A DNA stretch of 50,830 nt from positions 1 through 50,830 of the forward strand of contig CAIJKY010000015.1 of assembly GCA_903821365.1 (NCBI GenBank), written 5' to 3'. Below the pieces are notes generated by a model. It ran no database searches. It was given only the letters and a program-made list of their open reading frames with translations, and was not told the origin of the DNA. Below are positions 1 through 50,830 of the stretch, one piece after another. A program made the position numbers and the translations under genes. This stretch comes from an uncultured bacterium (GTDB lineage: Bacteria; Patescibacteriota; Saccharimonadia; Saccharimonadales; Saccharimonadaceae). Positions within the stretch are counted from its first letter, which is position 1. Each line of letters begins with the position of its first letter.

Positions 1-96
1 CTGCTGTTCTTTTCGGGTTTGTGTGTAGGGCTCATAGTTAATCAAATTTTATCATATAACTAATGCTTATCGATGCCGCCGCGCGTAGTAATGTAT

Positions 97-1137
97 TTAG
101 ACTTCGCTTACCTTAAACAACGATTTAATCGCTCGTCGCTCATCCATAGCCGCGTAGGCCTCTTTGATATCTTGTAGTTCAACGGTCAGATCAAAAACGC
201 GCCCTGGATTGATTGTGCCTGCCAAAACATCTTTCAAAAGTTCGGGAATGTACTGTCGTGCCGGAGCGACGCCACCGCGAATACCGACATTCTTCCAAAA
301 GGCAGTTTCATATTTGAAATCTTTGTAATTAGGCACGCCGACCGTACCAACCATACCGCCAGCACGCGTGATTTCAACACACGTTTTGATCGATTCATCC
401 GTGCCGACACATTCCAGCGCCGCGTCCACGCCAAAACCGTCGGTTAGTTTCATAATAACCGCAGTGGCGTCATCGCCTCGCTCTTCAACGATATCGGTCG
501 CGCCAAACTCTTTTGCCACCGCCTGGCGAGCTGGGTTGCGGCTCAGCGCAATAATACGCGTGGCACCTAAGCGTTTTGCAGCGAGTACTGCCGACAGGCC
601 AACCGCGCCATCACCCACCACCGCTACGACACTGCCCTTTTTGACATTAGCGCTTACTGCTGCGTGGTGTCCGGTACACATTACATCAGACAATGCCGTG
701 AACGAGGCAAGCATTTTATCGGAGAAATCAGCGCCTGGCACCTTGACCAAGGTTGCATCAGCAAATGGCGCACGCACTTTTTCGCCTTGGCCACCATCAG
801 TCTCGCCATCACCAAAGACGCCGCCGTGTTCACAGTTCGATTGAAACCCGGCCTTACAGGCTGCGCACGTCCCATCGTTATAAGTAAACGGCGCAATGAC
901 AAAATTTCCTTTTTTGAGGTCTTTTACATCACTGCCCGTTTCTTCGATGACACCGATGTATTCGTGCCCAATACTGCCCACCGCATGCGGGCTAATACCC
1001 CTGTAATACCACAGGTCGGAGCCGCAAACACAACCACGGACAACACGAACAACAGCATCTGTAGCTTCCTGAATGACGGGATCTGGCCGTTCGCCCAGCT
1101 CAATAGTTTCTTTGCCCTTAAATAAAGTAGCTTTCAT
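97..1137 (-). CDS. Zinc-dependent alcohol dehydrogenase (MDR family)
   Basis: A medium-chain dehydrogenase/reductase of about 346 residues that would oxidise an alcohol or reduce an aldehyde with NAD(P)H in the cytoplasm. The N-terminal GroES-like half has CGSD and GHE zinc-site motifs and a structural-zinc loop with three evident cysteines (CAACKAGFQSNC) where the family usually has four. The Rossmann half has a GDGAVG nucleotide motif. The frame is open to an ATG at 1152, but GGAGG lies inside that extension, 8 bases before the ATG at 1137 (MKATLF), so 1137 is the likely start. The gene stands alone at the left of the window, with about 90 bases of unexplained sequence downstream. The family is clear; the substrate is not. 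Confidence 0.9.
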   Translation of the reverse strand: MKATLFKGKETIELGERPDPVIQEATDAVVRVVRGCVCGSDLWYYRGISPHAVGSIGHEYIGVIEETGSDVKDLKKGNFVIAPFTYNDGTCAACKAGFQSNCEHGGVFGDGETDGGQGEKVRAPFADATLVKVPGADFSDKMLASFTALSDVMCTGHHAAVSANVKKGSVVAVVGDGAVGLSAVLAAKRLGATRIIALSRNPARQAVAKEFGATDIVEERGDDATAVIMKLTDGFGVDAALECVGTDESIKTCVEITRAGGMVGTVGVPNYKDFKYETAFWKNVGIRGGVAPARQYIPELLKDVLAGTINPGRVFDLTVELQDIKEAYAAMDERRAIKSLFKVSEV

Positions 1138-1226
1138 AAATACATCCTCCATAAGTTTGTGCAGCGCACGTTAATACGGATGATTGTGAAGGCTTTGCGG
1201 TGTTTATGCCGTTAATAATCTAACAG

Positions 1227-1934
1227 TCAGTCATTTAAAGATGCCGCTACTCCGTTAATCTGCGCTGCTACTATATCGGCATTAGACAGCATAGGCATAT
1301 GCCCAGAATTAACATCATATACTTTGGCACCAACTAAGCGGGCGGCAGATTCATTCTGCACCGATAATGGAAACTCTTTATCACTCGTTGTGCGTATATA
1401 AAGTGCTGGCACATTCGGCATAGGTCCCGGTGATGTCTTATCGGTATATAGATGTACGGACTCTTGCTGGAATTTAGCAACGATAGCATCTGTCTGAGAC
1501 GCCGTAAGCCCATCGCCCAAGCCGCTACGAATTGCCGATTCAGGCGGCTTTGTACCTGCTAGCTTGAGAATAATCGGCATAATTAGTTTTTGCGGAAATG
1601 GCAGCGTCGACACAAAATTGCCGCCAGGCTTTGGAATGGCAGCACTGACTCCAATGTATGCTGCGAGCTTCTCTCCCAACACGCCGCTTAGTTCATTCCC
1701 CACAACCCCGCCGACTGAATGAGCAACCACAATCACTCGTTGAACGTTAAGCGCTTCAACTTGTTTGTTCACCACTGCAACGTATTCAGCGAGAGTCGCC
1801 TTGTTGGTAGAACGTTCAAGTGCAGTATAGTCGGCACAAGCATAAGGCACTGAGATATTCTTAACGACATTGTCCCATATCCAACCACCAAGGCCGGCTC
1901 CATGGATAAAAATTATGCCGATTTTGCTATTCAT
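1227..1934 (-). CDS. Alpha/beta hydrolase
   Basis: A 235-residue alpha/beta-hydrolase-fold protein of the short, cap-poor type, resembling the small esterases annotated as alpha/beta hydrolase or salicylate esterase-like. An N-terminal HGAGLGG oxyanion-loop motif and the nucleophile elbow AHSVGG are visible, and a late SGHMPML segment should carry the catalytic His. No signal peptide is seen, so it is probably cytoplasmic. It starts 13 bases after the end of the upstream reductase gene (1948-2556) on the same strand, so the two are probably cotranscribed. There is no convincing Shine-Dalgarno, which fits translation as a downstream operon gene. Substrate unknown. Confidence 0.85.
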   Translation of the reverse strand: MNSKIGIIFIHGAGLGGWIWDNVVKNISVPYACADYTALERSTNKATLAEYVAVVNKQVEALNVQRVIVVAHSVGGVVGNELSGVLGEKLAAYIGVSAAIPKPGGNFVSTLPFPQKLIMPIILKLAGTKPPESAIRSGLGDGLTASQTDAIVAKFQQESVHLYTDKTSPGPMPNVPALYIRTTSDKEFPLSVQNESAARLVGAKVYDVNSGHMPMLSNADIVAAQINGVAASLND

Positions 1935-1947
1935 TTAGGTTCTAGCA

Positions 1948-2556
1948 TTATTCGCCGACCGTACCGACTTTTACATCGCCCGCTCGCTTATAGTTAGCAA
2001 AGATAACCCCGTTCGGCGTAATCAAGCTGTCCATGAGCGTAAACGCCACCGCAGCACCACTATCATCGAATAGTCGCTTACCTGCACCGAGCGTAATAGG
2101 AAATGTCATCAGACACAGCTCGTCGACAAGATCGTGCTTGAATAATGTTTTTGCCAAGTTACCACTGCCGTGAACTTTAATATCTCCACCCTCGGAATCT
2201 TTGAGTTTTTTGATATCATCAACGGTCTTAAGAAATACGACGTTAGGCCATTCTGTTTTGTTCTCAGTCAGCGTATCTGACATGACGTACTTAGTGACAT
2301 CATTGATTCCCGGCCACATATCAGCGTGGTCTGGCCAGTAGTCGGCAAAGATGTCGAACGTTTTTCGACCCAAAAGAATGTCAGTAGATTGCATCCATTT
2401 TGCCATAAAGTCACCCGCCGCATCATCGGCTTCAGTAAAATAAGGTGCGGTCCAGCCGCCGTACTTAAAAGCGTTGGTCGCGTCTTCTTCGGGGCCACCA
2501 GGTGCTTGCATGACGCCGTCTAATGTTATGAATTCTTGGACTATTATTTTTCTCAT
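1948..2556 (-). CDS. Dihydrofolate reductase family protein (RibD C-terminal-like)
   Basis: A 202-residue member of the RibD C-terminal/DHFR-like fold, often annotated as dihydrofolate reductase family protein. Characteristic features are the N-terminal strand QEFITLDGVMQAPGG, the ILLGRKTFD segment near residue 60 and the VHGSGNLAKTL nucleotide-binding turn in the second half. It would bind NADPH and reduce an unidentified heterocycle. It is probably not the housekeeping FolA, whose sequence motifs differ. A weak AGGGA ribosome site precedes the ATG. It heads a two-gene unit with the alpha/beta hydrolase downstream. A second, more distant member of the fold is at 5164-5856. Confidence 0.88.
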   Translation of the reverse strand: MRKIIVQEFITLDGVMQAPGGPEEDATNAFKYGGWTAPYFTEADDAAGDFMAKWMQSTDILLGRKTFDIFADYWPDHADMWPGINDVTKYVMSDTLTENKTEWPNVVFLKTVDDIKKLKDSEGGDIKVHGSGNLAKTLFKHDLVDELCLMTFPITLGAGKRLFDDSGAAVAFTLMDSLITPNGVIFANYKRAGDVKVGTVGE

Positions 2557-2603
2557 GCTGTTTCCCTGCTTATCGTTTTACTACTTAGAACAGTTATGAT
2601 CGA

Positions 2604-2948
2604 TTACTCCGACCAGACAGCCAACTCACTACCATTCGGTTCAGTAAAATGAAAACGTCGACCGCCAGGAAACTCGTACACATCAGCGATAATTTTACCA
2701 CCGTTTTTCACGACTAGTTCTTTAGTTTTCTCTAAATCAGATGAATAAACGACCGTGAGCGGCATCGAGGCGCCGCCGTCCGCGTTGACACCACTGCTCG
2801 CGCCACTATCGGTGGTGTCGCTGTAGTCGTCGCCCCAGTCGTTATATTTCCAACCAAAAACACTACTGAAAAACTCTTTGGTTTGCTTGAGTTGTGCGCC
2901 AGATTTGACGGGAAACTCGATGAGGTCAATGTGATTGTGTATAGGCAT
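2604..2948 (-). CDS. VOC family (glyoxalase-like) protein
   Basis: A 114-residue vicinal-oxygen-chelate fold protein of the glyoxalase/bleomycin-resistance superfamily. The beta-alpha-beta-beta-beta pattern is recognisable from HIDLIEFPV, then FFSSVFGWKYNDWG, to the final FPGGRRFHFTEPNGSELAVW, where the late Glu is usually a metal ligand. Members detoxify or bind small electrophiles or antibiotics; the ligand here cannot be told. The ATG lies 6 bases after a TATAAT hexamer, so the transcript is probably leaderless. The gene sits just beyond a terminator that insulates it from DUF5679 upstream. Confidence 0.85.
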   Translation of the reverse strand: MPIHNHIDLIEFPVKSGAQLKQTKEFFSSVFGWKYNDWGDDYSDTTDSGASSGVNADGGASMPLTVVYSSDLEKTKELVVKNGGKIIADVYEFPGGRRFHFTEPNGSELAVWSE

Positions 2949-2954
2949 ACACTA

Positions 2955-2960
2955 ATTATA
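2955..2960 (-). promoter_or_regulatory. -10 box of a leaderless promoter
   Basis: A perfect TATAAT on the minus strand ends 6 bases before the ATG at 2948, with no Shine-Dalgarno in between. The expected start of transcription falls on or next to the start codon. No good -35 is visible, because that position lies in the neighbouring terminator hairpin. Confidence 0.55.
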
Positions 2961-2970
2961 TCAAAATAAA

Positions 2971-2994
2971 AAAGCTCCCAGATGAGGGAGCTTT
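2971..2994 (-). terminator. Intrinsic terminator after DUF5679 gene
   Basis: Nine-base arms AAAGCTCCC and GGGAGCTTT with a six-base loop. On the minus strand a run of Ts follows, so it ends the transcript of 3012-3203. On the plus strand the T run is shorter, giving at most weak bidirectional action. Confidence 0.85.
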
Positions 2995-3011
2995 TAAACA
3001 CAGTAGTGCTG

Positions 3012-3203
3012 TTAGTAGGCTTTTTTGGCGCCAGCTTCTACTGCTTTTTCAGCATTTTCTTTTGACATCATGGCACAAACAGTCGTTCCACACTTTGCGT
3101 GTTTCCCTTTAGCCATAAAACCACCTTTTTGAGTTTGGTGAATCTCTGGTGCTGTTAGTTCAACGCCTTTTTCTTTACACTTAACGCAATATCCTGTAGG
3201 CAT
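3012..3203 (-). CDS. DUF5679 zinc-ribbon-like small protein
   Basis: A 63-residue protein beginning MPTGYCVKCKEKG, the pattern of DUF5679, a small family common in Patescibacteria and other bacteria. Two N-terminal cysteines (CVKC) and two later ones could form a zinc knuckle. The C-terminal Ala/Lys-rich tail (MSKENAEKAVEAGAKKAY) resembles that of small nucleic-acid-associated proteins. The frame extends upstream to 3290, but AGGAG lies 6 bases before the ATG at 3203, which decides the start. Downstream is a clear terminator, so this is a single-gene unit. Function unknown. Confidence 0.8.
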   Translation of the reverse strand: MPTGYCVKCKEKGVELTAPEIHQTQKGGFMAKGKHAKCGTTVCAMMSKENAEKAVEAGAKKAY

Positions 3204-3306
3204 GTCTGTCTCCTCTGGTTTAATTGTTATTACATAACTTATATAGCATAACGCTTGTTTAGTATATACCCAAGATGCTTCCGTGCGCACCTTTAACCCT
3301 CAAGAT

Positions 3307-3741
3307 TTAGTGCGCGTCACTGTTTGGATCGAATTCTATCGTCCACTCAATCCCGAATTTATCCCTAAACATCGCAAAATAGGTACCCCACGGGCTATCA
3401 CTCATCGGCATTTCAACCGTACCGCCCAGCGAGAGCCCTGTAAATATTTTGTCGGCCTCCGCGCGGCTATCTGCGGTTACCGATATTTTAGACCTGTTTT
3501 CGTTCTCATTAACTGGCCCCAAACTCTCGGGGACGTCGTTGGCGATTAACGTGTTCTTACCGATCGGCAATATGATGCGCATAATTTTATCGGCATCGCT
3601 GTCTGATATGTGAAAACCAGGGCTTTTAATATCTTTGAAGCGCACAACACTCTCAAACTCGCCGCCAAAGACCGATTTGTAAAAATTAAAGGCTTCTTCG
3701 GCGTTACCGTTGAAATTGATGTAGGGGTTAATTGTTGGCAT
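3307..3741 (-). CDS. VOC family protein, PhnB-like
   Basis: A 144-residue VOC protein of the PhnB/3-demethylubiquinone-9 3-methyltransferase-like group, recognised by the N-terminal PYINFNGNAEEAFNFYKS and the C-terminal WGTYFAMFRDKFGIEWTI. Despite the family name these small proteins are not methyltransferases, and their ligand is usually unknown. An AAGGAG ribosome site lies 10 bases before the ATG. It is one of two VOC genes in this accessory block (the other is at 2604-2948) but they are not close paralogues. Confidence 0.88.
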   Translation of the reverse strand: MPTINPYINFNGNAEEAFNFYKSVFGGEFESVVRFKDIKSPGFHISDSDADKIMRIILPIGKNTLIANDVPESLGPVNENENRSKISVTADSRAEADKIFTGLSLGGTVEMPMSDSPWGTYFAMFRDKFGIEWTIEFDPNSDAH

Positions 3742-3811
3742 TTGAATTATTCTCCTTTATTGCTTGGTTTTTCATTGGTATTATTATAACAAAATGGGTT
3801 TTTAGTTACGT

Positions 3812-3846
3812 GTGGCCCTCCCGCTCGCGATGAGCAGGAGGGCCAC
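3812..3846 (-). terminator. GC-rich hairpin after the 43-codon ORF
   Basis: Perfect ten-base arms GTGGCCCTCC and GGAGGGCCAC enclose an inner four-base stem GCTC/GAGC and a short loop. It lies 23 bases past the stop of the ORF at 3870-4001. There is no T tract on either side, so it may stabilise an RNA end or stall polymerase rather than act as a classical intrinsic terminator. Confidence 0.6.
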
Positions 3847-3869
3847 GATGCCAAGTTGGGCGGTGTCTG

Positions 3870-4001
3870 CTACGGCTTGCCGTAGAGAGCCTGCTGCTGG
3901 AGCGCCCAGAGGCCGCCCCTCAGCGTGGCGCCAGCCTTCATCGCCGTCATGTCGTCCCCGCTGAGTTCAGCGAAGTTGACACTTGGTGTCAAACTGGTCA
4001 T
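3870..4001 (-). CDS. Putative 43-residue peptide, GC-rich cassette
   Basis: A short ORF starting MTSLTPSVNFAELSGDD and ending QQQALYGKP. Support is contextual: an AGGAGGGG ribosome site 2-3 bases before the ATG, a TTGACA-type promoter upstream and a strong GC-rich hairpin just past the stop. Base composition is clearly richer in GC than the flanking genes, suggesting transfer. An LRGG segment at residues 27-30 after an ELSGDDMTAM stretch is reminiscent of a double-glycine leader, which would leave a 13-residue core. No export or modification genes are adjacent, so this is only a possibility. I do not recognise a family. The ribosome site itself can fold in a CCCC/GGGG mini-hairpin. Confidence 0.5.
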   Translation of the reverse strand: MTSLTPSVNFAELSGDDMTAMKAGATLRGGLWALQQQALYGKP

Positions 4002-4039
4002 GTCCCCTCCTGGGGGTGTTGAAGTTGTCGGACGTGATT

Positions 4040-4073
4040 ATTTGATCACTATCAGTAAATATTGTCAATATTT
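4040..4073 (-). promoter_or_regulatory. Promoter with palindromic operator for the 43-codon ORF
   Basis: Minus-strand TTGACA (4063-4068) is followed after 17 bases by TCAAAT (4040-4045). The -35 box lies in the centre of a perfect palindrome, eight-base arms AAATATTG and CAATATTT about one base (4057-4073), the size and position of a repressor site. A second short palindrome, GACAG-AAA-CTGTC, is at 4082-4094. Confidence 0.5.
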
Positions 4074-4092
4074 CGTGGCTGGACAGAAACTG

Positions 4093-4629
4093 TCAATGGG
4101 CTGAAGATGATAACTGCAAAAGAAGCTTCTTAGCCGTTCTGATAACAGTGTTCGACTTGTGATTCAGTTGCACCTCAATCAATGATCGAGCACTGTCAAC
4201 CGATACATAGCCATTTTCAGCAAAATACACGAGCGTCTTCATTGTGTTCGCCGCCACGATCCAGTCTATCTCAGTCGTTGCAAGGAGACCCCCGAGCCAA
4301 AGTTTAGCCTTTACTCTTTGCTTGTCACTAAGTTCAATTTGTCGATATATCTGGGCTAAATGCCACAAGATCGACGGCTGGGTTACTGCTGCTAATTCAG
4401 ATTGAAATGTATCGATATACGGCAGTAACCATGCTGGATTCACGCGACCTATTTTCTCTACGGCATCGATGGCACGCATTCTTACCCAGGCGTTATCATC
4501 AAACACGCAGCTATAGAGTTCACTAAATCGAGTTTTATCCTCTAGGACAATCTTAATGACATCGTCTGTCTTGCCGAGTGCGTTGGAGTTGCCGCCGATT
4601 GATAGGATGTCTTTGAAGGTTTCTGTCAT
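4093..4629 (-). CDS. HEAT-repeat-like protein
   Basis: A 178-residue all-helical protein. The segment FDDNAWVRMRAIDAVEKIG is a typical HEAT/PBS-lyase-type repeat, and the remainder continues as amphipathic helix pairs (AWLLPYIDTFQSEL, VIRTAKKLLLQL). Such repeats make protein- or DNA-binding scaffolds, and related single-domain proteins include DNA alkylation repair-like folds, but no catalytic motif can be seen. No signal peptide. It lies between the two GC-rich cassettes yet has ordinary local base composition. TATACT lies 8 bases upstream of the ATG, indicating a leaderless transcript. Specific function unknown. Confidence 0.75.
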   Translation of the reverse strand: MTETFKDILSIGGNSNALGKTDDVIKIVLEDKTRFSELYSCVFDDNAWVRMRAIDAVEKIGRVNPAWLLPYIDTFQSELAAVTQPSILWHLAQIYRQIELSDKQRVKAKLWLGGLLATTEIDWIVAANTMKTLVYFAENGYVSVDSARSLIEVQLNHKSNTVIRTAKKLLLQLSSSAH

Positions 4630-4637
4630 GTTCTAAT

Positions 4638-4643
4638 AGTATA
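4638..4643 (-). promoter_or_regulatory. -10 box, leaderless promoter of HEAT-like gene
   Basis: TATACT on the minus strand, 8 bases before the ATG at 4629. The overlapping plus-strand TATAAT at 4642-4647 could serve the divergent 4697-5074 gene, so this short AT-rich stretch may be a bidirectional promoter. Confidence 0.5.
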
Positions 4644-4696
4644 TAATATCCATGTCCAGTCAGTTCGACTAGATCGACCACCTCGGAAGGATAGTA

Positions 4697-5074
4697 ATGG
4701 CCACCGATGGACCGACTCCAGCTCCACCCGACCCTGACATTTTCGCAAACGGCGAGCCCGTTGTGCTTCTGGATGCTCGCTCAAACGCCACCGAGCAGTG
4801 GGTGCAAGCCGTAGCGGAGGCAGCAGATGCACGCTTGGACTGGCACTACAGCGGCGGGGTGGCGCAAGTTCTCCATCTCGGCGACGCCGAGAGTCGTAGC
4901 CGCGTCGAGGCAGCAATCACGGCGCTGGAGGGCTCTCTGAGCGGCAGGATCCTGAAGCGACTCCCCGTGGGAGCACAAGGCCTCTATCGTAGAGGCGTCA
5001 CGGATGCACCCAAGGGTGCCATCGCTGGCTTCTACGAAGGAGGTGACAGCTCGACGTTCATCGTCGAGGACTGA
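4697..5074 (+). CDS. Hypothetical protein, GC-rich cassette
   Basis: A 125-residue protein I do not recognise. It starts MATDGPTPAPPDPDIFANGE, has a hydrophobic strand PVVLLDA, a helix ATEQWVQAVAEAADARLDWH, then a strand-helix-strand (VAQVLHLGDAESRSRVEAAI, then GRILKRLPVG), and an acidic end. There is no signal peptide or transmembrane segment; it looks like a compact alpha/beta fold. A GGAAGGA ribosome site precedes the ATG and a hairpin follows the stop. GC-rich third positions and Ala/Asp/Arg-rich composition contrast with its neighbours and recall actinobacterial genes, so recent acquisition (perhaps from a host) is plausible but unproven. Confidence 0.7.
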   Translation: MATDGPTPAPPDPDIFANGEPVVLLDARSNATEQWVQAVAEAADARLDWHYSGGVAQVLHLGDAESRSRVEAAITALEGSLSGRILKRLPVGAQGLYRRGVTDAPKGAIAGFYEGGDSSTFIVED

Positions 5075-5084
5075 CTGTATGGGG

Positions 5085-5118
5085 GGAGTCGTCGGTGACC
5101 ATTCGTTGCCGACACTCC
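5085..5118 (+). terminator. Hairpin terminator of the GC-rich 125-codon gene
   Basis: Arms GGAGT-c-GTCGG and CCGACACTCC (one bulged base) with a 13-base loop, followed by a pyrimidine/T-rich run. It lies 10 bases after the stop at 5074 and completes a self-contained cassette. Confidence 0.6.
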
Positions 5119-5163
5119 TTCCTTAAGTTTCTTCCTAATGAATATTTTGTTTTCAGTTATGTT

Positions 5164-5856
5164 CTAATCGTTCGCAAAGGCGTATTGAAGGTGTAGATAT
5201 GAGTCGCTCAGAACATCAACCTTTGTTAACTTCATTGATTGCAATATACCCAAATCCTGTACTGTTTTAAGAGAATCGCCGTCGATAAGCGTTGGCACAT
5301 TCCTGCCACCTACGATGAGCGGTGCCACCACGATTGAGAGTTTATCAACTAGTTTTTCTCTTAGTAGCAATGCATTTAGCTCCCCACCCGATTGTATAGT
5401 CAGCTTATCCGCCCCAAGCCCTTTGAGTTTAGTGAAGAGATCGGCGAAGTTAATGTTGCCATCATAATCTAAAACTTTTAGATTAATGTCGTCGATCGAG
5501 TATGCGGGATGCTGTTTATTGGTCGTTACAATATACAGCTTCTCTGATCTAGCAAGAAGATTCCGAACACCTCGCTCTGTTAAATGCGGTTTACTATCTA
5601 CGACAACAAAGCGAACAGGTATTTTACTTATGGAGTCTTTTTGCTCATTCCAGCCTACTTTGGCCATTACCCTGCCTGAGTTAAATGAGTGCCAATCTGT
5701 TTGCTCTTCAAGCGCGTAATATTGTTTTAAACCTTTTCCTAGACCGTCGATGGTTGGCAAGTCTTTGTCGAAATCTCTTTCATCATCTGCACCGGTTGAG
5801 ATCTTACCGTCAACAGACATGAGCATAAATAAAGTGGTGACTGGACGTTCATTCAT
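5164..5856 (-). CDS. RibD C-terminal-type reductase
   Basis: A 230-residue protein of the bacterial bifunctional deaminase-reductase C-terminal (RibD_C) family. It starts MNERPVTTLFMLMSVDGKIS, has the conserved GRVMAKVGW segment, a LKGLGADKLTIQSGGELNA nucleotide-binding turn, and LSIVVAPLIVGG, the hallmark of pyrimidine reductases. RibD itself reduces the ribosyl-amino-pyrimidine in riboflavin synthesis. No deaminase domain or other rib gene is nearby, so the role here may be a stand-alone NADPH-dependent reductase. The gene is preceded by a well-formed leaderless promoter (TTGTCA-N16-TATACT, 6 bases before the ATG). Confidence 0.85.
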   Translation of the reverse strand: MNERPVTTLFMLMSVDGKISTGADDERDFDKDLPTIDGLGKGLKQYYALEEQTDWHSFNSGRVMAKVGWNEQKDSISKIPVRFVVVDSKPHLTERGVRNLLARSEKLYIVTTNKQHPAYSIDDINLKVLDYDGNINFADLFTKLKGLGADKLTIQSGGELNALLLREKLVDKLSIVVAPLIVGGRNVPTLIDGDSLKTVQDLGILQSMKLTKVDVLSDSYLHLQYAFAND

Positions 5857-5862
5857 GGCTTC

Positions 5863-5890
5863 AGTATACCAAGGTGAATATTAGTGACAA
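5863..5890 (-). promoter_or_regulatory. Leaderless promoter of RibD-like gene
   Basis: Minus-strand TTGTCA (5885-5890), a 16-base spacer and TATACT (5863-5868), ending 6 bases before the ATG at 5856. No ribosome site fits between them. Confidence 0.6.
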
Positions 5891-5948
5891 GTATAAAAGA
5901 AAAGAACTCTCATTCATTCCGCGCCACGTGATTACTTAAGCCTAAATT

Positions 5949-6494
5949 TCAGACACTACGCTGTTTTAACTTCAAAGCAGTTAACGTATGAATCGATCCA
6001 TACATCTTGCCATAATCTGCCCACGAAAATTCCCCTTCAGGTCCAACATACCAAAGCACGCTTGATAGTGTCTCGTAGTTTTTGCCGAGTGCATGCAACT
6101 GATCAACCGTTAATGTATCAATGTATTTGACGTCGTCGCCAGCCTGATACTTTTGGTCACCCAGCTTTACGTGGTATACAAAAGTTTGGTGTAAAAACTG
6201 CCTACCCGCGTCATCGGTTGCCTCAACATTAAACTGTAGCAATAGGTTCAAATCTTGTACAGTAATCTTAATACCTAATTCTTCGTGAAGTTCGCGGGAT
6301 ACCGCAGCAATTATATCCTCACCCTCATCAACTCCACCGCCAAGGAGACGGGTAATGGTTGGAGGGTAAAAGCCTGGTTTTGCGCCAAGCAGAATATTAC
6401 CCCGATCATCTTCGACCGCAATTAAAACACACCGCTTGCGGTGCAGATTGCCAAATGCTTTTTTGACTATAATTTGTAAGCTAATTTCTTGCAT
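5949..6494 (-). CDS. NUDIX hydrolase
   Basis: A 181-residue NUDIX protein. The box GX5EX7REUXEEXGU is complete at residues 53-75 (GGVDEGE ... RELHEELGI), so the metal-binding glutamates are present and the enzyme should hydrolyse a nucleoside-diphosphate-linked substrate. The long C-terminal part (FVYHVKLGDQKYQAGDD and beyond) probably shapes substrate choice. The frame runs on to a TTG at 6521, but the first ATG at 6494 (MQEISLQ) is preferred; neither has a clear ribosome site. Substrate unknown; a house-cleaning role is usual for this family. Confidence 0.87.
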   Translation of the reverse strand: MQEISLQIIVKKAFGNLHRKRCVLIAVEDDRGNILLGAKPGFYPPTITRLLGGGVDEGEDIIAAVSRELHEELGIKITVQDLNLLLQFNVEATDDAGRQFLHQTFVYHVKLGDQKYQAGDDVKYIDTLTVDQLHALGKNYETLSSVLWYVGPEGEFSWADYGKMYGSIHTLTALKLKQRSV

Positions 6495-6589
6495 GAATAA
6501 AATGGAAACATTGCCGTTCAATTAAAATATTCTAGCAAACTCCATTGAGCTAAGCGATAGTTCAGCGATACCCTTACGGATATATCTGA

Positions 6590-6595
6590 TATTAT
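6590..6595 (+). promoter_or_regulatory. -10 box, leaderless promoter of DUF2142 gene
   Basis: TATTAT ends 8 bases before the ATG at 6604 and no Shine-Dalgarno lies between. The -35 region is not convincing. Confidence 0.45.
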
Positions 6596-6603
6596 TCTGA
6601 TAT

Positions 6604-8019
6604 ATGCAATATTATCTCGAACGTCTTCAATTCGCTATTAAGGCTATTTTGCGTAACCCTGCTACTTTCTTTCTTTTTACCGCCGCAGTCTTCGGAATCG
6701 TTATTTGTTTCAGACTTCCCCCACTGAATGGTACTGATGAATTCACCCATTTTCCGAGGGTCTATCAAATTACAGACGGCACGCTATGGGAGCAGAAAAT
6801 GCCCCACCAACAATATGGTGGACAGATACCTTTTAATGTTAGCAGCATGGTAGATGACTATCGTGACCTATCTCGAAAAAGCAACCCACAGGAATATGCT
6901 TCCCGCACTAAACAACTGAACGCTTATTATAGCTCCCAGAGTAAACCAGGTGAGCCTGTTGGTGCGATCTATACATCCGTAGCAATATACCCACCTTGGT
7001 CATACGCACCTAGCGCAATAGGCTTAGTAGTAGCCAAGGTTCTCAATACTCCACTTATCTGGTACGTCTACCTAGCACGCTTAAGCAGTTTATTAGTTTG
7101 GATAGTATTAGTTTGGTGGGCAATCAGATTGCTCCCCTCTGGAAAATGGTTTTTAACTGTCCTAGCTCTGCTGCCTACATCTCTGTCCCAGGCTACTACA
7201 ATCGGCGGCGACGGTCTTTTAACCGGGCTAAGTTGGTTAACTATCGCATTAGTAATAGCTGTCTTCGCCAATAAAGTAAACCTCAATTGGATATGGTTAA
7301 CACTGTTAGGGCTAGCCAGTTTGTATCTTGCTGTCATCAAAGCTGGTTATTGGCTTATTAGTCTACTACCTTTAATAATTCCCGCCTACTTTTTTAAAAG
7401 TCGTAAAGTTGCAGTTGCCTGGAAAACCGTCCTAGCCGCTCTCGTTATAGTCAGCAGCATATTTTTCGCTTACCACAATATGACTACGGCAAGATACGCA
7501 ACATTAACACCTCGACTTGGAGTGTACATAGATAGTAATTTGCAACAACAATATGTCCTGCATCATCCCTTGCTGTTCCTAGTTAGAGCATTCGGACAAT
7601 TCTTTACTAAGAGTTATGACACAATTTATCTTGGGATAGTAGGTATTCTCACCAATAGATTAATATACCTGCCGTTGCTAGTCATTGGCTTGCTTTATGT
7701 AACCCTTTTCTTAGCGCTCAAACAGAGCAAGCGTTTACCAGTTTTAGCTAAGCACCGCCAATTACTGCTGTTGACGTTTTTGTCAGCCTTTGTTGGAACT
7801 TGTATCTTTATAAGCTTGGCTTTTTATATAGGTAACACGCAAGTAGGCAGCGATACTATTTTTGGAATTTATGGTAGATATTATCTGCCAATATTGCCTC
7901 TACTACTCATCATACCCCTGGCAAAGCGTAAAGGAATCACTGCTGAGCATGCTCTAGTAGTACTGCCTATTTTAAGTGTAATAGGGTTGGTTTATACAGC
8001 TATAGCTATTAGCCAATAG
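6604..8019 (+). CDS. DUF2142 family membrane protein
   Basis: A 471-residue integral membrane protein with about ten hydrophobic segments, starting with one at residues 20-37. The motif RLPPLNGTDEFTHFPRVYQI after the first segment corresponds to the DUF2142 signature (PPDEPAHF in many members). DUF2142 proteins resemble polyprenol-linked glycosyltransferases of the GT-C fold, and the Asp-Glu after the first helix is where GT-C enzymes place catalytic acid residues. A role in cell-surface glycan assembly is therefore an inference. The stop codon is directly abutted by the decayed recombinase sequence at 8020, so a rearrangement breakpoint lies at its 3' end. Confidence 0.85.
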   Translation: MQYYLERLQFAIKAILRNPATFFLFTAAVFGIVICFRLPPLNGTDEFTHFPRVYQITDGTLWEQKMPHQQYGGQIPFNVSSMVDDYRDLSRKSNPQEYASRTKQLNAYYSSQSKPGEPVGAIYTSVAIYPPWSYAPSAIGLVVAKVLNTPLIWYVYLARLSSLLVWIVLVWWAIRLLPSGKWFLTVLALLPTSLSQATTIGGDGLLTGLSWLTIALVIAVFANKVNLNWIWLTLLGLASLYLAVIKAGYWLISLLPLIIPAYFFKSRKVAVAWKTVLAALVIVSSIFFAYHNMTTARYATLTPRLGVYIDSNLQQQYVLHHPLLFLVRAFGQFFTKSYDTIYLGIVGILTNRLIYLPLLVIGLLYVTLFLALKQSKRLPVLAKHRQLLLLTFLSAFVGTCIFISLAFYIGNTQVGSDTIFGIYGRYYLPILPLLLIIPLAKRKGITAEHALVVLPILSVIGLVYTAIAISQ

Positions 8020-8239
8020 CCGAGATATTGCAACTGAACCAGAGAAGAAACAGCAGAAACTGAATGGCCATCTAAAGTTGCTACCGCATACTGACAAGCA
8101 GTTCCAAGTCACTACTTCTTGGCCGCTAGACCTCGCACAGAGAGAGAAACAGTTATTTAATGAGAGTACTGGCGGACTAAGATAGAAGCCGCTTGAATAT
8201 CTACTTTCAAATTCTTCTTCAGCCATATTGAGACAAAGA

Positions 8240-8257
8240 AAAAGAGCCTTTCGGCTC
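8240..8257 (-). terminator. Terminator hairpin downstream of broken tRNA 3' end
   Basis: Arms GAGCC and GGCTC around TTTC, followed on the minus strand by TTTTTC. The homologous hairpin follows tRNA-Gly at 21628-21641. Here it can end the DUF4396 transcript from the right. Confidence 0.65.
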
Positions 8258-8271
8258 ATAATTCAGATATT

Positions 8272-8311
8272 TGGTGCGGAGCTACAGAATCTACTCAAAC
8301 TTTTCACCGCA
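8272..8311 (-). other. Broken tRNA-like 3' end (possible old attachment site)
   Basis: On the minus strand this reads to a CCGCACCA 3' end like that of tRNA-Gly at 21656-21731, and TGCGG/CCGCA can pair as a partial acceptor stem. The middle is too short and mismatched to be a tRNA. Its position, directly beyond the decayed recombinase tail, matches that of tRNA-Gly beyond the intact one. Confidence 0.4.
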
Positions 8312-8382
8312 CTGATTGATGGTAGCTTAAGTAGCATACCTACCATTCCTTCGGTACCTGATACTAAAAATACAATTATCTA

Positions 8383-8835
8383 CTAGGCGGAGTGACCGCC
8401 GTGACCATGTCCGATACCAAAGCGTGTCATCATTAAGCGGTTGACTGGCACAGTCACTACGAATGCCACTGCCAAAGACAGAGCCATACTCCACCAAAAT
8501 AGCCAAGTGCTTACACGCGCGCTCATAGCGCCCGGTATGAGGTACTCAAGCGTGTTGTCTATGATCTCCATGCTGATGATAGAGACTGTGTCGGTGCGAA
8601 GGGCTGTTTTTCGCGCATCATCTGGAGGCATGCCCATTTTGCGAGCGCCCCGATATGTAAGACCATAGCCAAAACAAAATGCAAGCACTACAGCTAGCAG
8701 TGTTTGGTATATATTTGCCCAACCAAATTGAGCGCCAATGGCACTACCAAGCACTTCACCTATGCCGCAACCGAGTAGACAGTGGAGCGTATGTTCTACG
8801 GCGTGGTTCGTGGTGACATCAAATGGCAATCGCAT
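8383..8835 (-). CDS. DUF4396 membrane protein
   Basis: A membrane protein of about 150 residues with four hydrophobic segments. The opening HAVEHTLHCLLGCGIGEVLG has the His/Cys-rich pattern of DUF4396, whose members often neighbour metal-transport or copper genes, and the C-terminus ends in GHGHGGHS, also metal-binding in look. The function of the family is not established. The frame reaches an ATG at 8844, but that ATG falls inside a CATAAT -10-like hexamer, so the ATG at 8835 (MRLPFD) is favoured. It is divergent from nhaA with about 70 bases between. Confidence 0.8.
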   Translation of the reverse strand: MRLPFDVTTNHAVEHTLHCLLGCGIGEVLGSAIGAQFGWANIYQTLLAVVLAFCFGYGLTYRGARKMGMPPDDARKTALRTDTVSIISMEIIDNTLEYLIPGAMSARVSTWLFWWSMALSLAVAFVVTVPVNRLMMTRFGIGHGHGGHSA

Positions 8836-8842
8836 ACTTACC

Positions 8843-8848
8843 ATTATG
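8843..8848 (-). promoter_or_regulatory. Possible -10 box of DUF4396 gene
   Basis: CATAAT on the minus strand, 7 bases before the preferred ATG at 8835. It fits the leaderless arrangement seen elsewhere, but it overlaps the alternative start at 8844. Confidence 0.35.
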
Positions 8849-8896
8849 AACTGCTTTCTGATAAGCGCTAGCTAATAAGTCGCTGTTCACATAAGA

Positions 8897-8902
8897 TATA
8901 GA
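8897..8902 (+). promoter_or_regulatory. Possible -10 box of nhaA
   Basis: TATAGA ends 6 bases before the GTG start at 8909. Weak match, no obvious -35; listed because spacing agrees with the other leaderless genes. Confidence 0.35.
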
Positions 8903-8908
8903 TAAGGT

Positions 8909-10165
8909 GTGCTGGGAAGTCTGGTCGGCAATACTATTAAAGACGATCGGACATACTTGAAAGACAAACTCGCACAAATCACTAAAAAGCTTCATCCTGC
9001 ACGGCTTTCAGAGCTTGCAACATATTTGCTTAAAGATGAGGCGATTAGTGGCAAACTGATTATCGGCGCTACGGTACTCGCCCTGCTTGCCGCAAATACA
9101 GCCCTAAGTTCGTTGTATAACGGCTTTCTACATACTAACCTCACCATTGGTCTCGGCAGTTGGGCTTTATCAAAAGACCTTCAGCACTGGATAGACGAAG
9201 GGCTAATGGCGATCTTCTTTTTAGTGGTTGGTCTTGAACTGAAACGCGAGCTAGTAAAAGGTGAACTACGCAAAATTAAAACAGCCACCCTACCGTTCGC
9301 TGCGGCAATAGGTGGAATGATAGTTCCGGCATTAATATACATGGCTCTGAATAGAGGAAGCGATAGCTTTAGCGGCTGGGCGATACCAATGGCAACCGAT
9401 ATAGCATTTGCTGTCGGCATCTTAGCCCTACTAGGTAAGAGAGTGCCGTCTTCCATTCGCCTGTTCTTGCTGACATTGGCAATAGTGGACGACATAGGCG
9501 CAGTCATTGTAATAGCCGTTTTCTATAGCACAGGTATTAATCTATATATGTTGGCGATCGCCGCCACTATAGCTGCGCTGATCCTGATACTGCAAAAACT
9601 TAAATTGCTCAACATGTCAGTATTTGTTGTAGCGGCAATTGGAATTTGGCTGGCCATAAACGCGTCAGGTGTTCATCCGAGTATAGCCGGAGCCATTATT
9701 GGTTTACTTGCACCCCTAACTGCATGGTCATTAAACAAAGAACCGATAGCTGAACGCCTAGAGCGATTTACTATCCCCGTATCTACGTTGCTTGTTGTGC
9801 CGCTGTTCGCCTTTGCTAATACGGGAATAGTCTTATCGCTGAGCAGCTTCAAGGATACGTCGGCACTTCCAATTGCAGGAGGAATTATCCTAGGATTAGT
9901 TGTTGGCAAGATCTTGGGCATTTTGGGCGCGTCGTGGCTAGTCATAAAACTCAAATATGCCGAACTGCCTATAGGTGCTAACTGGAGCCACATTGTTGGC
10001 GTTGGGTTCTTGGCAGGGATCGGTTTCACTGTTGCCATATTCGTGACTGATCTTGCTTTTACTGCAGAAGACTATGTAACAATCGCTAAAATAAGTATCT
10101 TTGCAGCTTCTGTTATTAGTGCGCTCATTGGCTTAATTGTTCTACAACGCAGTAAAACTACATAA
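8909..10165 (+). CDS. nhaA: Na+/H+ antiporter NhaA
   Basis: A 418-residue sodium/proton antiporter of the NhaA family, exporting Na+ in exchange for protons across the cytoplasmic membrane. Family hallmarks are the segment WIDEGLMAIFFLVVGLELKRE and the paired transport aspartates D194-D195 in LAIVDDIGAVIVIA (equivalent to D163/D164 of the E. coli protein). About eleven further hydrophobic segments follow. It starts at GTG with an N-terminal cytoplasmic extension of about 45 residues before DEAISGKL. A terminator follows directly. It sits between recombinase debris on the left and an integrative element on the right, so it may itself be cargo of an earlier insertion. Confidence 0.95.
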   Translation: MLGSLVGNTIKDDRTYLKDKLAQITKKLHPARLSELATYLLKDEAISGKLIIGATVLALLAANTALSSLYNGFLHTNLTIGLGSWALSKDLQHWIDEGLMAIFFLVVGLELKRELVKGELRKIKTATLPFAAAIGGMIVPALIYMALNRGSDSFSGWAIPMATDIAFAVGILALLGKRVPSSIRLFLLTLAIVDDIGAVIVIAVFYSTGINLYMLAIAATIAALILILQKLKLLNMSVFVVAAIGIWLAINASGVHPSIAGAIIGLLAPLTAWSLNKEPIAERLERFTIPVSTLLVVPLFAFANTGIVLSLSSFKDTSALPIAGGIILGLVVGKILGILGASWLVIKLKYAELPIGANWSHIVGVGFLAGIGFTVAIFVTDLAFTAEDYVTIAKISIFAASVISALIGLIVLQRSKTT

Positions 10166-10169
10166 AGAA

Positions 10170-10190
10170 AAACACGCATTGAGCGTGTTT
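10170..10190 (+). terminator. Terminator of nhaA
   Basis: Arms AAACACGC and GCGTGTTT with a five-base loop, five bases after the nhaA stop. The T run is only three bases. Confidence 0.7.
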
Positions 10191-10469
10191 GACAAAATAA
10201 CTAAAATGGTGCAAGATAGTTGACGCATTACAAACATCAGCTATCGGTGCTACAAACGATTATAAACTAAAACATCTGGCTGAGGTATTCCAATTATCAG
10301 GCAACTTGCTTGATGCTTAGTTGGAAGTTCAAACGAGCTGTTGTATACCGCAAAGATAGGGGGGGGTAGTCGCCCTCTAACTCTGTTATAGGTACTCCGC
10401 CTATGTAATACCTAAAATGTGGGGGTACTATCTGCCAAGCGTTTTCTGGATACTAATTAATCCTGACTA
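10191..10469. other. Gene-free stretch, possible left end of the integrative element
   Basis: No intact gene. One frame from about 10224 reads LKHLAEVFQLSGNLLDA before a stop and may be gene debris, but has no start or family match. A run of eight G lies at 10359-10366. CTCTAACTC at 10375-10383 repeats nine bases of the tRNA-Gly T-arm (21673-21681), with GGGTAG before it echoing GGTTAG in the tRNA, making it a candidate left attachment site. Confidence 0.35.
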
Positions 10470-11432
10470 TTATCTCGTTTCTGCCTGTTCTCGTGCTATT
10501 TGGTCTTTGATAATCTTATCTGCTCGTCCGTTAGGAAGTTTTGCAAAGTTAAGTAGCAAGCTTTGAGGCATACGGTCAACGATTACCTTACCCTCATATT
10601 CAGGTATTGGACTTGCCGATATTAACATCTTGTCTGCTCGACGTAACTCACGATTATTTATTTCACGCACAAAGTTATAATCAATTTCTTTGTAGCCAGT
10701 TATTCCGCACCTGTTACCAAACAAGGCAATTTTGGGAGTAAGTGGCACAACACACTCAGCTGTCTTGCTCCATTGGTTTCGCCCAAAAGGCGAATTATCT
10801 TTTGTAAATTCTGTTAGCGTAACAGGATGGTCAGAAGTAATAAACTCTATGTCTACGTAACTAGCTGGTGTAAGGAAACAAAAGTCCAATGGTCCCCACT
10901 TGTTTACCTCAAAAGATACAGCCATAGCCTGAGCAAAGAATACTTCTTTCATTGCTTCCATCTGTTTAGTCCAACGGTCAGCTGCTTCGGGAGCATTATG
11001 TCCTAAAGACAATGCACGTCCACTCTCATTTAACTTATCTAAAAAGCTATTTAGGTGCTCCTGTTGCATAATAGTGCGGTTCTCTAAAGCACTTATATAT
11101 AGGGCAATCTTCTCGTGGTCCGCTTCGCTAATCCGTTTACCTTGTTTGATTTTCTTTTCTAATACCTCGCCATAGTCGCCCTCAATTTGAGCTAACACAT
11201 CTTCAATTGCGTTAGTTGGCAGAATAGGAGTTTCATATAGATTATTCTTTACTGCAATATTTACGGGTGCTATGTCTTTCTGCTCGGCAGTATGCAAAAA
11301 ATCTGCTCTACCCTTATCGCCAAACCAGTAAGTTTTGACCTTGCCGTTGATAGTAAAGTTTTGCAAGTATGAAGTGCGAGGCAGCCAGTGCTGTCTGCGA
11401 GTTACCTGCTTTTTGCCAGCTTTCTCAGCCAT
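10470..11432 (-). CDS. DUF4238 family protein
   Basis: A 320-residue protein with the DUF4238 hallmarks: N-terminal RRQHWLPRTSYLQNFTING, a central helical region (LAQIEGDYGEVLEKKIKQG) and the later FITSDHPV segment. DUF4238 proteins are scattered, often in mobile or defence-rich regions; their biochemical activity is not known to me. No signal peptide or membrane segment. It is the last gene of the nine-gene operon, with 8 bases of overlap with the hydrolase upstream, so it is probably translated by coupling. No terminator is visible after it. Confidence 0.85.
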   Translation of the reverse strand: MAEKAGKKQVTRRQHWLPRTSYLQNFTINGKVKTYWFGDKGRADFLHTAEQKDIAPVNIAVKNNLYETPILPTNAIEDVLAQIEGDYGEVLEKKIKQGKRISEADHEKIALYISALENRTIMQQEHLNSFLDKLNESGRALSLGHNAPEAADRWTKQMEAMKEVFFAQAMAVSFEVNKWGPLDFCFLTPASYVDIEFITSDHPVTLTEFTKDNSPFGRNQWSKTAECVVPLTPKIALFGNRCGITGYKEIDYNFVREINNRELRRADKMLISASPIPEYEGKVIVDRMPQSLLLNFAKLPNGRADKIIKDQIAREQAETR

Positions 11433-12087
11433 TCATTAACTCATTTTTCACGTAATCAACCAAGGGTTGTCGTGCATCATCTGTAAAATCGTGATTACCG
11501 CCTAACTGCACTAAACCAATGCGTTCATCGGTCTTGTCAAAGTTTGACATACCAAGTACTTCATCTTCGTTTGCAATTAGGAACTTGACCTTAGCTAAGT
11601 CAGGCAATCTGTTGTATATGCGTATAACATCAAGTCCTTTTAAGCTCTGCCAGTACGAGGCAGGAATTATAGTTGTACTGCCGTCTCGTCTCGGTATCTT
11701 TGACTGACCATCTAGGTCAATCACGCTTCCATCACGGCTGCCGAAGAAGTTGATTAATCGTCCTACATCAACATTATCAGGCGGTGCAAGACAAAGTACT
11801 TGTCGCACGTTCTGAGGTTTCGCAAGAGCAGCTACTAAGCACCCTTGTGAATGTGTCACTAAATCTACCATCGCATCGCCGTCAATCTTATCAAGCTGTT
11901 CTTTGAGCAGCTGAACCTGCCGCTGCAACGGACTGACCGTAAGTGTGTTTGATTGTTCGTCAATCAGGTTGTAATCAAATAGGATATGCTCAGCTTTGGG
12001 CAGTGCATTCGCAATATCAGTAAATAAACCCCTGTCATCTTTGCGGACACCAAAACCGTGCGAATAAATAACTACGTGCTTTGTCAT
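11425..12087 (-). CDS. Alpha/beta hydrolase-like protein
   Basis: A 220-residue serine-hydrolase-fold protein. The opening strand KHVVIYSHGFGVRKDDRG and the elbow THSQGCLVAAL place Ser at the nucleophile position; GGNHDF near the end supplies the expected catalytic His, and IANEDEVLG is the likely acid strand. Short hydrolases of this kind are frequent in Patescibacteria; the substrate cannot be told. It starts within the upstream unknown gene (4-base ATGA overlap) and overlaps the DUF4238 gene by 8 bases, so the three are made together. Confidence 0.82.
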   Translation of the reverse strand: MTKHVVIYSHGFGVRKDDRGLFTDIANALPKAEHILFDYNLIDEQSNTLTVSPLQRQVQLLKEQLDKIDGDAMVDLVTHSQGCLVAALAKPQNVRQVLCLAPPDNVDVGRLINFFGSRDGSVIDLDGQSKIPRRDGSTTIIPASYWQSLKGLDVIRIYNRLPDLAKVKFLIANEDEVLGMSNFDKTDERIGLVQLGGNHDFTDDARQPLVDYVKNELMNG

Positions 12088-12629
12088 AGTTTTGTTTCTT
12101 CTGATAGCTTTATTCGTACTTTTTCGGTCATTGTAGTGGTGCTGACATAGCCAAGAGCATCAACATCTGGGTTATAAAGTTCAATCATATCTAGGTCGTT
12201 ACGTGGAAATACCCTTGCACACTTGATTTGTTTACCGTCAAGGAGCGATTGTTTTAGTTCGTCATATTGCTGTTGCTCAAGGTAAAAATCAACATCGCCA
12301 ACGTGGTGTCGGTAAGGGTCTGGTTTACGAATATACAAGTGCGTGTAAGTTGTTTCTGGTACGCCGTCCTGCTCAGTAATGATAATCGGCTCGTGTAGAT
12401 TAAAGTACTTTTGATTTGGGTCATCAGAAGGTTCGGTCAATTCTTTGCGGATAGCCACAAGTCGCTCATACTCCTCGTCATAATGACAGAAGATACCCAT
12501 ATTACCTGCATTGGGTAGATATGAACCAAACGACTGTTTACAAAGCTCATAGCAAGCAAAGTGCGTGTACTTGATAGCTTCAAGAAGGCTTGTTTGGTCT
12601 TGGATTGGGCTAAATCGGTATAGTTTCAT
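12084..12629 (-). CDS. Hypothetical protein in cargo operon
   Basis: A 181-residue protein I do not recognise. It opens MKLYRFSPIQDQTSLLEAIK, contains ACYELCKQSFGSYLPNAGN and a run rich in aromatic and charged residues (THLYIRKPDPYRHHVGDVDF), and ends in a helical, Lys-rich tail. It looks like a soluble alpha/beta protein with no signal peptide. Stop and start codons overlap by 4 bases with both neighbours (deaminase upstream, hydrolase downstream), arguing that it works with them. The compact layout and the even codon use make it a real gene; its function is open. Confidence 0.75.
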   Translation of the reverse strand: MKLYRFSPIQDQTSLLEAIKYTHFACYELCKQSFGSYLPNAGNMGIFCHYDEEYERLVAIRKELTEPSDDPNQKYFNLHEPIIITEQDGVPETTYTHLYIRKPDPYRHHVGDVDFYLEQQQYDELKQSLLDGKQIKCARVFPRNDLDMIELYNPDVDALGYVSTTTMTEKVRIKLSEETKL

Positions 12630-13120
12630 TGCTTCTGCCAGCCCTTATAGTCTTTTAGTAGTTGTTTGCACTCCTCACGCATTACACCGCCAACAACTTC
12701 AATGTTGCCTCTGCTAGAATCAGCTAGCTTTCTTGAGGTCTTAACTAGCTTCTCAGAACTATAATCATCGTACTCGTAGTCATTGCCAACTACATCGGCT
12801 GCGTATGCACCAAATACTATTCTGTCTACGCCAGCCCACAATGCCGCACCAGTACACATAGAGCAAGGCTCTAGCGTTCCGTATAAGGTACAACTTTGCA
12901 TATCCATCAAATCGTTTTCTTTAGCACAGTTACGAATGCAATCAATCTCGCCGTGATTTGAAGGGTCTCGCTTTCCGTATGGATTACTCCAACCCTTAGC
13001 AATAACCTTACCGTCTTTGACCATTATCGCCCCGATAGCAGCACCGCCAGATGCCTCGGCATCTTTAGCTGACTGGATTGCAAGTTTCATAAAGTCTTCG
13101 TCGGTCATATTTCTACTCAA
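12626..13120 (-). CDS. Cytidine/guanine deaminase-like zinc enzyme
   Basis: A 164-residue member of the CDA/tRNA-adenosine/guanine deaminase superfamily. The zinc site is complete: H56 and E58 in NHGEID, and C86/C89 in PCSMC. Most relatives have HAE or HPE, so HGE is slightly unusual. LYGTLEPCSMC followed by ALWAGVDRIVFGA is closest in look to guanine deaminase/TadA-type enzymes. It would hydrolytically deaminate a base, nucleoside or pterin-like compound. It is the fifth product of the cargo operon with 4-base overlaps on both sides. Substrate unknown. Confidence 0.87.
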   Translation of the reverse strand: MSRNMTDEDFMKLAIQSAKDAEASGGAAIGAIMVKDGKVIAKGWSNPYGKRDPSNHGEIDCIRNCAKENDLMDMQSCTLYGTLEPCSMCTGAALWAGVDRIVFGAYAADVVGNDYEYDDYSSEKLVKTSRKLADSSRGNIEVVGGVMREECKQLLKDYKGWQKQ

Positions 13121-14064
13121 TCCATCACGTTTTCTGGCTTACCATCAATAGTAGCGATGATATTACCGACCCAAATCTGCCGAAGTAAGTTCAAAGAGTG
13201 GTCAGTAAACCACGCCTGAGAAGGAAATGCTATTACATTTTGGTGCTTTGCAAGTGGCGTACCTGCGACAGCACTGTTTGAACCTGCATATCCGCCGACT
13301 TTACCAGAGTTAAGGGCTTCAAGTAGTGCATCATTATCAACCAATTTTCCGTCAGCTTCATTGATAATGTATTGACCTTCTTTTGCGTGTGCTAGTAGTT
13401 TTGCGTCAAATAATCCGATTGTTTCATCAGCCGTCTTAAGGTGCAGTGATAGATAATCAGATTGCCGTAATACTTCTTCCAAGGAAAGTTGCGTTACGTT
13501 AGGTATATTCTTCTCTTTTCTGTCCCAGGCGATAATTTTTACCCCAAAACCTTGTAATAATTCTGCGAACTTTGTACCAATATGACCCAGCCCAACAATG
13601 CCAACAGTTTTACCTGTAAGTACGTCATTCTTATACGGCTTTTCTTCTTTGCCAGTAATACGGTCTTGGAATACCAGGTTCAACTTTTTGATAAGAAATA
13701 GTAGAGCCGTCAGACTAAACTCAGCGACAGAAACGGTTGAGTAATTCGGGGTGTTCATTAGCAGTATACCGTGCTTCTTGGCAGCTTCTGGTGCAGCCCA
13801 GCTCATACCAGTGATGTCAGTAGAAATCGCTTTAAGTGGTAACCTACGCTCCCTTATCTGTTTATAGAAATTGTCGGTCAGCTCATCAACAACGTCACGA
13901 TTGAGCATTAAGTAATCACTTTTGGCGATTATATCTAAAAGTTCGTCCTCGCTAACCTTATCTCGCTCAATATATTGAACATCAGATTTTTTACTTAACA
14001 ACTGCCAATCATCCGAGGTAATCATATCTGGAATAGTGACAATAGTTGTTATCAGTTTGTTCAT
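13117..14064 (-). CDS. D-2-hydroxyacid dehydrogenase homologue lacking catalytic Arg and His
   Basis: A 315-residue protein with the D-isomer-specific 2-hydroxyacid dehydrogenase fold. The Rossmann motif GLGHIG is at residues 158-163 and the substrate-domain helices are present. Two catalytic positions are changed. Where the family has INTARG, this protein has INEADG, putting Asp238 in place of the catalytic Arg. Where it has TPH, this one has FPS, putting Ser282 in place of the catalytic His. The NAD site looks intact, so it may bind dinucleotide but do other chemistry, or act as a sensor or scaffold. It overlaps both neighbours by 4 bases in the cargo operon. Confidence 0.85.
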   Translation of the reverse strand: MNKLITTIVTIPDMITSDDWQLLSKKSDVQYIERDKVSEDELLDIIAKSDYLMLNRDVVDELTDNFYKQIRERRLPLKAISTDITGMSWAAPEAAKKHGILLMNTPNYSTVSVAEFSLTALLFLIKKLNLVFQDRITGKEEKPYKNDVLTGKTVGIVGLGHIGTKFAELLQGFGVKIIAWDRKEKNIPNVTQLSLEEVLRQSDYLSLHLKTADETIGLFDAKLLAHAKEGQYIINEADGKLVDNDALLEALNSGKVGGYAGSNSAVAGTPLAKHQNVIAFPSQAWFTDHSLNLLRQIWVGNIIATIDGKPENVMD

Positions 14065-14390
14065 TTTTGCTCCTTAAACCATTCTTCTGGTCTGTTAAAT
14101 TGCCAAGGGTCACGAGTATTAGACTTGTGTACTTTGATGTCTTTCCAAACTCCGCCAACAATGTAAGGTTCTTCATCTAGCCACTCTTGAAGTTCCTTTT
14201 CAGAAGGGAAGCTCACGACATACATTGAGCCTTTCATAGACCCATCGTCGTTTAGAAGTGCAGCCCCGTACCAAAGATTGCCACTATCAAGTAGTTTATC
14301 GCCCATAGCAATATGATTTTGTCGCACTGCTTGCCTACGAGCAGGTGCTTCACTATCCGTTCCATCAAGACCAATGACTACAAACTGCAT
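14061..14390 (-). CDS. YciI-like protein
   Basis: A 109-residue YciI-family protein (dimeric alpha+beta barrel). Visible features are the first strand MQFVVIGLDG, the helix with RRQAVRQNHIAMGDKLLDSG containing the conserved His, and YVVSFPSEKELQEWLDEEPY, where the family places its conserved Asp and Pro. Some members act as small dehydrochlorinase- or muconolactone-isomerase-like enzymes; most are uncharacterised. It ends in the start of the 2-hydroxyacid dehydrogenase homologue (4-base overlap) and starts at the stop of the aldehyde dehydrogenase. Confidence 0.87.
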   Translation of the reverse strand: MQFVVIGLDGTDSEAPARRQAVRQNHIAMGDKLLDSGNLWYGAALLNDDGSMKGSMYVVSFPSEKELQEWLDEEPYIVGGVWKDIKVHKSNTRDPWQFNRPEEWFKEQK

Positions 14391-15760
14391 TACTTGGCTC
14401 TCGCAATCACTTTAATTTGAGTAACGTCATCAAAGCCAAACTGTGCGTGTTCACGACCACCGCCAGACATCTTGTATCCTGTAAACGGATTGCAAGTATT
14501 GATGTAGCTCAAAGTATTCTGGCTAACCATTCCGCTTTCTAGCTGATGGGCAACTCGTATAAAGCGTTCGTTATCTGCTGTAAAGATATACGCACCTAAG
14601 CCATATTTAGTATCGTTAGCCTTTTCTATGGCTTCTTCTTCGCTAGTAAACGTAACTATTGGCAGTACAGGTCCAAATACTTCTTCCTGCCATACTCGCA
14701 TATCGTTTGTGATGTTGGTTAGCAGTGTCGGCTCGTAATAAGCACCCTCTAAGCCTTCGGGCTTCTTGCCGCCAATAAGAACCTTAGCACCCTTACTTAC
14801 TGCATCAGCAACTTGTTCTTCAAGCAGTTTCAACTGTCGTTCAGCAACAAGTGGTCCAAAGTCAGTTTGACTATCGCTAGCATCGCCAATCTTTTTCTCT
14901 TTAATTAAGTTTGTTAGCTTGGCAGTAACTTCATCCACTTTGCCCTCGTGGACAATTAAACGCTTTAAGGCATCGCACATCTGACCGCAAGCCATAAAAC
15001 GAGCTGTAAAGATTGTGCCAGCAACTTCTTCAATATCAGCATCTTCAAAAATAATGCCAGGTGCTGAACCGCCAAGTTCAAGACAGGTTGGCAACAAGCG
15101 ACTAGCCACAGCCTGTCTAATCTTTATTCCAGTAGCACTGCTGCCCGTAAAACACACTAGGTTTACATCTTGATTTACCAGTTGCTCACCAACAGAGCCA
15201 TCGCCATATACCTCGTTAAATACACCCTCTGGCAAAACGCTGTTCACAATTTCTTCTATGAGCTTGCCACATAGCTGCGTCTCTTCGGAGTGCTTAAAGA
15301 CAACTGTATTACCAGCAATAAGGTTTTGCCCACATTGCCATACCCAGTTTGCAAACGGGAAGTTCCAAGGAACGATACAAGCCACAACGCCGAATGGCTC
15401 TTTGAATACCTCGTGTCGCTCATCATCGTTTTCTAAAGTAACGACTGATTTTAAATGTTTTTCGCCAGTATCAAGGTAAGAATTAAGATAGTCTAAGCCA
15501 AAATCAAAGTCTTCCAGTGCTTCCTTAATAGGCATACCCATTTCTTCGGCTTCTAGTTTGGCAAATCGCTCTTTATTCTCAGCGAACTTTGCTGATACTT
15601 TGCGAAGTAACTCTATACGCCCCGCAACACCTAATTCTCGCCAAGCCTTTTTTGCAGCGTGAGCGGCTTTAGCTTTGGCTTTTATGTCTTCTGGCGTAGA
15701 CGCTTCAAGCTCATCAATGGCTTGGTTAGTAGATGGGTTGATGGATTGTATTTTGCTCAT
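14390..15760 (-). CDS. NAD(P)-dependent aldehyde dehydrogenase
   Basis: A 456-residue aldehyde dehydrogenase, resembling the succinate-semialdehyde dehydrogenase group. Catalytic residues are present: Glu228 in CLELGG and Cys262 in ACGQMCDALKR. The cofactor segment IVPWNFPFANWVWQ and the FTGSSATG turn are typical, and EEVFGPVLPI closes the family pattern. It oxidises an aldehyde to its acid. It lies second among the enzymes of the cargo operon, directly after the aldo/keto reductase with stop and start sharing one base, suggesting that both handle related carbonyl compounds. Confidence 0.93.
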   Translation of the reverse strand: MSKIQSINPSTNQAIDELEASTPEDIKAKAKAAHAAKKAWRELGVAGRIELLRKVSAKFAENKERFAKLEAEEMGMPIKEALEDFDFGLDYLNSYLDTGEKHLKSVVTLENDDERHEVFKEPFGVVACIVPWNFPFANWVWQCGQNLIAGNTVVFKHSEETQLCGKLIEEIVNSVLPEGVFNEVYGDGSVGEQLVNQDVNLVCFTGSSATGIKIRQAVASRLLPTCLELGGSAPGIIFEDADIEEVAGTIFTARFMACGQMCDALKRLIVHEGKVDEVTAKLTNLIKEKKIGDASDSQTDFGPLVAERQLKLLEEQVADAVSKGAKVLIGGKKPEGLEGAYYEPTLLTNITNDMRVWQEEVFGPVLPIVTFTSEEEAIEKANDTKYGLGAYIFTADNERFIRVAHQLESGMVSQNTLSYINTCNPFTGYKMSGGGREHAQFGFDDVTQIKVIARAK

Positions 15761-16596
15761 TATTTCTCCTTATTTAACTTGTCCAGGTCTTGCTCGCTAA
15801 GTTGAATATTGATTGATAAGACGTTCTCATCAATGTGTTCTTTTTTCACAGCTTTCGGAATGGGCAGAGCACCCTGGGCTAGTAACCAGGCAAGAGCAAC
15901 TTGTGCGGGACTAGCTTCGTGAGCTTTAGCTATTTCTTGGATTGTTTTATTGGCTAGTACTTCTTGCCGTTTTACAGGTTGATAAGCGATAAGTTGAATA
16001 TTATTATCCCGACAGTGCTTACGAAGCATTTCGTCAACCTCGACTTTGTAAAGCACGTTGTAGTTCATCTGATTGGCAATAATTGGATGTTTAGCAATCT
16101 TTTGGGCATCTTCCATATCAGAAACCGTAAAGTTACTTACACCAAACTCTCTTACCACACCCTCATCAATCAGCTCATCTATTTGCGGTATAGCTTCTTG
16201 CCAATTCACCCCATCCCAAGGTGCGTGAATGTAAAGCATATCTAGATAGTCCGTGCCGAGTTTTTCAAGCATTTTTTTAACAGTTGGTTGTACTAGACCT
16301 TTGCCAACGCTCGTCTTCCATAACTTGTCGGCAATGTATAAGTCATCTCGCTTTAATCCCGCAATTGCTCTGCCTACTACCTCATCGGTATAAAAAGCAC
16401 CGTATAGCTCGGCACAATCAATATGGTTTTGCCCTTTAGATATTGAATATCTTATAGCTTCAATTTCAGCTTCTTCATTGCCGTAAGACGGTTCTGCACC
16501 CTTATACTTCGCAGTTGGGTCAGCATTAAATACACCCGCAATATTCCAAGTACCAATTCCGATAGGGAATAATAAATTACCTGACTTTGTTTTCAC
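15760..16596 (-). CDS. Aldo/keto reductase
   Basis: A 278-residue TIM-barrel aldo/keto reductase. The tetrad is complete: D60 and Y65 in DCAELYG, K91 in ADKLW, H124 in LYIHAPWD. It would reduce aldehydes or ketones with NADPH. It is the first enzyme of the cargo operon and begins one base after the HTH gene ends. Together with the aldehyde dehydrogenase it can send a reactive carbonyl either to an alcohol or to an acid, so the operon looks like a carbonyl-stress or catabolic unit (inference). Confidence 0.93.
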   Translation of the reverse strand: MKTKSGNLLFPIGIGTWNIAGVFNADPTAKYKGAEPSYGNEEAEIEAIRYSISKGQNHIDCAELYGAFYTDEVVGRAIAGLKRDDLYIADKLWKTSVGKGLVQPTVKKMLEKLGTDYLDMLYIHAPWDGVNWQEAIPQIDELIDEGVVREFGVSNFTVSDMEDAQKIAKHPIIANQMNYNVLYKVEVDEMLRKHCRDNNIQLIAYQPVKRQEVLANKTIQEIAKAHEASPAQVALAWLLAQGALPIPKAVKKEHIDENVLSINIQLSEQDLDKLNKEK

Positions 16597-16791
16597 TTAT
16601 TTACCCTTCTTTTCTAATAGCTTCATCACATCTTCACGGCGGTAACGCCTGTCACGTCTTGTCCCAAACCGCACAGCAACCAAATAGCCTTTTTCATCCC
16701 ACGCACGCAGCGTGTTTGGATGGCAGTTCAGTATCTCGCACGCCTGTTTTAGCGTGAGTAACTTCGGCTCTTTTTTACTCTTTTGTGGCAT
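16597..16791 (-). CDS. MerR/excisionase-type HTH DNA-binding protein
   Basis: A 64-residue helix-turn-helix protein of the MerR/HTH_17 type. LTLKQACEILNCHPNTLRAW is the helix-turn-helix, followed by the wing FGTRRDRRYRREDV. Its small size suits either an excisionase-like factor or a local repressor. It is the promoter-proximal gene of the nine-gene cargo operon, right at the divergent promoter with 16836-18053, so it probably controls both directions (inference). The frame extends to 16806, but the ATG at 16791 lies 6 bases after a TATAGT hexamer, fitting a leaderless start. Confidence 0.82.
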   Translation of the reverse strand: MPQKSKKEPKLLTLKQACEILNCHPNTLRAWDEKGYLVAVRFGTRRDRRYRREDVMKLLEKKGK

Positions 16792-16803
16792 ACTATAACT
16801 ATA
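16792..16803 (-). promoter_or_regulatory. Tandem TATAGT at the divergent operon promoter
   Basis: Two TATAGT hexamers in direct tandem lie immediately before the ATG at 16791. The distal one (16798-16803) is the probable -10 of a leaderless operon transcript. The repeat may also be a binding site for the encoded HTH protein. Confidence 0.45.
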
Positions 16804-16835
16804 CACTACTTACCAGTGTTGTGATGAGAGATGTG

Positions 16836-18053
16836 ATGACAGACAGCCATAAACCCAAAAAGAACGAACTGAAAGCCGTAACTCTTACGGTTTCTAAGGC
16901 TGACGATTTTAAGAACAGGAAACGCACAGGCATCACGCTGGCTGAATACAAAGAGTTGAGTGCTAAAGACCGTGCCGCTCTAACTCCACTCCAGCGGAAG
17001 CAACTAGATGAAGCCCAGCGACATCTAAAAATGATGGCTGAAACATTAGCTAGTAAGTACGACTTTAGTGCCATAACCCAGTCAATACAGAGCATTTACA
17101 AAATATCGCCTGTCTTTCAGACCCTTCAAACAATAGACACATCACCATTGCTGAAAATCGTCGCAGATATGCAGAAGACCACACTTGCTATGCAACCTGC
17201 ACTAGACAGAGCATTCGATATTCAAGCAGCTGTTGCACCTGCCCTAGAGGCAATTTATAAGAGTACTCTATTTACGCAAAACCAATTTACTGCACTTGCG
17301 GCTGTACAAAAGTCATTGGTCACGTTTCCAACAGAAAACATCATAGCCACAATCAAAAGTATCCAAGAGGCTTTTCAGGCACCGCTAATAGCACGAACCT
17401 TATTTGCAGATATTCATACCAAACACGAGCGAGTATTACGTGACTTGCGATTTGATATTGGCTCACTCTCGACAAGCATTGAGTTTAGCCGTTTTGAGAC
17501 GGTAGATTTTGCCTTAGACGACATAGCCACAGATGACGATAACTTAACAGCAAATGCAGTGGCTACGCAGACAAATACAGTTGGCAACATCACTTATACT
17601 GATAACGCTAGTTTTCTGCTCGCCTTCAACGACCTTAGGCAAGATGTACGTGACCTTAAAGAACAACTTATCGCTAAAGATATTCAACAGGGAAAGTTCC
17701 TTGTAGCACCATCGCAGGTTAACTTTCAGCGTACAGGCTCATCTATACAGATACAGCTTGGCACACTAAAAGTTACCGTTACAATTAGCTCCAATTACAC
17801 AAGGCTCGCTCGCTTCTTGCTAAGTTCGCCTGAAAATATTGTAGAAAAATGGCACATAGAAGATTTAGCACGAGAAGTATATGGTACTCACATTGCAAAT
17901 GCCGCAGACGAAGACGAATGGAAAAATAAGATAAAAGGCTATGCACACCATTTCAACCAACAAGTAATGATTGCCTCAGGCGGTAAGATGCCCAAGTTTA
18001 TTGATAACGACGGCTTTAAGTTTTTTATAAATCCAGATTATCTCAATCTGTAA
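16836..18053 (+). CDS. Hypothetical protein with winged-helix-like C-terminus
   Basis: About 405 residues, not recognised. The N-terminus is Lys-rich (SHKPKKNELKAVTLTVSKAD). A long middle region has imperfect helical repeats around phrases such as FQTLQTIDTSPLLKIVADMQ. An acidic linker (DDIATDDDN) follows, and then a C-terminal domain with a short beta part (SSIQIQLGTLKVTVTI), helices, WHIEDLAREVYG, and DGFKFFINPDY. That last pattern resembles the winged helix of OmpR-type regulators, so DNA binding is possible. The start is uncertain: GAGAG lies 5 bases before the ATG at 16836; an ATG at 16824 and a GTG at 16785 are in frame. It begins the plus-strand module of the element, divergent from the cargo operon. 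Confidence 0.7.
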   Translation: MTDSHKPKKNELKAVTLTVSKADDFKNRKRTGITLAEYKELSAKDRAALTPLQRKQLDEAQRHLKMMAETLASKYDFSAITQSIQSIYKISPVFQTLQTIDTSPLLKIVADMQKTTLAMQPALDRAFDIQAAVAPALEAIYKSTLFTQNQFTALAAVQKSLVTFPTENIIATIKSIQEAFQAPLIARTLFADIHTKHERVLRDLRFDIGSLSTSIEFSRFETVDFALDDIATDDDNLTANAVATQTNTVGNITYTDNASFLLAFNDLRQDVRDLKEQLIAKDIQQGKFLVAPSQVNFQRTGSSIQIQLGTLKVTVTISSNYTRLARFLLSSPENIVEKWHIEDLAREVYGTHIANAADEDEWKNKIKGYAHHFNQQVMIASGGKMPKFIDNDGFKFFINPDYLNL

Positions 18054-18104
18054 AAAACTAACTTTTCCACAGATTTAAACTGATTATTTTGCACTCTCTT
18101 TGTA

Positions 18105-18344
18105 ATGGGTACTGTGCAAGACAAGCAGAATTCCCATCAACAAAATAAGGCTACGAAACAGCAACCAGTAGACCCACAAGAACAAGCCGCACATAAAGGC
18201 GTGGCTACTGAGTTAAGTGCCGAAGCATTACACAACCTAACTGGTTGGTTTGATGTTCTTATTCAGATGGACCTTGCACAAAAAGTACGTAATGAAATAA
18301 GGAGCAAGGAAAATGGACGAAGAACAGAAAACACGAACAATTGA
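18105..18344 (+). CDS. Small Gln-rich hypothetical protein
   Basis: A 79-residue protein starting MGTVQDKQNSHQQNKATK. The first half is Gln/Lys-rich and probably disordered; the second half (ELSAEALHNLTGWFDVLIQM) predicts helix. I do not recognise it. Its 3' end overlaps the next gene by 32 bases in another frame, and it starts the run of short overlapping genes that leads to the Rep-like and recombinase genes, so it is likely an accessory protein of the element's replication or maintenance. Confidence 0.55.
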   Translation: MGTVQDKQNSHQQNKATKQQPVDPQEQAAHKGVATELSAEALHNLTGWFDVLIQMDLAQKVRNEIRSKENGRRTENTNN

Positions 18345-18627
18345 CCAGTTTAATAACTGGTGCGACCACTGTCAGCTGTATGCGGTTAAGTTTTATATCT
18401 GGAACACGGAAGCAAGCCAGTTAGAAACAATTATTGATGAGGCTATAAACACACTGCCTGGCAAAGTTGGTCCAGAAGACTGGATTAAATCAATCAGGGC
18501 AAGTTTTGGGCAAACGCATCACAGTGACCTTCGGGATATAGTCACACAACTTAACTTAATGCTTGAAGCCCCGTGTAAGAACGAGATTTGCCAGGATGCG
18601 TGTGCCAAGTTGAGGAGCAAGAAATGA
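18313..18627 (+). CDS. Small hypothetical protein
   Basis: A 104-residue acidic, mostly helical protein (MDEEQKTRTIDQFNNWCDHC at the start) with scattered cysteines, including CKNEICQDAC near the end, which could bind metal. AAGGAGCAAGGAA before the ATG is a strong ribosome site and supports the start. The stop overlaps the start of the next small gene by 4 bases. No family recognised. Confidence 0.65.
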   Translation: MDEEQKTRTIDQFNNWCDHCQLYAVKFYIWNTEASQLETIIDEAINTLPGKVGPEDWIKSIRASFGQTHHSDLRDIVTQLNLMLEAPCKNEICQDACAKLRSKK

Positions 18628-18746
18628 GGTTGCTTTACTCGGTACTTCAAAAGACACTGCGAAAATGCATTGATTGGCTGATGAGTTTATGGCTCTGGGC
18701 AAACAAGCAGGAAAAGAAGTTAGAGGAGCGAAAGCGATGGAAGTGA
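18624..18746 (+). CDS. 40-residue amphipathic/membrane-associated peptide
   Basis: A short gene encoding MRLLYSVLQKTLRKCIDW, then LMSLWLWANKQEKK and a basic tail. GAGGAG lies 6 bases before the ATG. The stop codon lies inside the next gene and the start overlaps the previous gene by 4 bases, so it is part of a coupled series. The hydrophobic, Trp-rich core between basic ends suggests association with membrane. Function unknown. Confidence 0.55.
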   Translation: MRLLYSVLQKTLRKCIDWLMSLWLWANKQEKKLEERKRWK

Positions 18747-19048
18747 CAGAAGTAAACATTGTGCCTGTCAAAGCCGTTGACGGTTTAGTGGCTTTTGCCA
18801 GCTGTGTGGTCAACGGTCAGCTATATCTCGGCTCGATGGGTGTACACCGACGCTTAGACGGCTCAGGTTACCGCATAACCTACCCCACAAAGCGTATTGG
18901 TAGACGTGAGCTGAACTATTTCCATCCGCTCAGCAAAGAGGCTGGAAGTGCTATTGAACAAGCCATCGTTGCCAAGTGCAACGAGCTTTTTGAAAGAAGT
19001 GATGACAATTATGGTAGACACAGTAAAACTACTGCTGACAATCAGTGA
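18737..19048 (+). CDS. spoVG: SpoVG family protein
   Basis: About 103 residues matching SpoVG: MEVTEVNIVPVKAVDGLVAF aligns with the family's opening, then a G-x-MGVHRRLDGSGYRITYPTK strand region and an acidic, helical C-terminal part (EAGSAIEQAIVAKCNELFE). SpoVG proteins bind DNA or RNA and act as regulators; plasmids and phages often encode them near replication genes. The frame opens earlier at a TTG (18674), but GAGGAG 9 bases before the ATG at 18737 decides the start. It precedes the Rep-like gene and overlaps it, so it may control copy or expression of the element (inference). Confidence 0.75.
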   Translation: MEVTEVNIVPVKAVDGLVAFASCVVNGQLYLGSMGVHRRLDGSGYRITYPTKRIGRRELNYFHPLSKEAGSAIEQAIVAKCNELFERSDDNYGRHSKTTADNQ

Positions 19049-20141
19049 CCCGATGATTTTGCGTAAAGGAGCATTTACACCGCTGTCTGTCGAGCAACTT
19101 GCAGGAACTTGGGGCAACCACAGAACATACCTAAACCCCTCGCCAACCTACGCCAAGATGGGCAAGTATATGCCCCGTTTAACGTTGCACCGCAGACCAA
19201 ACAAAACTAGGGGCGTTGTGTACCAACTGGCTATCGAGTTTTCTGCACCGAAACTTCTGTTCAAGCAAAACTTTGACGAAGTTACAGAAGCAGATTTTGA
19301 GCCGACTATCGCTGCCTTACAGCAGTGTCTCTTTGAGCTGACTGGTCATAAGTTTTTCCCTCATCAGCTAAAAGAGGCTGAGGTCAATGCGTGGCATCCG
19401 TGCAAGAACGTCGTGTTTATGGATTACACTTCGTGCCAGACCATCCTAAACACAATCGGCAAGTTGGATATAAGCCGCACCTACGACTTGCAGCGGACTA
19501 ACTTTAGAGATGGTCACGTCATTCACATCCATTGCAACTCTCTAGATATAGCCTTTTACGACAAGCTGGCTGACCTGCGTCGTGCCAAAATAAGTGAAAA
19601 ACGAGCCTTTGAAAAAGATAACCGCATACAGATGAGTTTGCTTGAACCACTTCGTGAAGTTGCACCTATTGAAGTGTTGCGGTACGAGGTTCGGCTTGTT
19701 GGTAAAAAAGCCGTCGAGCGTGCCTATCCAGATATTGAGGCTAGAACATTTGAGGGTCTGTACAAGAAACAGCTATGCCAGGGCTTATTGCTTGAACACT
19801 GGGGCAAGTTAACAGCATCAGTAAATATGCTTTCCCTAGACGAGAAACGTCCTTACCAGCTGTTCCAAAACTATCTGATAGAAAACCCTGATGCTACGCC
19901 GCAAGCTGCACTGGCTGCTACTGCTGTGCTGCTCATCAACGGGCAAGAGGGCGTAAGGAACTTACGAAATCTGATTGAGGCAGCATACACAGACACGACG
20001 TGGTACAGGATTAAAAAGCTCGCTAAAGCACCTAAAGCACACCGCTTTTCACACTTCCAGCGAGTAACAGACACACTGGAAACATTTACGCCAACAAAGT
20101 TGAGCGAATACTTAAAACATATTGAAAATAGTAGCAACTAA
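19002..20141 (+). CDS. Phage/plasmid replication initiator-like protein
   Basis: About 380 residues, similar in layout to the phage/plasmid replication proteins of the G2P/CRI group used in rolling-circle replication. The segment VIHIHCNSLDIAFYDKLADL has the HUH pair (HIH) and a downstream YDK motif as in Rep relays; the N-terminus MVDTVKLLLTISDP resembles that family too. The C-terminal half is helical. It would nick and religate the element's origin. The start is ATG 19002 (or 19011), with GAAAG upstream; an earlier in-frame codon at 18948 is unlikely. It lies 26 bases before the recombinase gene. The assignment is by motif only. Confidence 0.6.
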   Translation: MTIMVDTVKLLLTISDPMILRKGAFTPLSVEQLAGTWGNHRTYLNPSPTYAKMGKYMPRLTLHRRPNKTRGVVYQLAIEFSAPKLLFKQNFDEVTEADFEPTIAALQQCLFELTGHKFFPHQLKEAEVNAWHPCKNVVFMDYTSCQTILNTIGKLDISRTYDLQRTNFRDGHVIHIHCNSLDIAFYDKLADLRRAKISEKRAFEKDNRIQMSLLEPLREVAPIEVLRYEVRLVGKKAVERAYPDIEARTFEGLYKKQLCQGLLLEHWGKLTASVNMLSLDEKRPYQLFQNYLIENPDATPQAALAATAVLLINGQEGVRNLRNLIEAAYTDTTWYRIKKLAKAPKAHRFSHFQRVTDTLETFTPTKLSEYLKHIENSSN

Positions 20142-20167
20142 TGTTAAGTTAATAAGGAGTAATAGTT

Positions 20168-21754
20168 ATGGAAAAGAAAATAATACTTATAGCCAGAGTT
20201 TCAGACATAGAGCAACGCAAAGCATTGCCAGCTCAAAAGCAACGGCTGGAAAATTACGCAAGACAGATAGGCTCAACCTGGAAATACTATGAGTTTGACG
20301 AAAGTGCCTATAAAGATGACAGGCAAAAGTTTGCAACACTAATTGAAGATAAAGTGCAGTCGCTTAAAGAGCAAGCCATAATAGTCTTTGATAAGATTGA
20401 CCGCTTTACTCGTGACGCTTCACAAAGAGAAGTGCAAATAATGAGCAACCTGGTTGAAAAAGGCAGCATTGAAATACACTTCCCGTCAGATAATCTGTTC
20501 ATTACACAAAACTCGCCAGCGACTGATTTGTTTAGGCTCGGCATCGGTATGCTACTGGCAAAATACTATTCGGATGCAAGCCGTGACAATGTTAAACGAC
20601 GATTTGAGCAAATGCTCAATGATGGCATTTGGGTACACAGAGCACCAATTGGCTACAAGAATGTGCTAAAAGGCGGTACGCCACAGAAACCCATTAAAGA
20701 TATTGAAGTTGATGATACAAAAGCACACTACATCGTAAAAGCGTTTGAGCTACGTGCTATGGGCAAACCGTATGCAGTCATCGCTAAGGAACTTGGAGCA
20801 ATGGGCTTTAGGAGTAACATCGCCAACAGCAAAGCACCAAACAAAGCTTTCCTTGAACGAATACTAAATAATAAGTTTTACTTTGGCGTTATGGTCCACT
20901 CTGGCAGAGAGTACAAACATAATTATCCGCCACTGATAAGCCAGGCGTTGTTTCGTGAGTGCCAGCGTGTCAAAGAAGAACGAAAGCACGAGAAAACTAA
21001 GTATGACAGCAAAGACTACCGCTTTAAGAAGATTGTGAAGTGCGGCAAATGTAAGCGTGCGGTATCGCCATTCCAAGCTCGCAACACTGTTTACTTACGT
21101 TGTGCTAATAATAAGTGTCTTAACGCAAACACGGCTGAAAGTCTTATACTGGATGGTGTGACAGCAGACGTAACCTATGTAGACGTACCAGAAGAATGGA
21201 TTGACCAGGTTATTGCTGAATTACGCAACAGGCACGATAACCAGCAGTTATATTTCACTCAGAACATTGAGCAGACCAGAAACGAGTACGACAAAATCAA
21301 AGGCAAAATGCGGAAGATTTACCACGATTTGCTTGATGGGCGTATTACTCAGGATATGCACGACGAAATTGCAAACGAGTTAGAAGGTCGGCAGCAAGAA
21401 TTGAATGACCGCCTAAAGTTGCTAACAAGTGATAACAAGTCGTTCCAAGTGACCGCTTCTTATCTGTTAGACTTGGCTCAACGCTCCGCTGAGCTGTTCA
21501 GAACAAGCGATGAAGCGTTGCAGCAGAAACTTTTGGAATATGTACTTTCAAACATTGAACTGAACGATAAAAAGTTGTCATATATACTAAACGACCCCTT
21601 TAAAACCATTGTTGAAACAAAGAAAAAAGCCCTTTCAGGCTCTAATTCAAACATTTGGTGCGGGTTAGGAGACTCTAACTCCTGGCCTCTTCCATGGCAA
21701 GGAAGCGCTCTAACAACTGAGCTAAACCCGCATAACAAAAGTAAGTATACATAG
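20168..21754 (+). CDS. Large serine recombinase (integrase)
   Basis: A 528-residue serine recombinase. The N-terminal resolvase domain has the nucleophile Ser12 in ARVSD and the DRFTRD catalytic motif at 78-83. A recombinase domain spans about 155-260. A zinc ribbon follows with C292, C295, C312 and C317, then a coiled coil (about 365-430) and a short C-terminal tail. It should integrate and excise the element. AAGGAG lies before the ATG. The last 30 or so codons are unusual: they read through the tRNA-Gly gene in the opposite direction (LGDSNSWPLPWQGS...), so protein end and attachment site are the same DNA. A decayed relative of its 3' end is at 8020-8319. Confidence 0.95.
   Translation: MEKKIILIARVSDIEQRKALPAQKQRLENYARQIGSTWKYYEFDESAYKDDRQKFATLIEDKVQSLKEQAIIVFDKIDRFTRDASQREVQIMSNLVEKGSIEIHFPSDNLFITQNSPATDLFRLGIGMLLAKYYSDASRDNVKRRFEQMLNDGIWVHRAPIGYKNVLKGGTPQKPIKDIEVDDTKAHYIVKAFELRAMGKPYAVIAKELGAMGFRSNIANSKAPNKAFLERILNNKFYFGVMVHSGREYKHNYPPLISQALFRECQRVKEERKHEKTKYDSKDYRFKKIVKCGKCKRAVSPFQARNTVYLRCANNKCLNANTAESLILDGVTADVTYVDVPEEWIDQVIAELRNRHDNQQLYFTQNIEQTRNEYDKIKGKMRKIYHDLLDGRITQDMHDEIANELEGRQQELNDRLKLLTSDNKSFQVTASYLLDLAQRSAELFRTSDEALQQKLLEYVLSNIELNDKKLSYILNDPFKTIVETKKKALSGSNSNIWCGLGDSNSWPLPWQGSALTTELNPHNKSKYT
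21628..21641 (-). terminator. Terminator of tRNA-Gly inside the recombinase gene
   Basis: Arms AGCC and GGCT with a CTTTCA loop; on the minus strand TTTTTTC follows. It lies 15 bases beyond the tRNA 3' end, within the recombinase coding sequence. The same arrangement is kept in the debris at 8240-8257. Confidence 0.6.
21656..21731 (-). tRNA. tRNA-Gly(GCC)
   Basis: Full cloverleaf. The acceptor arms GCGGGTT/AACCCGC pair over seven bases, the anticodon stem CTTCC/GGAAG encloses TTGCCAT with anticodon GCC, the T-arm AGGAG/CTCCT is present and CCA is encoded. It overlaps the 3' end of the recombinase gene on the other strand and is the target of the integrative element. Confidence 0.95.
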
Positions 21755-21808
21755 ATATAAGGTATTGTTCAAGCCTGTTCGCCGTAATGATAGCCACTCA
21801 AATAATGA

Positions 21809-21814
21809 TACAAT
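21809..21814 (+). promoter_or_regulatory. -10 box, leaderless promoter of MprF-like gene
   Basis: TACAAT ends 8 bases before the ATG at 21823, with no ribosome site between. -35 not convincing. Confidence 0.5.
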
Positions 21815-21822
21815 GACCGAAT

Positions 21823-23460
21823 ATGCGTGACGGCAAACACAATCGTATCCTTACTCTCCAGGCGAGTTTGACGTTCGCTATTGGCATGCTGCTCATTACC
21901 CATCCATTACTACGTTTTGTTGGGCGGTTTTTTAAAGTTGAACATACGCCTGTTACTATGATTCCTCATATTGATCTTGGGCTACTCTCGACAGTTATTG
22001 GCGTCCTGCTTATATACAACAGCTTTTATCTCTATAAAGGCATGCGGGCGGCGTTCATCGCGTGCGTGGCGTTTACTACACTATCGCTAATGATTATTAT
22101 CGCTCAACGACATACATCAGTAATTTTTGTTGGCCTATTGTCGCTCCTGCTCTTGTGGCTATTCTATTCTTACAAGCTTTATAGCGTAAAGAGCGACCTG
22201 GTGCGCATAAAACTTGGCATTCGCATTTCCGCATGCATAGCTGTCGTTGGCATTGCTTACGGTATTATCGGTTTTTATTATATTGGCCCTATCTATTTTC
22301 AGCATTCCTCTACTTTCTTCGAAGCCATAACGACATCCTTCCGAATTTTGTTTACCCTTAATGATTCCGTTCCATTTGGCACTCCCGCACTTGAAAGATT
22401 TGTCGATTCACTCAACATCATCGGCCTTGCGATATATACAGTTAGTCTCGCCTCTTTATTTAAACCTGTACGTTTTGCTTTTGGCACTAGTAGTCATGAT
22501 AGGCAACGAGCCGAAGCGGTTATTAGAGCGTCAGCGACAACCTCAGAGGATTATTTCAAATTGTGGCCGCAAGATAAACGATACTTTTTCTCGCAATCCG
22601 GTCAATCACTCATTGCTTATAAATGCGCAGGTCGCACTGCCATTATTCTCGCTGATCCTTCTGGGCGTCCTGATGAGTTTAATCAGCTTATGGATGACTT
22701 CCTTGATTTTATTCAAGTGAATGGCTGGCTATGCGCTGCATGGGGTGTCGGCGACAACTGCAAGTTCCTTTATGAAAGTAAACGTTTCAAAACTCTTTTT
22801 ATTGGCAATGAAGCAGTAATTGATATTCCCAAGCACGTCCGCCACACTATCAAGTCCAAACACTTTCGCTACGTTGTAAACAAGGCTCAAAAACAAGGGT
22901 TAGTAATGGAGTTATGGGACAGTTTTGATGCCACAAGGCTTCAGCAGCTACGTACAGTATCAGAGTCATGGTTGTCACGAAAAGGGCGGCGCGAATATGG
23001 CTTTTTTATGAGCTCTTTTGACGAGGCCTACTTGAGACAAGGAACAGTTGCAGTATTAAAGCAAGCAGGTAGCGTCATCGCGTACATCAACCTCGTGCCA
23101 TCACTCACACAACATGACGCATCGATCGACCAATTCCGGTCTATGAGCGGTGCACCTTCCGTAGCGATGCATTACCTATTATCCGAGCTTCTTGTCAGAT
23201 TGCAGCAGCAAAATACGAAACTGCTTAACATAGGACTATCGCCATTATCGGGACTTACCAGGCTTGATGACCCAAGTGTTAACGAGCGTTTGTTGAAAAT
23301 CGTAAAACGACTTACACGACGCTATTACTCATTTTCGGGCGTTGAACAGTTCAAAGGAAAGTTTCAACCCACATGGCAGCCACTTTACCTATGCTATAGA
23401 GGTTCATCAGCAAGTCTCATTACAATAGCTCGCGATATTGAGCAAGCTTCTCGAGCATAA
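21823..23460 (+). CDS. MprF-like phosphatidylglycerol lysyltransferase
   Basis: A 545-residue protein with an N-terminal membrane part of about six segments (residues 13-220) and a cytosolic C-terminal DUF2156 domain of the MprF/LysX group (KLWPQDKRYFFSQSGQSLIA, then LADPSGRP, and MHYLLSELLVRLQ). Such enzymes move an amino acid, usually lysine, from aminoacyl-tRNA to phosphatidylglycerol, lowering surface charge and giving resistance to cationic peptides. The membrane part is much shorter than the 14-segment flippase-synthase of Staphylococcus, as in synthase-only versions. Leaderless promoter upstream, terminator downstream; single-gene unit just beyond tRNA-Gly. The aminoacyl group used here is not known. 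Confidence 0.82.
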   Translation: MRDGKHNRILTLQASLTFAIGMLLITHPLLRFVGRFFKVEHTPVTMIPHIDLGLLSTVIGVLLIYNSFYLYKGMRAAFIACVAFTTLSLMIIIAQRHTSVIFVGLLSLLLLWLFYSYKLYSVKSDLVRIKLGIRISACIAVVGIAYGIIGFYYIGPIYFQHSSTFFEAITTSFRILFTLNDSVPFGTPALERFVDSLNIIGLAIYTVSLASLFKPVRFAFGTSSHDRQRAEAVIRASATTSEDYFKLWPQDKRYFFSQSGQSLIAYKCAGRTAIILADPSGRPDEFNQLMDDFLDFIQVNGWLCAAWGVGDNCKFLYESKRFKTLFIGNEAVIDIPKHVRHTIKSKHFRYVVNKAQKQGLVMELWDSFDATRLQQLRTVSESWLSRKGRREYGFFMSSFDEAYLRQGTVAVLKQAGSVIAYINLVPSLTQHDASIDQFRSMSGAPSVAMHYLLSELLVRLQQQNTKLLNIGLSPLSGLTRLDDPSVNERLLKIVKRLTRRYYSFSGVEQFKGKFQPTWQPLYLCYRGSSASLITIARDIEQASRA

Positions 23461-23468
23461 TCTCTACA

Positions 23469-23508
23469 AAGAAAATACCCCATTCATGAGAGAATCGGGC
23501 ATTTTCTT
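23469..23508 (+). terminator. Terminator of MprF-like gene
   Basis: Arms AAGAAAATACCC and GGGCATTTTCTT (one mismatch) with further pairing inside, 8 bases after the stop. Its right arm reaches the CCA end of tRNA-Phe on the opposite strand. Confidence 0.7.
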
Positions 23509-23583
23509 GGTGGCTCCTCCCAGACTCGAACTGGGGACACAAGGCTCTTCAGGCCTCTGCTCTACCAACTGAGCTAAAGAGCC
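23508..23583 (-). tRNA. tRNA-Phe(GAA)
   Basis: Acceptor arms GGCTCTT/AGGAGCC pair (one G-T), anticodon stem GAGGC/GCCTT encloses CTGAAGA with anticodon GAA, T-arm CCCAG-TTCGAGT-CTGGG is perfect and CCA is encoded. Confidence 0.95.
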
Positions 23584-23614
23584 GCAGGGCGTTGTAAAAC
23601 GTATTAATCATACG

Positions 23615-24322
23615 CTATTTGGTCTCTGTTTTCAACCGGTCGAGCAAGTCGTCAATTTCGGGCGCAAAAGCTGAAAACCAAATTTCGTAGCCGCGATCGT
23701 TTGGATGAAAGAAATCACCAGCCGTTACGCCAATGCCGGTACCAGCTTTGCTGAAGGCGGTTGCAAGATCTGCTCGACGAATCTTGTGTTTTTGTGCCGA
23801 AGTATGCAATACGGGTTGATAAACATTTCGCTGGCCAACGCCCGGCACATCGGCAATAACAGTTTTGTCTTTAGGCAAAAGCCTCATTAAGCTATCGATA
23901 TCGGCAGTAAAAGCCTCGATTGGCGTCCTTCGAAACGAATCGTTCGCCGAAATTGAGATAGCAATGATATCAGCTGCGGCAAAATCAGCCTGTGGTAACT
24001 GCTTTGTTAGCAAATCGTGCACCTTGGCGCCAGTGACGCTCAAGTTGGTCAACGCCACCGGTCGCTGAGTGCGTATTGTAATATGCTCAGCGATGAGCCC
24101 GCCCAGCCCCTTGTCAGGACTACTCGCACCGATACCCTGCATAATCGAATCACCGAGCACCAGAACACGAATAGCGCCCTTCTCAGGCTCTTGCTCATTA
24201 TGCGCTCTCCAGTACGAAGCATAGCTTGCGCGCTGACCATACACGCCGATAGCGCGTGCGGCAATCACCACCACGGCAAGCACCAGCAGTGTTATCGATA
24301 GATAAAAAACAGTGTCCATCAT
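23615..24322 (-). CDS. SGNH/GDSL hydrolase, membrane-anchored
   Basis: A 235-residue lipase/esterase of the SGNH family. One N-terminal hydrophobic segment (residues 5-25) anchors or exports it. Block I VLVLGDSIMQG has Ser59, ISANDSF is the Asn block, and DFFHPNDRGY holds the catalytic Asp and His. It probably acts outside the membrane on acyl or acetyl esters of lipids or glycans. It starts 7 bases after the slipin gene stops, so the two are cotranscribed, which fits a membrane-linked role. A related but degenerate SGNH-like protein is at 28413-28874. Confidence 0.87.
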   Translation of the reverse strand: MMDTVFYLSITLLVLAVVVIAARAIGVYGQRASYASYWRAHNEQEPEKGAIRVLVLGDSIMQGIGASSPDKGLGGLIAEHITIRTQRPVALTNLSVTGAKVHDLLTKQLPQADFAAADIIAISISANDSFRRTPIEAFTADIDSLMRLLPKDKTVIADVPGVGQRNVYQPVLHTSAQKHKIRRADLATAFSKAGTGIGVTAGDFFHPNDRGYEIWFSAFAPEIDDLLDRLKTETK

Positions 24323-24329
24323 GGAGTGC

Positions 24330-25082
24330 TTATTTTCTGCCGCGCAGCGCGTCGATCAATTCAATTGGGAACAAGAACATGGTCTTCTGGCTTGGTTCGG
24401 TACTGATGCGCTCTAATGTATTAAGTGTACGCAGGTTAATTGCGCCGGGCGTCGTGCTTAGTATCTTTGCAGCGTCAGCCAAGGTTTGCGCTGCAATCTT
24501 TTCACCATCAGCACCGATGATATTGGCGCGCTTTTCACGCTCGGCCTCGGCTTGTTTGGCCATGGCGCGCTTCATGTCTTGTGGCAATTCGATGTTCTGG
24601 ACTTTGACGGCTTCGACATCAATACCCCAAGCGTCAGTTTGGCGGTCGACGATCTCTTTAATTTGTTGGCTGATCTGATCACGCTTGCCAAGTAAATCAT
24701 CCATGTCAACGTTACCAGTCACGTCGCGCAGTGCCGACTGTGCAAATTGGCTGGTCGCGTACATATAATTAGTTGTTTCAAGGATTGCTTTGGCAGCATC
24801 AACGACGCGCAAGTAGACCACCGCGTCAACGCCAACCGTCACATTGTCGCGAGTGATAACTTCTTGTTTCGCAACATCAATCGGCGTCGAACGAACATCA
24901 ACTTTAATAAGCCGCTGAAATATCGGTACAATTATTTGCAGTCCCGGCTGACGAATGCCCGTAAATTTACCGAGCGTCAATACAACACCACGCTCATATT
25001 GGTTAATGATTTTTATGCCACTCAGGACAAAGATGACCACTACGATTAGAACAAAAATACCAAGGCCACTCAGTGCTTCCAT
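24330..25082 (-). CDS. Slipin (SPFH/stomatin family)
   Basis: A 250-residue SPFH-domain membrane protein. A single N-terminal transmembrane helix (about 6-24) is followed by the SPFH domain (INQYERGVVLTLGKFTGIRQPGL, then VRSTPIDVAKQEVITRDNV), then the helical region with KRAMAKQAEAEREKRANII that forms oligomers. Slipins organise lipid microdomains and in other bacteria pair with NfeD proteases; no NfeD gene is seen here, and the partner in the operon is the SGNH hydrolase. A strong AAGGAGG ribosome site precedes the ATG. Confidence 0.93.
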   Translation of the reverse strand: MEALSGLGIFVLIVVVIFVLSGIKIINQYERGVVLTLGKFTGIRQPGLQIIVPIFQRLIKVDVRSTPIDVAKQEVITRDNVTVGVDAVVYLRVVDAAKAILETTNYMYATSQFAQSALRDVTGNVDMDDLLGKRDQISQQIKEIVDRQTDAWGIDVEAVKVQNIELPQDMKRAMAKQAEAEREKRANIIGADGEKIAAQTLADAAKILSTTPGAINLRTLNTLERISTEPSQKTMFLFPIELIDALRGRK

Positions 25083-25199
25083 GTCGCGCCTCCTTCACTA
25101 TTGATACAGATATGATAACATGCTTGGCGTGACGTTGAATATTTGCTATTATCATTTGGTAATAGCGGCAGCACGACTGTCCTATACCGAGTAGCACTC

Positions 25200-25276
25200 G
25201 GGCGCTTAGCTCAGTTGGCTAGAGCACCTCGTTTACACCGAGGGGGTCGGGGGTTCGAATCCCTCAGCGCCCACCA
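25200..25276 (+). tRNA. tRNA-Val(TAC)
   Basis: Acceptor arms GGGCGCT/AGCGCCC pair fully, anticodon stem CCTCG/CGAGG encloses TTTACAC with anticodon TAC, T-arm GGGGG-TTCGAAT-CCCTC and an encoded CCA. The 3' end GCCCACCA recurs at 28016-28023, beyond the neighbouring island. Confidence 0.95.
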
Positions 25277-25309
25277 GTAACGATATTCATTATCATCTCA
25301 ACAGAGGCA

Positions 25310-25340
25310 GAGCACGTCCCACCGGGGCGTGTTCTTTGCT
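25310..25340 (+). terminator. Terminator of tRNA-Val
   Basis: Arms GAGCACG-CCC and GGG-CGTGTTC with short loop, followed by a T-rich run (CTTTGCTTTT), 34 bases after the tRNA. Confidence 0.75.
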
Positions 25341-25419
25341 TTTCATTGAACTTGATGCTGCAGTGTTTGAGCTGATTACCTCTGTTAAGGGGTTTGAGTC
25401 CCATTAGCCTCTTGACCCT

Positions 25420-25468
25420 ACCGGTACATGGTGTCATGCTATTTCTCTAATCTGGAGAATGTACCGGT
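25420..25468 (+). promoter_or_regulatory. Inverted repeat covering the start of the first island gene
   Basis: Perfect ten-base arms ACCGGTACAT (25420-25429) and ATGTACCGGT (25459-25468), 29 bases apart. The right arm overlaps the GTG start at 25467 and the GGAG ribosome site lies just inside the loop. It may hide the start codon in RNA or be a dyad operator in DNA. Slightly upstream (25389-25402) a T-arm-like piece, GGGGTTTGAGTCCC, looks like tRNA debris. Confidence 0.4.
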
Positions 25469-25892
25469 GCCAAGACTTTCTAACAATGAATATTACGATC
25501 GACATGACTACTTACGGAATCTATGGCTGACTGATGAGCGACTGTTCTCACTCTTAAAGCCTGTCCAGCAACTTGAGTTGCACCGTTATTATCAACCGGA
25601 TCATGAGATGAATCAGCAAGACCTCAAACTCTATCGGGCCCAGATAACAAAGGCGGAGCCAAGTCTGCCGGCTCGAGCCAGTAAGATTTACGCGCACTTC
25701 GCGAGGCGGCTTGAGAGCGCGAAGTCCGGAGACATGGTCGCAGTATCGGGTGTACTCATGCGATCGGAACCGGATTATCGGCGGCTGGCTCGTGCGAGTA
25801 TTAACCTGGCCAGGTGGCAGCGGGAGCGGGTAGGGAAAATGCAGCGCGTTTGTCAAGATGGGTACAAACAATCGAGCCAATCAAAAGCATAA
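25467..25892 (+). CDS. Hypothetical protein, first gene of ATPase-TOPRIM island
   Basis: About 141 residues, not recognised. It starts (GTG) VPRLSNNEYYDRHDYLRNLW, continues with mainly helical, Arg/Leu/Tyr-rich sequence (LFSLLKPVQQLELHRYYQPD; ARASKIYAHFARRLESAKSG) and ends in a basic tail. It is soluble and strongly basic, suggesting nucleic-acid contact. GGAG lies about 10 bases before the GTG. The end overlaps the next gene by 35 bases in another frame, and that gene overlaps the ATPase, so the three form one transcript. The frame is open to 25428, but there is no ribosome site there. Confidence 0.6.
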   Translation: MPRLSNNEYYDRHDYLRNLWLTDERLFSLLKPVQQLELHRYYQPDHEMNQQDLKLYRAQITKAEPSLPARASKIYAHFARRLESAKSGDMVAVSGVLMRSEPDYRRLARASINLARWQRERVGKMQRVCQDGYKQSSQSKA

Positions 25893-26106
25893 GCAAGATT
25901 GGAAGTTAAACATGGTCCGTCTGCATCAGGTGCAGGTTTGGTTCGGAGGTCATCAGCCTGCTGCGTCTGAGCATCGGCGCCGCACAGACGATGCTCTCCG
26001 ATATTGGCACTTTGCTTACGAGAGTGCTAGAATTCATCGTAAGCTGTTTGCTCGAGGAGCCATTGCAAGCAAGCTAAAGAACAATAACGGGGGAAACACG
26101 TGTTAG
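25858..26106 (+). CDS. Small basic hypothetical protein in ATPase-TOPRIM island
   Basis: An 82-residue protein rich in His, Arg and Lys (MGTNNRANQKHKQDWKLN; VWFGGHQPAASEHRRRTDD; ESARIHRKLFARGA). No membrane segment. I do not recognise it. It overlaps the gene before (35 bases) and the ATPase after (7 bases), so it is translated as part of that unit and may be a small partner of the ATPase. The overlap could also mean that it or the preceding ORF is spurious; conservation would decide. Confidence 0.5.
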   Translation: MGTNNRANQKHKQDWKLNMVRLHQVQVWFGGHQPAASEHRRRTDDALRYWHFAYESARIHRKLFARGAIASKLKNNNGGNTC

Positions 26107-27710
26107 AGAAAGATGATGTAGTCAAGCAAAGAGTAGTTCATGTGCCAAACGGTGGACCAGAGATAATTGGTCCCGGCCCGATCGTGATTATCGGGCCAAA
26201 CGGTTCGGGTAAATCGAGGCGGTCGCGCAACCTCACGAGTGATGTGCAGATCGAGATAGTTAGTGCGTTGCGGAATACGAAGATTAGTCAGCAGTTGCAG
26301 CCGATGGCGTTGCAGCAAGCGAAGCAACAGTTTCATTCGCATCGAGATAATGCGCGGAACCAGCCATATGAACTCGCCAGTGACTTCGACTTCATGTTGA
26401 CGGCCCTTATTGTTGAGTCGACGGAAGCGTCTCTTGATTACCTCTCCAACGCTCGTAAGGGCGTAGAGCAAGAGCTTCCTCCGATGAGTCCGCTCGAGGT
26501 GATTCAGGAGCTGTGGGGTAAATTCTTTCCTGGCCGGGAGCTAGTTTTTCGTGACTACATGCCCACTGTGATTAACACAGTTGCAGTTGGTGATGAGCCG
26601 GCGACCTACTCAGCATGGCAGATGAGCGACGGCGAGAAGGCTGCGTTGTACTTAGCTGGCCGCGCGCTTAGTGCGGAAAAGAGCGCTGTGCTCTTGGTTG
26701 ACGAGCCTGAGACGCACTTTCATTCGCTTCTCGCTGTGCAGTTCTGGGATGCTATCGAGTCAGCTCGGCCAGACCTGCGGCTGATCTATGTTACTCATGA
26801 CATGACCTTTGCTGCATCTCGTAAAGCCGCTCAGTACTTGTTGGCCAACCCGACGAACGGCCTAACCCCTATTACACTGTCCTCTGACTCTGGCGACCTA
26901 GCGGCAGTGTTGCTCGGTACCGCATCTCTGTCATTCTATGCGACGCGCGTGATCTTCTGTGAGGGAGATAGCGAGAGTCTGGACGCTCGGCTTTATTCTG
27001 CTTGGTTCAAAAGCAACAAAGACATAGTACAGGCGGTCGGTTCATGTGAGATGGTTTTCCGGAGTGTTGCAGCCCTGGAGTCGTCAAGTCTAGTGTCAAA
27101 CTTAACCGTCAATGGTGTTGTCGATCGTGACTTCCGTGGTGACGAGAACTTGGCTTCGTTGCCTGCGGGTATTACAGCACTGGGCGTTCACGAGGTGGAA
27201 ACACTGTTCTCACTTCCAGACGTAGTTGAAGCCATGGCTGGATACCTGAAGGTCGACTTCGACAAGGCTGACTATGAGTCTAAGGTCATTGGCGCATACA
27301 ACGATGGTGACCGACAGAAGGTCAGCCTCGAGCGTTGGAAGCTACGCATCAACGCGTCATTGACGTCCGTTGTCTCAAGTGTGAGTACAAAGAATGACAG
27401 CTTGGATGACATTGTAGCTGCGATTCCAAATATCTTTGATCCGGCTGGCTGGAGCTTTTCACCGAAGGACCTTCTTCAGGAAGAAAAGGATCGTATCGAA
27501 CGGATATTCAAGAATGGTCCACGTCATCTAGTTGATGTGTTGCAGCTAATGCCAGGTAAACATTTGCGAGCGCTACCTGCTGCAGCTCTTGGTATTTTGC
27601 CAAAGCGATATGACGATCTGTTGATCCGAGCAGTCATGGGGGCCGATCCTGATTTGAAGGATCTGAGTAATAAGCTACGTGATGCATTGAAGCCTTACTT
27701 GCCGGCCTAG
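26100..27710 (+). CDS. ATPase-TOPRIM protein, OLD-like (DUF4435-type)
   Basis: A 536-residue protein with an ABC-type ATPase followed by a TOPRIM-like domain. Walker A is GPNGSGKS (32-39), the signature MSDGEKAAL (175-183), Walker B VLLVDEPETHFH with D201/E202, and a switch His233 in VTHDM. The TOPRIM-like part has VIFCEGDSES (E288) and VDRDFRGDE (342-349), the Glu and Asp-x-Asp that bind metal. This order is that of OLD-family nucleases and DUF4435 proteins, several of which are phage defence effectors. The start is GTG at 26100, with GGGGGAA upstream. It ends the three-gene unit beside tRNA-Val. Defence is an inference; a repair or competence role is possible. Confidence 0.82.
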   Translation: MLEKDDVVKQRVVHVPNGGPEIIGPGPIVIIGPNGSGKSRRSRNLTSDVQIEIVSALRNTKISQQLQPMALQQAKQQFHSHRDNARNQPYELASDFDFMLTALIVESTEASLDYLSNARKGVEQELPPMSPLEVIQELWGKFFPGRELVFRDYMPTVINTVAVGDEPATYSAWQMSDGEKAALYLAGRALSAEKSAVLLVDEPETHFHSLLAVQFWDAIESARPDLRLIYVTHDMTFAASRKAAQYLLANPTNGLTPITLSSDSGDLAAVLLGTASLSFYATRVIFCEGDSESLDARLYSAWFKSNKDIVQAVGSCEMVFRSVAALESSSLVSNLTVNGVVDRDFRGDENLASLPAGITALGVHEVETLFSLPDVVEAMAGYLKVDFDKADYESKVIGAYNDGDRQKVSLERWKLRINASLTSVVSSVSTKNDSLDDIVAAIPNIFDPAGWSFSPKDLLQEEKDRIERIFKNGPRHLVDVLQLMPGKHLRALPAAALGILPKRYDDLLIRAVMGADPDLKDLSNKLRDALKPYLPA

Positions 27711-27721
27711 GGATGCTTCTT

Positions 27722-28024
27722 CTACGAGTTCATTCGCTTCCAGAGTCTCACATCTCTTGCTTGCAATAGTCGCTTGATGCTGCTCTCACTCGTGTTGTGG
27801 AGATCGGCGAGTGCCTTCTTGGTCGTGCCTGCTAGAAACTGTGCGATGAGTATCCGGATACCACTCTCACCCAGCCGCTCGGCCAGCGACGGGAGTTGCT
27901 TGGGCTCGTAGCTCGGGGAATCGTCGACTTGCGATACGGGGGACTTGCGCCAGGCTTCAGCCATGCCGAGCAGTCGGCGTACCCGGGGCGAGGGGTATGA
28001 CAGGGCCTCCTTGAGGCCCACCAA
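27722..28024 (-). CDS. Short HTH protein resembling a resolvase C-terminus
   Basis: About 100 residues from a TTG start, or about 80 from the Met at residue 21; the start is uncertain. The C-terminal half, LAERLGESGIRILIAQFLAG then TTKKALADLHNTSESSIKRLL, looks like the Hin-type helix-turn-helix found at the end of actinobacterial resolvases, without any catalytic domain. It may be a remnant of a recombinase or a small regulator. GC-rich composition. It faces the ATPase gene tail to tail, with 11 bases between. Its TTG end contains the GGGCCTC/GAGGCCC repeat. Confidence 0.4.
   Translation of the reverse strand: MVGLKEALSYPSPRVRRLLGMAEAWRKSPVSQVDDSPSYEPKQLPSLAERLGESGIRILIAQFLAGTTKKALADLHNTSESSIKRLLQARDVRLWKRMNS
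28003..28019. repeat. Short perfect inverted repeat at right edge of island
   Basis: Arms GGGCCTC and GAGGCCC around CTT. It overlaps the GCCCACCA copy (28016-28023) proposed as the right end of the tRNA-Val island and could be a recombinase or HTH binding site. Confidence 0.35.
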
Positions 28025-28044
28025 GAAAACAGTCTATCCATTAA

Positions 28045-28072
28045 TTGGATGGGCTTTTTTCTTTGCTATAAT
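28045..28072 (+). promoter_or_regulatory. Leaderless promoter of 28079 gene
   Basis: TTGGAT (28045-28050), 16-base spacer, TATAAT (28067-28072), then six bases to the ATG at 28079. No room for a ribosome site. Confidence 0.65.
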
Positions 28073-28078
28073 TTGTGC

Positions 28079-28438
28079 ATGGAACCTATTACACGCACCG
28101 AAGACGCTGAACTGTTGGGCTACATTCGGCCAACCGACGGCTCGGATAATCTCTGGGCACCTTGTACGGTATTTGACTACCAGCTCACTGATGCGAGCGA
28201 TAAACATAAGGCCGAGCAGTACTTGCAAGCCAATGGCCTTGCCGTCCTTGCCGAACCCTGGTGGTTCCACGACCGTGAGCGCGACGATTGGTTTAAATGC
28301 GATATCGTCGAAGCCCACAAAGATAAAGTACGCGTTCGGATTGCCGATTACGGACATCCAGAGATTCATCAGTATTTAGTGATCGATGCACCATCGCGAA
28401 CAACATTACGCCATGAGTACCCCAAAAATGATGCATAA
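28079..28438 (+). CDS. Hypothetical protein
   Basis: A 119-residue acidic protein not recognised: MEPITRTEDAELLGYIRPTD, then alternating strands (VFDYQLTDASDK; AVLAEPWWFHDRERDDWFKC; VRVRIADYGH). It looks like a small beta-rich cytoplasmic protein. An earlier in-frame start at 28049 would lie before the promoter; ATG 28079, six bases after TATAAT, is preferred. Its last 26 bases overlap the next gene, so the two are probably coexpressed and coupled. Confidence 0.72.
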   Translation: MEPITRTEDAELLGYIRPTDGSDNLWAPCTVFDYQLTDASDKHKAEQYLQANGLAVLAEPWWFHDRERDDWFKCDIVEAHKDKVRVRIADYGHPEIHQYLVIDAPSRTTLRHEYPKNDA

Positions 28439-28874
28439 ATCCCACCTCGCCATCCTTGGCGACGAACAGACCTTCAACCAAACCAACGGCGCTATCTGGC
28501 AAAAAGCCATTGCGGCTCATATTTCACTTAAACCAGGCAGCACGATTGCTTTATCGAACTTTGCCGTCGAGGGCGCCACGACCGCCACGCTTTTAGCGTT
28601 ACAATTACCGAAGCTGCATGAACTCAAACCAGATTATGTTGCCGTACAAATCGGCTATCGTGATATTCTTGATGGCTTTGACGAAAGCTATTATCACGCG
28701 CGTATCGTCGAGCTGTTTGACGCCTTGCAAGAACTAATCCCCAATCCAAAGCATGTGCTCATCACTAGCATTATCGGGCCAGGCCTCGATGAAGAACTAC
28801 TCGACATGTGCAATCAAGCTGCAAAGAATGCTGCACAGTTGCGTGGTTTTACCTGGATTGATGTCGACTACTAA
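28413..28874 (+). CDS. SGNH-fold protein with altered catalytic motif
   Basis: A protein of about 153 residues with an SGNH-hydrolase-like layout: strand SHLAILGDEQTF, then VEGATTATLLALQLPKLHEL, then PDYVAVQIGYRDILDGF and NPKHVLITSIIGPG. The usual GDS is GDE (residues 16-18), so the nucleophilic Ser is absent, and the GxND block reads GYRD. The DxxH end block is also not obvious. It therefore looks like a non-catalytic or repurposed member; compare the intact SGNH hydrolase at 23615-24322. It overlaps the preceding gene by 26 bases; an earlier start at 28386 is less likely. Confidence 0.7.
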   Translation: MSTPKMMHKSHLAILGDEQTFNQTNGAIWQKAIAAHISLKPGSTIALSNFAVEGATTATLLALQLPKLHELKPDYVAVQIGYRDILDGFDESYYHARIVELFDALQELIPNPKHVLITSIIGPGLDEELLDMCNQAAKNAAQLRGFTWIDVDY

Positions 28875-28885
28875 AAACTAATGAG

Positions 28886-30007
28886 CTACTGGCCAAAACG
28901 CGTCACCGCTGACTTGACGGCGGCATACGAACTGTCTTGTTGCATCAATTTGCTGTCCATAAAGCTAATCGAGAATAAACCGTTATCTTGAAGTGTCTTT
29001 ATCGTTGCTGGCGTGAAAATTGCGCGCATGTCAGCGTCAAAGGCTGTTTGGCTGGCATTGTCAGGCTTAAAGTGCGACACCATCACTGGCCCATACTGAT
29101 GCAGCGCTTTTGTCATACGTAGCATAATGTCTTTATTATCGCCTTGGGTGCCCATGGCTTGAAAGCTCTGAAAATCAGAGGTTCGCAGTACATCGGCAAA
29201 CTGCGTGATTAATGAGCTACCGCCGCCGTTTGCGACATCATCATAGTTTGCTTGCCAGCCGCCCCAACTCAGCGATAGCTTTGCGTTTGGCGCATACTGC
29301 TTAAATATAGCCTGCGTTGCACGGTATTGGTCTTTGAGAGCTTTGTAGTAATTCTCTGCGCCCTTCCATTGGTTATCTTGGCAAGGATAGGTTTGTAATT
29401 CTGTGAACATGCTGACGTATAGCTGACCGCTGCCGTTATAGGCCTGCGCTAGCTGCTGCATGTCTCCCAAGAAGCCGCTCGAAAGCGGATAAGGCCGTCC
29501 ACACGCTGCGCCATACTTGGTTGTTATCGCTTGTTCTGGATCATCCGAATATATCACCAGATGCAAGCTATCGCCTTTCGCATAAGCTTGTGGAATGAGA
29601 TCACGCTTCCAGCCAGTCATAAACCCAAGGTCATTCGAGCCATTGTACCAACTTGTTAGCATCTTAATGGGCGCTTCGGCAGTGAGTCGCTCGCGGCTCG
29701 CAGAATCGAGTTCCGGGCCGATTCCAAACAGGAGAGGTTTTGTTGGTGTAGGCATTGGTGGCGTTACTGGTCCTGTGCCAGGATTAATGACAACTGGTGT
29801 GCCGATGGGCGCTGGTATTCCTATATCAACTGGGTCGGCTGGTGGAGCTACTGGCATGAGATTGGCGCTTGGTGCGACCGCTGGACCGGCCACGACAATA
29901 GCCGGCACAGTAACAATGGCAAGCATCACCACACCAGCAATTGAATACTTGTTGAAGATACGAGATAGTCGACTGGCGAAAGTTCGGCGAGCGGGAATGA
30001 TAAGCAT
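28886..30007 (-). CDS. Exported or anchored protein, possible glycosidase-like barrel
   Basis: A 373-residue protein with a basic N-terminus and one hydrophobic segment (about 23-41), followed by a Pro/Ala-rich linker (GPVTPPMPTPTKPLLFGIGP), so the rest lies outside the cell. The domain has the look of a TIM barrel (KMLTSWYNGSNDLGFMTGW; LHLVIYSDDPEQAI; ANAKLSLSWGGWQANYDDV-type strands), and similar sequences are common in Saccharibacteria. I cannot place a catalytic pair with confidence. It and the GH10 xylanase at 48517-49683 share the membrane-anchor plus Pro/Thr-linker design. Divergent from the aminopeptidase gene. Confidence 0.7.
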   Translation of the reverse strand: MLIIPARRTFASRLSRIFNKYSIAGVVMLAIVTVPAIVVAGPAVAPSANLMPVAPPADPVDIGIPAPIGTPVVINPGTGPVTPPMPTPTKPLLFGIGPELDSASRERLTAEAPIKMLTSWYNGSNDLGFMTGWKRDLIPQAYAKGDSLHLVIYSDDPEQAITTKYGAACGRPYPLSSGFLGDMQQLAQAYNGSGQLYVSMFTELQTYPCQDNQWKGAENYYKALKDQYRATQAIFKQYAPNAKLSLSWGGWQANYDDVANGGGSSLITQFADVLRTSDFQSFQAMGTQGDNKDIMLRMTKALHQYGPVMVSHFKPDNASQTAFDADMRAIFTPATIKTLQDNGLFSISFMDSKLMQQDSSYAAVKSAVTRFGQ

Positions 30008-30016
30008 CGTGCTTAT

Positions 30017-30044
30017 ACTGTACCACTTTTACCACGTATCGCAA
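30017..30044 (-). promoter_or_regulatory. Promoter of the anchored protein gene
   Basis: Minus-strand TTGCGA (30039-30044), 16-base spacer, TACAGT (30017-30022), 9 bases before the ATG at 30007, giving a leader of at most a few bases. Confidence 0.5.
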
Positions 30045-30089
30045 TATTATTGTCTACAAGAAGAACGCCAAAATTACCTGGGTTTTTGA

Positions 30090-30095
30090 TACACT
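30090..30095 (+). promoter_or_regulatory. -10 box, leaderless promoter of aminopeptidase gene
   Basis: TACACT followed by seven bases and the ATG at 30103. GAGAG in those seven bases is too close to act as a normal ribosome site. Confidence 0.5.
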
Positions 30096-30102
30096 GAGAG
30101 AT

Positions 30103-32625
30103 ATGCAAGCAATTAACCGACTTTTTTCTGCCTTCCAACCATCTCGTTACGATCTCGACATTACGCTTCTCCGCGTTGAGCGTCGCTTTACAGGCGTCGT
30201 TACGATATACGGCACCACTACTAAATCTAGTAGCCTTACCATACATAGTAAAGAGCTCGTTATTAGTGCCGTAACCGTCGCAGGACAGGCCGCGACCTTT
30301 GTTGCTGGTAAGGACGATGAACTTATTATCTCTTCACCAGCCATTGTTGTTGGCGATTGCCAGTTAGAGCTGACCTTTAGCGGTACCATCCAAGACCCTA
30401 TGCATGGATTATATCCTTGCTACTTTGAGCATAATGGCCGCAAAAAAGAGTTGCTGGCAACACAATTCGAAAGCCATCACGCGCGCGAGGTATTTCCGTG
30501 TGTCGATGAGCCAGAAGCAAAAGCCGTTTTTAACCTCAGTCTTACTACCGAAGAAGGCGTGAGCGTTCTTAGTAATACGCCCGTTAAACAGCAAACCAAC
30601 AGCGAAGACACGCAAACTACGCTATTTGAAACCACTCCTAAGATGAGCACCTATCTGCTTGCCTTTGTCGTTGGCGAATTACAATACAAAGAAGCAAAAA
30701 CAAAACACGGCGTTATTGTCCGTTCATGGGCAACCGTTGCCCAGCCAGCAGCGAGCCTTGATTTCTCAGTTCATTTTGCTGCCAAAGTTATCGAGTTCTT
30801 TAACGATTACTTTGGCATCGACTACCCGCTTGCAAAATGCGACAATGTCGCCCTGCCTGACTTTGCGGCCGGTGCTATGGAAAACTGGGGTCTTATCACC
30901 TATCGCGAAAGCACGTTGCTGGTGGATCCAATGAACAGCGGCGTGAGCCAAAAGCAGTACGTCGCTACCGTTATCGCTCACGAAGTCTCGCACCAATGGT
31001 TCGGCAACTTAGTGACGATGCAGTGGTGGAACGACTTATGGCTCAACGAAAGCTTTGCTGCCATGATGGAATATGTTGCAATCGATGCTATTTACCCTGA
31101 ATGGGATAGCTGGCTCGACTTTGCTTCGCACGATACGGTAGTGGCACTGCGCCGCGATTGTCTGCCTGGCGTGCAAGCCGTAAGCGTTGAGGTCAATCAC
31201 CCTGATGAGATAAGCACCTTGTTTGATCCAGCTATTGTCTATGCTAAGGGAGCCAATATTCTCAAGATGTTGCGCGCCTACGTTGGCGACAAGGCTTTTC
31301 GAGCTGGCTTACGCCAATATTTCACCCGTCACGCCTATGGCAATACTACCAGTGATGACTTATGGGTTGCACTTGCCGCTGCTAGTGGCAAAGATATTAA
31401 GACCTTTATGAGCGCTTGGATATACAAACCTGGCTATCCAAAAGTTGCCATTAGCCAGAATGAAACTGCGCTTGATATTTCACAAAAACGCCTGCTCATG
31501 GCCACAGAAGATAACAATTCTATCTGGCCGATACCTTTATTCGCTAATCAGGCAATCGACGAGCCAGTCTTGCAAATACGCCACGCGAAACAATCCGCAT
31601 CAAGTGATGTTCCAGTATTGTTGAATCAAGGTGGTCAAGGCTTTTTTGTCACCCAATATCTTGATGAACGACATAAAGAATATATCGCCACGCAACTTGC
31701 CGAAGGGAAATTTTCGCCACTCGACCGTTTGCGTATCTTGCACGAAACGCTACTTTTAGCACGCGGCGGTGAGCAGCCGATTACTGACGCTGTTCGACTA
31801 TTACCTGCCTACGCCCACGAATCAAAAGATGCAGTGTGGGATATGATGAGCCTTATTATTAGTGATGCGCGATTATTTAGCGAACACGATGATGCGATGG
31901 AAGCCGGGCTCAAACGTATCGTGCTACAGCTCGTCGGTGAGCAATTTGCAAAACTTGGTACTGTGCCACAAAAAACTGACACCGAAGAAGAGCGTAAACT
32001 GCGTGCCTCGATTTTTAGCCTTGCAGTCTGGGCCGGCAACGAAGAGGCAGTGGCCACCGCGCTGAGCGAGTTTGATCGCTTTGCAAAACCGAGCGACCTT
32101 GCTGTTGACCTTCGTGATGTTATTTACGCTACTGGTGCTCGCTGGCGAGGTGAACCCGCGTATGAGAAATTATTGCACCTATACAAAACTTCTACTTCTG
32201 CAGAAGAGCGCCAGACACTTGCTGCGAGCATGTCGGCTTGCCGCGAACCAGAGATTATCGATAAAATATTAGCACTCGTCACCGACAAAACAGTTGTTCG
32301 TTTGCAAGATGTCGGTTTCTGGCTTATCTACATGATCCGCAAAAAACACAGTCGTGAAGCAACGTGGAACTGGATGACCAGCCACTGGGACTGGATTGAA
32401 GCAAACTTCAAGTCAGATAAATCATATGACGACTACCCGCGATACGCTTCAGGCGCATTAATGGGCAAAGAGTGGATCAAACGGTATAAAGCCTTTTTCG
32501 AGCCAAAACTATCAGATGTCGCATTGCACCGCGCAATCACACTTGGCATCGCCGACGTCGAAGCCCGAACCGCTTGGTTTGAGCGCGACGAAGCTAGTCT
32601 GCGAGAATATCTTTCACAAATGTAG
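30103..32625 (+). CDS. M1 family metallo-aminopeptidase
   Basis: An 840-residue zinc aminopeptidase of the M1 family, close in size to the tricorn-interacting-factor F2/F3 and aminopeptidase N types. The substrate motif GAMEN is at 257-261 and the zinc site HEVSH (293-297) is followed 18 residues later by E316. The N-terminal beta domain and the long helical C-terminal domain are complete. There is no signal peptide, so it acts in the cytoplasm to recycle peptides, useful in an organism that scavenges amino acids (inference). The last 32 bases overlap the end of the convergent rnhB-yraN gene. Confidence 0.96.
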   Translation: MQAINRLFSAFQPSRYDLDITLLRVERRFTGVVTIYGTTTKSSSLTIHSKELVISAVTVAGQAATFVAGKDDELIISSPAIVVGDCQLELTFSGTIQDPMHGLYPCYFEHNGRKKELLATQFESHHAREVFPCVDEPEAKAVFNLSLTTEEGVSVLSNTPVKQQTNSEDTQTTLFETTPKMSTYLLAFVVGELQYKEAKTKHGVIVRSWATVAQPAASLDFSVHFAAKVIEFFNDYFGIDYPLAKCDNVALPDFAAGAMENWGLITYRESTLLVDPMNSGVSQKQYVATVIAHEVSHQWFGNLVTMQWWNDLWLNESFAAMMEYVAIDAIYPEWDSWLDFASHDTVVALRRDCLPGVQAVSVEVNHPDEISTLFDPAIVYAKGANILKMLRAYVGDKAFRAGLRQYFTRHAYGNTTSDDLWVALAAASGKDIKTFMSAWIYKPGYPKVAISQNETALDISQKRLLMATEDNNSIWPIPLFANQAIDEPVLQIRHAKQSASSDVPVLLNQGGQGFFVTQYLDERHKEYIATQLAEGKFSPLDRLRILHETLLLARGGEQPITDAVRLLPAYAHESKDAVWDMMSLIISDARLFSEHDDAMEAGLKRIVLQLVGEQFAKLGTVPQKTDTEEERKLRASIFSLAVWAGNEEAVATALSEFDRFAKPSDLAVDLRDVIYATGARWRGEPAYEKLLHLYKTSTSAEERQTLAASMSACREPEIIDKILALVTDKTVVRLQDVGFWLIYMIRKKHSREATWNWMTSHWDWIEANFKSDKSYDDYPRYASGALMGKEWIKRYKAFFEPKLSDVALHRAITLGIADVEARTAWFERDEASLREYLSQM

Positions 32626-33541
32626 TCACCATTGGCGGGCTCTCCGTCAGTTCAATTGCTGCCAGCTGCAAGGCACCATGCCAGCCAGACATATGTTGCC
32701 ATGCGTGCGCGGCAAACAGCATTTGTTGCTGCTTTTTGGGTGTAATATAGTCAAATCCCGTGCCTGCACGCGCGTTGCGCCGATACTTCACTTCGACGCA
32801 GTACACAGTGCCTGCATATTCGGCGATGATATCGATTTCACAGCGTTTAGTTTTCCAGTTGCGCAGTAAGATAGTAAAATCATGCGCCACTAACCATTCG
32901 GCCGCCACAGTTTCAGCCACCGTGCCGATTGCGACTGCGCCCGGCTTCTTTGGCTCGCTATACTCAGTCATTGCTTCAGCCGTGCCAGTCATCGCTTTCA
33001 TTGGCGCAAAGCTTTTTCGATGCACATTGCTTACACCGTATGCGGTAAGTCCTTGTTGGTGAAGCGCCGTACCATAGCCAACATGCTTCTCAAAGCCGTA
33101 CCCAGGAAATAGTGATGCGAGCTGTTCCATATAAGTATCTCGTGCAACTTTAGCAATAATCGACGCCGCCATCACCGAAGGGATAAGCTGGTCGGCTTTC
33201 TTAAGCGTCGTGACACCTGGACGCTCAAGCAACCGGATCGTGCCATCGATAATAATTTCCGAATATATACTTGGCATTGCCGCAACCGATCGCTCGGCCG
33301 CCAGTTTCAAAGCCGCCGACATGCCAATCGCGTCGATAGCCTTGGCGCTGACCCAGCCGATACCAATCCATAGCGCATGTTGACGAATTAAAGGCGCCAA
33401 CATATCACGCCGCTTCTTACTCAATAACTTGCTATCGTTCAAGCCAAGCTGCTTGCCTAGCGCATCATCAATCACTGCCGAGGCGACAACAACTGGCCCC
33501 GCCCATGCACCACGCCCAACTTCATCAATGCCAACAATCAT
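32594..33541 (-). CDS. rnhB: RNase HII fused to YraN-type nuclease
   Basis: A 315-residue fusion. Residues 1-about 190 are RNase HII: MIVGIDEVGRGAWAGPVVVA with D6/E7, and ASIIAKVARD, which removes ribonucleotides and RNA primers from DNA. Residues about 205-300 are a YraN (UPF0102) domain with the nuclease-like core EIDIIAEYAGTVYCVEVKYR. In many bacteria rnhB and yraN are neighbouring genes; here they are one protein, implying joint action. An upstream ATG at 33562 lies in front of the -10 TACACT, so ATG 33541, six bases after it, is taken. The 3' end overlaps the aminopeptidase gene by 32 bases. Confidence 0.93.
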   Translation of the reverse strand: MIVGIDEVGRGAWAGPVVVASAVIDDALGKQLGLNDSKLLSKKRRDMLAPLIRQHALWIGIGWVSAKAIDAIGMSAALKLAAERSVAAMPSIYSEIIIDGTIRLLERPGVTTLKKADQLIPSVMAASIIAKVARDTYMEQLASLFPGYGFEKHVGYGTALHQQGLTAYGVSNVHRKSFAPMKAMTGTAEAMTEYSEPKKPGAVAIGTVAETVAAEWLVAHDFTILLRNWKTKRCEIDIIAEYAGTVYCVEVKYRRNARAGTGFDYITPKKQQQMLFAAHAWQHMSGWHGALQLAAIELTESPPMVTTFVKDILAD

Positions 33542-33547
33542 TGGTTC

Positions 33548-33553
33548 AGTGTA
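33548..33553 (-). promoter_or_regulatory. -10 box, leaderless promoter of rnhB-yraN
   Basis: TACACT on the minus strand, six bases before the ATG at 33541. A T-rich TTTTGA lies 16 bases further upstream inside the adjacent terminator. Confidence 0.5.
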
Positions 33554-33571
33554 GCAGACCATCGCAGTGTC

Positions 33572-33605
33572 AAAAAAATCCCCACCTGTATGATGGGGAT
33601 TTTTT
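33572..33605 (-). terminator. Intrinsic terminator of rplS
   Basis: AAAAAAATCCCC and GGGGATTTTTT arms with an 11-base loop. T runs on both strands, so it could act both ways; on the minus strand it ends the rplS transcript just before the rnhB-yraN promoter. Confidence 0.9.
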
Positions 33606-33622
33606 GTGAGTTGTTTTGAAAA

Positions 33623-34144
33623 CTAGGCGTTTTCTTTGTGACGAGCTTCTACTTCAGCTTGTTTTTTCTCGAGTGCTGCTTCTTTTGCATTTTGCTTCTC
33701 AGCAGTCGCGGTTGCTTTTGCTGCAACTTCTTCTTTGATGTGCTCAAGCTCGGCTTCAGCAACTTTGTCAGTGACATCGTTAACTGCAGTACGGTCAAAG
33801 TCGACACCAGTCAAACGTGCAGATTTACCGCTACGCTGGCGAAGGTACGTCAAGTAGTTACGGCGAACTTTTGTACGCTTTGTTACTTCTACCTTCAAGA
33901 TAAGTGGGCTGTGGAGCAAGTATGTCTTTTCGACACCAACACCGCTCGCAATACGACGAACAGTAATGGTATTGGTGATGCTCTCACGTCGGCTTGTACG
34001 GAGTACAATGCCTTCGAAGATCTGCACACGCTCTTTGCTACCTTCTTGAATCTTTTGGTGTACACGAACAGTGTCGCCGCTGCGAACGTCAACGACTTTG
34101 TTCTTCATGTGCTCTGCTTGAACTTTTTGAATAAGTGCGAACAT
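33623..34144 (-). CDS. rplS: 50S ribosomal protein L19 with C-terminal extension
   Basis: Large-subunit protein L19, at the subunit interface. The core is complete: VDVRSGDTVRVHQKIQEGSK, VQIFEGIVLRTSRRES, and VEKTYLLHSPLILKVEV, ending near residue 115 (RSGKSARL). About 60 further residues, Ala/Lys/Glu-rich and likely coiled-coil or helix (EELEHIKEEVAAKATATAEK-type), extend it to 173, longer than the usual 115-130. A promoter about 85 bases upstream leaves a sizeable 5' leader, unlike most genes here. Single-gene unit with terminator. Confidence 0.96.
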   Translation of the reverse strand: MFALIQKVQAEHMKNKVVDVRSGDTVRVHQKIQEGSKERVQIFEGIVLRTSRRESITNTITVRRIASGVGVEKTYLLHSPLILKVEVTKRTKVRRNYLTYLRQRSGKSARLTGVDFDRTAVNDVTDKVAEAELEHIKEEVAAKATATAEKQNAKEAALEKKQAEVEARHKENA

Positions 34145-34234
34145 AATTAATTCACTCTACCTTTGATACTACTATTAATACTTCTGTAGCTCCGCTATAA
34201 CCTCACAGTTATGACGCAACCTTCAATCTAGGAA

Positions 34235-34263
34235 ATTTTACCATAAAGCGTAGATTATTCCAA
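34235..34263 (-). promoter_or_regulatory. Promoter of rplS with long leader
   Basis: Minus-strand TTGGAA (34258-34263), 17-base spacer, TAAAAT (34235-34240). Transcription would start near 34228 and leave about 84 bases before the ATG at 34144, containing a small ATAAC/GTTAT hairpin. This could be a site of autogenous control, known for L19 leaders in other phyla. Confidence 0.5.
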
Positions 34264-34340
34264 GAGCAAGCCTACTTATTGCATAATTCGTACCAGGTCG
34301 TGCATAATAGGCATAAGCATTACAACAGTTTTAGGTTACT

Positions 34341-36116
34341 ATGAATACTTCCCAAGCTCACCACACCGGCGTTATCGTCAATGAACATAGTGTCAGCTTT
34401 TGGCTGTGGGCTCCATTCGCAAAAGCCGTGTCCATTGTCGGTGATTTCAATAGCTGGCAAGAGACCGCCACGCCGCTCGAGCATAAACACGACGGCTATT
34501 GGTACGTCGATGTAGCAGGCGCTGAGCCTGGCCAACAGTACAAATATTGCTTGACCACTCAAGATAACACGGTGATAAAAAAGAATGACCCCCGCGCCTT
34601 GCAATTGACCGCCACCGGGGACAACGCGATTATCGTTGATCCCGACTTTGACTGGCAAGCCGACAACTTTACCCTTGGCCCCGTTAATCAGCAGGTCATC
34701 TACGAATTGCATATCGGCACGTTCAACCGCCCCGACCCCTCGACAAGCGGTACGTTCGATACGGCAATTGAAAAACTCGACTACCTCGCAACGCTTGGTG
34801 TTACCGCCATAGAATTAATGCCCTGCAGTGAAAACTGGATGGATCGCTGGTGGGGCTATACCCCCGACTACCCTTACGCGGTCGAGTCGGCCTACGGTGG
34901 TCGCCATGCCATGATGCGCTTCGTCCGCGAGGCTCACAAACGCGGCATTGGTATCATTCTTGACGTTGTCTACAACCACCTGAGTCCAGACCCGGGTCTT
35001 GATATTTGGCAATTCGATGGTTGGCAAGAAAACAATCGCGGTGGTATTTATTTTTATAATGATTGGCGAGCGGTAACTCCTTGGGGAGACACTCGTCTAG
35101 ATTATGGCCGGCCTGAAGTCCGTGACTATATTGTCGAGAACGCGCGCATGTGGCTGCGTGACTGCCACGTCGACGGCCTGCGCGTTGATTCGACGCACTA
35201 CATCCGCAATGCACAGGGCCGCGACAATGACGCCTCGACCGATATCCACGATGGTTGGGCAGTTCTACAAGCGATTACCGCTGCAGCTGCCAAGGAGCGC
35301 CCGCACAGCCTGCTTATAGCCGAAGACACAGCAAGTAACTCTTCCGTCACCACTCACGCGCCAGAAGGCTTAGGCTTTGCCGCACAATGGGAGACGCCAC
35401 TTCCCTTCGTTCTCCGCGAGCTGCTGAGCACTACTGACGATGCATCGCGTAGCTTTACCGATCTTTGCACCTCTATGGAGAAAACATATAATGGCAACCC
35501 CTTTAGCAAAGTCATATACAGCGAATCGCACGATGCCGACGCTAATGGACGCGCGCGATTAAACGAAGAAATATCGCCTGGCGACAGTGGCAATCTATAT
35601 GCACGACGCCGAAGCGGCCTTGCCGCAGCGCTTGTACTGACGGCACCCGGCATACCGATGCTTTTTCAAGGTCAAGAATTTATGGAAAAAGGCTGCTTCA
35701 GCAACTGGCGAGCACTCGACTGGGAGCAACCGGCACACCATAGCGGCATAGTGCAACTCTATAAAGATCTCGTCGCACTGCGTCGCAATACTCGCCAGCA
35801 AACAGCAGGTCTTCAGGGCAAAACGATTCATTTCTTTGCTCGCGATGAGGACGCAAAAGTACTTGCCTATGCACGAAGCGACAAAGGCGGCGCACGCGAC
35901 ACAACTTTTATTGTCTGCAACATGTCAAACCAAAGCCTCACAGACTACAAACTCAATTTTCCAAACGACGGCATTTGGCATGTACGGCTTAACAGCGACT
36001 GGCAAGGCTACGGTCATGACTTTAACGGCACCGAGGCCGACTCAGTCACCGTACATGACAGTAACGCCACCATAGCCATTGGTCCCTACTCATTTCTCAT
36101 CTTTTCTCAAGAGTAA
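34341..36116 (+). CDS. GH13 alpha-glucan branching enzyme-like protein
   Basis: A 591-residue protein with an N-terminal CBM48 domain (SFWLWAPFAKAVSIVGDFNSW) and a GH13 catalytic barrel. Four conserved regions are visible: DVVYNH, GLRVDSTHYI (nucleophile Asp), LIAEDTAS (acid/base Glu) and YSESHD. The architecture and YSESHD are typical of 1,4-alpha-glucan branching enzymes and of glycosyltrehalose hydrolases; the first is preferred. It would act on glycogen-like polymer in the cytoplasm. No other glycogen genes are in the window. A short gap leads to the small membrane protein at 36159. Confidence 0.88.
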   Translation: MNTSQAHHTGVIVNEHSVSFWLWAPFAKAVSIVGDFNSWQETATPLEHKHDGYWYVDVAGAEPGQQYKYCLTTQDNTVIKKNDPRALQLTATGDNAIIVDPDFDWQADNFTLGPVNQQVIYELHIGTFNRPDPSTSGTFDTAIEKLDYLATLGVTAIELMPCSENWMDRWWGYTPDYPYAVESAYGGRHAMMRFVREAHKRGIGIILDVVYNHLSPDPGLDIWQFDGWQENNRGGIYFYNDWRAVTPWGDTRLDYGRPEVRDYIVENARMWLRDCHVDGLRVDSTHYIRNAQGRDNDASTDIHDGWAVLQAITAAAAKERPHSLLIAEDTASNSSVTTHAPEGLGFAAQWETPLPFVLRELLSTTDDASRSFTDLCTSMEKTYNGNPFSKVIYSESHDADANGRARLNEEISPGDSGNLYARRRSGLAAALVLTAPGIPMLFQGQEFMEKGCFSNWRALDWEQPAHHSGIVQLYKDLVALRRNTRQQTAGLQGKTIHFFARDEDAKVLAYARSDKGGARDTTFIVCNMSNQSLTDYKLNFPNDGIWHVRLNSDWQGYGHDFNGTEADSVTVHDSNATIAIGPYSFLIFSQE

Positions 36117-36158
36117 TAGTGTATATTTAAATCATATTAGTTCCCAAGGAGCATATGC

Positions 36159-36614
36159 ATGACCGGACTCAACCACGCCACCACAGGCATTGCCATTGCG
36201 CTCGTTGTTAAACAGCCGGCTCTGGCACCCTTTTTAGCTTTCGCCTCACATTTTGTGCTCGATTCAGTCCCCCACTTCGGTCACCCAAAATTACAGTCAA
36301 TAACGTCCGTATTGAAGAAGTATATCGCCGCCGAGGCCATATCAATGACAGTTGTAACGCTCCTGGCTATGTATCTATTTCCAACGCACGCATTTTTGAT
36401 CGGCCTGTGTGCTTTTGTCGCGTTTGCTCCCGATCTTATCTGGTTTTTCACCTACTTCACGCCAAAAAGCTGGATCGTTCGCCATCTCCATTATTTCATT
36501 GAATTCTCGAAAAATATTCAGTGGTACGAAAAACCGCCAGGACTAATCGTCGAAGCGGTTTATTTTGCTTGTATCGTTACGGTCATCGTTTACCAATACG
36601 GCGTCTATCACTAG
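36159..36614 (+). CDS. Small integral membrane protein
   Basis: A 151-residue protein with about four hydrophobic segments. The start MTGLNHATTGIAIALVVKQP and the motif FVLDSVPHFGHP resemble the membrane-bound metal-dependent hydrolase (YdjM/DUF457) proteins, which carry His-Asp patterns near the membrane, but it is shorter than most. A later YFIEFSKNIQWYEKPPG loop and a final helix follow. AAGGAG precedes the ATG. The stop shares bases with that of the convergent pilB gene (CTAG). Assignment tentative. Confidence 0.72.
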   Translation: MTGLNHATTGIAIALVVKQPALAPFLAFASHFVLDSVPHFGHPKLQSITSVLKKYIAAEAISMTVVTLLAMYLFPTHAFLIGLCAFVAFAPDLIWFFTYFTPKSWIVRHLHYFIEFSKNIQWYEKPPGLIVEAVYFACIVTVIVYQYGVYH

Positions 36615-38233
36615 ATAACGCGGTTGACTTCTTCGATCGTCGTTTCACCATTGAGTGCACGTGCTACACCTTGCTGTAGGAGCGTCATCATACCTTGCCC
36701 AATAGCGGTTTTCTCAATAATTTCCGAACCCTCAGTTGCGCTCTCGCCACGAAGGAATTTCTGAATCTCTTCAGTAATAATCATTTGTTCCATCAAGACA
36801 ATTCGGCCTTTGTAGCCAAACGGATTCTCTGGCGTCGGTACTGGTCGATACAACGTCAAGTTGTTGACATCGATTGGTGGCGCACTGGCGGGCATCGTTT
36901 CAATAACTGAGCGTAGCCATTTTTTTGTCGGTTCGTCAGGCTCGTACGCTTCTTTTGCGTTGTCATCAAGCCGACGAACTAAACGCTGACCAATAATAAG
37001 ACGGATTGCCGTTGAGAATATCGGGTTGATGCCAATCATATCAATCATGCGGCTCAAGGCCGTAGCGGCGGAGTTCGCATGGAAGGTTGTTAGAACCAAG
37101 TGGCCAGTAATAGACGCTTGAACGGCTGTCTTTGCCGTATCGACGTCGCGGATCTCACCAATCATCACCACATCAGGGTCAAGTCGCAGCACAGCGCGTA
37201 GCTTGTCGGCAAAACTATCACCGTCTTGCGTCGTTACTGGGATCTGGCTAATACCAGGAATACTGTATTCAACTGGATCTTCCAATGTTAAAATCTTACG
37301 CGATGTCTCATTCAGAGAATTGATAATGCTATATAGCGTGGTTGATTTACCAGAGCCAGTTGGCCCGACAACCATCACCATGCCGTGTGGATGACTGATG
37401 ATGTCACTAAATTCTTTGCGCTCGGCCTGCGTTAAACCAAGCTGGTCGAGATTCAACAAGCTCTCATCAAAGTTGAACAAACGAATAACAGCATCTTGGC
37501 CGTGCACTGTTGGTACCGTTTCAATACGCATGTTCAAGATGTCGCGCTTGCCATCTGGCCGCGTTACTTCTTGGGTCAAATGTCCGGTCTGTGCGTCACT
37601 GGCCGCAAATGAAATGTTAGCGCGTGACGCCAAAGAAGCCAGCACAACGCGGTATTTATCGTGAGTTATATTGGCAACAGGGTGCAAGGCGCCGTCAACG
37701 CGAAAACGAATGCGCACATCAAGACGTTGTGGCTCAACGTGGATGTCACTAGCGTTCAGTGCGTAGGCCTGCATAACGAGATAGTTCAAAAGATCATCAG
37801 ATGTTACCGTTTCAAGCGTATGCGAAACAGCGGCAATTGTTGCACTATCGCCTTCGCTAGCGATCTTGACGTCATCGTAATGCACTTCTTTTGGCGGGTC
37901 ATAGCGCAGCATAATATCTTTGAAGCTGGCGTCACTGATGAGATAGAAGTCAATATTAAGGTCACGATGCGCTTCGCGCATTTTGCGCACCGTCGGCTGC
38001 GGCGTATTAATAGTAATACCGAAGGTTAAATTCTGGTCGGTTGCCGGTGCGAGCAAAGGCACCATTAGCGACTTATACATTTCTGCAACCGTCATATAAC
38101 CTTCGACCATTGGCAGATTTTTTAATATCTGCCGGACATCAAGATATTGCAAGCCTAAGAGCTGCGAGCGGCGCTCGGTATTCAGCTCTTCTTGCTGGCG
38201 CATTCTTTCATTAGCTTTACTATCACGGGTCAT
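36611..38233 (-). CDS. pilB: Type IV pilus assembly ATPase (PilB/GspE-like)
   Basis: A 540-residue secretion/pilus ATPase of the GspE/PilB family. After an N-terminal domain (LGLQYLDVRQILKNLP ...) comes the conserved ASDIHVEPQ segment, Walker A GPTGSGKST, an Asp box, Walker B VVMIGEIRDVDTA and HANSA. It powers pilus extension at the inner membrane; Saccharibacteria use type IV pili for motility and host contact. Other pilus genes are outside the window. The frame is open to 38293, but the ATG at 38233, seven bases after TACAAT, is preferred. Its C-terminus shares the CTAG with the preceding convergent gene. Confidence 0.93.
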   Translation of the reverse strand: MTRDSKANERMRQQEELNTERRSQLLGLQYLDVRQILKNLPMVEGYMTVAEMYKSLMVPLLAPATDQNLTFGITINTPQPTVRKMREAHRDLNIDFYLISDASFKDIMLRYDPPKEVHYDDVKIASEGDSATIAAVSHTLETVTSDDLLNYLVMQAYALNASDIHVEPQRLDVRIRFRVDGALHPVANITHDKYRVVLASLASRANISFAASDAQTGHLTQEVTRPDGKRDILNMRIETVPTVHGQDAVIRLFNFDESLLNLDQLGLTQAERKEFSDIISHPHGMVMVVGPTGSGKSTTLYSIINSLNETSRKILTLEDPVEYSIPGISQIPVTTQDGDSFADKLRAVLRLDPDVVMIGEIRDVDTAKTAVQASITGHLVLTTFHANSAATALSRMIDMIGINPIFSTAIRLIIGQRLVRRLDDNAKEAYEPDEPTKKWLRSVIETMPASAPPIDVNNLTLYRPVPTPENPFGYKGRIVLMEQMIITEEIQKFLRGESATEGSEIIEKTAIGQGMMTLLQQGVARALNGETTIEEVNRVI

Positions 38234-38240
38234 TCCTCTT

Positions 38241-38246
38241 ATTGTA
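38241..38246 (-). promoter_or_regulatory. -10 box, leaderless promoter of pilB
   Basis: TACAAT on the minus strand, seven bases before ATG 38233; the seven bases read AAGAGGA, too close to serve as a normal ribosome site. Confidence 0.5.
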
Positions 38247-38279
38247 CCTGAATAAGCACAAGCAATAAAGCCAACAATG

Positions 38280-38309
38280 TTGTCGATAGTCACAAAGAAG
38301 CGCTACACT
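38280..38309 (+). promoter_or_regulatory. Promoter of TrmH-like gene
   Basis: TTGTCG (38280-38285), 18-base spacer, TACACT (38304-38309), 11 bases before the ATG at 38321, so the leader would be about four bases. Confidence 0.55.
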
Positions 38310-38320
38310 ACTGATAGCCT

Positions 38321-38821
38321 ATGGAAATTATTGTTATTGCCCACAACATCCGATCGACTCACAACGTTGGTGCATTCTTTCGCACTTGCGATGGTTTTGG
38401 TGTGACAAAGCTCTATTTGACTGGCTATACCCCTTATCCCATCCTACCGAATGATTTGCGCATGCCCCATATTGCCCAGAAATTAACAAAGCAAATCCAC
38501 AAGACCGCTATCGGTGCCGAATTAACCGTGCCCTTCGCTCATCATGAAGCTATAGAGCCATTACTTGATAGTCTTCGTGCCAGTGGCTACACTATCGCCG
38601 CGCTCGAGCAAACTCCTACCAGCATTCCACTGCAGACATTTAAACCACCGGCAAAGATAGCGCTTTTACTTGGCGAAGAGGTGGCGGGTATCGCACCTGA
38701 ACTGCTCGGCCAATGCGACGTTGCTTTAGAAATACCAATGCATGGCAAGAAAGAGTCATTCAATGTGTCTGTCGCCCAAGGCATTGCACTGTACGCGCTC
38801 CGTCACAACTCACCGCTATAA
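38321..38821 (+). CDS. TrmH/SpoU-type RNA 2'-O-methyltransferase
   Basis: A 166-residue SPOUT methyltransferase. Motif 1 NIRSTHNVGAFFRTCDGFG, motif 2 IALLLGEEVAGI and motif 3 IPMHGKKESFNVSVAQGIAL are complete, giving the knotted SAM site. It would methylate the ribose of tRNA or rRNA; the lack of an N-terminal RNA-binding domain fits TrmL/TrmH-like enzymes, but the target cannot be assigned. It opens a group of four plus-strand genes (methyltransferase, PPOX, sodN, sodX). Confidence 0.9.
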   Translation: MEIIVIAHNIRSTHNVGAFFRTCDGFGVTKLYLTGYTPYPILPNDLRMPHIAQKLTKQIHKTAIGAELTVPFAHHEAIEPLLDSLRASGYTIAALEQTPTSIPLQTFKPPAKIALLLGEEVAGIAPELLGQCDVALEIPMHGKKESFNVSVAQGIALYALRHNSPL

Positions 38822-38883
38822 ACAATCTAACAGTGCGGCTTGCTCAATCGGTGCATACTACATTTTGTAAACAGGAGAGACCT

Positions 38884-39372
38884 ATGACTCACGAAGAAGC
38901 CATTGAAAAATTACGCGATTTAATGAAATCAACAAAATTGTGCATGCTCACCACGATGACCGAAGATGGCCAGCATGTCAGCCGCCCTATGGGTGTACAA
39001 GAAACTGAGTTTGGCGGCGATGTTTGGTTCTTCACTTACGAAGATTCTAACAAAGTACGACAAGTTCGTCATAACCCACAAGTAAACGTTGCATTCAGTA
39101 ACGAAGACAAGCACACCTGGGTGTCGCTTTCTGGTGCCGCCGAAGTTGTACATGACCGTAACAAAGCCGAAGAATTGTGGAATCCATTCCTCAAGGCTTG
39201 GTTCCCTGATGGCCTTGAGACCGAAGGTTTAACTCTCTTAAAAGTAAAAGCCGAATCAGCAGAATATTGGGACTCACCAATTGGCAAGGGCCTTGCCTTA
39301 TTCGGCACCATCAAAGCCGCAGTCACCGGCAAGCCGCCCGAATCAGGCGAGAACAAAACGATTAGTTTGTAG
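38884..39372 (+). CDS. Pyridoxamine 5'-phosphate oxidase-like (general stress protein 26) protein
   Basis: A 162-residue split-barrel flavin-binding protein of the general-stress-protein-26 group. LMKSTKLCMLTTMTEDGQHV is the first strand pair, DVWFFTYEDSNKVRQVRHNP and VAFSNEDKHTWVSLSGAAEV are typical, and WFPDGLETEGLTLLKVKAES closes the fold. It may bind FMN, FAD or F420 and respond to oxidative stress. AGGAGAG lies before the ATG at 38884, so the earlier open frame from 38713 is not used. It stands upstream of the superoxide dismutase pair, which suggests a shared stress role. Confidence 0.87.
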   Translation: MTHEEAIEKLRDLMKSTKLCMLTTMTEDGQHVSRPMGVQETEFGGDVWFFTYEDSNKVRQVRHNPQVNVAFSNEDKHTWVSLSGAAEVVHDRNKAEELWNPFLKAWFPDGLETEGLTLLKVKAESAEYWDSPIGKGLALFGTIKAAVTGKPPESGENKTISL

Positions 39373-39450
39373 ATGAATGCATGACAGCAACGCTTGAAGC
39401 GCGTATCATTAATAGAAATAATTAGATGTAACTGACGAAACGAGGTACTT

Positions 39451-39849
39451 ATGTTATTTTCTCTCAAATCAGTCGAGGCACACTGTGACATTCCTTGCGG
39501 TATCTACGAAACCGACACAATGCGCCATGCCGCCGACACCTGTGCCAAAATGATTGAAAAAATCGAGGCGCTCGGCACAATTGATACTATCGAGAAGCAG
39601 AACACTCTTGTCCGTTGTGTTATGGTCAAAGAAAAGCATGCCGAACGAGTCAAACATGAGCTCGCGGTGTTATGGGGTGACTATTTCAAACCAGAGCATC
39701 TTGAAAAGTTCCCAGATTTGCATACCACATTTTGGAAAGCTATTAAGCAAGCGGGCGAAGTAAAACATACCGTCAGCGCCGATGAGGCAGCAAAACTGCA
39801 AGCATCCGTCGCAAACATAGCTGATATGTTCACTGCCAGCAAATCCTAG
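39451..39849 (+). CDS. sodN: Nickel superoxide dismutase
   Basis: A 132-residue Ni-containing superoxide dismutase. The nickel hook HCDIPCGIY starts at His11 after a ten-residue propeptide (MLFSLKSVEA), to be removed between Ala10 and His11 so that the new N-terminus binds nickel with Cys12 and Cys16. The rest is the expected four-helix bundle (CAKMIEKIEAL; ERVKHELAVLWGDYFKP). It removes superoxide. GAGG lies before the ATG. The maturation protease gene sodX follows after 16 bases, so both are one operon. Confidence 0.94.
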   Translation: MLFSLKSVEAHCDIPCGIYETDTMRHAADTCAKMIEKIEALGTIDTIEKQNTLVRCVMVKEKHAERVKHELAVLWGDYFKPEHLEKFPDLHTTFWKAIKQAGEVKHTVSADEAAKLQASVANIADMFTASKS

Positions 39850-39865
39850 TCTGCACCTACGTAGT

Positions 39866-40147
39866 ATGAAGTTACGACGTATTGCCGGAAAAAGTATGGA
39901 ACCAACACTCTACGCTGGCCAAATAATACTCGTACTTAAAAAACGACGATATCGCAAAGGTGATATCGTCGTTTTTATGCTGCATGACTTAGAGATGATA
40001 AAGCGTATTGCCGATGTCAGCGATACAGCCGTACGCCTTCTTGGAGACAACACTACTGATAGTTTTGATAGTCGCGCGTTCGGCCCAGTGCCGCACACCG
40101 CCATACAGGGGAAAGCCGTTTTACGACTCCCACTGACGTTTATTTAA
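39866..40147 (+). CDS. sodX: NiSOD maturation protease (S26-like)
   Basis: A 93-residue peptidase of the signal-peptidase S26 type without membrane anchor. Ser10 in GKSMEPTLYAG and Lys46 in MIKRIAD form the catalytic dyad. Such small proteases next to sodN cut the NiSOD propeptide. It follows sodN after 16 bases. Codons 25-37 contain a perfect 15-base inverted repeat (39939-39976) resembling an intrinsic terminator. The last 8 bases overlap the end of the convergent dnaE gene. Confidence 0.88.
   Translation: MKLRRIAGKSMEPTLYAGQIILVLKKRRYRKGDIVVFMLHDLEMIKRIADVSDTAVRLLGDNTTDSFDSRAFGPVPHTAIQGKAVLRLPLTFI
39939..39976 (+). terminator. Terminator-like perfect hairpin inside sodX
   Basis: Arms AAAAACGACGATATC and GATATCGTCGTTTTT, fifteen base pairs without mismatch, loop of eight bases, ending in five Ts. 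It lies within the sodX reading frame (coding KKRRYR-KGDIVVF). It could attenuate read-through so that less sodX than sodN is made, or be a coding coincidence. Confidence 0.5.
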
Positions 40148-43100
40148 GTGCCACACAGTCAGCGCCAAACAGTTCGGCAACTTTGCTTTGCAGTGACTCA
40201 TCAGCATGGACGGTAAACGGCATCCGCACCGCAGAACTCTTGTCAGCTCCAAGCACTAAGATAACTTCATGAGCACCTGGAAATTCATTAAATGTTTGCT
40301 TTAACTTGAGAAGAATATCGTGGTCATGTGGATTTTTCACATGCACAAACATTTTTGATATAGCCGCTTTTACTGGCGGTACGTATCCTCGATCTTCTTC
40401 AACAGGTTTATAAATTACTTTTTGTGCCATAATCTTTTCTGGCTTCTTGGCGGTTGATACTTTTGGCGTTTTCATTTTCTTGCCAGTTGCTCGGTAATTG
40501 TTGAGCTCATCATCAGTGATAAGCAGCATGTCGTCAGCGATGATCTTTGCCTCGTTCACAGGATTACCATCACGGTCAGTTGCATTAACCTTGCCCTGCA
40601 CTTTAACAACCGCATCTTGCACCAAGATCGCGCCAACTTTTTCAAACAGATTAGGAAATACAATAATCTCTCCCTCGCCCGTTTTGTCCTCAAGCCCGAC
40701 GAAGGCCATCTTTGTGCCACTCTTAGTCACAATGCTACGAACGGTCGTAATGACGCCGCCGACAGTGACGCTACGATTATTGATCTCTGGCCTAACCTGC
40801 GCCAAACCAAGTGTTTGCTCTGAAAAGTAATCATCATATGCATCAAGCGGATGACTCGACAAGTATAGGCCTAGGAGTTCGCGCTCCCACATTAAACGCT
40901 CTTTCTCAGTGTGCTTTGTCGGTGCAGGTTCTAGTTTTACGGTTGGCATTGGTGCCATAGTGTCTTTAAGATCCCCAAACAAATCAGTCTGGCCACTAAG
41001 CGCTTCTTTTTGTAATTTACTTGCGTAGGCGAGCAGTGTATCGAGATTAAATAGCAGATCGGAGCGATCGCCAAGCTTATCAAAACCTCCAGCCTTGATC
41101 AAAGCCTCCCATGCCTTACGGTTAACCTTTGAAGTTGGAACTCGCTTTGCGAAATCTTCGACCGATGTAAATTCACCATTTTCTCGAGCCAATAAGATAG
41201 ACTCGACCGCGCCAGTACCGACGCCCTTAACCGCAGCCATACCAAACCTGATTTGCGATTGGCCAGCCACTACACCAAAATCAACAAAGCTTTCATTAAC
41301 ATCCGGTGGCAATACTTTAATGCCCATTTTTTGACACTCACCAATTTCAATCGCCAAGCGGTCAATATCATCGGCATCGCTGGTCATGAGTGCCGCCATA
41401 AAAGCATCTGGATAGTGCGCTTTAAGGTAGGCCGTCCAGTACGATACCAGTCCGTAACAGGCGGCGTGACTCTTATTGAAACAGTAGTTGGCAAACTCTT
41501 CCAGTTGGTTCCAGAATTTCTCCATCAATTTTGGATCGGCACCACTGTTTTTAACACCGCCTTCAATAAATTCAGGCTTAACCTTGCGCATCAGATCGAT
41601 TTTCTTTTTACCAACCGCCTTACGCAGCGTGTCGGCCTGGCCGCCAGTAAAACCTGAAACATCTTTTGAAATCTGCATAAACTGCTCTTGATAGACAAGT
41701 ATACCGTAGGTGTTTCCTAAGGCATTTTCCATTTTTGGATGCAGATAAGTGATTTTCTCTTCGCCATGCTTACGCTTAATAAAGCTATCAATGAACTGCA
41801 TTGGGCCAGGACGATAAAGCGCCACCATTGCGATAATGTCATCGAAAACTGTTGGCTTGAGCTCACGCAAGTAACGCTTCATGCCCGCTGACTCTAGTTG
41901 AAAAACACCCGTCGTGTCACCCGCTTGCAGTAGCTTATACGTCGCCTCGTCATCAAGTGGCATTGTTTGCAGGTCGATATCGACTTTATACACTTTTTTG
42001 ATAATTCGCTGGGCATTGCTAATCGTCGTAAGGTTTGACAGTCCAAGAAAGTCCATTTTAAGCAGCCCGAGTTCTTCAACGGGTCCCATTGGATATTGGG
42101 TCGACACCACACCTTTTTGCGCCATTTCAAGCGGCGCAAACTTAACGATATCATCAGGCGCAATCACAACACCCGCCGCGTGAATTCCGTGCGATCGAAT
42201 AGTATTTTCAAGCCGAATTGCGAGGTCGATAACTTGTTTCGCTGTTGGATTCGTCGTGTATTCTTTTTTTAAATCAGCGTCATCGACAATACTTTTCTTC
42301 AGCGGTGCCATTCTTCCTTGTACAGGTGGAGGCACGAGCTTTGACAGTCGGTCTGCATCACCATATGGAACTTGCAGAACGCGAGCAACATCACGGATTG
42401 CTGCACGAGCTGCCATGCGGCCAAACGTCACGATATTGGCAACGCGGTCTTTACCGTATTTCTGCGTACAATATTGGATAACCTCATCGCGTCGAGTATC
42501 TTGAATATCAATATCGACATCGGGCATCGATATACGATCAGGGTTCAAGAAACGCTCGAACAGTAAGTCGTATTTCAGCGGATCCAACTCAGTAATGTTG
42601 AGCGAGTAAGCAATAATCGAGCCTGCAGCCGAACCTCGCCCTGGACCAAAGACAATGCCCTGATTCTTGCCCCAATCGATAAAATCCCAAATAATTAAGA
42701 AGTAGCCGTTGAAACCCATCTTATCAATAATTCCGAGCTCATAAGAGGTTCGTTCGGCCACCGCCTCGGGGAGCACAGCAAGCGACTCTTCGATCGACAT
42801 TTCACGCGACTTTTCACGCGTGATACCACCGTAGCGCCAGGCCAGTCCTTGATAGACTAATTTATGGAGGTACGTCTTTTCATTAAAGCCCTCAGGAGTT
42901 GGAAAAGTAGGAATAAGAATGCCGCCAAGCTCAATTGTCACCTCGCAGCGATCAGCGATTTCGCGGGTATTGCTGATTGACTCAGGATGATCTTTTGACC
43001 ATCGCCCAATTAGCTCTGCCGGATCAGTCACATGGAGCTCAAACTCTTTCAAGCTCATGCGCTTTGTATCAGTCATGAACGAGCCAGTTTGCACACAGAG

Positions 43101-43802
43101 TAAGATCTCGTGAGGATCCTGGTCTTGATGATTTAAATAATGCGCGTCGCAGGTCACAACCGTCTTGATGTCAAGCTCTTCCGACAGCTTAAACAGCCCT
43201 TGGTTAATCTTTACCTGTTCATCCCATTGGCTCGGTGCATCCGGGTGGCCGTGGTCTTGTAGCTCAAGATAGTATCGATCACCAAAAATGCCTTTATACC
43301 ATTTGGCGATTTCTTTGGCTTTGGCATAGTTACCCGAACGGAGGCTCTCTCCTAGCTCACCACCGGCACAGGCAGACAATGCAATAATGCCTTCATTGTA
43401 TTGCTCAAGCAGGTCATGATCGATACGAGGCTTATAATACACACCCTCGAGATTGGCTATCGTCGAGAGACGCATTAAATTCTGATAACCAGTGTTGTTC
43501 ATTGCGAGCAATATCAGATGATAGCGCGCCTTGTCTTTCTGAGGATCACGATCGGCAATAGTACGCGAAGCAACATACGTCTCGATGCCGATAATTGGCT
43601 TGATTCCTGCATCTTTTGCCGCTTTATAGAACTCGATCGCACCACTCATCGTACCGTGATCAGTGACAGCAACGGCATCCATACCTAATTCTTTGACATG
43701 CTCAACAAGCTCGTTGACCTTTGTTAAGCCATCGAGCAGGCTGTGATGCGTGTGATTATGGAGATGCACGTAGTCGTGCGTGGTGAGCGTTGGTGACGAC
43801 AC
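40140..43802 (-). CDS. dnaE: DNA polymerase III alpha subunit
   Basis: A 1220-residue replicative polymerase. In order: PHP domain (VHLHNHTHHSLLDG, VTDHGTMSG), the palm and fingers with GPGRGSAAGS and the catalytic aspartates in PDVDIDIQDTRRDEV, helix-hairpin-helix, and the OB fold near residue 1000 (VTVGGVITTVRSIVTKSG). It copies the chromosome with the beta clamp. The length is near the family norm. The start is GTG at 43802 with GAGGG eight bases upstream. It ends 8 bases into sodX on the opposite strand. Confidence 0.97.
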   Translation of the reverse strand: MSSPTLTTHDYVHLHNHTHHSLLDGLTKVNELVEHVKELGMDAVAVTDHGTMSGAIEFYKAAKDAGIKPIIGIETYVASRTIADRDPQKDKARYHLILLAMNNTGYQNLMRLSTIANLEGVYYKPRIDHDLLEQYNEGIIALSACAGGELGESLRSGNYAKAKEIAKWYKGIFGDRYYLELQDHGHPDAPSQWDEQVKINQGLFKLSEELDIKTVVTCDAHYLNHQDQDPHEILLCVQTGSFMTDTKRMSLKEFELHVTDPAELIGRWSKDHPESISNTREIADRCEVTIELGGILIPTFPTPEGFNEKTYLHKLVYQGLAWRYGGITREKSREMSIEESLAVLPEAVAERTSYELGIIDKMGFNGYFLIIWDFIDWGKNQGIVFGPGRGSAAGSIIAYSLNITELDPLKYDLLFERFLNPDRISMPDVDIDIQDTRRDEVIQYCTQKYGKDRVANIVTFGRMAARAAIRDVARVLQVPYGDADRLSKLVPPPVQGRMAPLKKSIVDDADLKKEYTTNPTAKQVIDLAIRLENTIRSHGIHAAGVVIAPDDIVKFAPLEMAQKGVVSTQYPMGPVEELGLLKMDFLGLSNLTTISNAQRIIKKVYKVDIDLQTMPLDDEATYKLLQAGDTTGVFQLESAGMKRYLRELKPTVFDDIIAMVALYRPGPMQFIDSFIKRKHGEEKITYLHPKMENALGNTYGILVYQEQFMQISKDVSGFTGGQADTLRKAVGKKKIDLMRKVKPEFIEGGVKNSGADPKLMEKFWNQLEEFANYCFNKSHAACYGLVSYWTAYLKAHYPDAFMAALMTSDADDIDRLAIEIGECQKMGIKVLPPDVNESFVDFGVVAGQSQIRFGMAAVKGVGTGAVESILLARENGEFTSVEDFAKRVPTSKVNRKAWEALIKAGGFDKLGDRSDLLFNLDTLLAYASKLQKEALSGQTDLFGDLKDTMAPMPTVKLEPAPTKHTEKERLMWERELLGLYLSSHPLDAYDDYFSEQTLGLAQVRPEINNRSVTVGGVITTVRSIVTKSGTKMAFVGLEDKTGEGEIIVFPNLFEKVGAILVQDAVVKVQGKVNATDRDGNPVNEAKIIADDMLLITDDELNNYRATGKKMKTPKVSTAKKPEKIMAQKVIYKPVEEDRGYVPPVKAAISKMFVHVKNPHDHDILLKLKQTFNEFPGAHEVILVLGADKSSAVRMPFTVHADESLQSKVAELFGADCVALK

Positions 43803-43851
43803 AAAAAAGACCCTCTGCGTTAGTCATTACATAGTAGTTATTCTCACTACC

Positions 43852-43857
43852 ATTATA
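43852..43857 (-). promoter_or_regulatory. -10 box of dnaE promoter
   Basis: A perfect TATAAT on the minus strand about 50 bases before the GTG start; a poor TGGAGC lies at -35 spacing. Unlike many genes here, dnaE would have a leader with a ribosome site. Confidence 0.4.
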
Positions 43858-43914
43858 AAGGACTTACGCTTCGGGCTCCAGTTCAAATACACAACTATTT
43901 ATACTAATTGCGTA

Positions 43915-44211
43915 TTATCGATTATTTGTTGCGGCTTGGATCGCTTGCACGAGTGGCTGCAACCATGTATTGCGGAACAGTGACAGCAGCCAGACAAGTA
44001 AACCCAGAATCAACGTACCGCCAATTGCGCTTCCAATACCAAAGAAAATCCCGCGGAAGAAATTTAGAATGTAGATCTGCTTACGATTACGGTGAAAATC
44101 TTGAAACATTTCTTGCAACAGATCAGTAGCAGAATCCCTCGCTTGCACAGTGGCAAACGAGGGTTTTTGCTTTGATGTTGCTTCGTCGTGTGTAGGACGT
44201 CGCTCTGTCAT
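43915..44211 (-). CDS. DUF5665 small membrane protein
   Basis: A 98-residue protein with a charged N-terminal half and one strong transmembrane segment (about 55-78), LNFFRGIFFGIGSAIGGTL, which carries the Asn-Phe-x-Arg-Gly pattern of DUF5665, a family typical of Gram-positives and Patescibacteria. Function unknown. It is the last of three consecutive small envelope genes on this strand. Confidence 0.8.
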   Translation of the reverse strand: MTERRPTHDEATSKQKPSFATVQARDSATDLLQEMFQDFHRNRKQIYILNFFRGIFFGIGSAIGGTLILGLLVWLLSLFRNTWLQPLVQAIQAATNNR

Positions 44212-44217
44212 ATAAAT

Positions 44218-44496
44218 TTAGCGCTTGTCAGTGTAGGCGTCGTGAACACTTTTTGCTGCACGTTCAGTGCGGGCTTTGAGATCATCGGCTTTGTGCGTTG
44301 CTTCGGTTTTAAGCTCTGCAGCTTTATGCTTTGCTTCTTCGGCCTTAGTATTTGCACGAGATTTCAGTTCGTCAGCTTTGTGCTTAATGTCAGCACGTGT
44401 CTCTACGCCACTTTTAGGGGCTGCAAGGATCCCAGCAACAACACCTGCTGCTGCACCAACGATTGCACCAAGTGCGAATTTTCCACTTTTGCTCAT
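44218..44496 (-). CDS. YtxH-like membrane protein with Lys/Ala/Glu helical tail
   Basis: A 92-residue protein with an N-terminal Gly/Ala-rich membrane segment (FALGAIVGAAAGVVAGILAA) followed by PKSG, the YtxH pattern, and then a long helical tail with near-repeats (KADELKSRANTKAEEAKHKA). YtxH-type proteins are induced under general stress in Bacillus; the role here is unknown. AAGGAGG precedes the ATG. Six bases separate it from the DUF5665 gene. Confidence 0.82.
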   Translation of the reverse strand: MSKSGKFALGAIVGAAAGVVAGILAAPKSGVETRADIKHKADELKSRANTKAEEAKHKAAELKTEATHKADDLKARTERAAKSVHDAYTDKR

Positions 44497-44519
44497 ATCA
44501 ACCTCCTTAAGGTCTTTTA

Positions 44520-44768
44520 TTATTTCTTGTGTTTTGCTGCCTTCTTAGCAACACCGAGCACCATTTTTAAAAGTGCTGCGGGTGCCATAACTTTGCTGAC
44601 ATTCGCGGTGATGTTCACCACATTATCAGCTGCAGACTTTGCCACACTCGTCACTGCTTCGATTTGCCGTGTCACCCTAATGAGAAGCGCTATGAGCACA
44701 ATCCCTAAGACTAAAAACACTGCCAAAGCCGCTGAGAAAATGATAACCAAGATATCAGTTGCCGACAT
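44520..44768 (-). CDS. DUF948-like membrane protein
   Basis: An 82-residue protein with one transmembrane helix (about 5-30: LVIIFSAALAVFLVLGIVLI) and an amphipathic tail (QIEAVTSVAKSAADNVVNIT) ending in a basic patch. It resembles DUF948 proteins, which often neighbour YtxH genes. It leads a set of three such genes that probably act together at the cell membrane. Ribosome site weak. Confidence 0.72.
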   Translation of the reverse strand: MSATDILVIIFSAALAVFLVLGIVLIALLIRVTRQIEAVTSVAKSAADNVVNITANVSKVMAPAALLKMVLGVAKKAAKHKK

Positions 44769-44867
44769 AGTTGTTTCTTTCTCTTTAGGTTAATGACGTT
44801 TCTATTGTAACACGTAAAAATTACATAGCTACGTTAGAAATCTCACTGTAAACTGGTTGTGTAAAAC

Positions 44868-46337
44868 CTATCCAAGACGCTGTTTAATGATTTTTTGGGC
44901 AAGTGCTGGGTTAGCTTTTCCACCTGAGCGTTTCATGAGTTGTCCGACAAAAAAGCCCATTGCGCGTTGGTTGCCTGCTTTGTAATCATTAACTGATTGT
45001 TCAGCAATAGGGTCAGCAAGCAATGCATCGACTAAAGCAGCTAGTGCATCCTCATCGTTGTCCTGAATAAAACCTAATTTTTCAGCAATCGCCGCTGGAT
45101 CAGTCAAATCCTTCCAGCTTTGACGGAGTAATTCCTTGGCGTTACTTCCGTTAATCGTGCTGTCATTAACGAGTTTTATGAGCGTCACCAAAGCTGCAGG
45201 TTCGGGTAGGTAACCGCTGTCTGGTAGGGGTGGCGTAGCTTCTTTCTCAAGTTCAGGCGGCAAAACATTGATAAGTATGTCGATAATTTGCTTGAGAATA
45301 TCATCGCTCGATAATTGTTCGACCGCCAACACGCGATCGAGTAACAATGGGTACAAGAACAATGTAGCGATACTTTTCGCACTGACGCTTTTGGCAAGCA
45401 GTCGCTGCCGGATCGACGATGGGAGCGCGGGAGCCATTGCTTTCGCTACAGCATCAACTTCTTCTTGAGTCAGTTGGATTGGCGGTAGGTCGGCATCGGG
45501 GAAATAGCGATAATCGTGTGCGTCTTCTTTGCTTCGCTGTGTAAAGGTCTTTTGCTTTGGCTCATTCCAACCGCGAGTCTCCTGCACTACAGTCTCACCT
45601 TTTTCGAGCAAGGCACACTGGCGCTTAAACTCATACTCAACCACTTTTTCAACTGATTTGAATGAGTTAAGGTTTTTTATCTCAGCACGCGTGCCGAGTT
45701 CGGTGGCACCTTTTTTGGCGATTGAGATGTTAACATCAAAGCGCATGTTACCGTGGAATAAATTACCGTGAGTCACCTTGGCATACACCATACGCAGATA
45801 GAGTTCCTGGGCGTACGCCTTGGCTTGCTCGCTGGTATGCATGTCAGGCTCTGATACGATCTCGATAAGCGGCGTACCGGCGCGATTAAGGTCAACCAGG
45901 CTGTAGTCCGCCCCTTCTGGATGCGTCAACTTTCCAGCATCTGATTCTAAGTGTGCGTGATGCAAGCGTACTGGAAATGTACTTCCATCGCGCAGCGGCA
46001 CCTCAACGATCCCAGCGCCAATAACTGGACGTTCTAGCTGTGTAATTTGATAGCCAAGCGGAAGGTCTGGGTAAAAATAATGTTTGCGCTCGAATGCGCT
46101 AAACAGGTTAACTTCAGCGTTAAGGGCGATGCCTGCACGTATCGCTAGCTGCACTGCTTGCGTGTTGAGTACTGGTAGTACGCCGGGTAGCCCAAAACAT
46201 ATAGGACTAACAGTCGTGTTTGGTGCAGCATCACGGGCGTCATTGTCGGCTCCACTGAACAGTTTGGTTGCAGTTGCAAGCTGGACGTGGCACTCGATGC
46301 CAATTGTTGGTTCGTAGTCATCTATCATAGCCATCAT
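44868..46337 (-). CDS. gatB: Asp-tRNA(Asn)/Glu-tRNA(Gln) amidotransferase subunit B
   Basis: A 489-residue GatB subunit. The start is YEPTIGIECHVQLATATKLF, the kinase-like active site follows (LDLNRAGTPLIEIVSEPDM-type), and the helical and YqeY-like tail (FFVGQLMKRSGGKANPALAQ) is present. With GatA and GatC it turns Glu-tRNA(Gln), and perhaps Asp-tRNA(Asn), into the amidated forms. It is the last gene of the operon, with a 4-base ATGA overlap with the HEPN-like gene. The first of two adjacent ATGs, following AGGAG, is used. Confidence 0.97.
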   Translation of the reverse strand: MMAMIDDYEPTIGIECHVQLATATKLFSGADNDARDAAPNTTVSPICFGLPGVLPVLNTQAVQLAIRAGIALNAEVNLFSAFERKHYFYPDLPLGYQITQLERPVIGAGIVEVPLRDGSTFPVRLHHAHLESDAGKLTHPEGADYSLVDLNRAGTPLIEIVSEPDMHTSEQAKAYAQELYLRMVYAKVTHGNLFHGNMRFDVNISIAKKGATELGTRAEIKNLNSFKSVEKVVEYEFKRQCALLEKGETVVQETRGWNEPKQKTFTQRSKEDAHDYRYFPDADLPPIQLTQEEVDAVAKAMAPALPSSIRQRLLAKSVSAKSIATLFLYPLLLDRVLAVEQLSSDDILKQIIDILINVLPPELEKEATPPLPDSGYLPEPAALVTLIKLVNDSTINGSNAKELLRQSWKDLTDPAAIAEKLGFIQDNDEDALAALVDALLADPIAEQSVNDYKAGNQRAMGFFVGQLMKRSGGKANPALAQKIIKQRLG

Positions 46338-46753
46338 AATGCTCCTAAATCTTTGAGTCCGCGCTGTAATTGAGCAAGTGCTTTGTCGGTGTCACGCGCT
46401 GTAACTTCAATTCCCGTTTCATGGGCAATACGGTTACGCAACTTATGTGCTTCCCATATGCCATTGAGATCGCTGAAGCTTGTTCGATGTTGCTTCAAGC
46501 GATCACCCATCGTCTGGCCTCTGTAGCCAAGGTCACGCATCGCCGCATCAAGCAGCTTGTCGGCATTGACCACCGCAAGTTGACGTCCAGAAGCGCCATC
46601 GCGAGATTGTGTTTCAATAGTTTTCCATGTGCTTCTGTAGCGCTCCGTATCAAGTGCTGAGCGTTTTGTTCCGCCAAAGATTTTCATTGCAATTGCAGCA
46701 ATGACAATGAGCCCAAAGATGATCGCGAATAACGTCAGTATTGCCTGTTCCAT
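46334..46753 (-). CDS. Membrane-anchored HEPN-like protein in the gat operon
   Basis: A 139-residue protein with an N-terminal transmembrane segment (about 5-25), then a helical domain (VVNADKLLDAAMRDLGYRGQ; FSDLNGIWEAHKLRNRIAHE). R106-NRIA-H111 fits the R-x4-6-H motif of HEPN ribonucleases. HEPN domains are found in RNA-cleaving toxins and defence proteins; in this place, between gatA and gatB with 1-base and 4-base overlaps, it must be made with the amidotransferase. Whether it cuts RNA, or only uses the fold to bind tRNA, is open. Not part of gat operons in most bacteria. Confidence 0.7.
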   Translation of the reverse strand: MEQAILTLFAIIFGLIVIAAIAMKIFGGTKRSALDTERYRSTWKTIETQSRDGASGRQLAVVNADKLLDAAMRDLGYRGQTMGDRLKQHRTSFSDLNGIWEAHKLRNRIAHETGIEVTARDTDKALAQLQRGLKDLGAL

Positions 46754-48162
46754 TACGCCGCCTCCGCATGTGCTGCCACTTGTAGCACCAATGCATCGTG
46801 CCCAGCCGCACCAATGATCTGCAAGCCGACTGGCAGTTCTTTGCCAACTTCAAGCGGTACACTGATCGCCGGAAGCCCTGCAAGACTTGGACCAACCGTC
46901 ATAACGTCAACCATATACATTGCAAGAGGATCGGCTTTCGCACCGAGCGCAAAAGCCGCGGTTGGCGCTACGGGCGATAATAAAACATCATACTTTGCAA
47001 AAGCCGCAGTATATTCTTTCATTATAATTGTTCGCACCGTCTGAGCTCGTTTGTAATACGCGTCGTAGTAGCCGCTCGACAGAACATAATTACCAATCAT
47101 AATACGTCGTTTGTTTTCCGTATTAAAACCAGCCGACCGTGACTTCTCGTATGTTTCTTGGAGACTCTCGGCATCTTTTGCGCTGTATCCAAAGCGAATA
47201 CCGTCAAAGCGTGCCAAATTAGAGCTAATCTCTGCCGGAACAACAACGTAGTAAACAGCCAGTGCCAGTTCGGTCGATGGAATACTTACAGTTTCAACAC
47301 TATGGCCAGCTGCTTTAAAGTCGGCAATTTTCGCCTCGACAACTTGGCGAGTCATTGGATCAATTCCTTCACCCATGCACTCTTTTATTACGCCGATGCG
47401 AAGCGCTTTCGGAGCGTTTGTTATCGCAACAGTCTCTAATGGCTTTGGCAAAGACGTTGAATCACGCGCATCAAGGCCCGCCATGCATTCAAGAACGAGT
47501 GCCGCATCAGCGACCGTCGTTGCAAGTGGGCCGATAGTATCAGTACTACTGGCCATTGCGACCACACCAAAGCGACTCACTCGGCCATAGGTCGGCTTAA
47601 ACCCAACCACGCCACAGTAACTTGCTGGCAAACGAATTGAGCCACCAGTATCAGTACCCAGGGCAAACGGCACGATTGACAATGCAACGCTTGCAGCCGA
47701 TCCGCCAGAGCTGCCCCCAGGAACACGACTTTTGTCATGCGGGTTAAGTGTTGGGCCAAAGTCAGAGTTTTCAGTTGAGCCACCGTGTGCAAATGCGTCT
47801 AGGTTAGCCTTGCCGATACAAATTGCGCCTTCGGCCTCAAGCCGCTCTATAGCAGTTGATTGGTACGGTGCCATAAAGCCTTTCAGCATAGTACTTGCTG
47901 CAGTTGTTTCGCCACCGAATGTTAAAAAGTTGTCTTTAGCGATAAAGGGTACGCCGAGCAGCCGCCCAGTGGTTTCGCCGCGGGCGACCCGTTCGTCGAT
48001 CATACGTGCACGCTCAAGTGCCCGATCAGTCGTCATACTAATGATGGCGTTAAAATCTTTGGCTTTTTCGGCGCGAGCAATCGCCTCAGTCACTTGCGCT
48101 ACTGCGGTCGTCTTGCCGCTGCGTACTGCTTCAACAATTGGTGCAATGAGTGGTTGTTTCAT
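46753..48162 (-). CDS. gatA: Glutamyl/aspartyl-tRNA amidotransferase subunit A
   Basis: A 469-residue amidase-signature enzyme that frees ammonia from glutamine for GatB. The catalytic Lys is in GVPFIAKDN, and the two serines lie in GGSSGGSAASVA and GTDTGGSIRLP, all near residues 75-180 as expected. It overlaps gatC by 4 bases and shares one base with the HEPN-like gene after it. Confidence 0.97.
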   Translation of the reverse strand: MKQPLIAPIVEAVRSGKTTAVAQVTEAIARAEKAKDFNAIISMTTDRALERARMIDERVARGETTGRLLGVPFIAKDNFLTFGGETTAASTMLKGFMAPYQSTAIERLEAEGAICIGKANLDAFAHGGSTENSDFGPTLNPHDKSRVPGGSSGGSAASVALSIVPFALGTDTGGSIRLPASYCGVVGFKPTYGRVSRFGVVAMASSTDTIGPLATTVADAALVLECMAGLDARDSTSLPKPLETVAITNAPKALRIGVIKECMGEGIDPMTRQVVEAKIADFKAAGHSVETVSIPSTELALAVYYVVVPAEISSNLARFDGIRFGYSAKDAESLQETYEKSRSAGFNTENKRRIMIGNYVLSSGYYDAYYKRAQTVRTIIMKEYTAAFAKYDVLLSPVAPTAAFALGAKADPLAMYMVDVMTVGPSLAGLPAISVPLEVGKELPVGLQIIGAAGHDALVLQVAAHAEAA

Positions 48163-48452
48163 CCAAGTACCCGCTTTACCTTCAGCTGCGCCGCAAGTGC
48201 ATCGGGCGCATTCGACAAAAGCGCTTTTTGATCAACGCCATAGTCAATTACCGTGTCGTCGCGCATTACATTCACAAGCCCGGTTACCTGATAAGTTGGC
48301 TCAACGCCATTTGTATCGACACCAGCAAGTCGATCAATGTACGCTAATATTTCTGCGAACTGCTCGCGGTACGTTTCGCACTCAGCATCAGACAACGTAA
48401 GACCTGACAACTTCGCTACTTTTTTGACATCTTCAATAGAAATTTTGGCCAT
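48159..48452 (-). CDS. gatC: Glutamyl/aspartyl-tRNA amidotransferase subunit C
   Basis: A 97-residue GatC, which wraps round GatA and stabilises the complex. The family start ISIEDVKKVAKLSGLTLSDA and the RDD motif (VMRDDTV) are present. First gene of the operon gatC-gatA-HEPN-like-gatB, behind a good promoter. Confidence 0.95.
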   Translation of the reverse strand: MAKISIEDVKKVAKLSGLTLSDAECETYREQFAEILAYIDRLAGVDTNGVEPTYQVTGLVNVMRDDTVIDYGVDQKALLSNAPDALAAQLKVKRVLG

Positions 48453-48462
48453 ATTACCTGTA

Positions 48463-48491
48463 AGTATATAGCAGCACAGAGACAGTCACAA
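48463..48491 (-). promoter_or_regulatory. Promoter of the gat operon
   Basis: Minus-strand TTGTGA (48486-48491), 17-base spacer, TATACT (48463-48468), ten bases before the ATG at 48452, so the leader would be about three bases. Confidence 0.6.
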
Positions 48492-48516
48492 GCAAACCAG
48501 GAGTTGAATGCTCGGG

Positions 48517-49683
48517 TTAGTTTAACCCCATAGCCTGGGTGAGCGATGTGTAGGCAGGCTTTGGTTGAAAATTAGTATCAAATATTAAGGGGTTTGAGCC
48601 ATCTGATGGATAGTACTCGCCATCATATACACCCCAGGTCGTAACGCCGGTGCATGTGCCCGAGTCTTTACAAGCCTTGCCAACTTCGGCGTAGCGAGCA
48701 ACCGGATCGGTATTATTGCGAACATCGAGCTCAGTAATTTCTGTTTTGACGCCAAGTGTAGCCAAGCGTTTTATATTTGCCTCGATTGCCACGCCGGTAC
48801 CTGGATAGAGACCGGATGAATGTGTTTGCAGGCCAACACCGTCAATTGGAATGCCTCGTGCTTTGAAGTCTTTCACCATGTTATATACCGCATCAGCTTT
48901 AGCGGTGACGATGCCGTTGGCCGTGTCAGAACTCTCTACTCCGTAATCATTATAGTAAAGCTCGGCCGTTGGATCAGCTTCGTGCGCCCATTGGAATGCT
49001 TTTGCGACATAGTCATCACCTAACTTTTGGCGCCATGGGATATCACGTAAGGTTCCGTCATCGTTAAACGCCTCGTTGACCACATCCCATTGCTGCACCT
49101 TGCCTTTATAGCGCGTCATCATCTGTGTAATATGATTCTTTAAAGCAGCGGCAACCTCATCGTTCGTCAGCGAATTTATCCATTGCGGCGCTTCGATATA
49201 CCACACAAAATTATGACCACGAACTCGCATGCCATTTGCAACAGCATAGTTGACGATCTTGTCCGAGTCAGCCCAATTAAACTGGCCTTGAGTTGGCTCA
49301 ATAGCCATAAACTTCATAGCGTTTTCAGCAGTAAGCGATGTCACCTTATACTGTTTGAGCATAGCGGTAATGTTCGCATCATCGACTTGTTGCGGTTCAA
49401 TCGCAACGCCCAAGAATAGCTTGCCACTCGTTGTCGGCGGCGTTGTGGGTGGCGGAGTCGTTGCCGCCGCGCCAAATTGGATGGCTTTACTCTGTGAAGC
49501 AAGAGGATCAGTAAGCTGCGTCAGCTGAGGCGAGCCGGTCGCGTCCTCAGCTTCGATGCTTGGAGCACTTGACGCAGCATAGGTCGTAAAGATAACAACG
49601 AGCGCTATGGCCACTATCACTGCCGAGACAATGCCGCCAAGACGAGGAAATTCTTTGTATTGAGATGATGAATGTTGCGCCAT
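48517..49683 (-). CDS. GH10 endo-1,4-beta-xylanase, membrane-anchored
   Basis: A 388-residue GH10 xylanase. A transmembrane anchor (about 18-37) leads to SIEAEDATGSPQLTQ, reminiscent of a CBM-like start, then a Pro/Thr linker (TTPPPTTPPTT) and the GH10 barrel. Catalytic residues: acid/base E204 in WDVVNEAF and nucleophile E318 in ITELDVR; the HNFVW and TAENAMKF substrate motifs are present. It would cut xylan-like beta-1,4-glycans outside the cell. A lone secreted xylanase in so reduced an organism is notable. It has its own transcript just downstream of uvrB. Confidence 0.93.
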   Translation of the reverse strand: MAQHSSSQYKEFPRLGGIVSAVIVAIALVVIFTTYAASSAPSIEAEDATGSPQLTQLTDPLASQSKAIQFGAAATTPPPTTPPTTSGKLFLGVAIEPQQVDDANITAMLKQYKVTSLTAENAMKFMAIEPTQGQFNWADSDKIVNYAVANGMRVRGHNFVWYIEAPQWINSLTNDEVAAALKNHITQMMTRYKGKVQQWDVVNEAFNDDGTLRDIPWRQKLGDDYVAKAFQWAHEADPTAELYYNDYGVESSDTANGIVTAKADAVYNMVKDFKARGIPIDGVGLQTHSSGLYPGTGVAIEANIKRLATLGVKTEITELDVRNNTDPVARYAEVGKACKDSGTCTGVTTWGVYDGEYYPSDGSNPLIFDTNFQPKPAYTSLTQAMGLN

Positions 49684-49754
49684 AATCGTGTAAGTTCGTA
49701 TTTAAGCATAACCTTAAAACGGATGACTGACAAGCATGATAATTGTGCAGAATG

Positions 49755-50830
49755 CTACATTTTTTTCTTGATGTCTTCAATGACATCTCGTAGCTCACCG
49801 GCTTTTTCGAATTCCAAGTTCGCAGCAGCCAACTCCATTTGTGCGGTTAGCTCGCGGACAACGTTGCCATACTCATCTTTCGGTATTTTGCGAATATCGA
49901 TCTTGTTCTTATCTTCATCTTTGGTCGGAATAATCGCACGAAGACCTTCACCAATTTCTTTTGCAACACTTGTTGGCGTAATGCCGTGCTCAACATTGTA
50001 GGCCTCTTGGATGCTGCGCCGTCGGTCAGTTTCGCTAATGGCGTACTTCATACTATCGGTTAAATTGTCAGCATACATTATCACGCGACCGTTCTCATGA
50101 CGAGCAGCACGACCAATAATCTGAATCAGGCTTGAGCCACTGCGCAAAAAACCTTCTTTATCGGCATCAATAATCGCCACCATACTTACCTCTGGCAAGT
50201 CGAGCCCCTCTCGCAGCAAGTTAATACCGACCAGCACATCGTAAATACCAAGCCGCAAATCTCTTAAAATATCGCCACGCTCTAAGGTATCAATATCAGA
50301 GTGGACATAGGCCGTTTTTATATCAAGGTCGAGTAAGTAGCTTGAAAGGTCTTCAGCCATACGCTTTGTAAGAGTAGTAACAAGCACACGCTCATTGAGC
50401 GTAATTCGCTCACGAATCTCTGCGATCAAATCATCAATTTGGCCATCGGTTTTACGAATTTCTATCGGTGGATCAAGTAAGCCCGTTGGTCGAATAATCT
50501 GTTCGACCGGCTTTGGCGTATGACTCAGTTCGTAAGGCCCAGGCGTTGCTGAGACATAAATTGCCTTATTAACATGTCGTTCAAACTCAGTAAATGTGAG
50601 TGGCCGATTATCAAGTGCACTCGGCAATCGAAAACCATGCTCAACCAAAATTTCTTTACGCGCTCGGTCACCATTGTACATGCCACGAACTTGCGGCAAA
50701 CTTTGATGACTTTCATCAACAAACAGCAGGTAATCATCGGGGAAGTAATCAAGTAACGTCACTGGTTGCTCGCCTGGCTCACGGCTCGTGAGATAGCGCG
50801 AGTAGTTCTCGATGCCTTTGACAAAACCAG
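49755..50830 (-). CDS. uvrB: Excinuclease ABC subunit B (partial)
   Basis: The C-terminal 358 codons of UvrB; the 5' part lies beyond the window edge. From the edge it reads [20 protein letters not shown], then the DESHQSLPQ helicase motif, the SATPGPYE turn, the second helicase domain ([20 protein letters not shown], then [14 protein letters not shown], and [12 protein letters not shown]), and the UVR domain at the end ([20 protein letters not shown]) that contacts UvrC. It verifies lesions in nucleotide excision repair. The GTG at 50762 is an internal codon, not the start. Confidence 0.97.

Follow-up and report, generated by a model that had tools for sequence, protein, structure and literature searches.

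Sequence comparison suggests that the window (the whole 50,830-nucleotide stretch analysed, from contig CAIJKY010000015.1 of an uncultured Saccharimonadaceae bacterium) holds at least three units inserted successively at the end of a tRNA-Gly gene, and that a decayed recombinase gene end at 8007-8271, hereafter the scar, marks the right end of the oldest of them. The model that we propose for this stack, and in which we place considerable confidence, is as follows. tRNA-Gly(GCC) would be the common attachment site of several families of large serine recombinases in these Candidatus Saccharibacteria, and we infer that crossover takes place in the TGGTGC motif at the tRNA 3′ end. The recombinase gene would span attP, so that integration removes roughly its last 35-45 codons together with the stop codon; the cut-off codons would remain at the left end of the element, and the frame at the right end would continue into the antisense tRNA. 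Right ends would each carry the tRNA terminator just before the core. A later element would then re-insert at the tRNA, giving a head-to-tail stack in which the newest element adjoins the tRNA. In the window, the scar would be what decay has left of the oldest unit's right end, the younger units being 8272-10206 and 10207-21655, and its unit had probably already lost the catalytic part of the recombinase at a breakpoint in codon 393.

The scar (plus strand) corresponds to the 3′ end of a family-1 large serine recombinase gene, approximately codons 393-496. That is, it carries only the C-terminal part of such an enzyme, and it is a remnant because stops and a deletion disrupt the reading frame. 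The preliminary description had matched 8020-8319 by eye to the 3′ end of the intact recombinase gene further along the window, and pairwise alignment bears this out: local alignment with 21300-21760 gave a score of 67, whereas none of 500 dinucleotide shuffles exceeded 33; with looser scoring and wider segments the score was 57, and the best of 200 shuffles reached 26. A tblastn search with the intact recombinase recovered 8024-8212 (codons 400-462, 56%) and 8215-8295 (codons 478-504) at an E-value of about 2e-16. The similarity begins at 8007, rather than at 8020, and the 108 bases preceding 8007 show only shuffle-level similarity to any family-1 recombinase.

The position of this 5′ edge is shared with other genomes. 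Truncated family-1 copies in 10 relatives (G169, G175, G202, G225, G122, G168, G151, G370, G400 and G126) all start at the identical base, the first of an ATTAC in codon 393, from which 312 bases (313 in G400) lead to the core. Upstream of the ATTAC, these copies are 27-40% identical to full genes over 60 bases, compared with 85% among full genes. In a tree the truncated copies are interleaved with full genes, with 8 label changes (7-9 in bootstraps), of which the starred branches alone require only 2. For other truncated copies (e.g. G090 and G294) a start at the breakpoint is not clear. The scar starts within a base or two of the codon-393 breakpoint, a match that holds only to a few bases, and it is too decayed to prove that truncation preceded insertion. 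Since its start coincides with the breakpoint of the 10 truncated relatives, the scar is, on this sequence evidence, more likely to be the end of a recombinase-less cassette than a decayed whole recombinase. Of the older serine recombinase scar first described, the recombinase 3′ end stands, whereas a whole recombinase as its source is doubtful. The main alternative would be that the scar is the rest of a complete older family-1 element, from which a later deletion took codons 1-392 and fused the DUF2142 gene to what remained. Complete tandem elements do exist in relatives, and the pseudogene-like decay of the 3′ part, which has spared the last 52 bases, would fit such a history. A random deletion, however, would not be expected to end at 8007, which coincides with the breakpoint of the 10 truncated copies elsewhere, and we consider this alternative rather unlikely.

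The cassette-end reading would place the scar among units of a kind found in the relatives. Eight of the 10 copies that start at the ATTAC end units with a family-1 left end, the cargo of which, assigned by eye, is a copper ATPase, a CsoR-like regulator, a fluoride channel, or a cation diffusion facilitator with an ArsR-like regulator. G151 and G370, assigned to different families, share one practically identical unit, with an indel of about 133 bases and with unrelated flanks on both sides. Because it is near-identical in such unrelated surroundings, this unit has been moved, or copied, in its entirety. At the indel, an origin-like G run and the ATTAC are brought together; aberrant rolling-circle termination would be our guess as to how they were joined. 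It is conceivable, and we put it forward tentatively, that these units form a cassette system, in which a family-1 recombinase acting in trans inserts at tRNA-Gly DNA linked to a constant module (the 312 bases that run from the codon-393 ATTAC to the core, and the displaced tail with its roughly 110 bases), and in which cassettes arise repeatedly by the precise joining of a site, often an origin-like G run, to the ATTAC inside the recombinase gene, so that the element would convert itself into gene cassettes without a recombinase. The scar would then be the end of one such cassette.

The target gene, tRNA-Gly(GCC) at 21656-21731 on the minus strand, is intact. The core TGGTGC, which is the opposite-strand reading of the tRNA 3′ end GCACCA, lies in it at 21656-21661 (core 3) and is repeated on the plus strand at 8272-8277 (core 1) and 10207-10212 (core 2), a repeat of only 6 bases that is convincing only together with the conserved tails. 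The units that these cores separate have the same orientation, as is also the case in G016, G328, G410, G071 and G175. The newest element (10207-21655, 11.4 kb) has its own left end, a displaced family-1 recombinase C-terminal tail (WCKIVDALQTSAI...LLDA plus stop; 10207-10320, plus strand), followed by a G-run hairpin motif (10355-10375, plus strand) that is conserved in full family-1 elements and is origin-like by appearance only. Its cargo (10470-16596, minus strand) includes DUF4238, identified by Pfam, and a hydrolase, a deaminase, dehydrogenases and an aldo/keto reductase, all assigned by eye. The conserved family-1 backbone (16597-20141) consists of an HTH/MerR-like gene, a 422-aa gene, small genes and a 397-aa rep-like gene, and then comes the intact family-1 large serine recombinase (20168-21754, plus strand), with Pfam Resolvase and Recombinase domains (PF00239, E 1.4e-14; PF07508, E 3.3e-11) and with the core and antisense tRNA as its final 33 codons. 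The 397-aa protein (18948-20141) is conserved in family 1 and shows, by eye, an HIH motif; it may be the replication initiator for the nearby G-run hairpin. A Pfam search with it gave no match, and AlphaFold prediction for the rep-like protein and the tail-bearing C-terminal fragment was of low confidence (pLDDT 39-40). A sequence search for a solved structure returned none, and a search of a plasmid collection gave distant recombinases only, the best two being 27-28% identical.

Between the scar and the newest element lies a separate unit of 1.9 kb (8272-10206), which has the left end of a family-2 recombinase and no recombinase gene. Immediately 3′ of the core at 8272 the window encodes GAELQNLLKLFTALIDGSLSSIPTIPSVPDTKNTIIY plus a stop, within a displaced family-2 C-terminal tail (GAELQNLLKLF...TIIY plus stop; 8273-8386, plus strand), and the cargo (8383-10165) consists of a DUF4396 gene (8383-8844, minus strand) and an NhaA-type Na+/H+ antiporter gene (8909-10165, plus strand). 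As far as recombinase genes go, the middle unit may be a CIME (cis-mobilizable element), a unit that keeps both att ends and has lost its recombination and transfer genes; the left end of the scar's unit is missing. Having two units here changes the initial picture, in which 8.27 kb and 21.65 kb were the bounds of one insertion: the newest element starts at 10207, and 8272-10206 is a different unit. An element boundary that we had placed at 8270 was dropped after the family-1 left end turned up at 10207. The two recombinase ends had also been described as running into the same tRNA 3′-end sequence; 10 bases are indeed shared exactly (TTTGGTGCGG), but what follows on the scar side is the left end of another element and no longer tRNA. 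The stretch 8278-8300 had been considered as a decayed tRNA-Gly fragment and was ruled out as such, being family-2 coding sequence.

The displaced tails link the left ends to their recombinases. Three families of recombinases occur at tRNA-Gly(GCC), namely family 1 (G046, G083, G076, G016, G099 and named Candidatus Saccharibacteria records), family 2 (G018, G114, G077, G057, G051, G048 and G049) and family 3 (G001), and they enter the tRNA in three different reading frames. Family-1 left ends (WCKIVDAFQTSAI..., with the window copy at 10207) are in the family-1 frame and family-3 left ends (LVQQVGKSLHLI...) in the family-3 frame. Relatives of the family-2 left end were found in 11 of 121 genomes, always on the strand of the tRNA-Gly match and 0.5-24 kb away from it; the tail frame is that of family 2, and a family-2 recombinase is present at the tRNA in 7 of the 11. 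Among single-base codon differences, the synonymous fraction for tails in the matching frame was 0.59, 0.69 and 0.65, compared with 0.22, 0.24 and 0.20 expected, and stops were present in 2 of 66 copies in the matching frame versus 61 of 66 in each other frame. Moreover, rejoining each recombinase to its own left end gave one uniform C-terminus in all 17 elements examined (17/17), and integrated recombinase ends differ according to the host tRNA. Because the tails are conserved and coding in the frame of their own family, it is simplest to suppose that the recombinase gene contains attP, and that insertion would separate the gene from its tail and swap the C-terminus; we infer this from the integrated forms, through the frame match and the coding constraint on the tails. 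Neither circular nor empty-site forms were found, the viral contigs being searched by exact pattern and by protein. Some elements (G099, G151 and G370) have a plus-strand terminator-like hairpin after the tail. It seems improbable that the tails are instead independent small genes or conserved host sequence beside tRNA-Gly. This would suit the fact that a whole element separates them from the recombinase, and that tails occur without a matching recombinase in G035, G032 and, for family 2, the window; but the tails start within the core and share no start codon of their own, the three families match their recombinases in frame, and from genome to genome the host sequence left of the core is unrelated.

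Several observations on related sequences were made along the way. At the family-2 left ends of G035, G049, G057 and G077, sense-strand-like stretches of the tRNA-Gly 3′ half (e.g. GAGGCCAGGAGTTAG) lie inverted to the left of the core. G000, the genome to which the window belongs, carries a second large serine recombinase (contig C10, 9-1604; L004, L085) that likewise ends inside a tRNA gene, tRNA-Lys(CTT), and tRNA targeting by such enzymes is therefore not restricted to tRNA-Gly. Related recombinase ends were also seen at tRNA-Asn (L096), tRNA-Gln (L094), tRNA-Trp (G136) and tRNA-Asp (G112). On another G000 contig (C6, 43772-44044; L003, L084) a C-terminal recombinase remnant, 28% identical to family 1, starts at ATTAC after unrelated sequence, and so does a remnant at 6527 in L096.

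All three cores (8272, 10207 and 21656) have on their left an intrinsic-terminator-like structure for the tRNA strand: a hairpin and T run at 8232-8257 (minus strand, for a transcript from the tRNA side), another at the right end of the middle unit (10164-10190, minus strand), and the tRNA-Gly terminator itself within the recombinase 3′ end (21620-21643, minus strand). The terminator hairpin that had been noted in the scar is therefore present, but it acts on the minus strand and resembles the tRNA-Gly terminator. It lies in the last 52 bases of the scar (8228-8279), which share 85% identity with 21612-21663 and 94-96% with the corresponding bases of several relatives. The scar scores 126 with the window's own recombinase and 236 with the best recombinase of another species. 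That is, its closest relatives are other species' recombinases, not the window copy, and it is therefore not a local duplicate. Copying from the window's own recombinase end, by local duplication or gene conversion, would agree with the presence of both in one window and in the same orientation, but in view of these scores, and of a scar terminator whose version is that of other species, we regard it as very improbable. Least credible of all is that the homology is limited to the last 50 bases, which would then be a conserved flank and terminator downstream of tRNA-Gly and owe nothing to a recombinase. A tRNA needs a terminator, and conservation is far higher in the last 52 bases than in the remainder; but codon-level similarity extends about 190 bases farther upstream, 8008-8212 by itself scores 155 when no shuffle exceeds 33, and the flanks at other tRNA-Gly genes differ from the scar's.

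To the left, the scar adjoins a DUF2142 gene (PF09913; 6604-8019, plus strand), whose last codons enter the scar, so that it is this gene that neighbours the right end of the oldest unit. No left end of this unit was found in 1-8000 (the contig starts at 1), and it would be either off the contig or lost. The 0-8 kb region may well be island cargo, and perhaps the body of the oldest unit, because homologues of three of its genes (those at 3012, 3307 and 4093) occur in the tRNA-Gly islands of G122, G001 and G127. The tRNA-Leu and tRNA-Cys genes that flank the island in many relatives are on another contig of this genome, with no island traces, and are therefore of no help in placing the left boundary.

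Successive integration at one tRNA-Gly site, as proposed from the start, is supported by the relatives, where recombinases as well as left ends occur in tandem at tRNA-Gly(GCC) and comparable remnants lie there too. Many of the relatives are draft metagenome assemblies, though G016, G071 and G035 each consist of one contig. The tandem arrangement, of recombinases or of left ends, was found in G016, G328, G410, G071, G175, G169, G172 and G267. In G016 and G410 a family-3-like recombinase is followed by a complete family-1 element, and in G328 family 2 is followed by family 1. G071 has, in a single contig, two different recombinases about 24 kb apart, with a family-2 left end directly after the first and with the second ending in the tRNA, and three to six left ends lie within 12 kb in G267, G287, G172 and G169. 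A conjugation-like block, recognised by eye (VirB4-like and VirB6-like), was also observed in G071 (oriented locus 21800-29700; L079, L101); because it sits between the two tRNA-Gly recombinases, some of these elements may be conjugative.

A recombinase gene that loses its own tail on insertion has been reported, among the open-access papers searched, for only a few other mobile elements. Here, one tRNA 3′ end serves three bacterial families of large serine recombinases, each of which seems to exchange its C-terminus when it inserts. Island left ends in Saccharibacteria are precisely marked by the displaced tail, so that a stack of islands can be resolved into single units with their cargo, which includes metal and cation transport, and the exact recurrent truncation raises the question of how recombinase-less cassettes form and move in these small genomes. 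A 2014 paper stated that serine integrases were not known to target tRNA genes (PMC4383910). A close parallel is with the ssrA islands of Dehalococcoides (PMC3146451). There, as here, islands lie in tandem behind a single RNA gene, a large serine recombinase gene (DsiB) overlaps the att site with its 3′ end and lacks its own stop, and some islands have no integration module; the authors suggested that the DsiB gene may be fully functional only as a circle or beside an island with its 3′ fragment. The target there is ssrA, with a DsiA/DsiB module, whereas here it is the CCA end of tRNA-Gly, with no smaller partner recombinase identified; moreover, unlike in Dehalococcoides, the displaced 3′ fragment has here been traced, in frame, for each of three families, and truncation recurs at one point. 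Units that lack a recombinase but retain both att ends, and that share their target with complete elements lying in tandem with them, are known as CIMEs alongside ICEs and IMEs (PMC5704250). CIMEs are regarded as decayed, whereas many of the units here share one exact truncation base, and one is nearly unchanged in two families with unrelated flanks. An att site within an integrase gene that is split on integration also characterises the archaeal suicidal integrases of the SSV1, pTN3 and pT26-2 types, and a 2021 review considered self-disrupting integrases exclusively archaeal (PMC8371274). Those are tyrosine recombinases, in which the catalytic domain is separated, whereas the enzymes described here have serine recombinase domains, the catalytic domain stays, and only the C-terminal tail is displaced and exchanged. 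Myxococcus phage Mx8 is a bacterial self-splitting case, with attP inside the integrase gene and a new 3′ end on integration (PMC6070905); Mx8 is one phage, whereas here three recombinase families with Resolvase and Recombinase domains are stacked at one tRNA.
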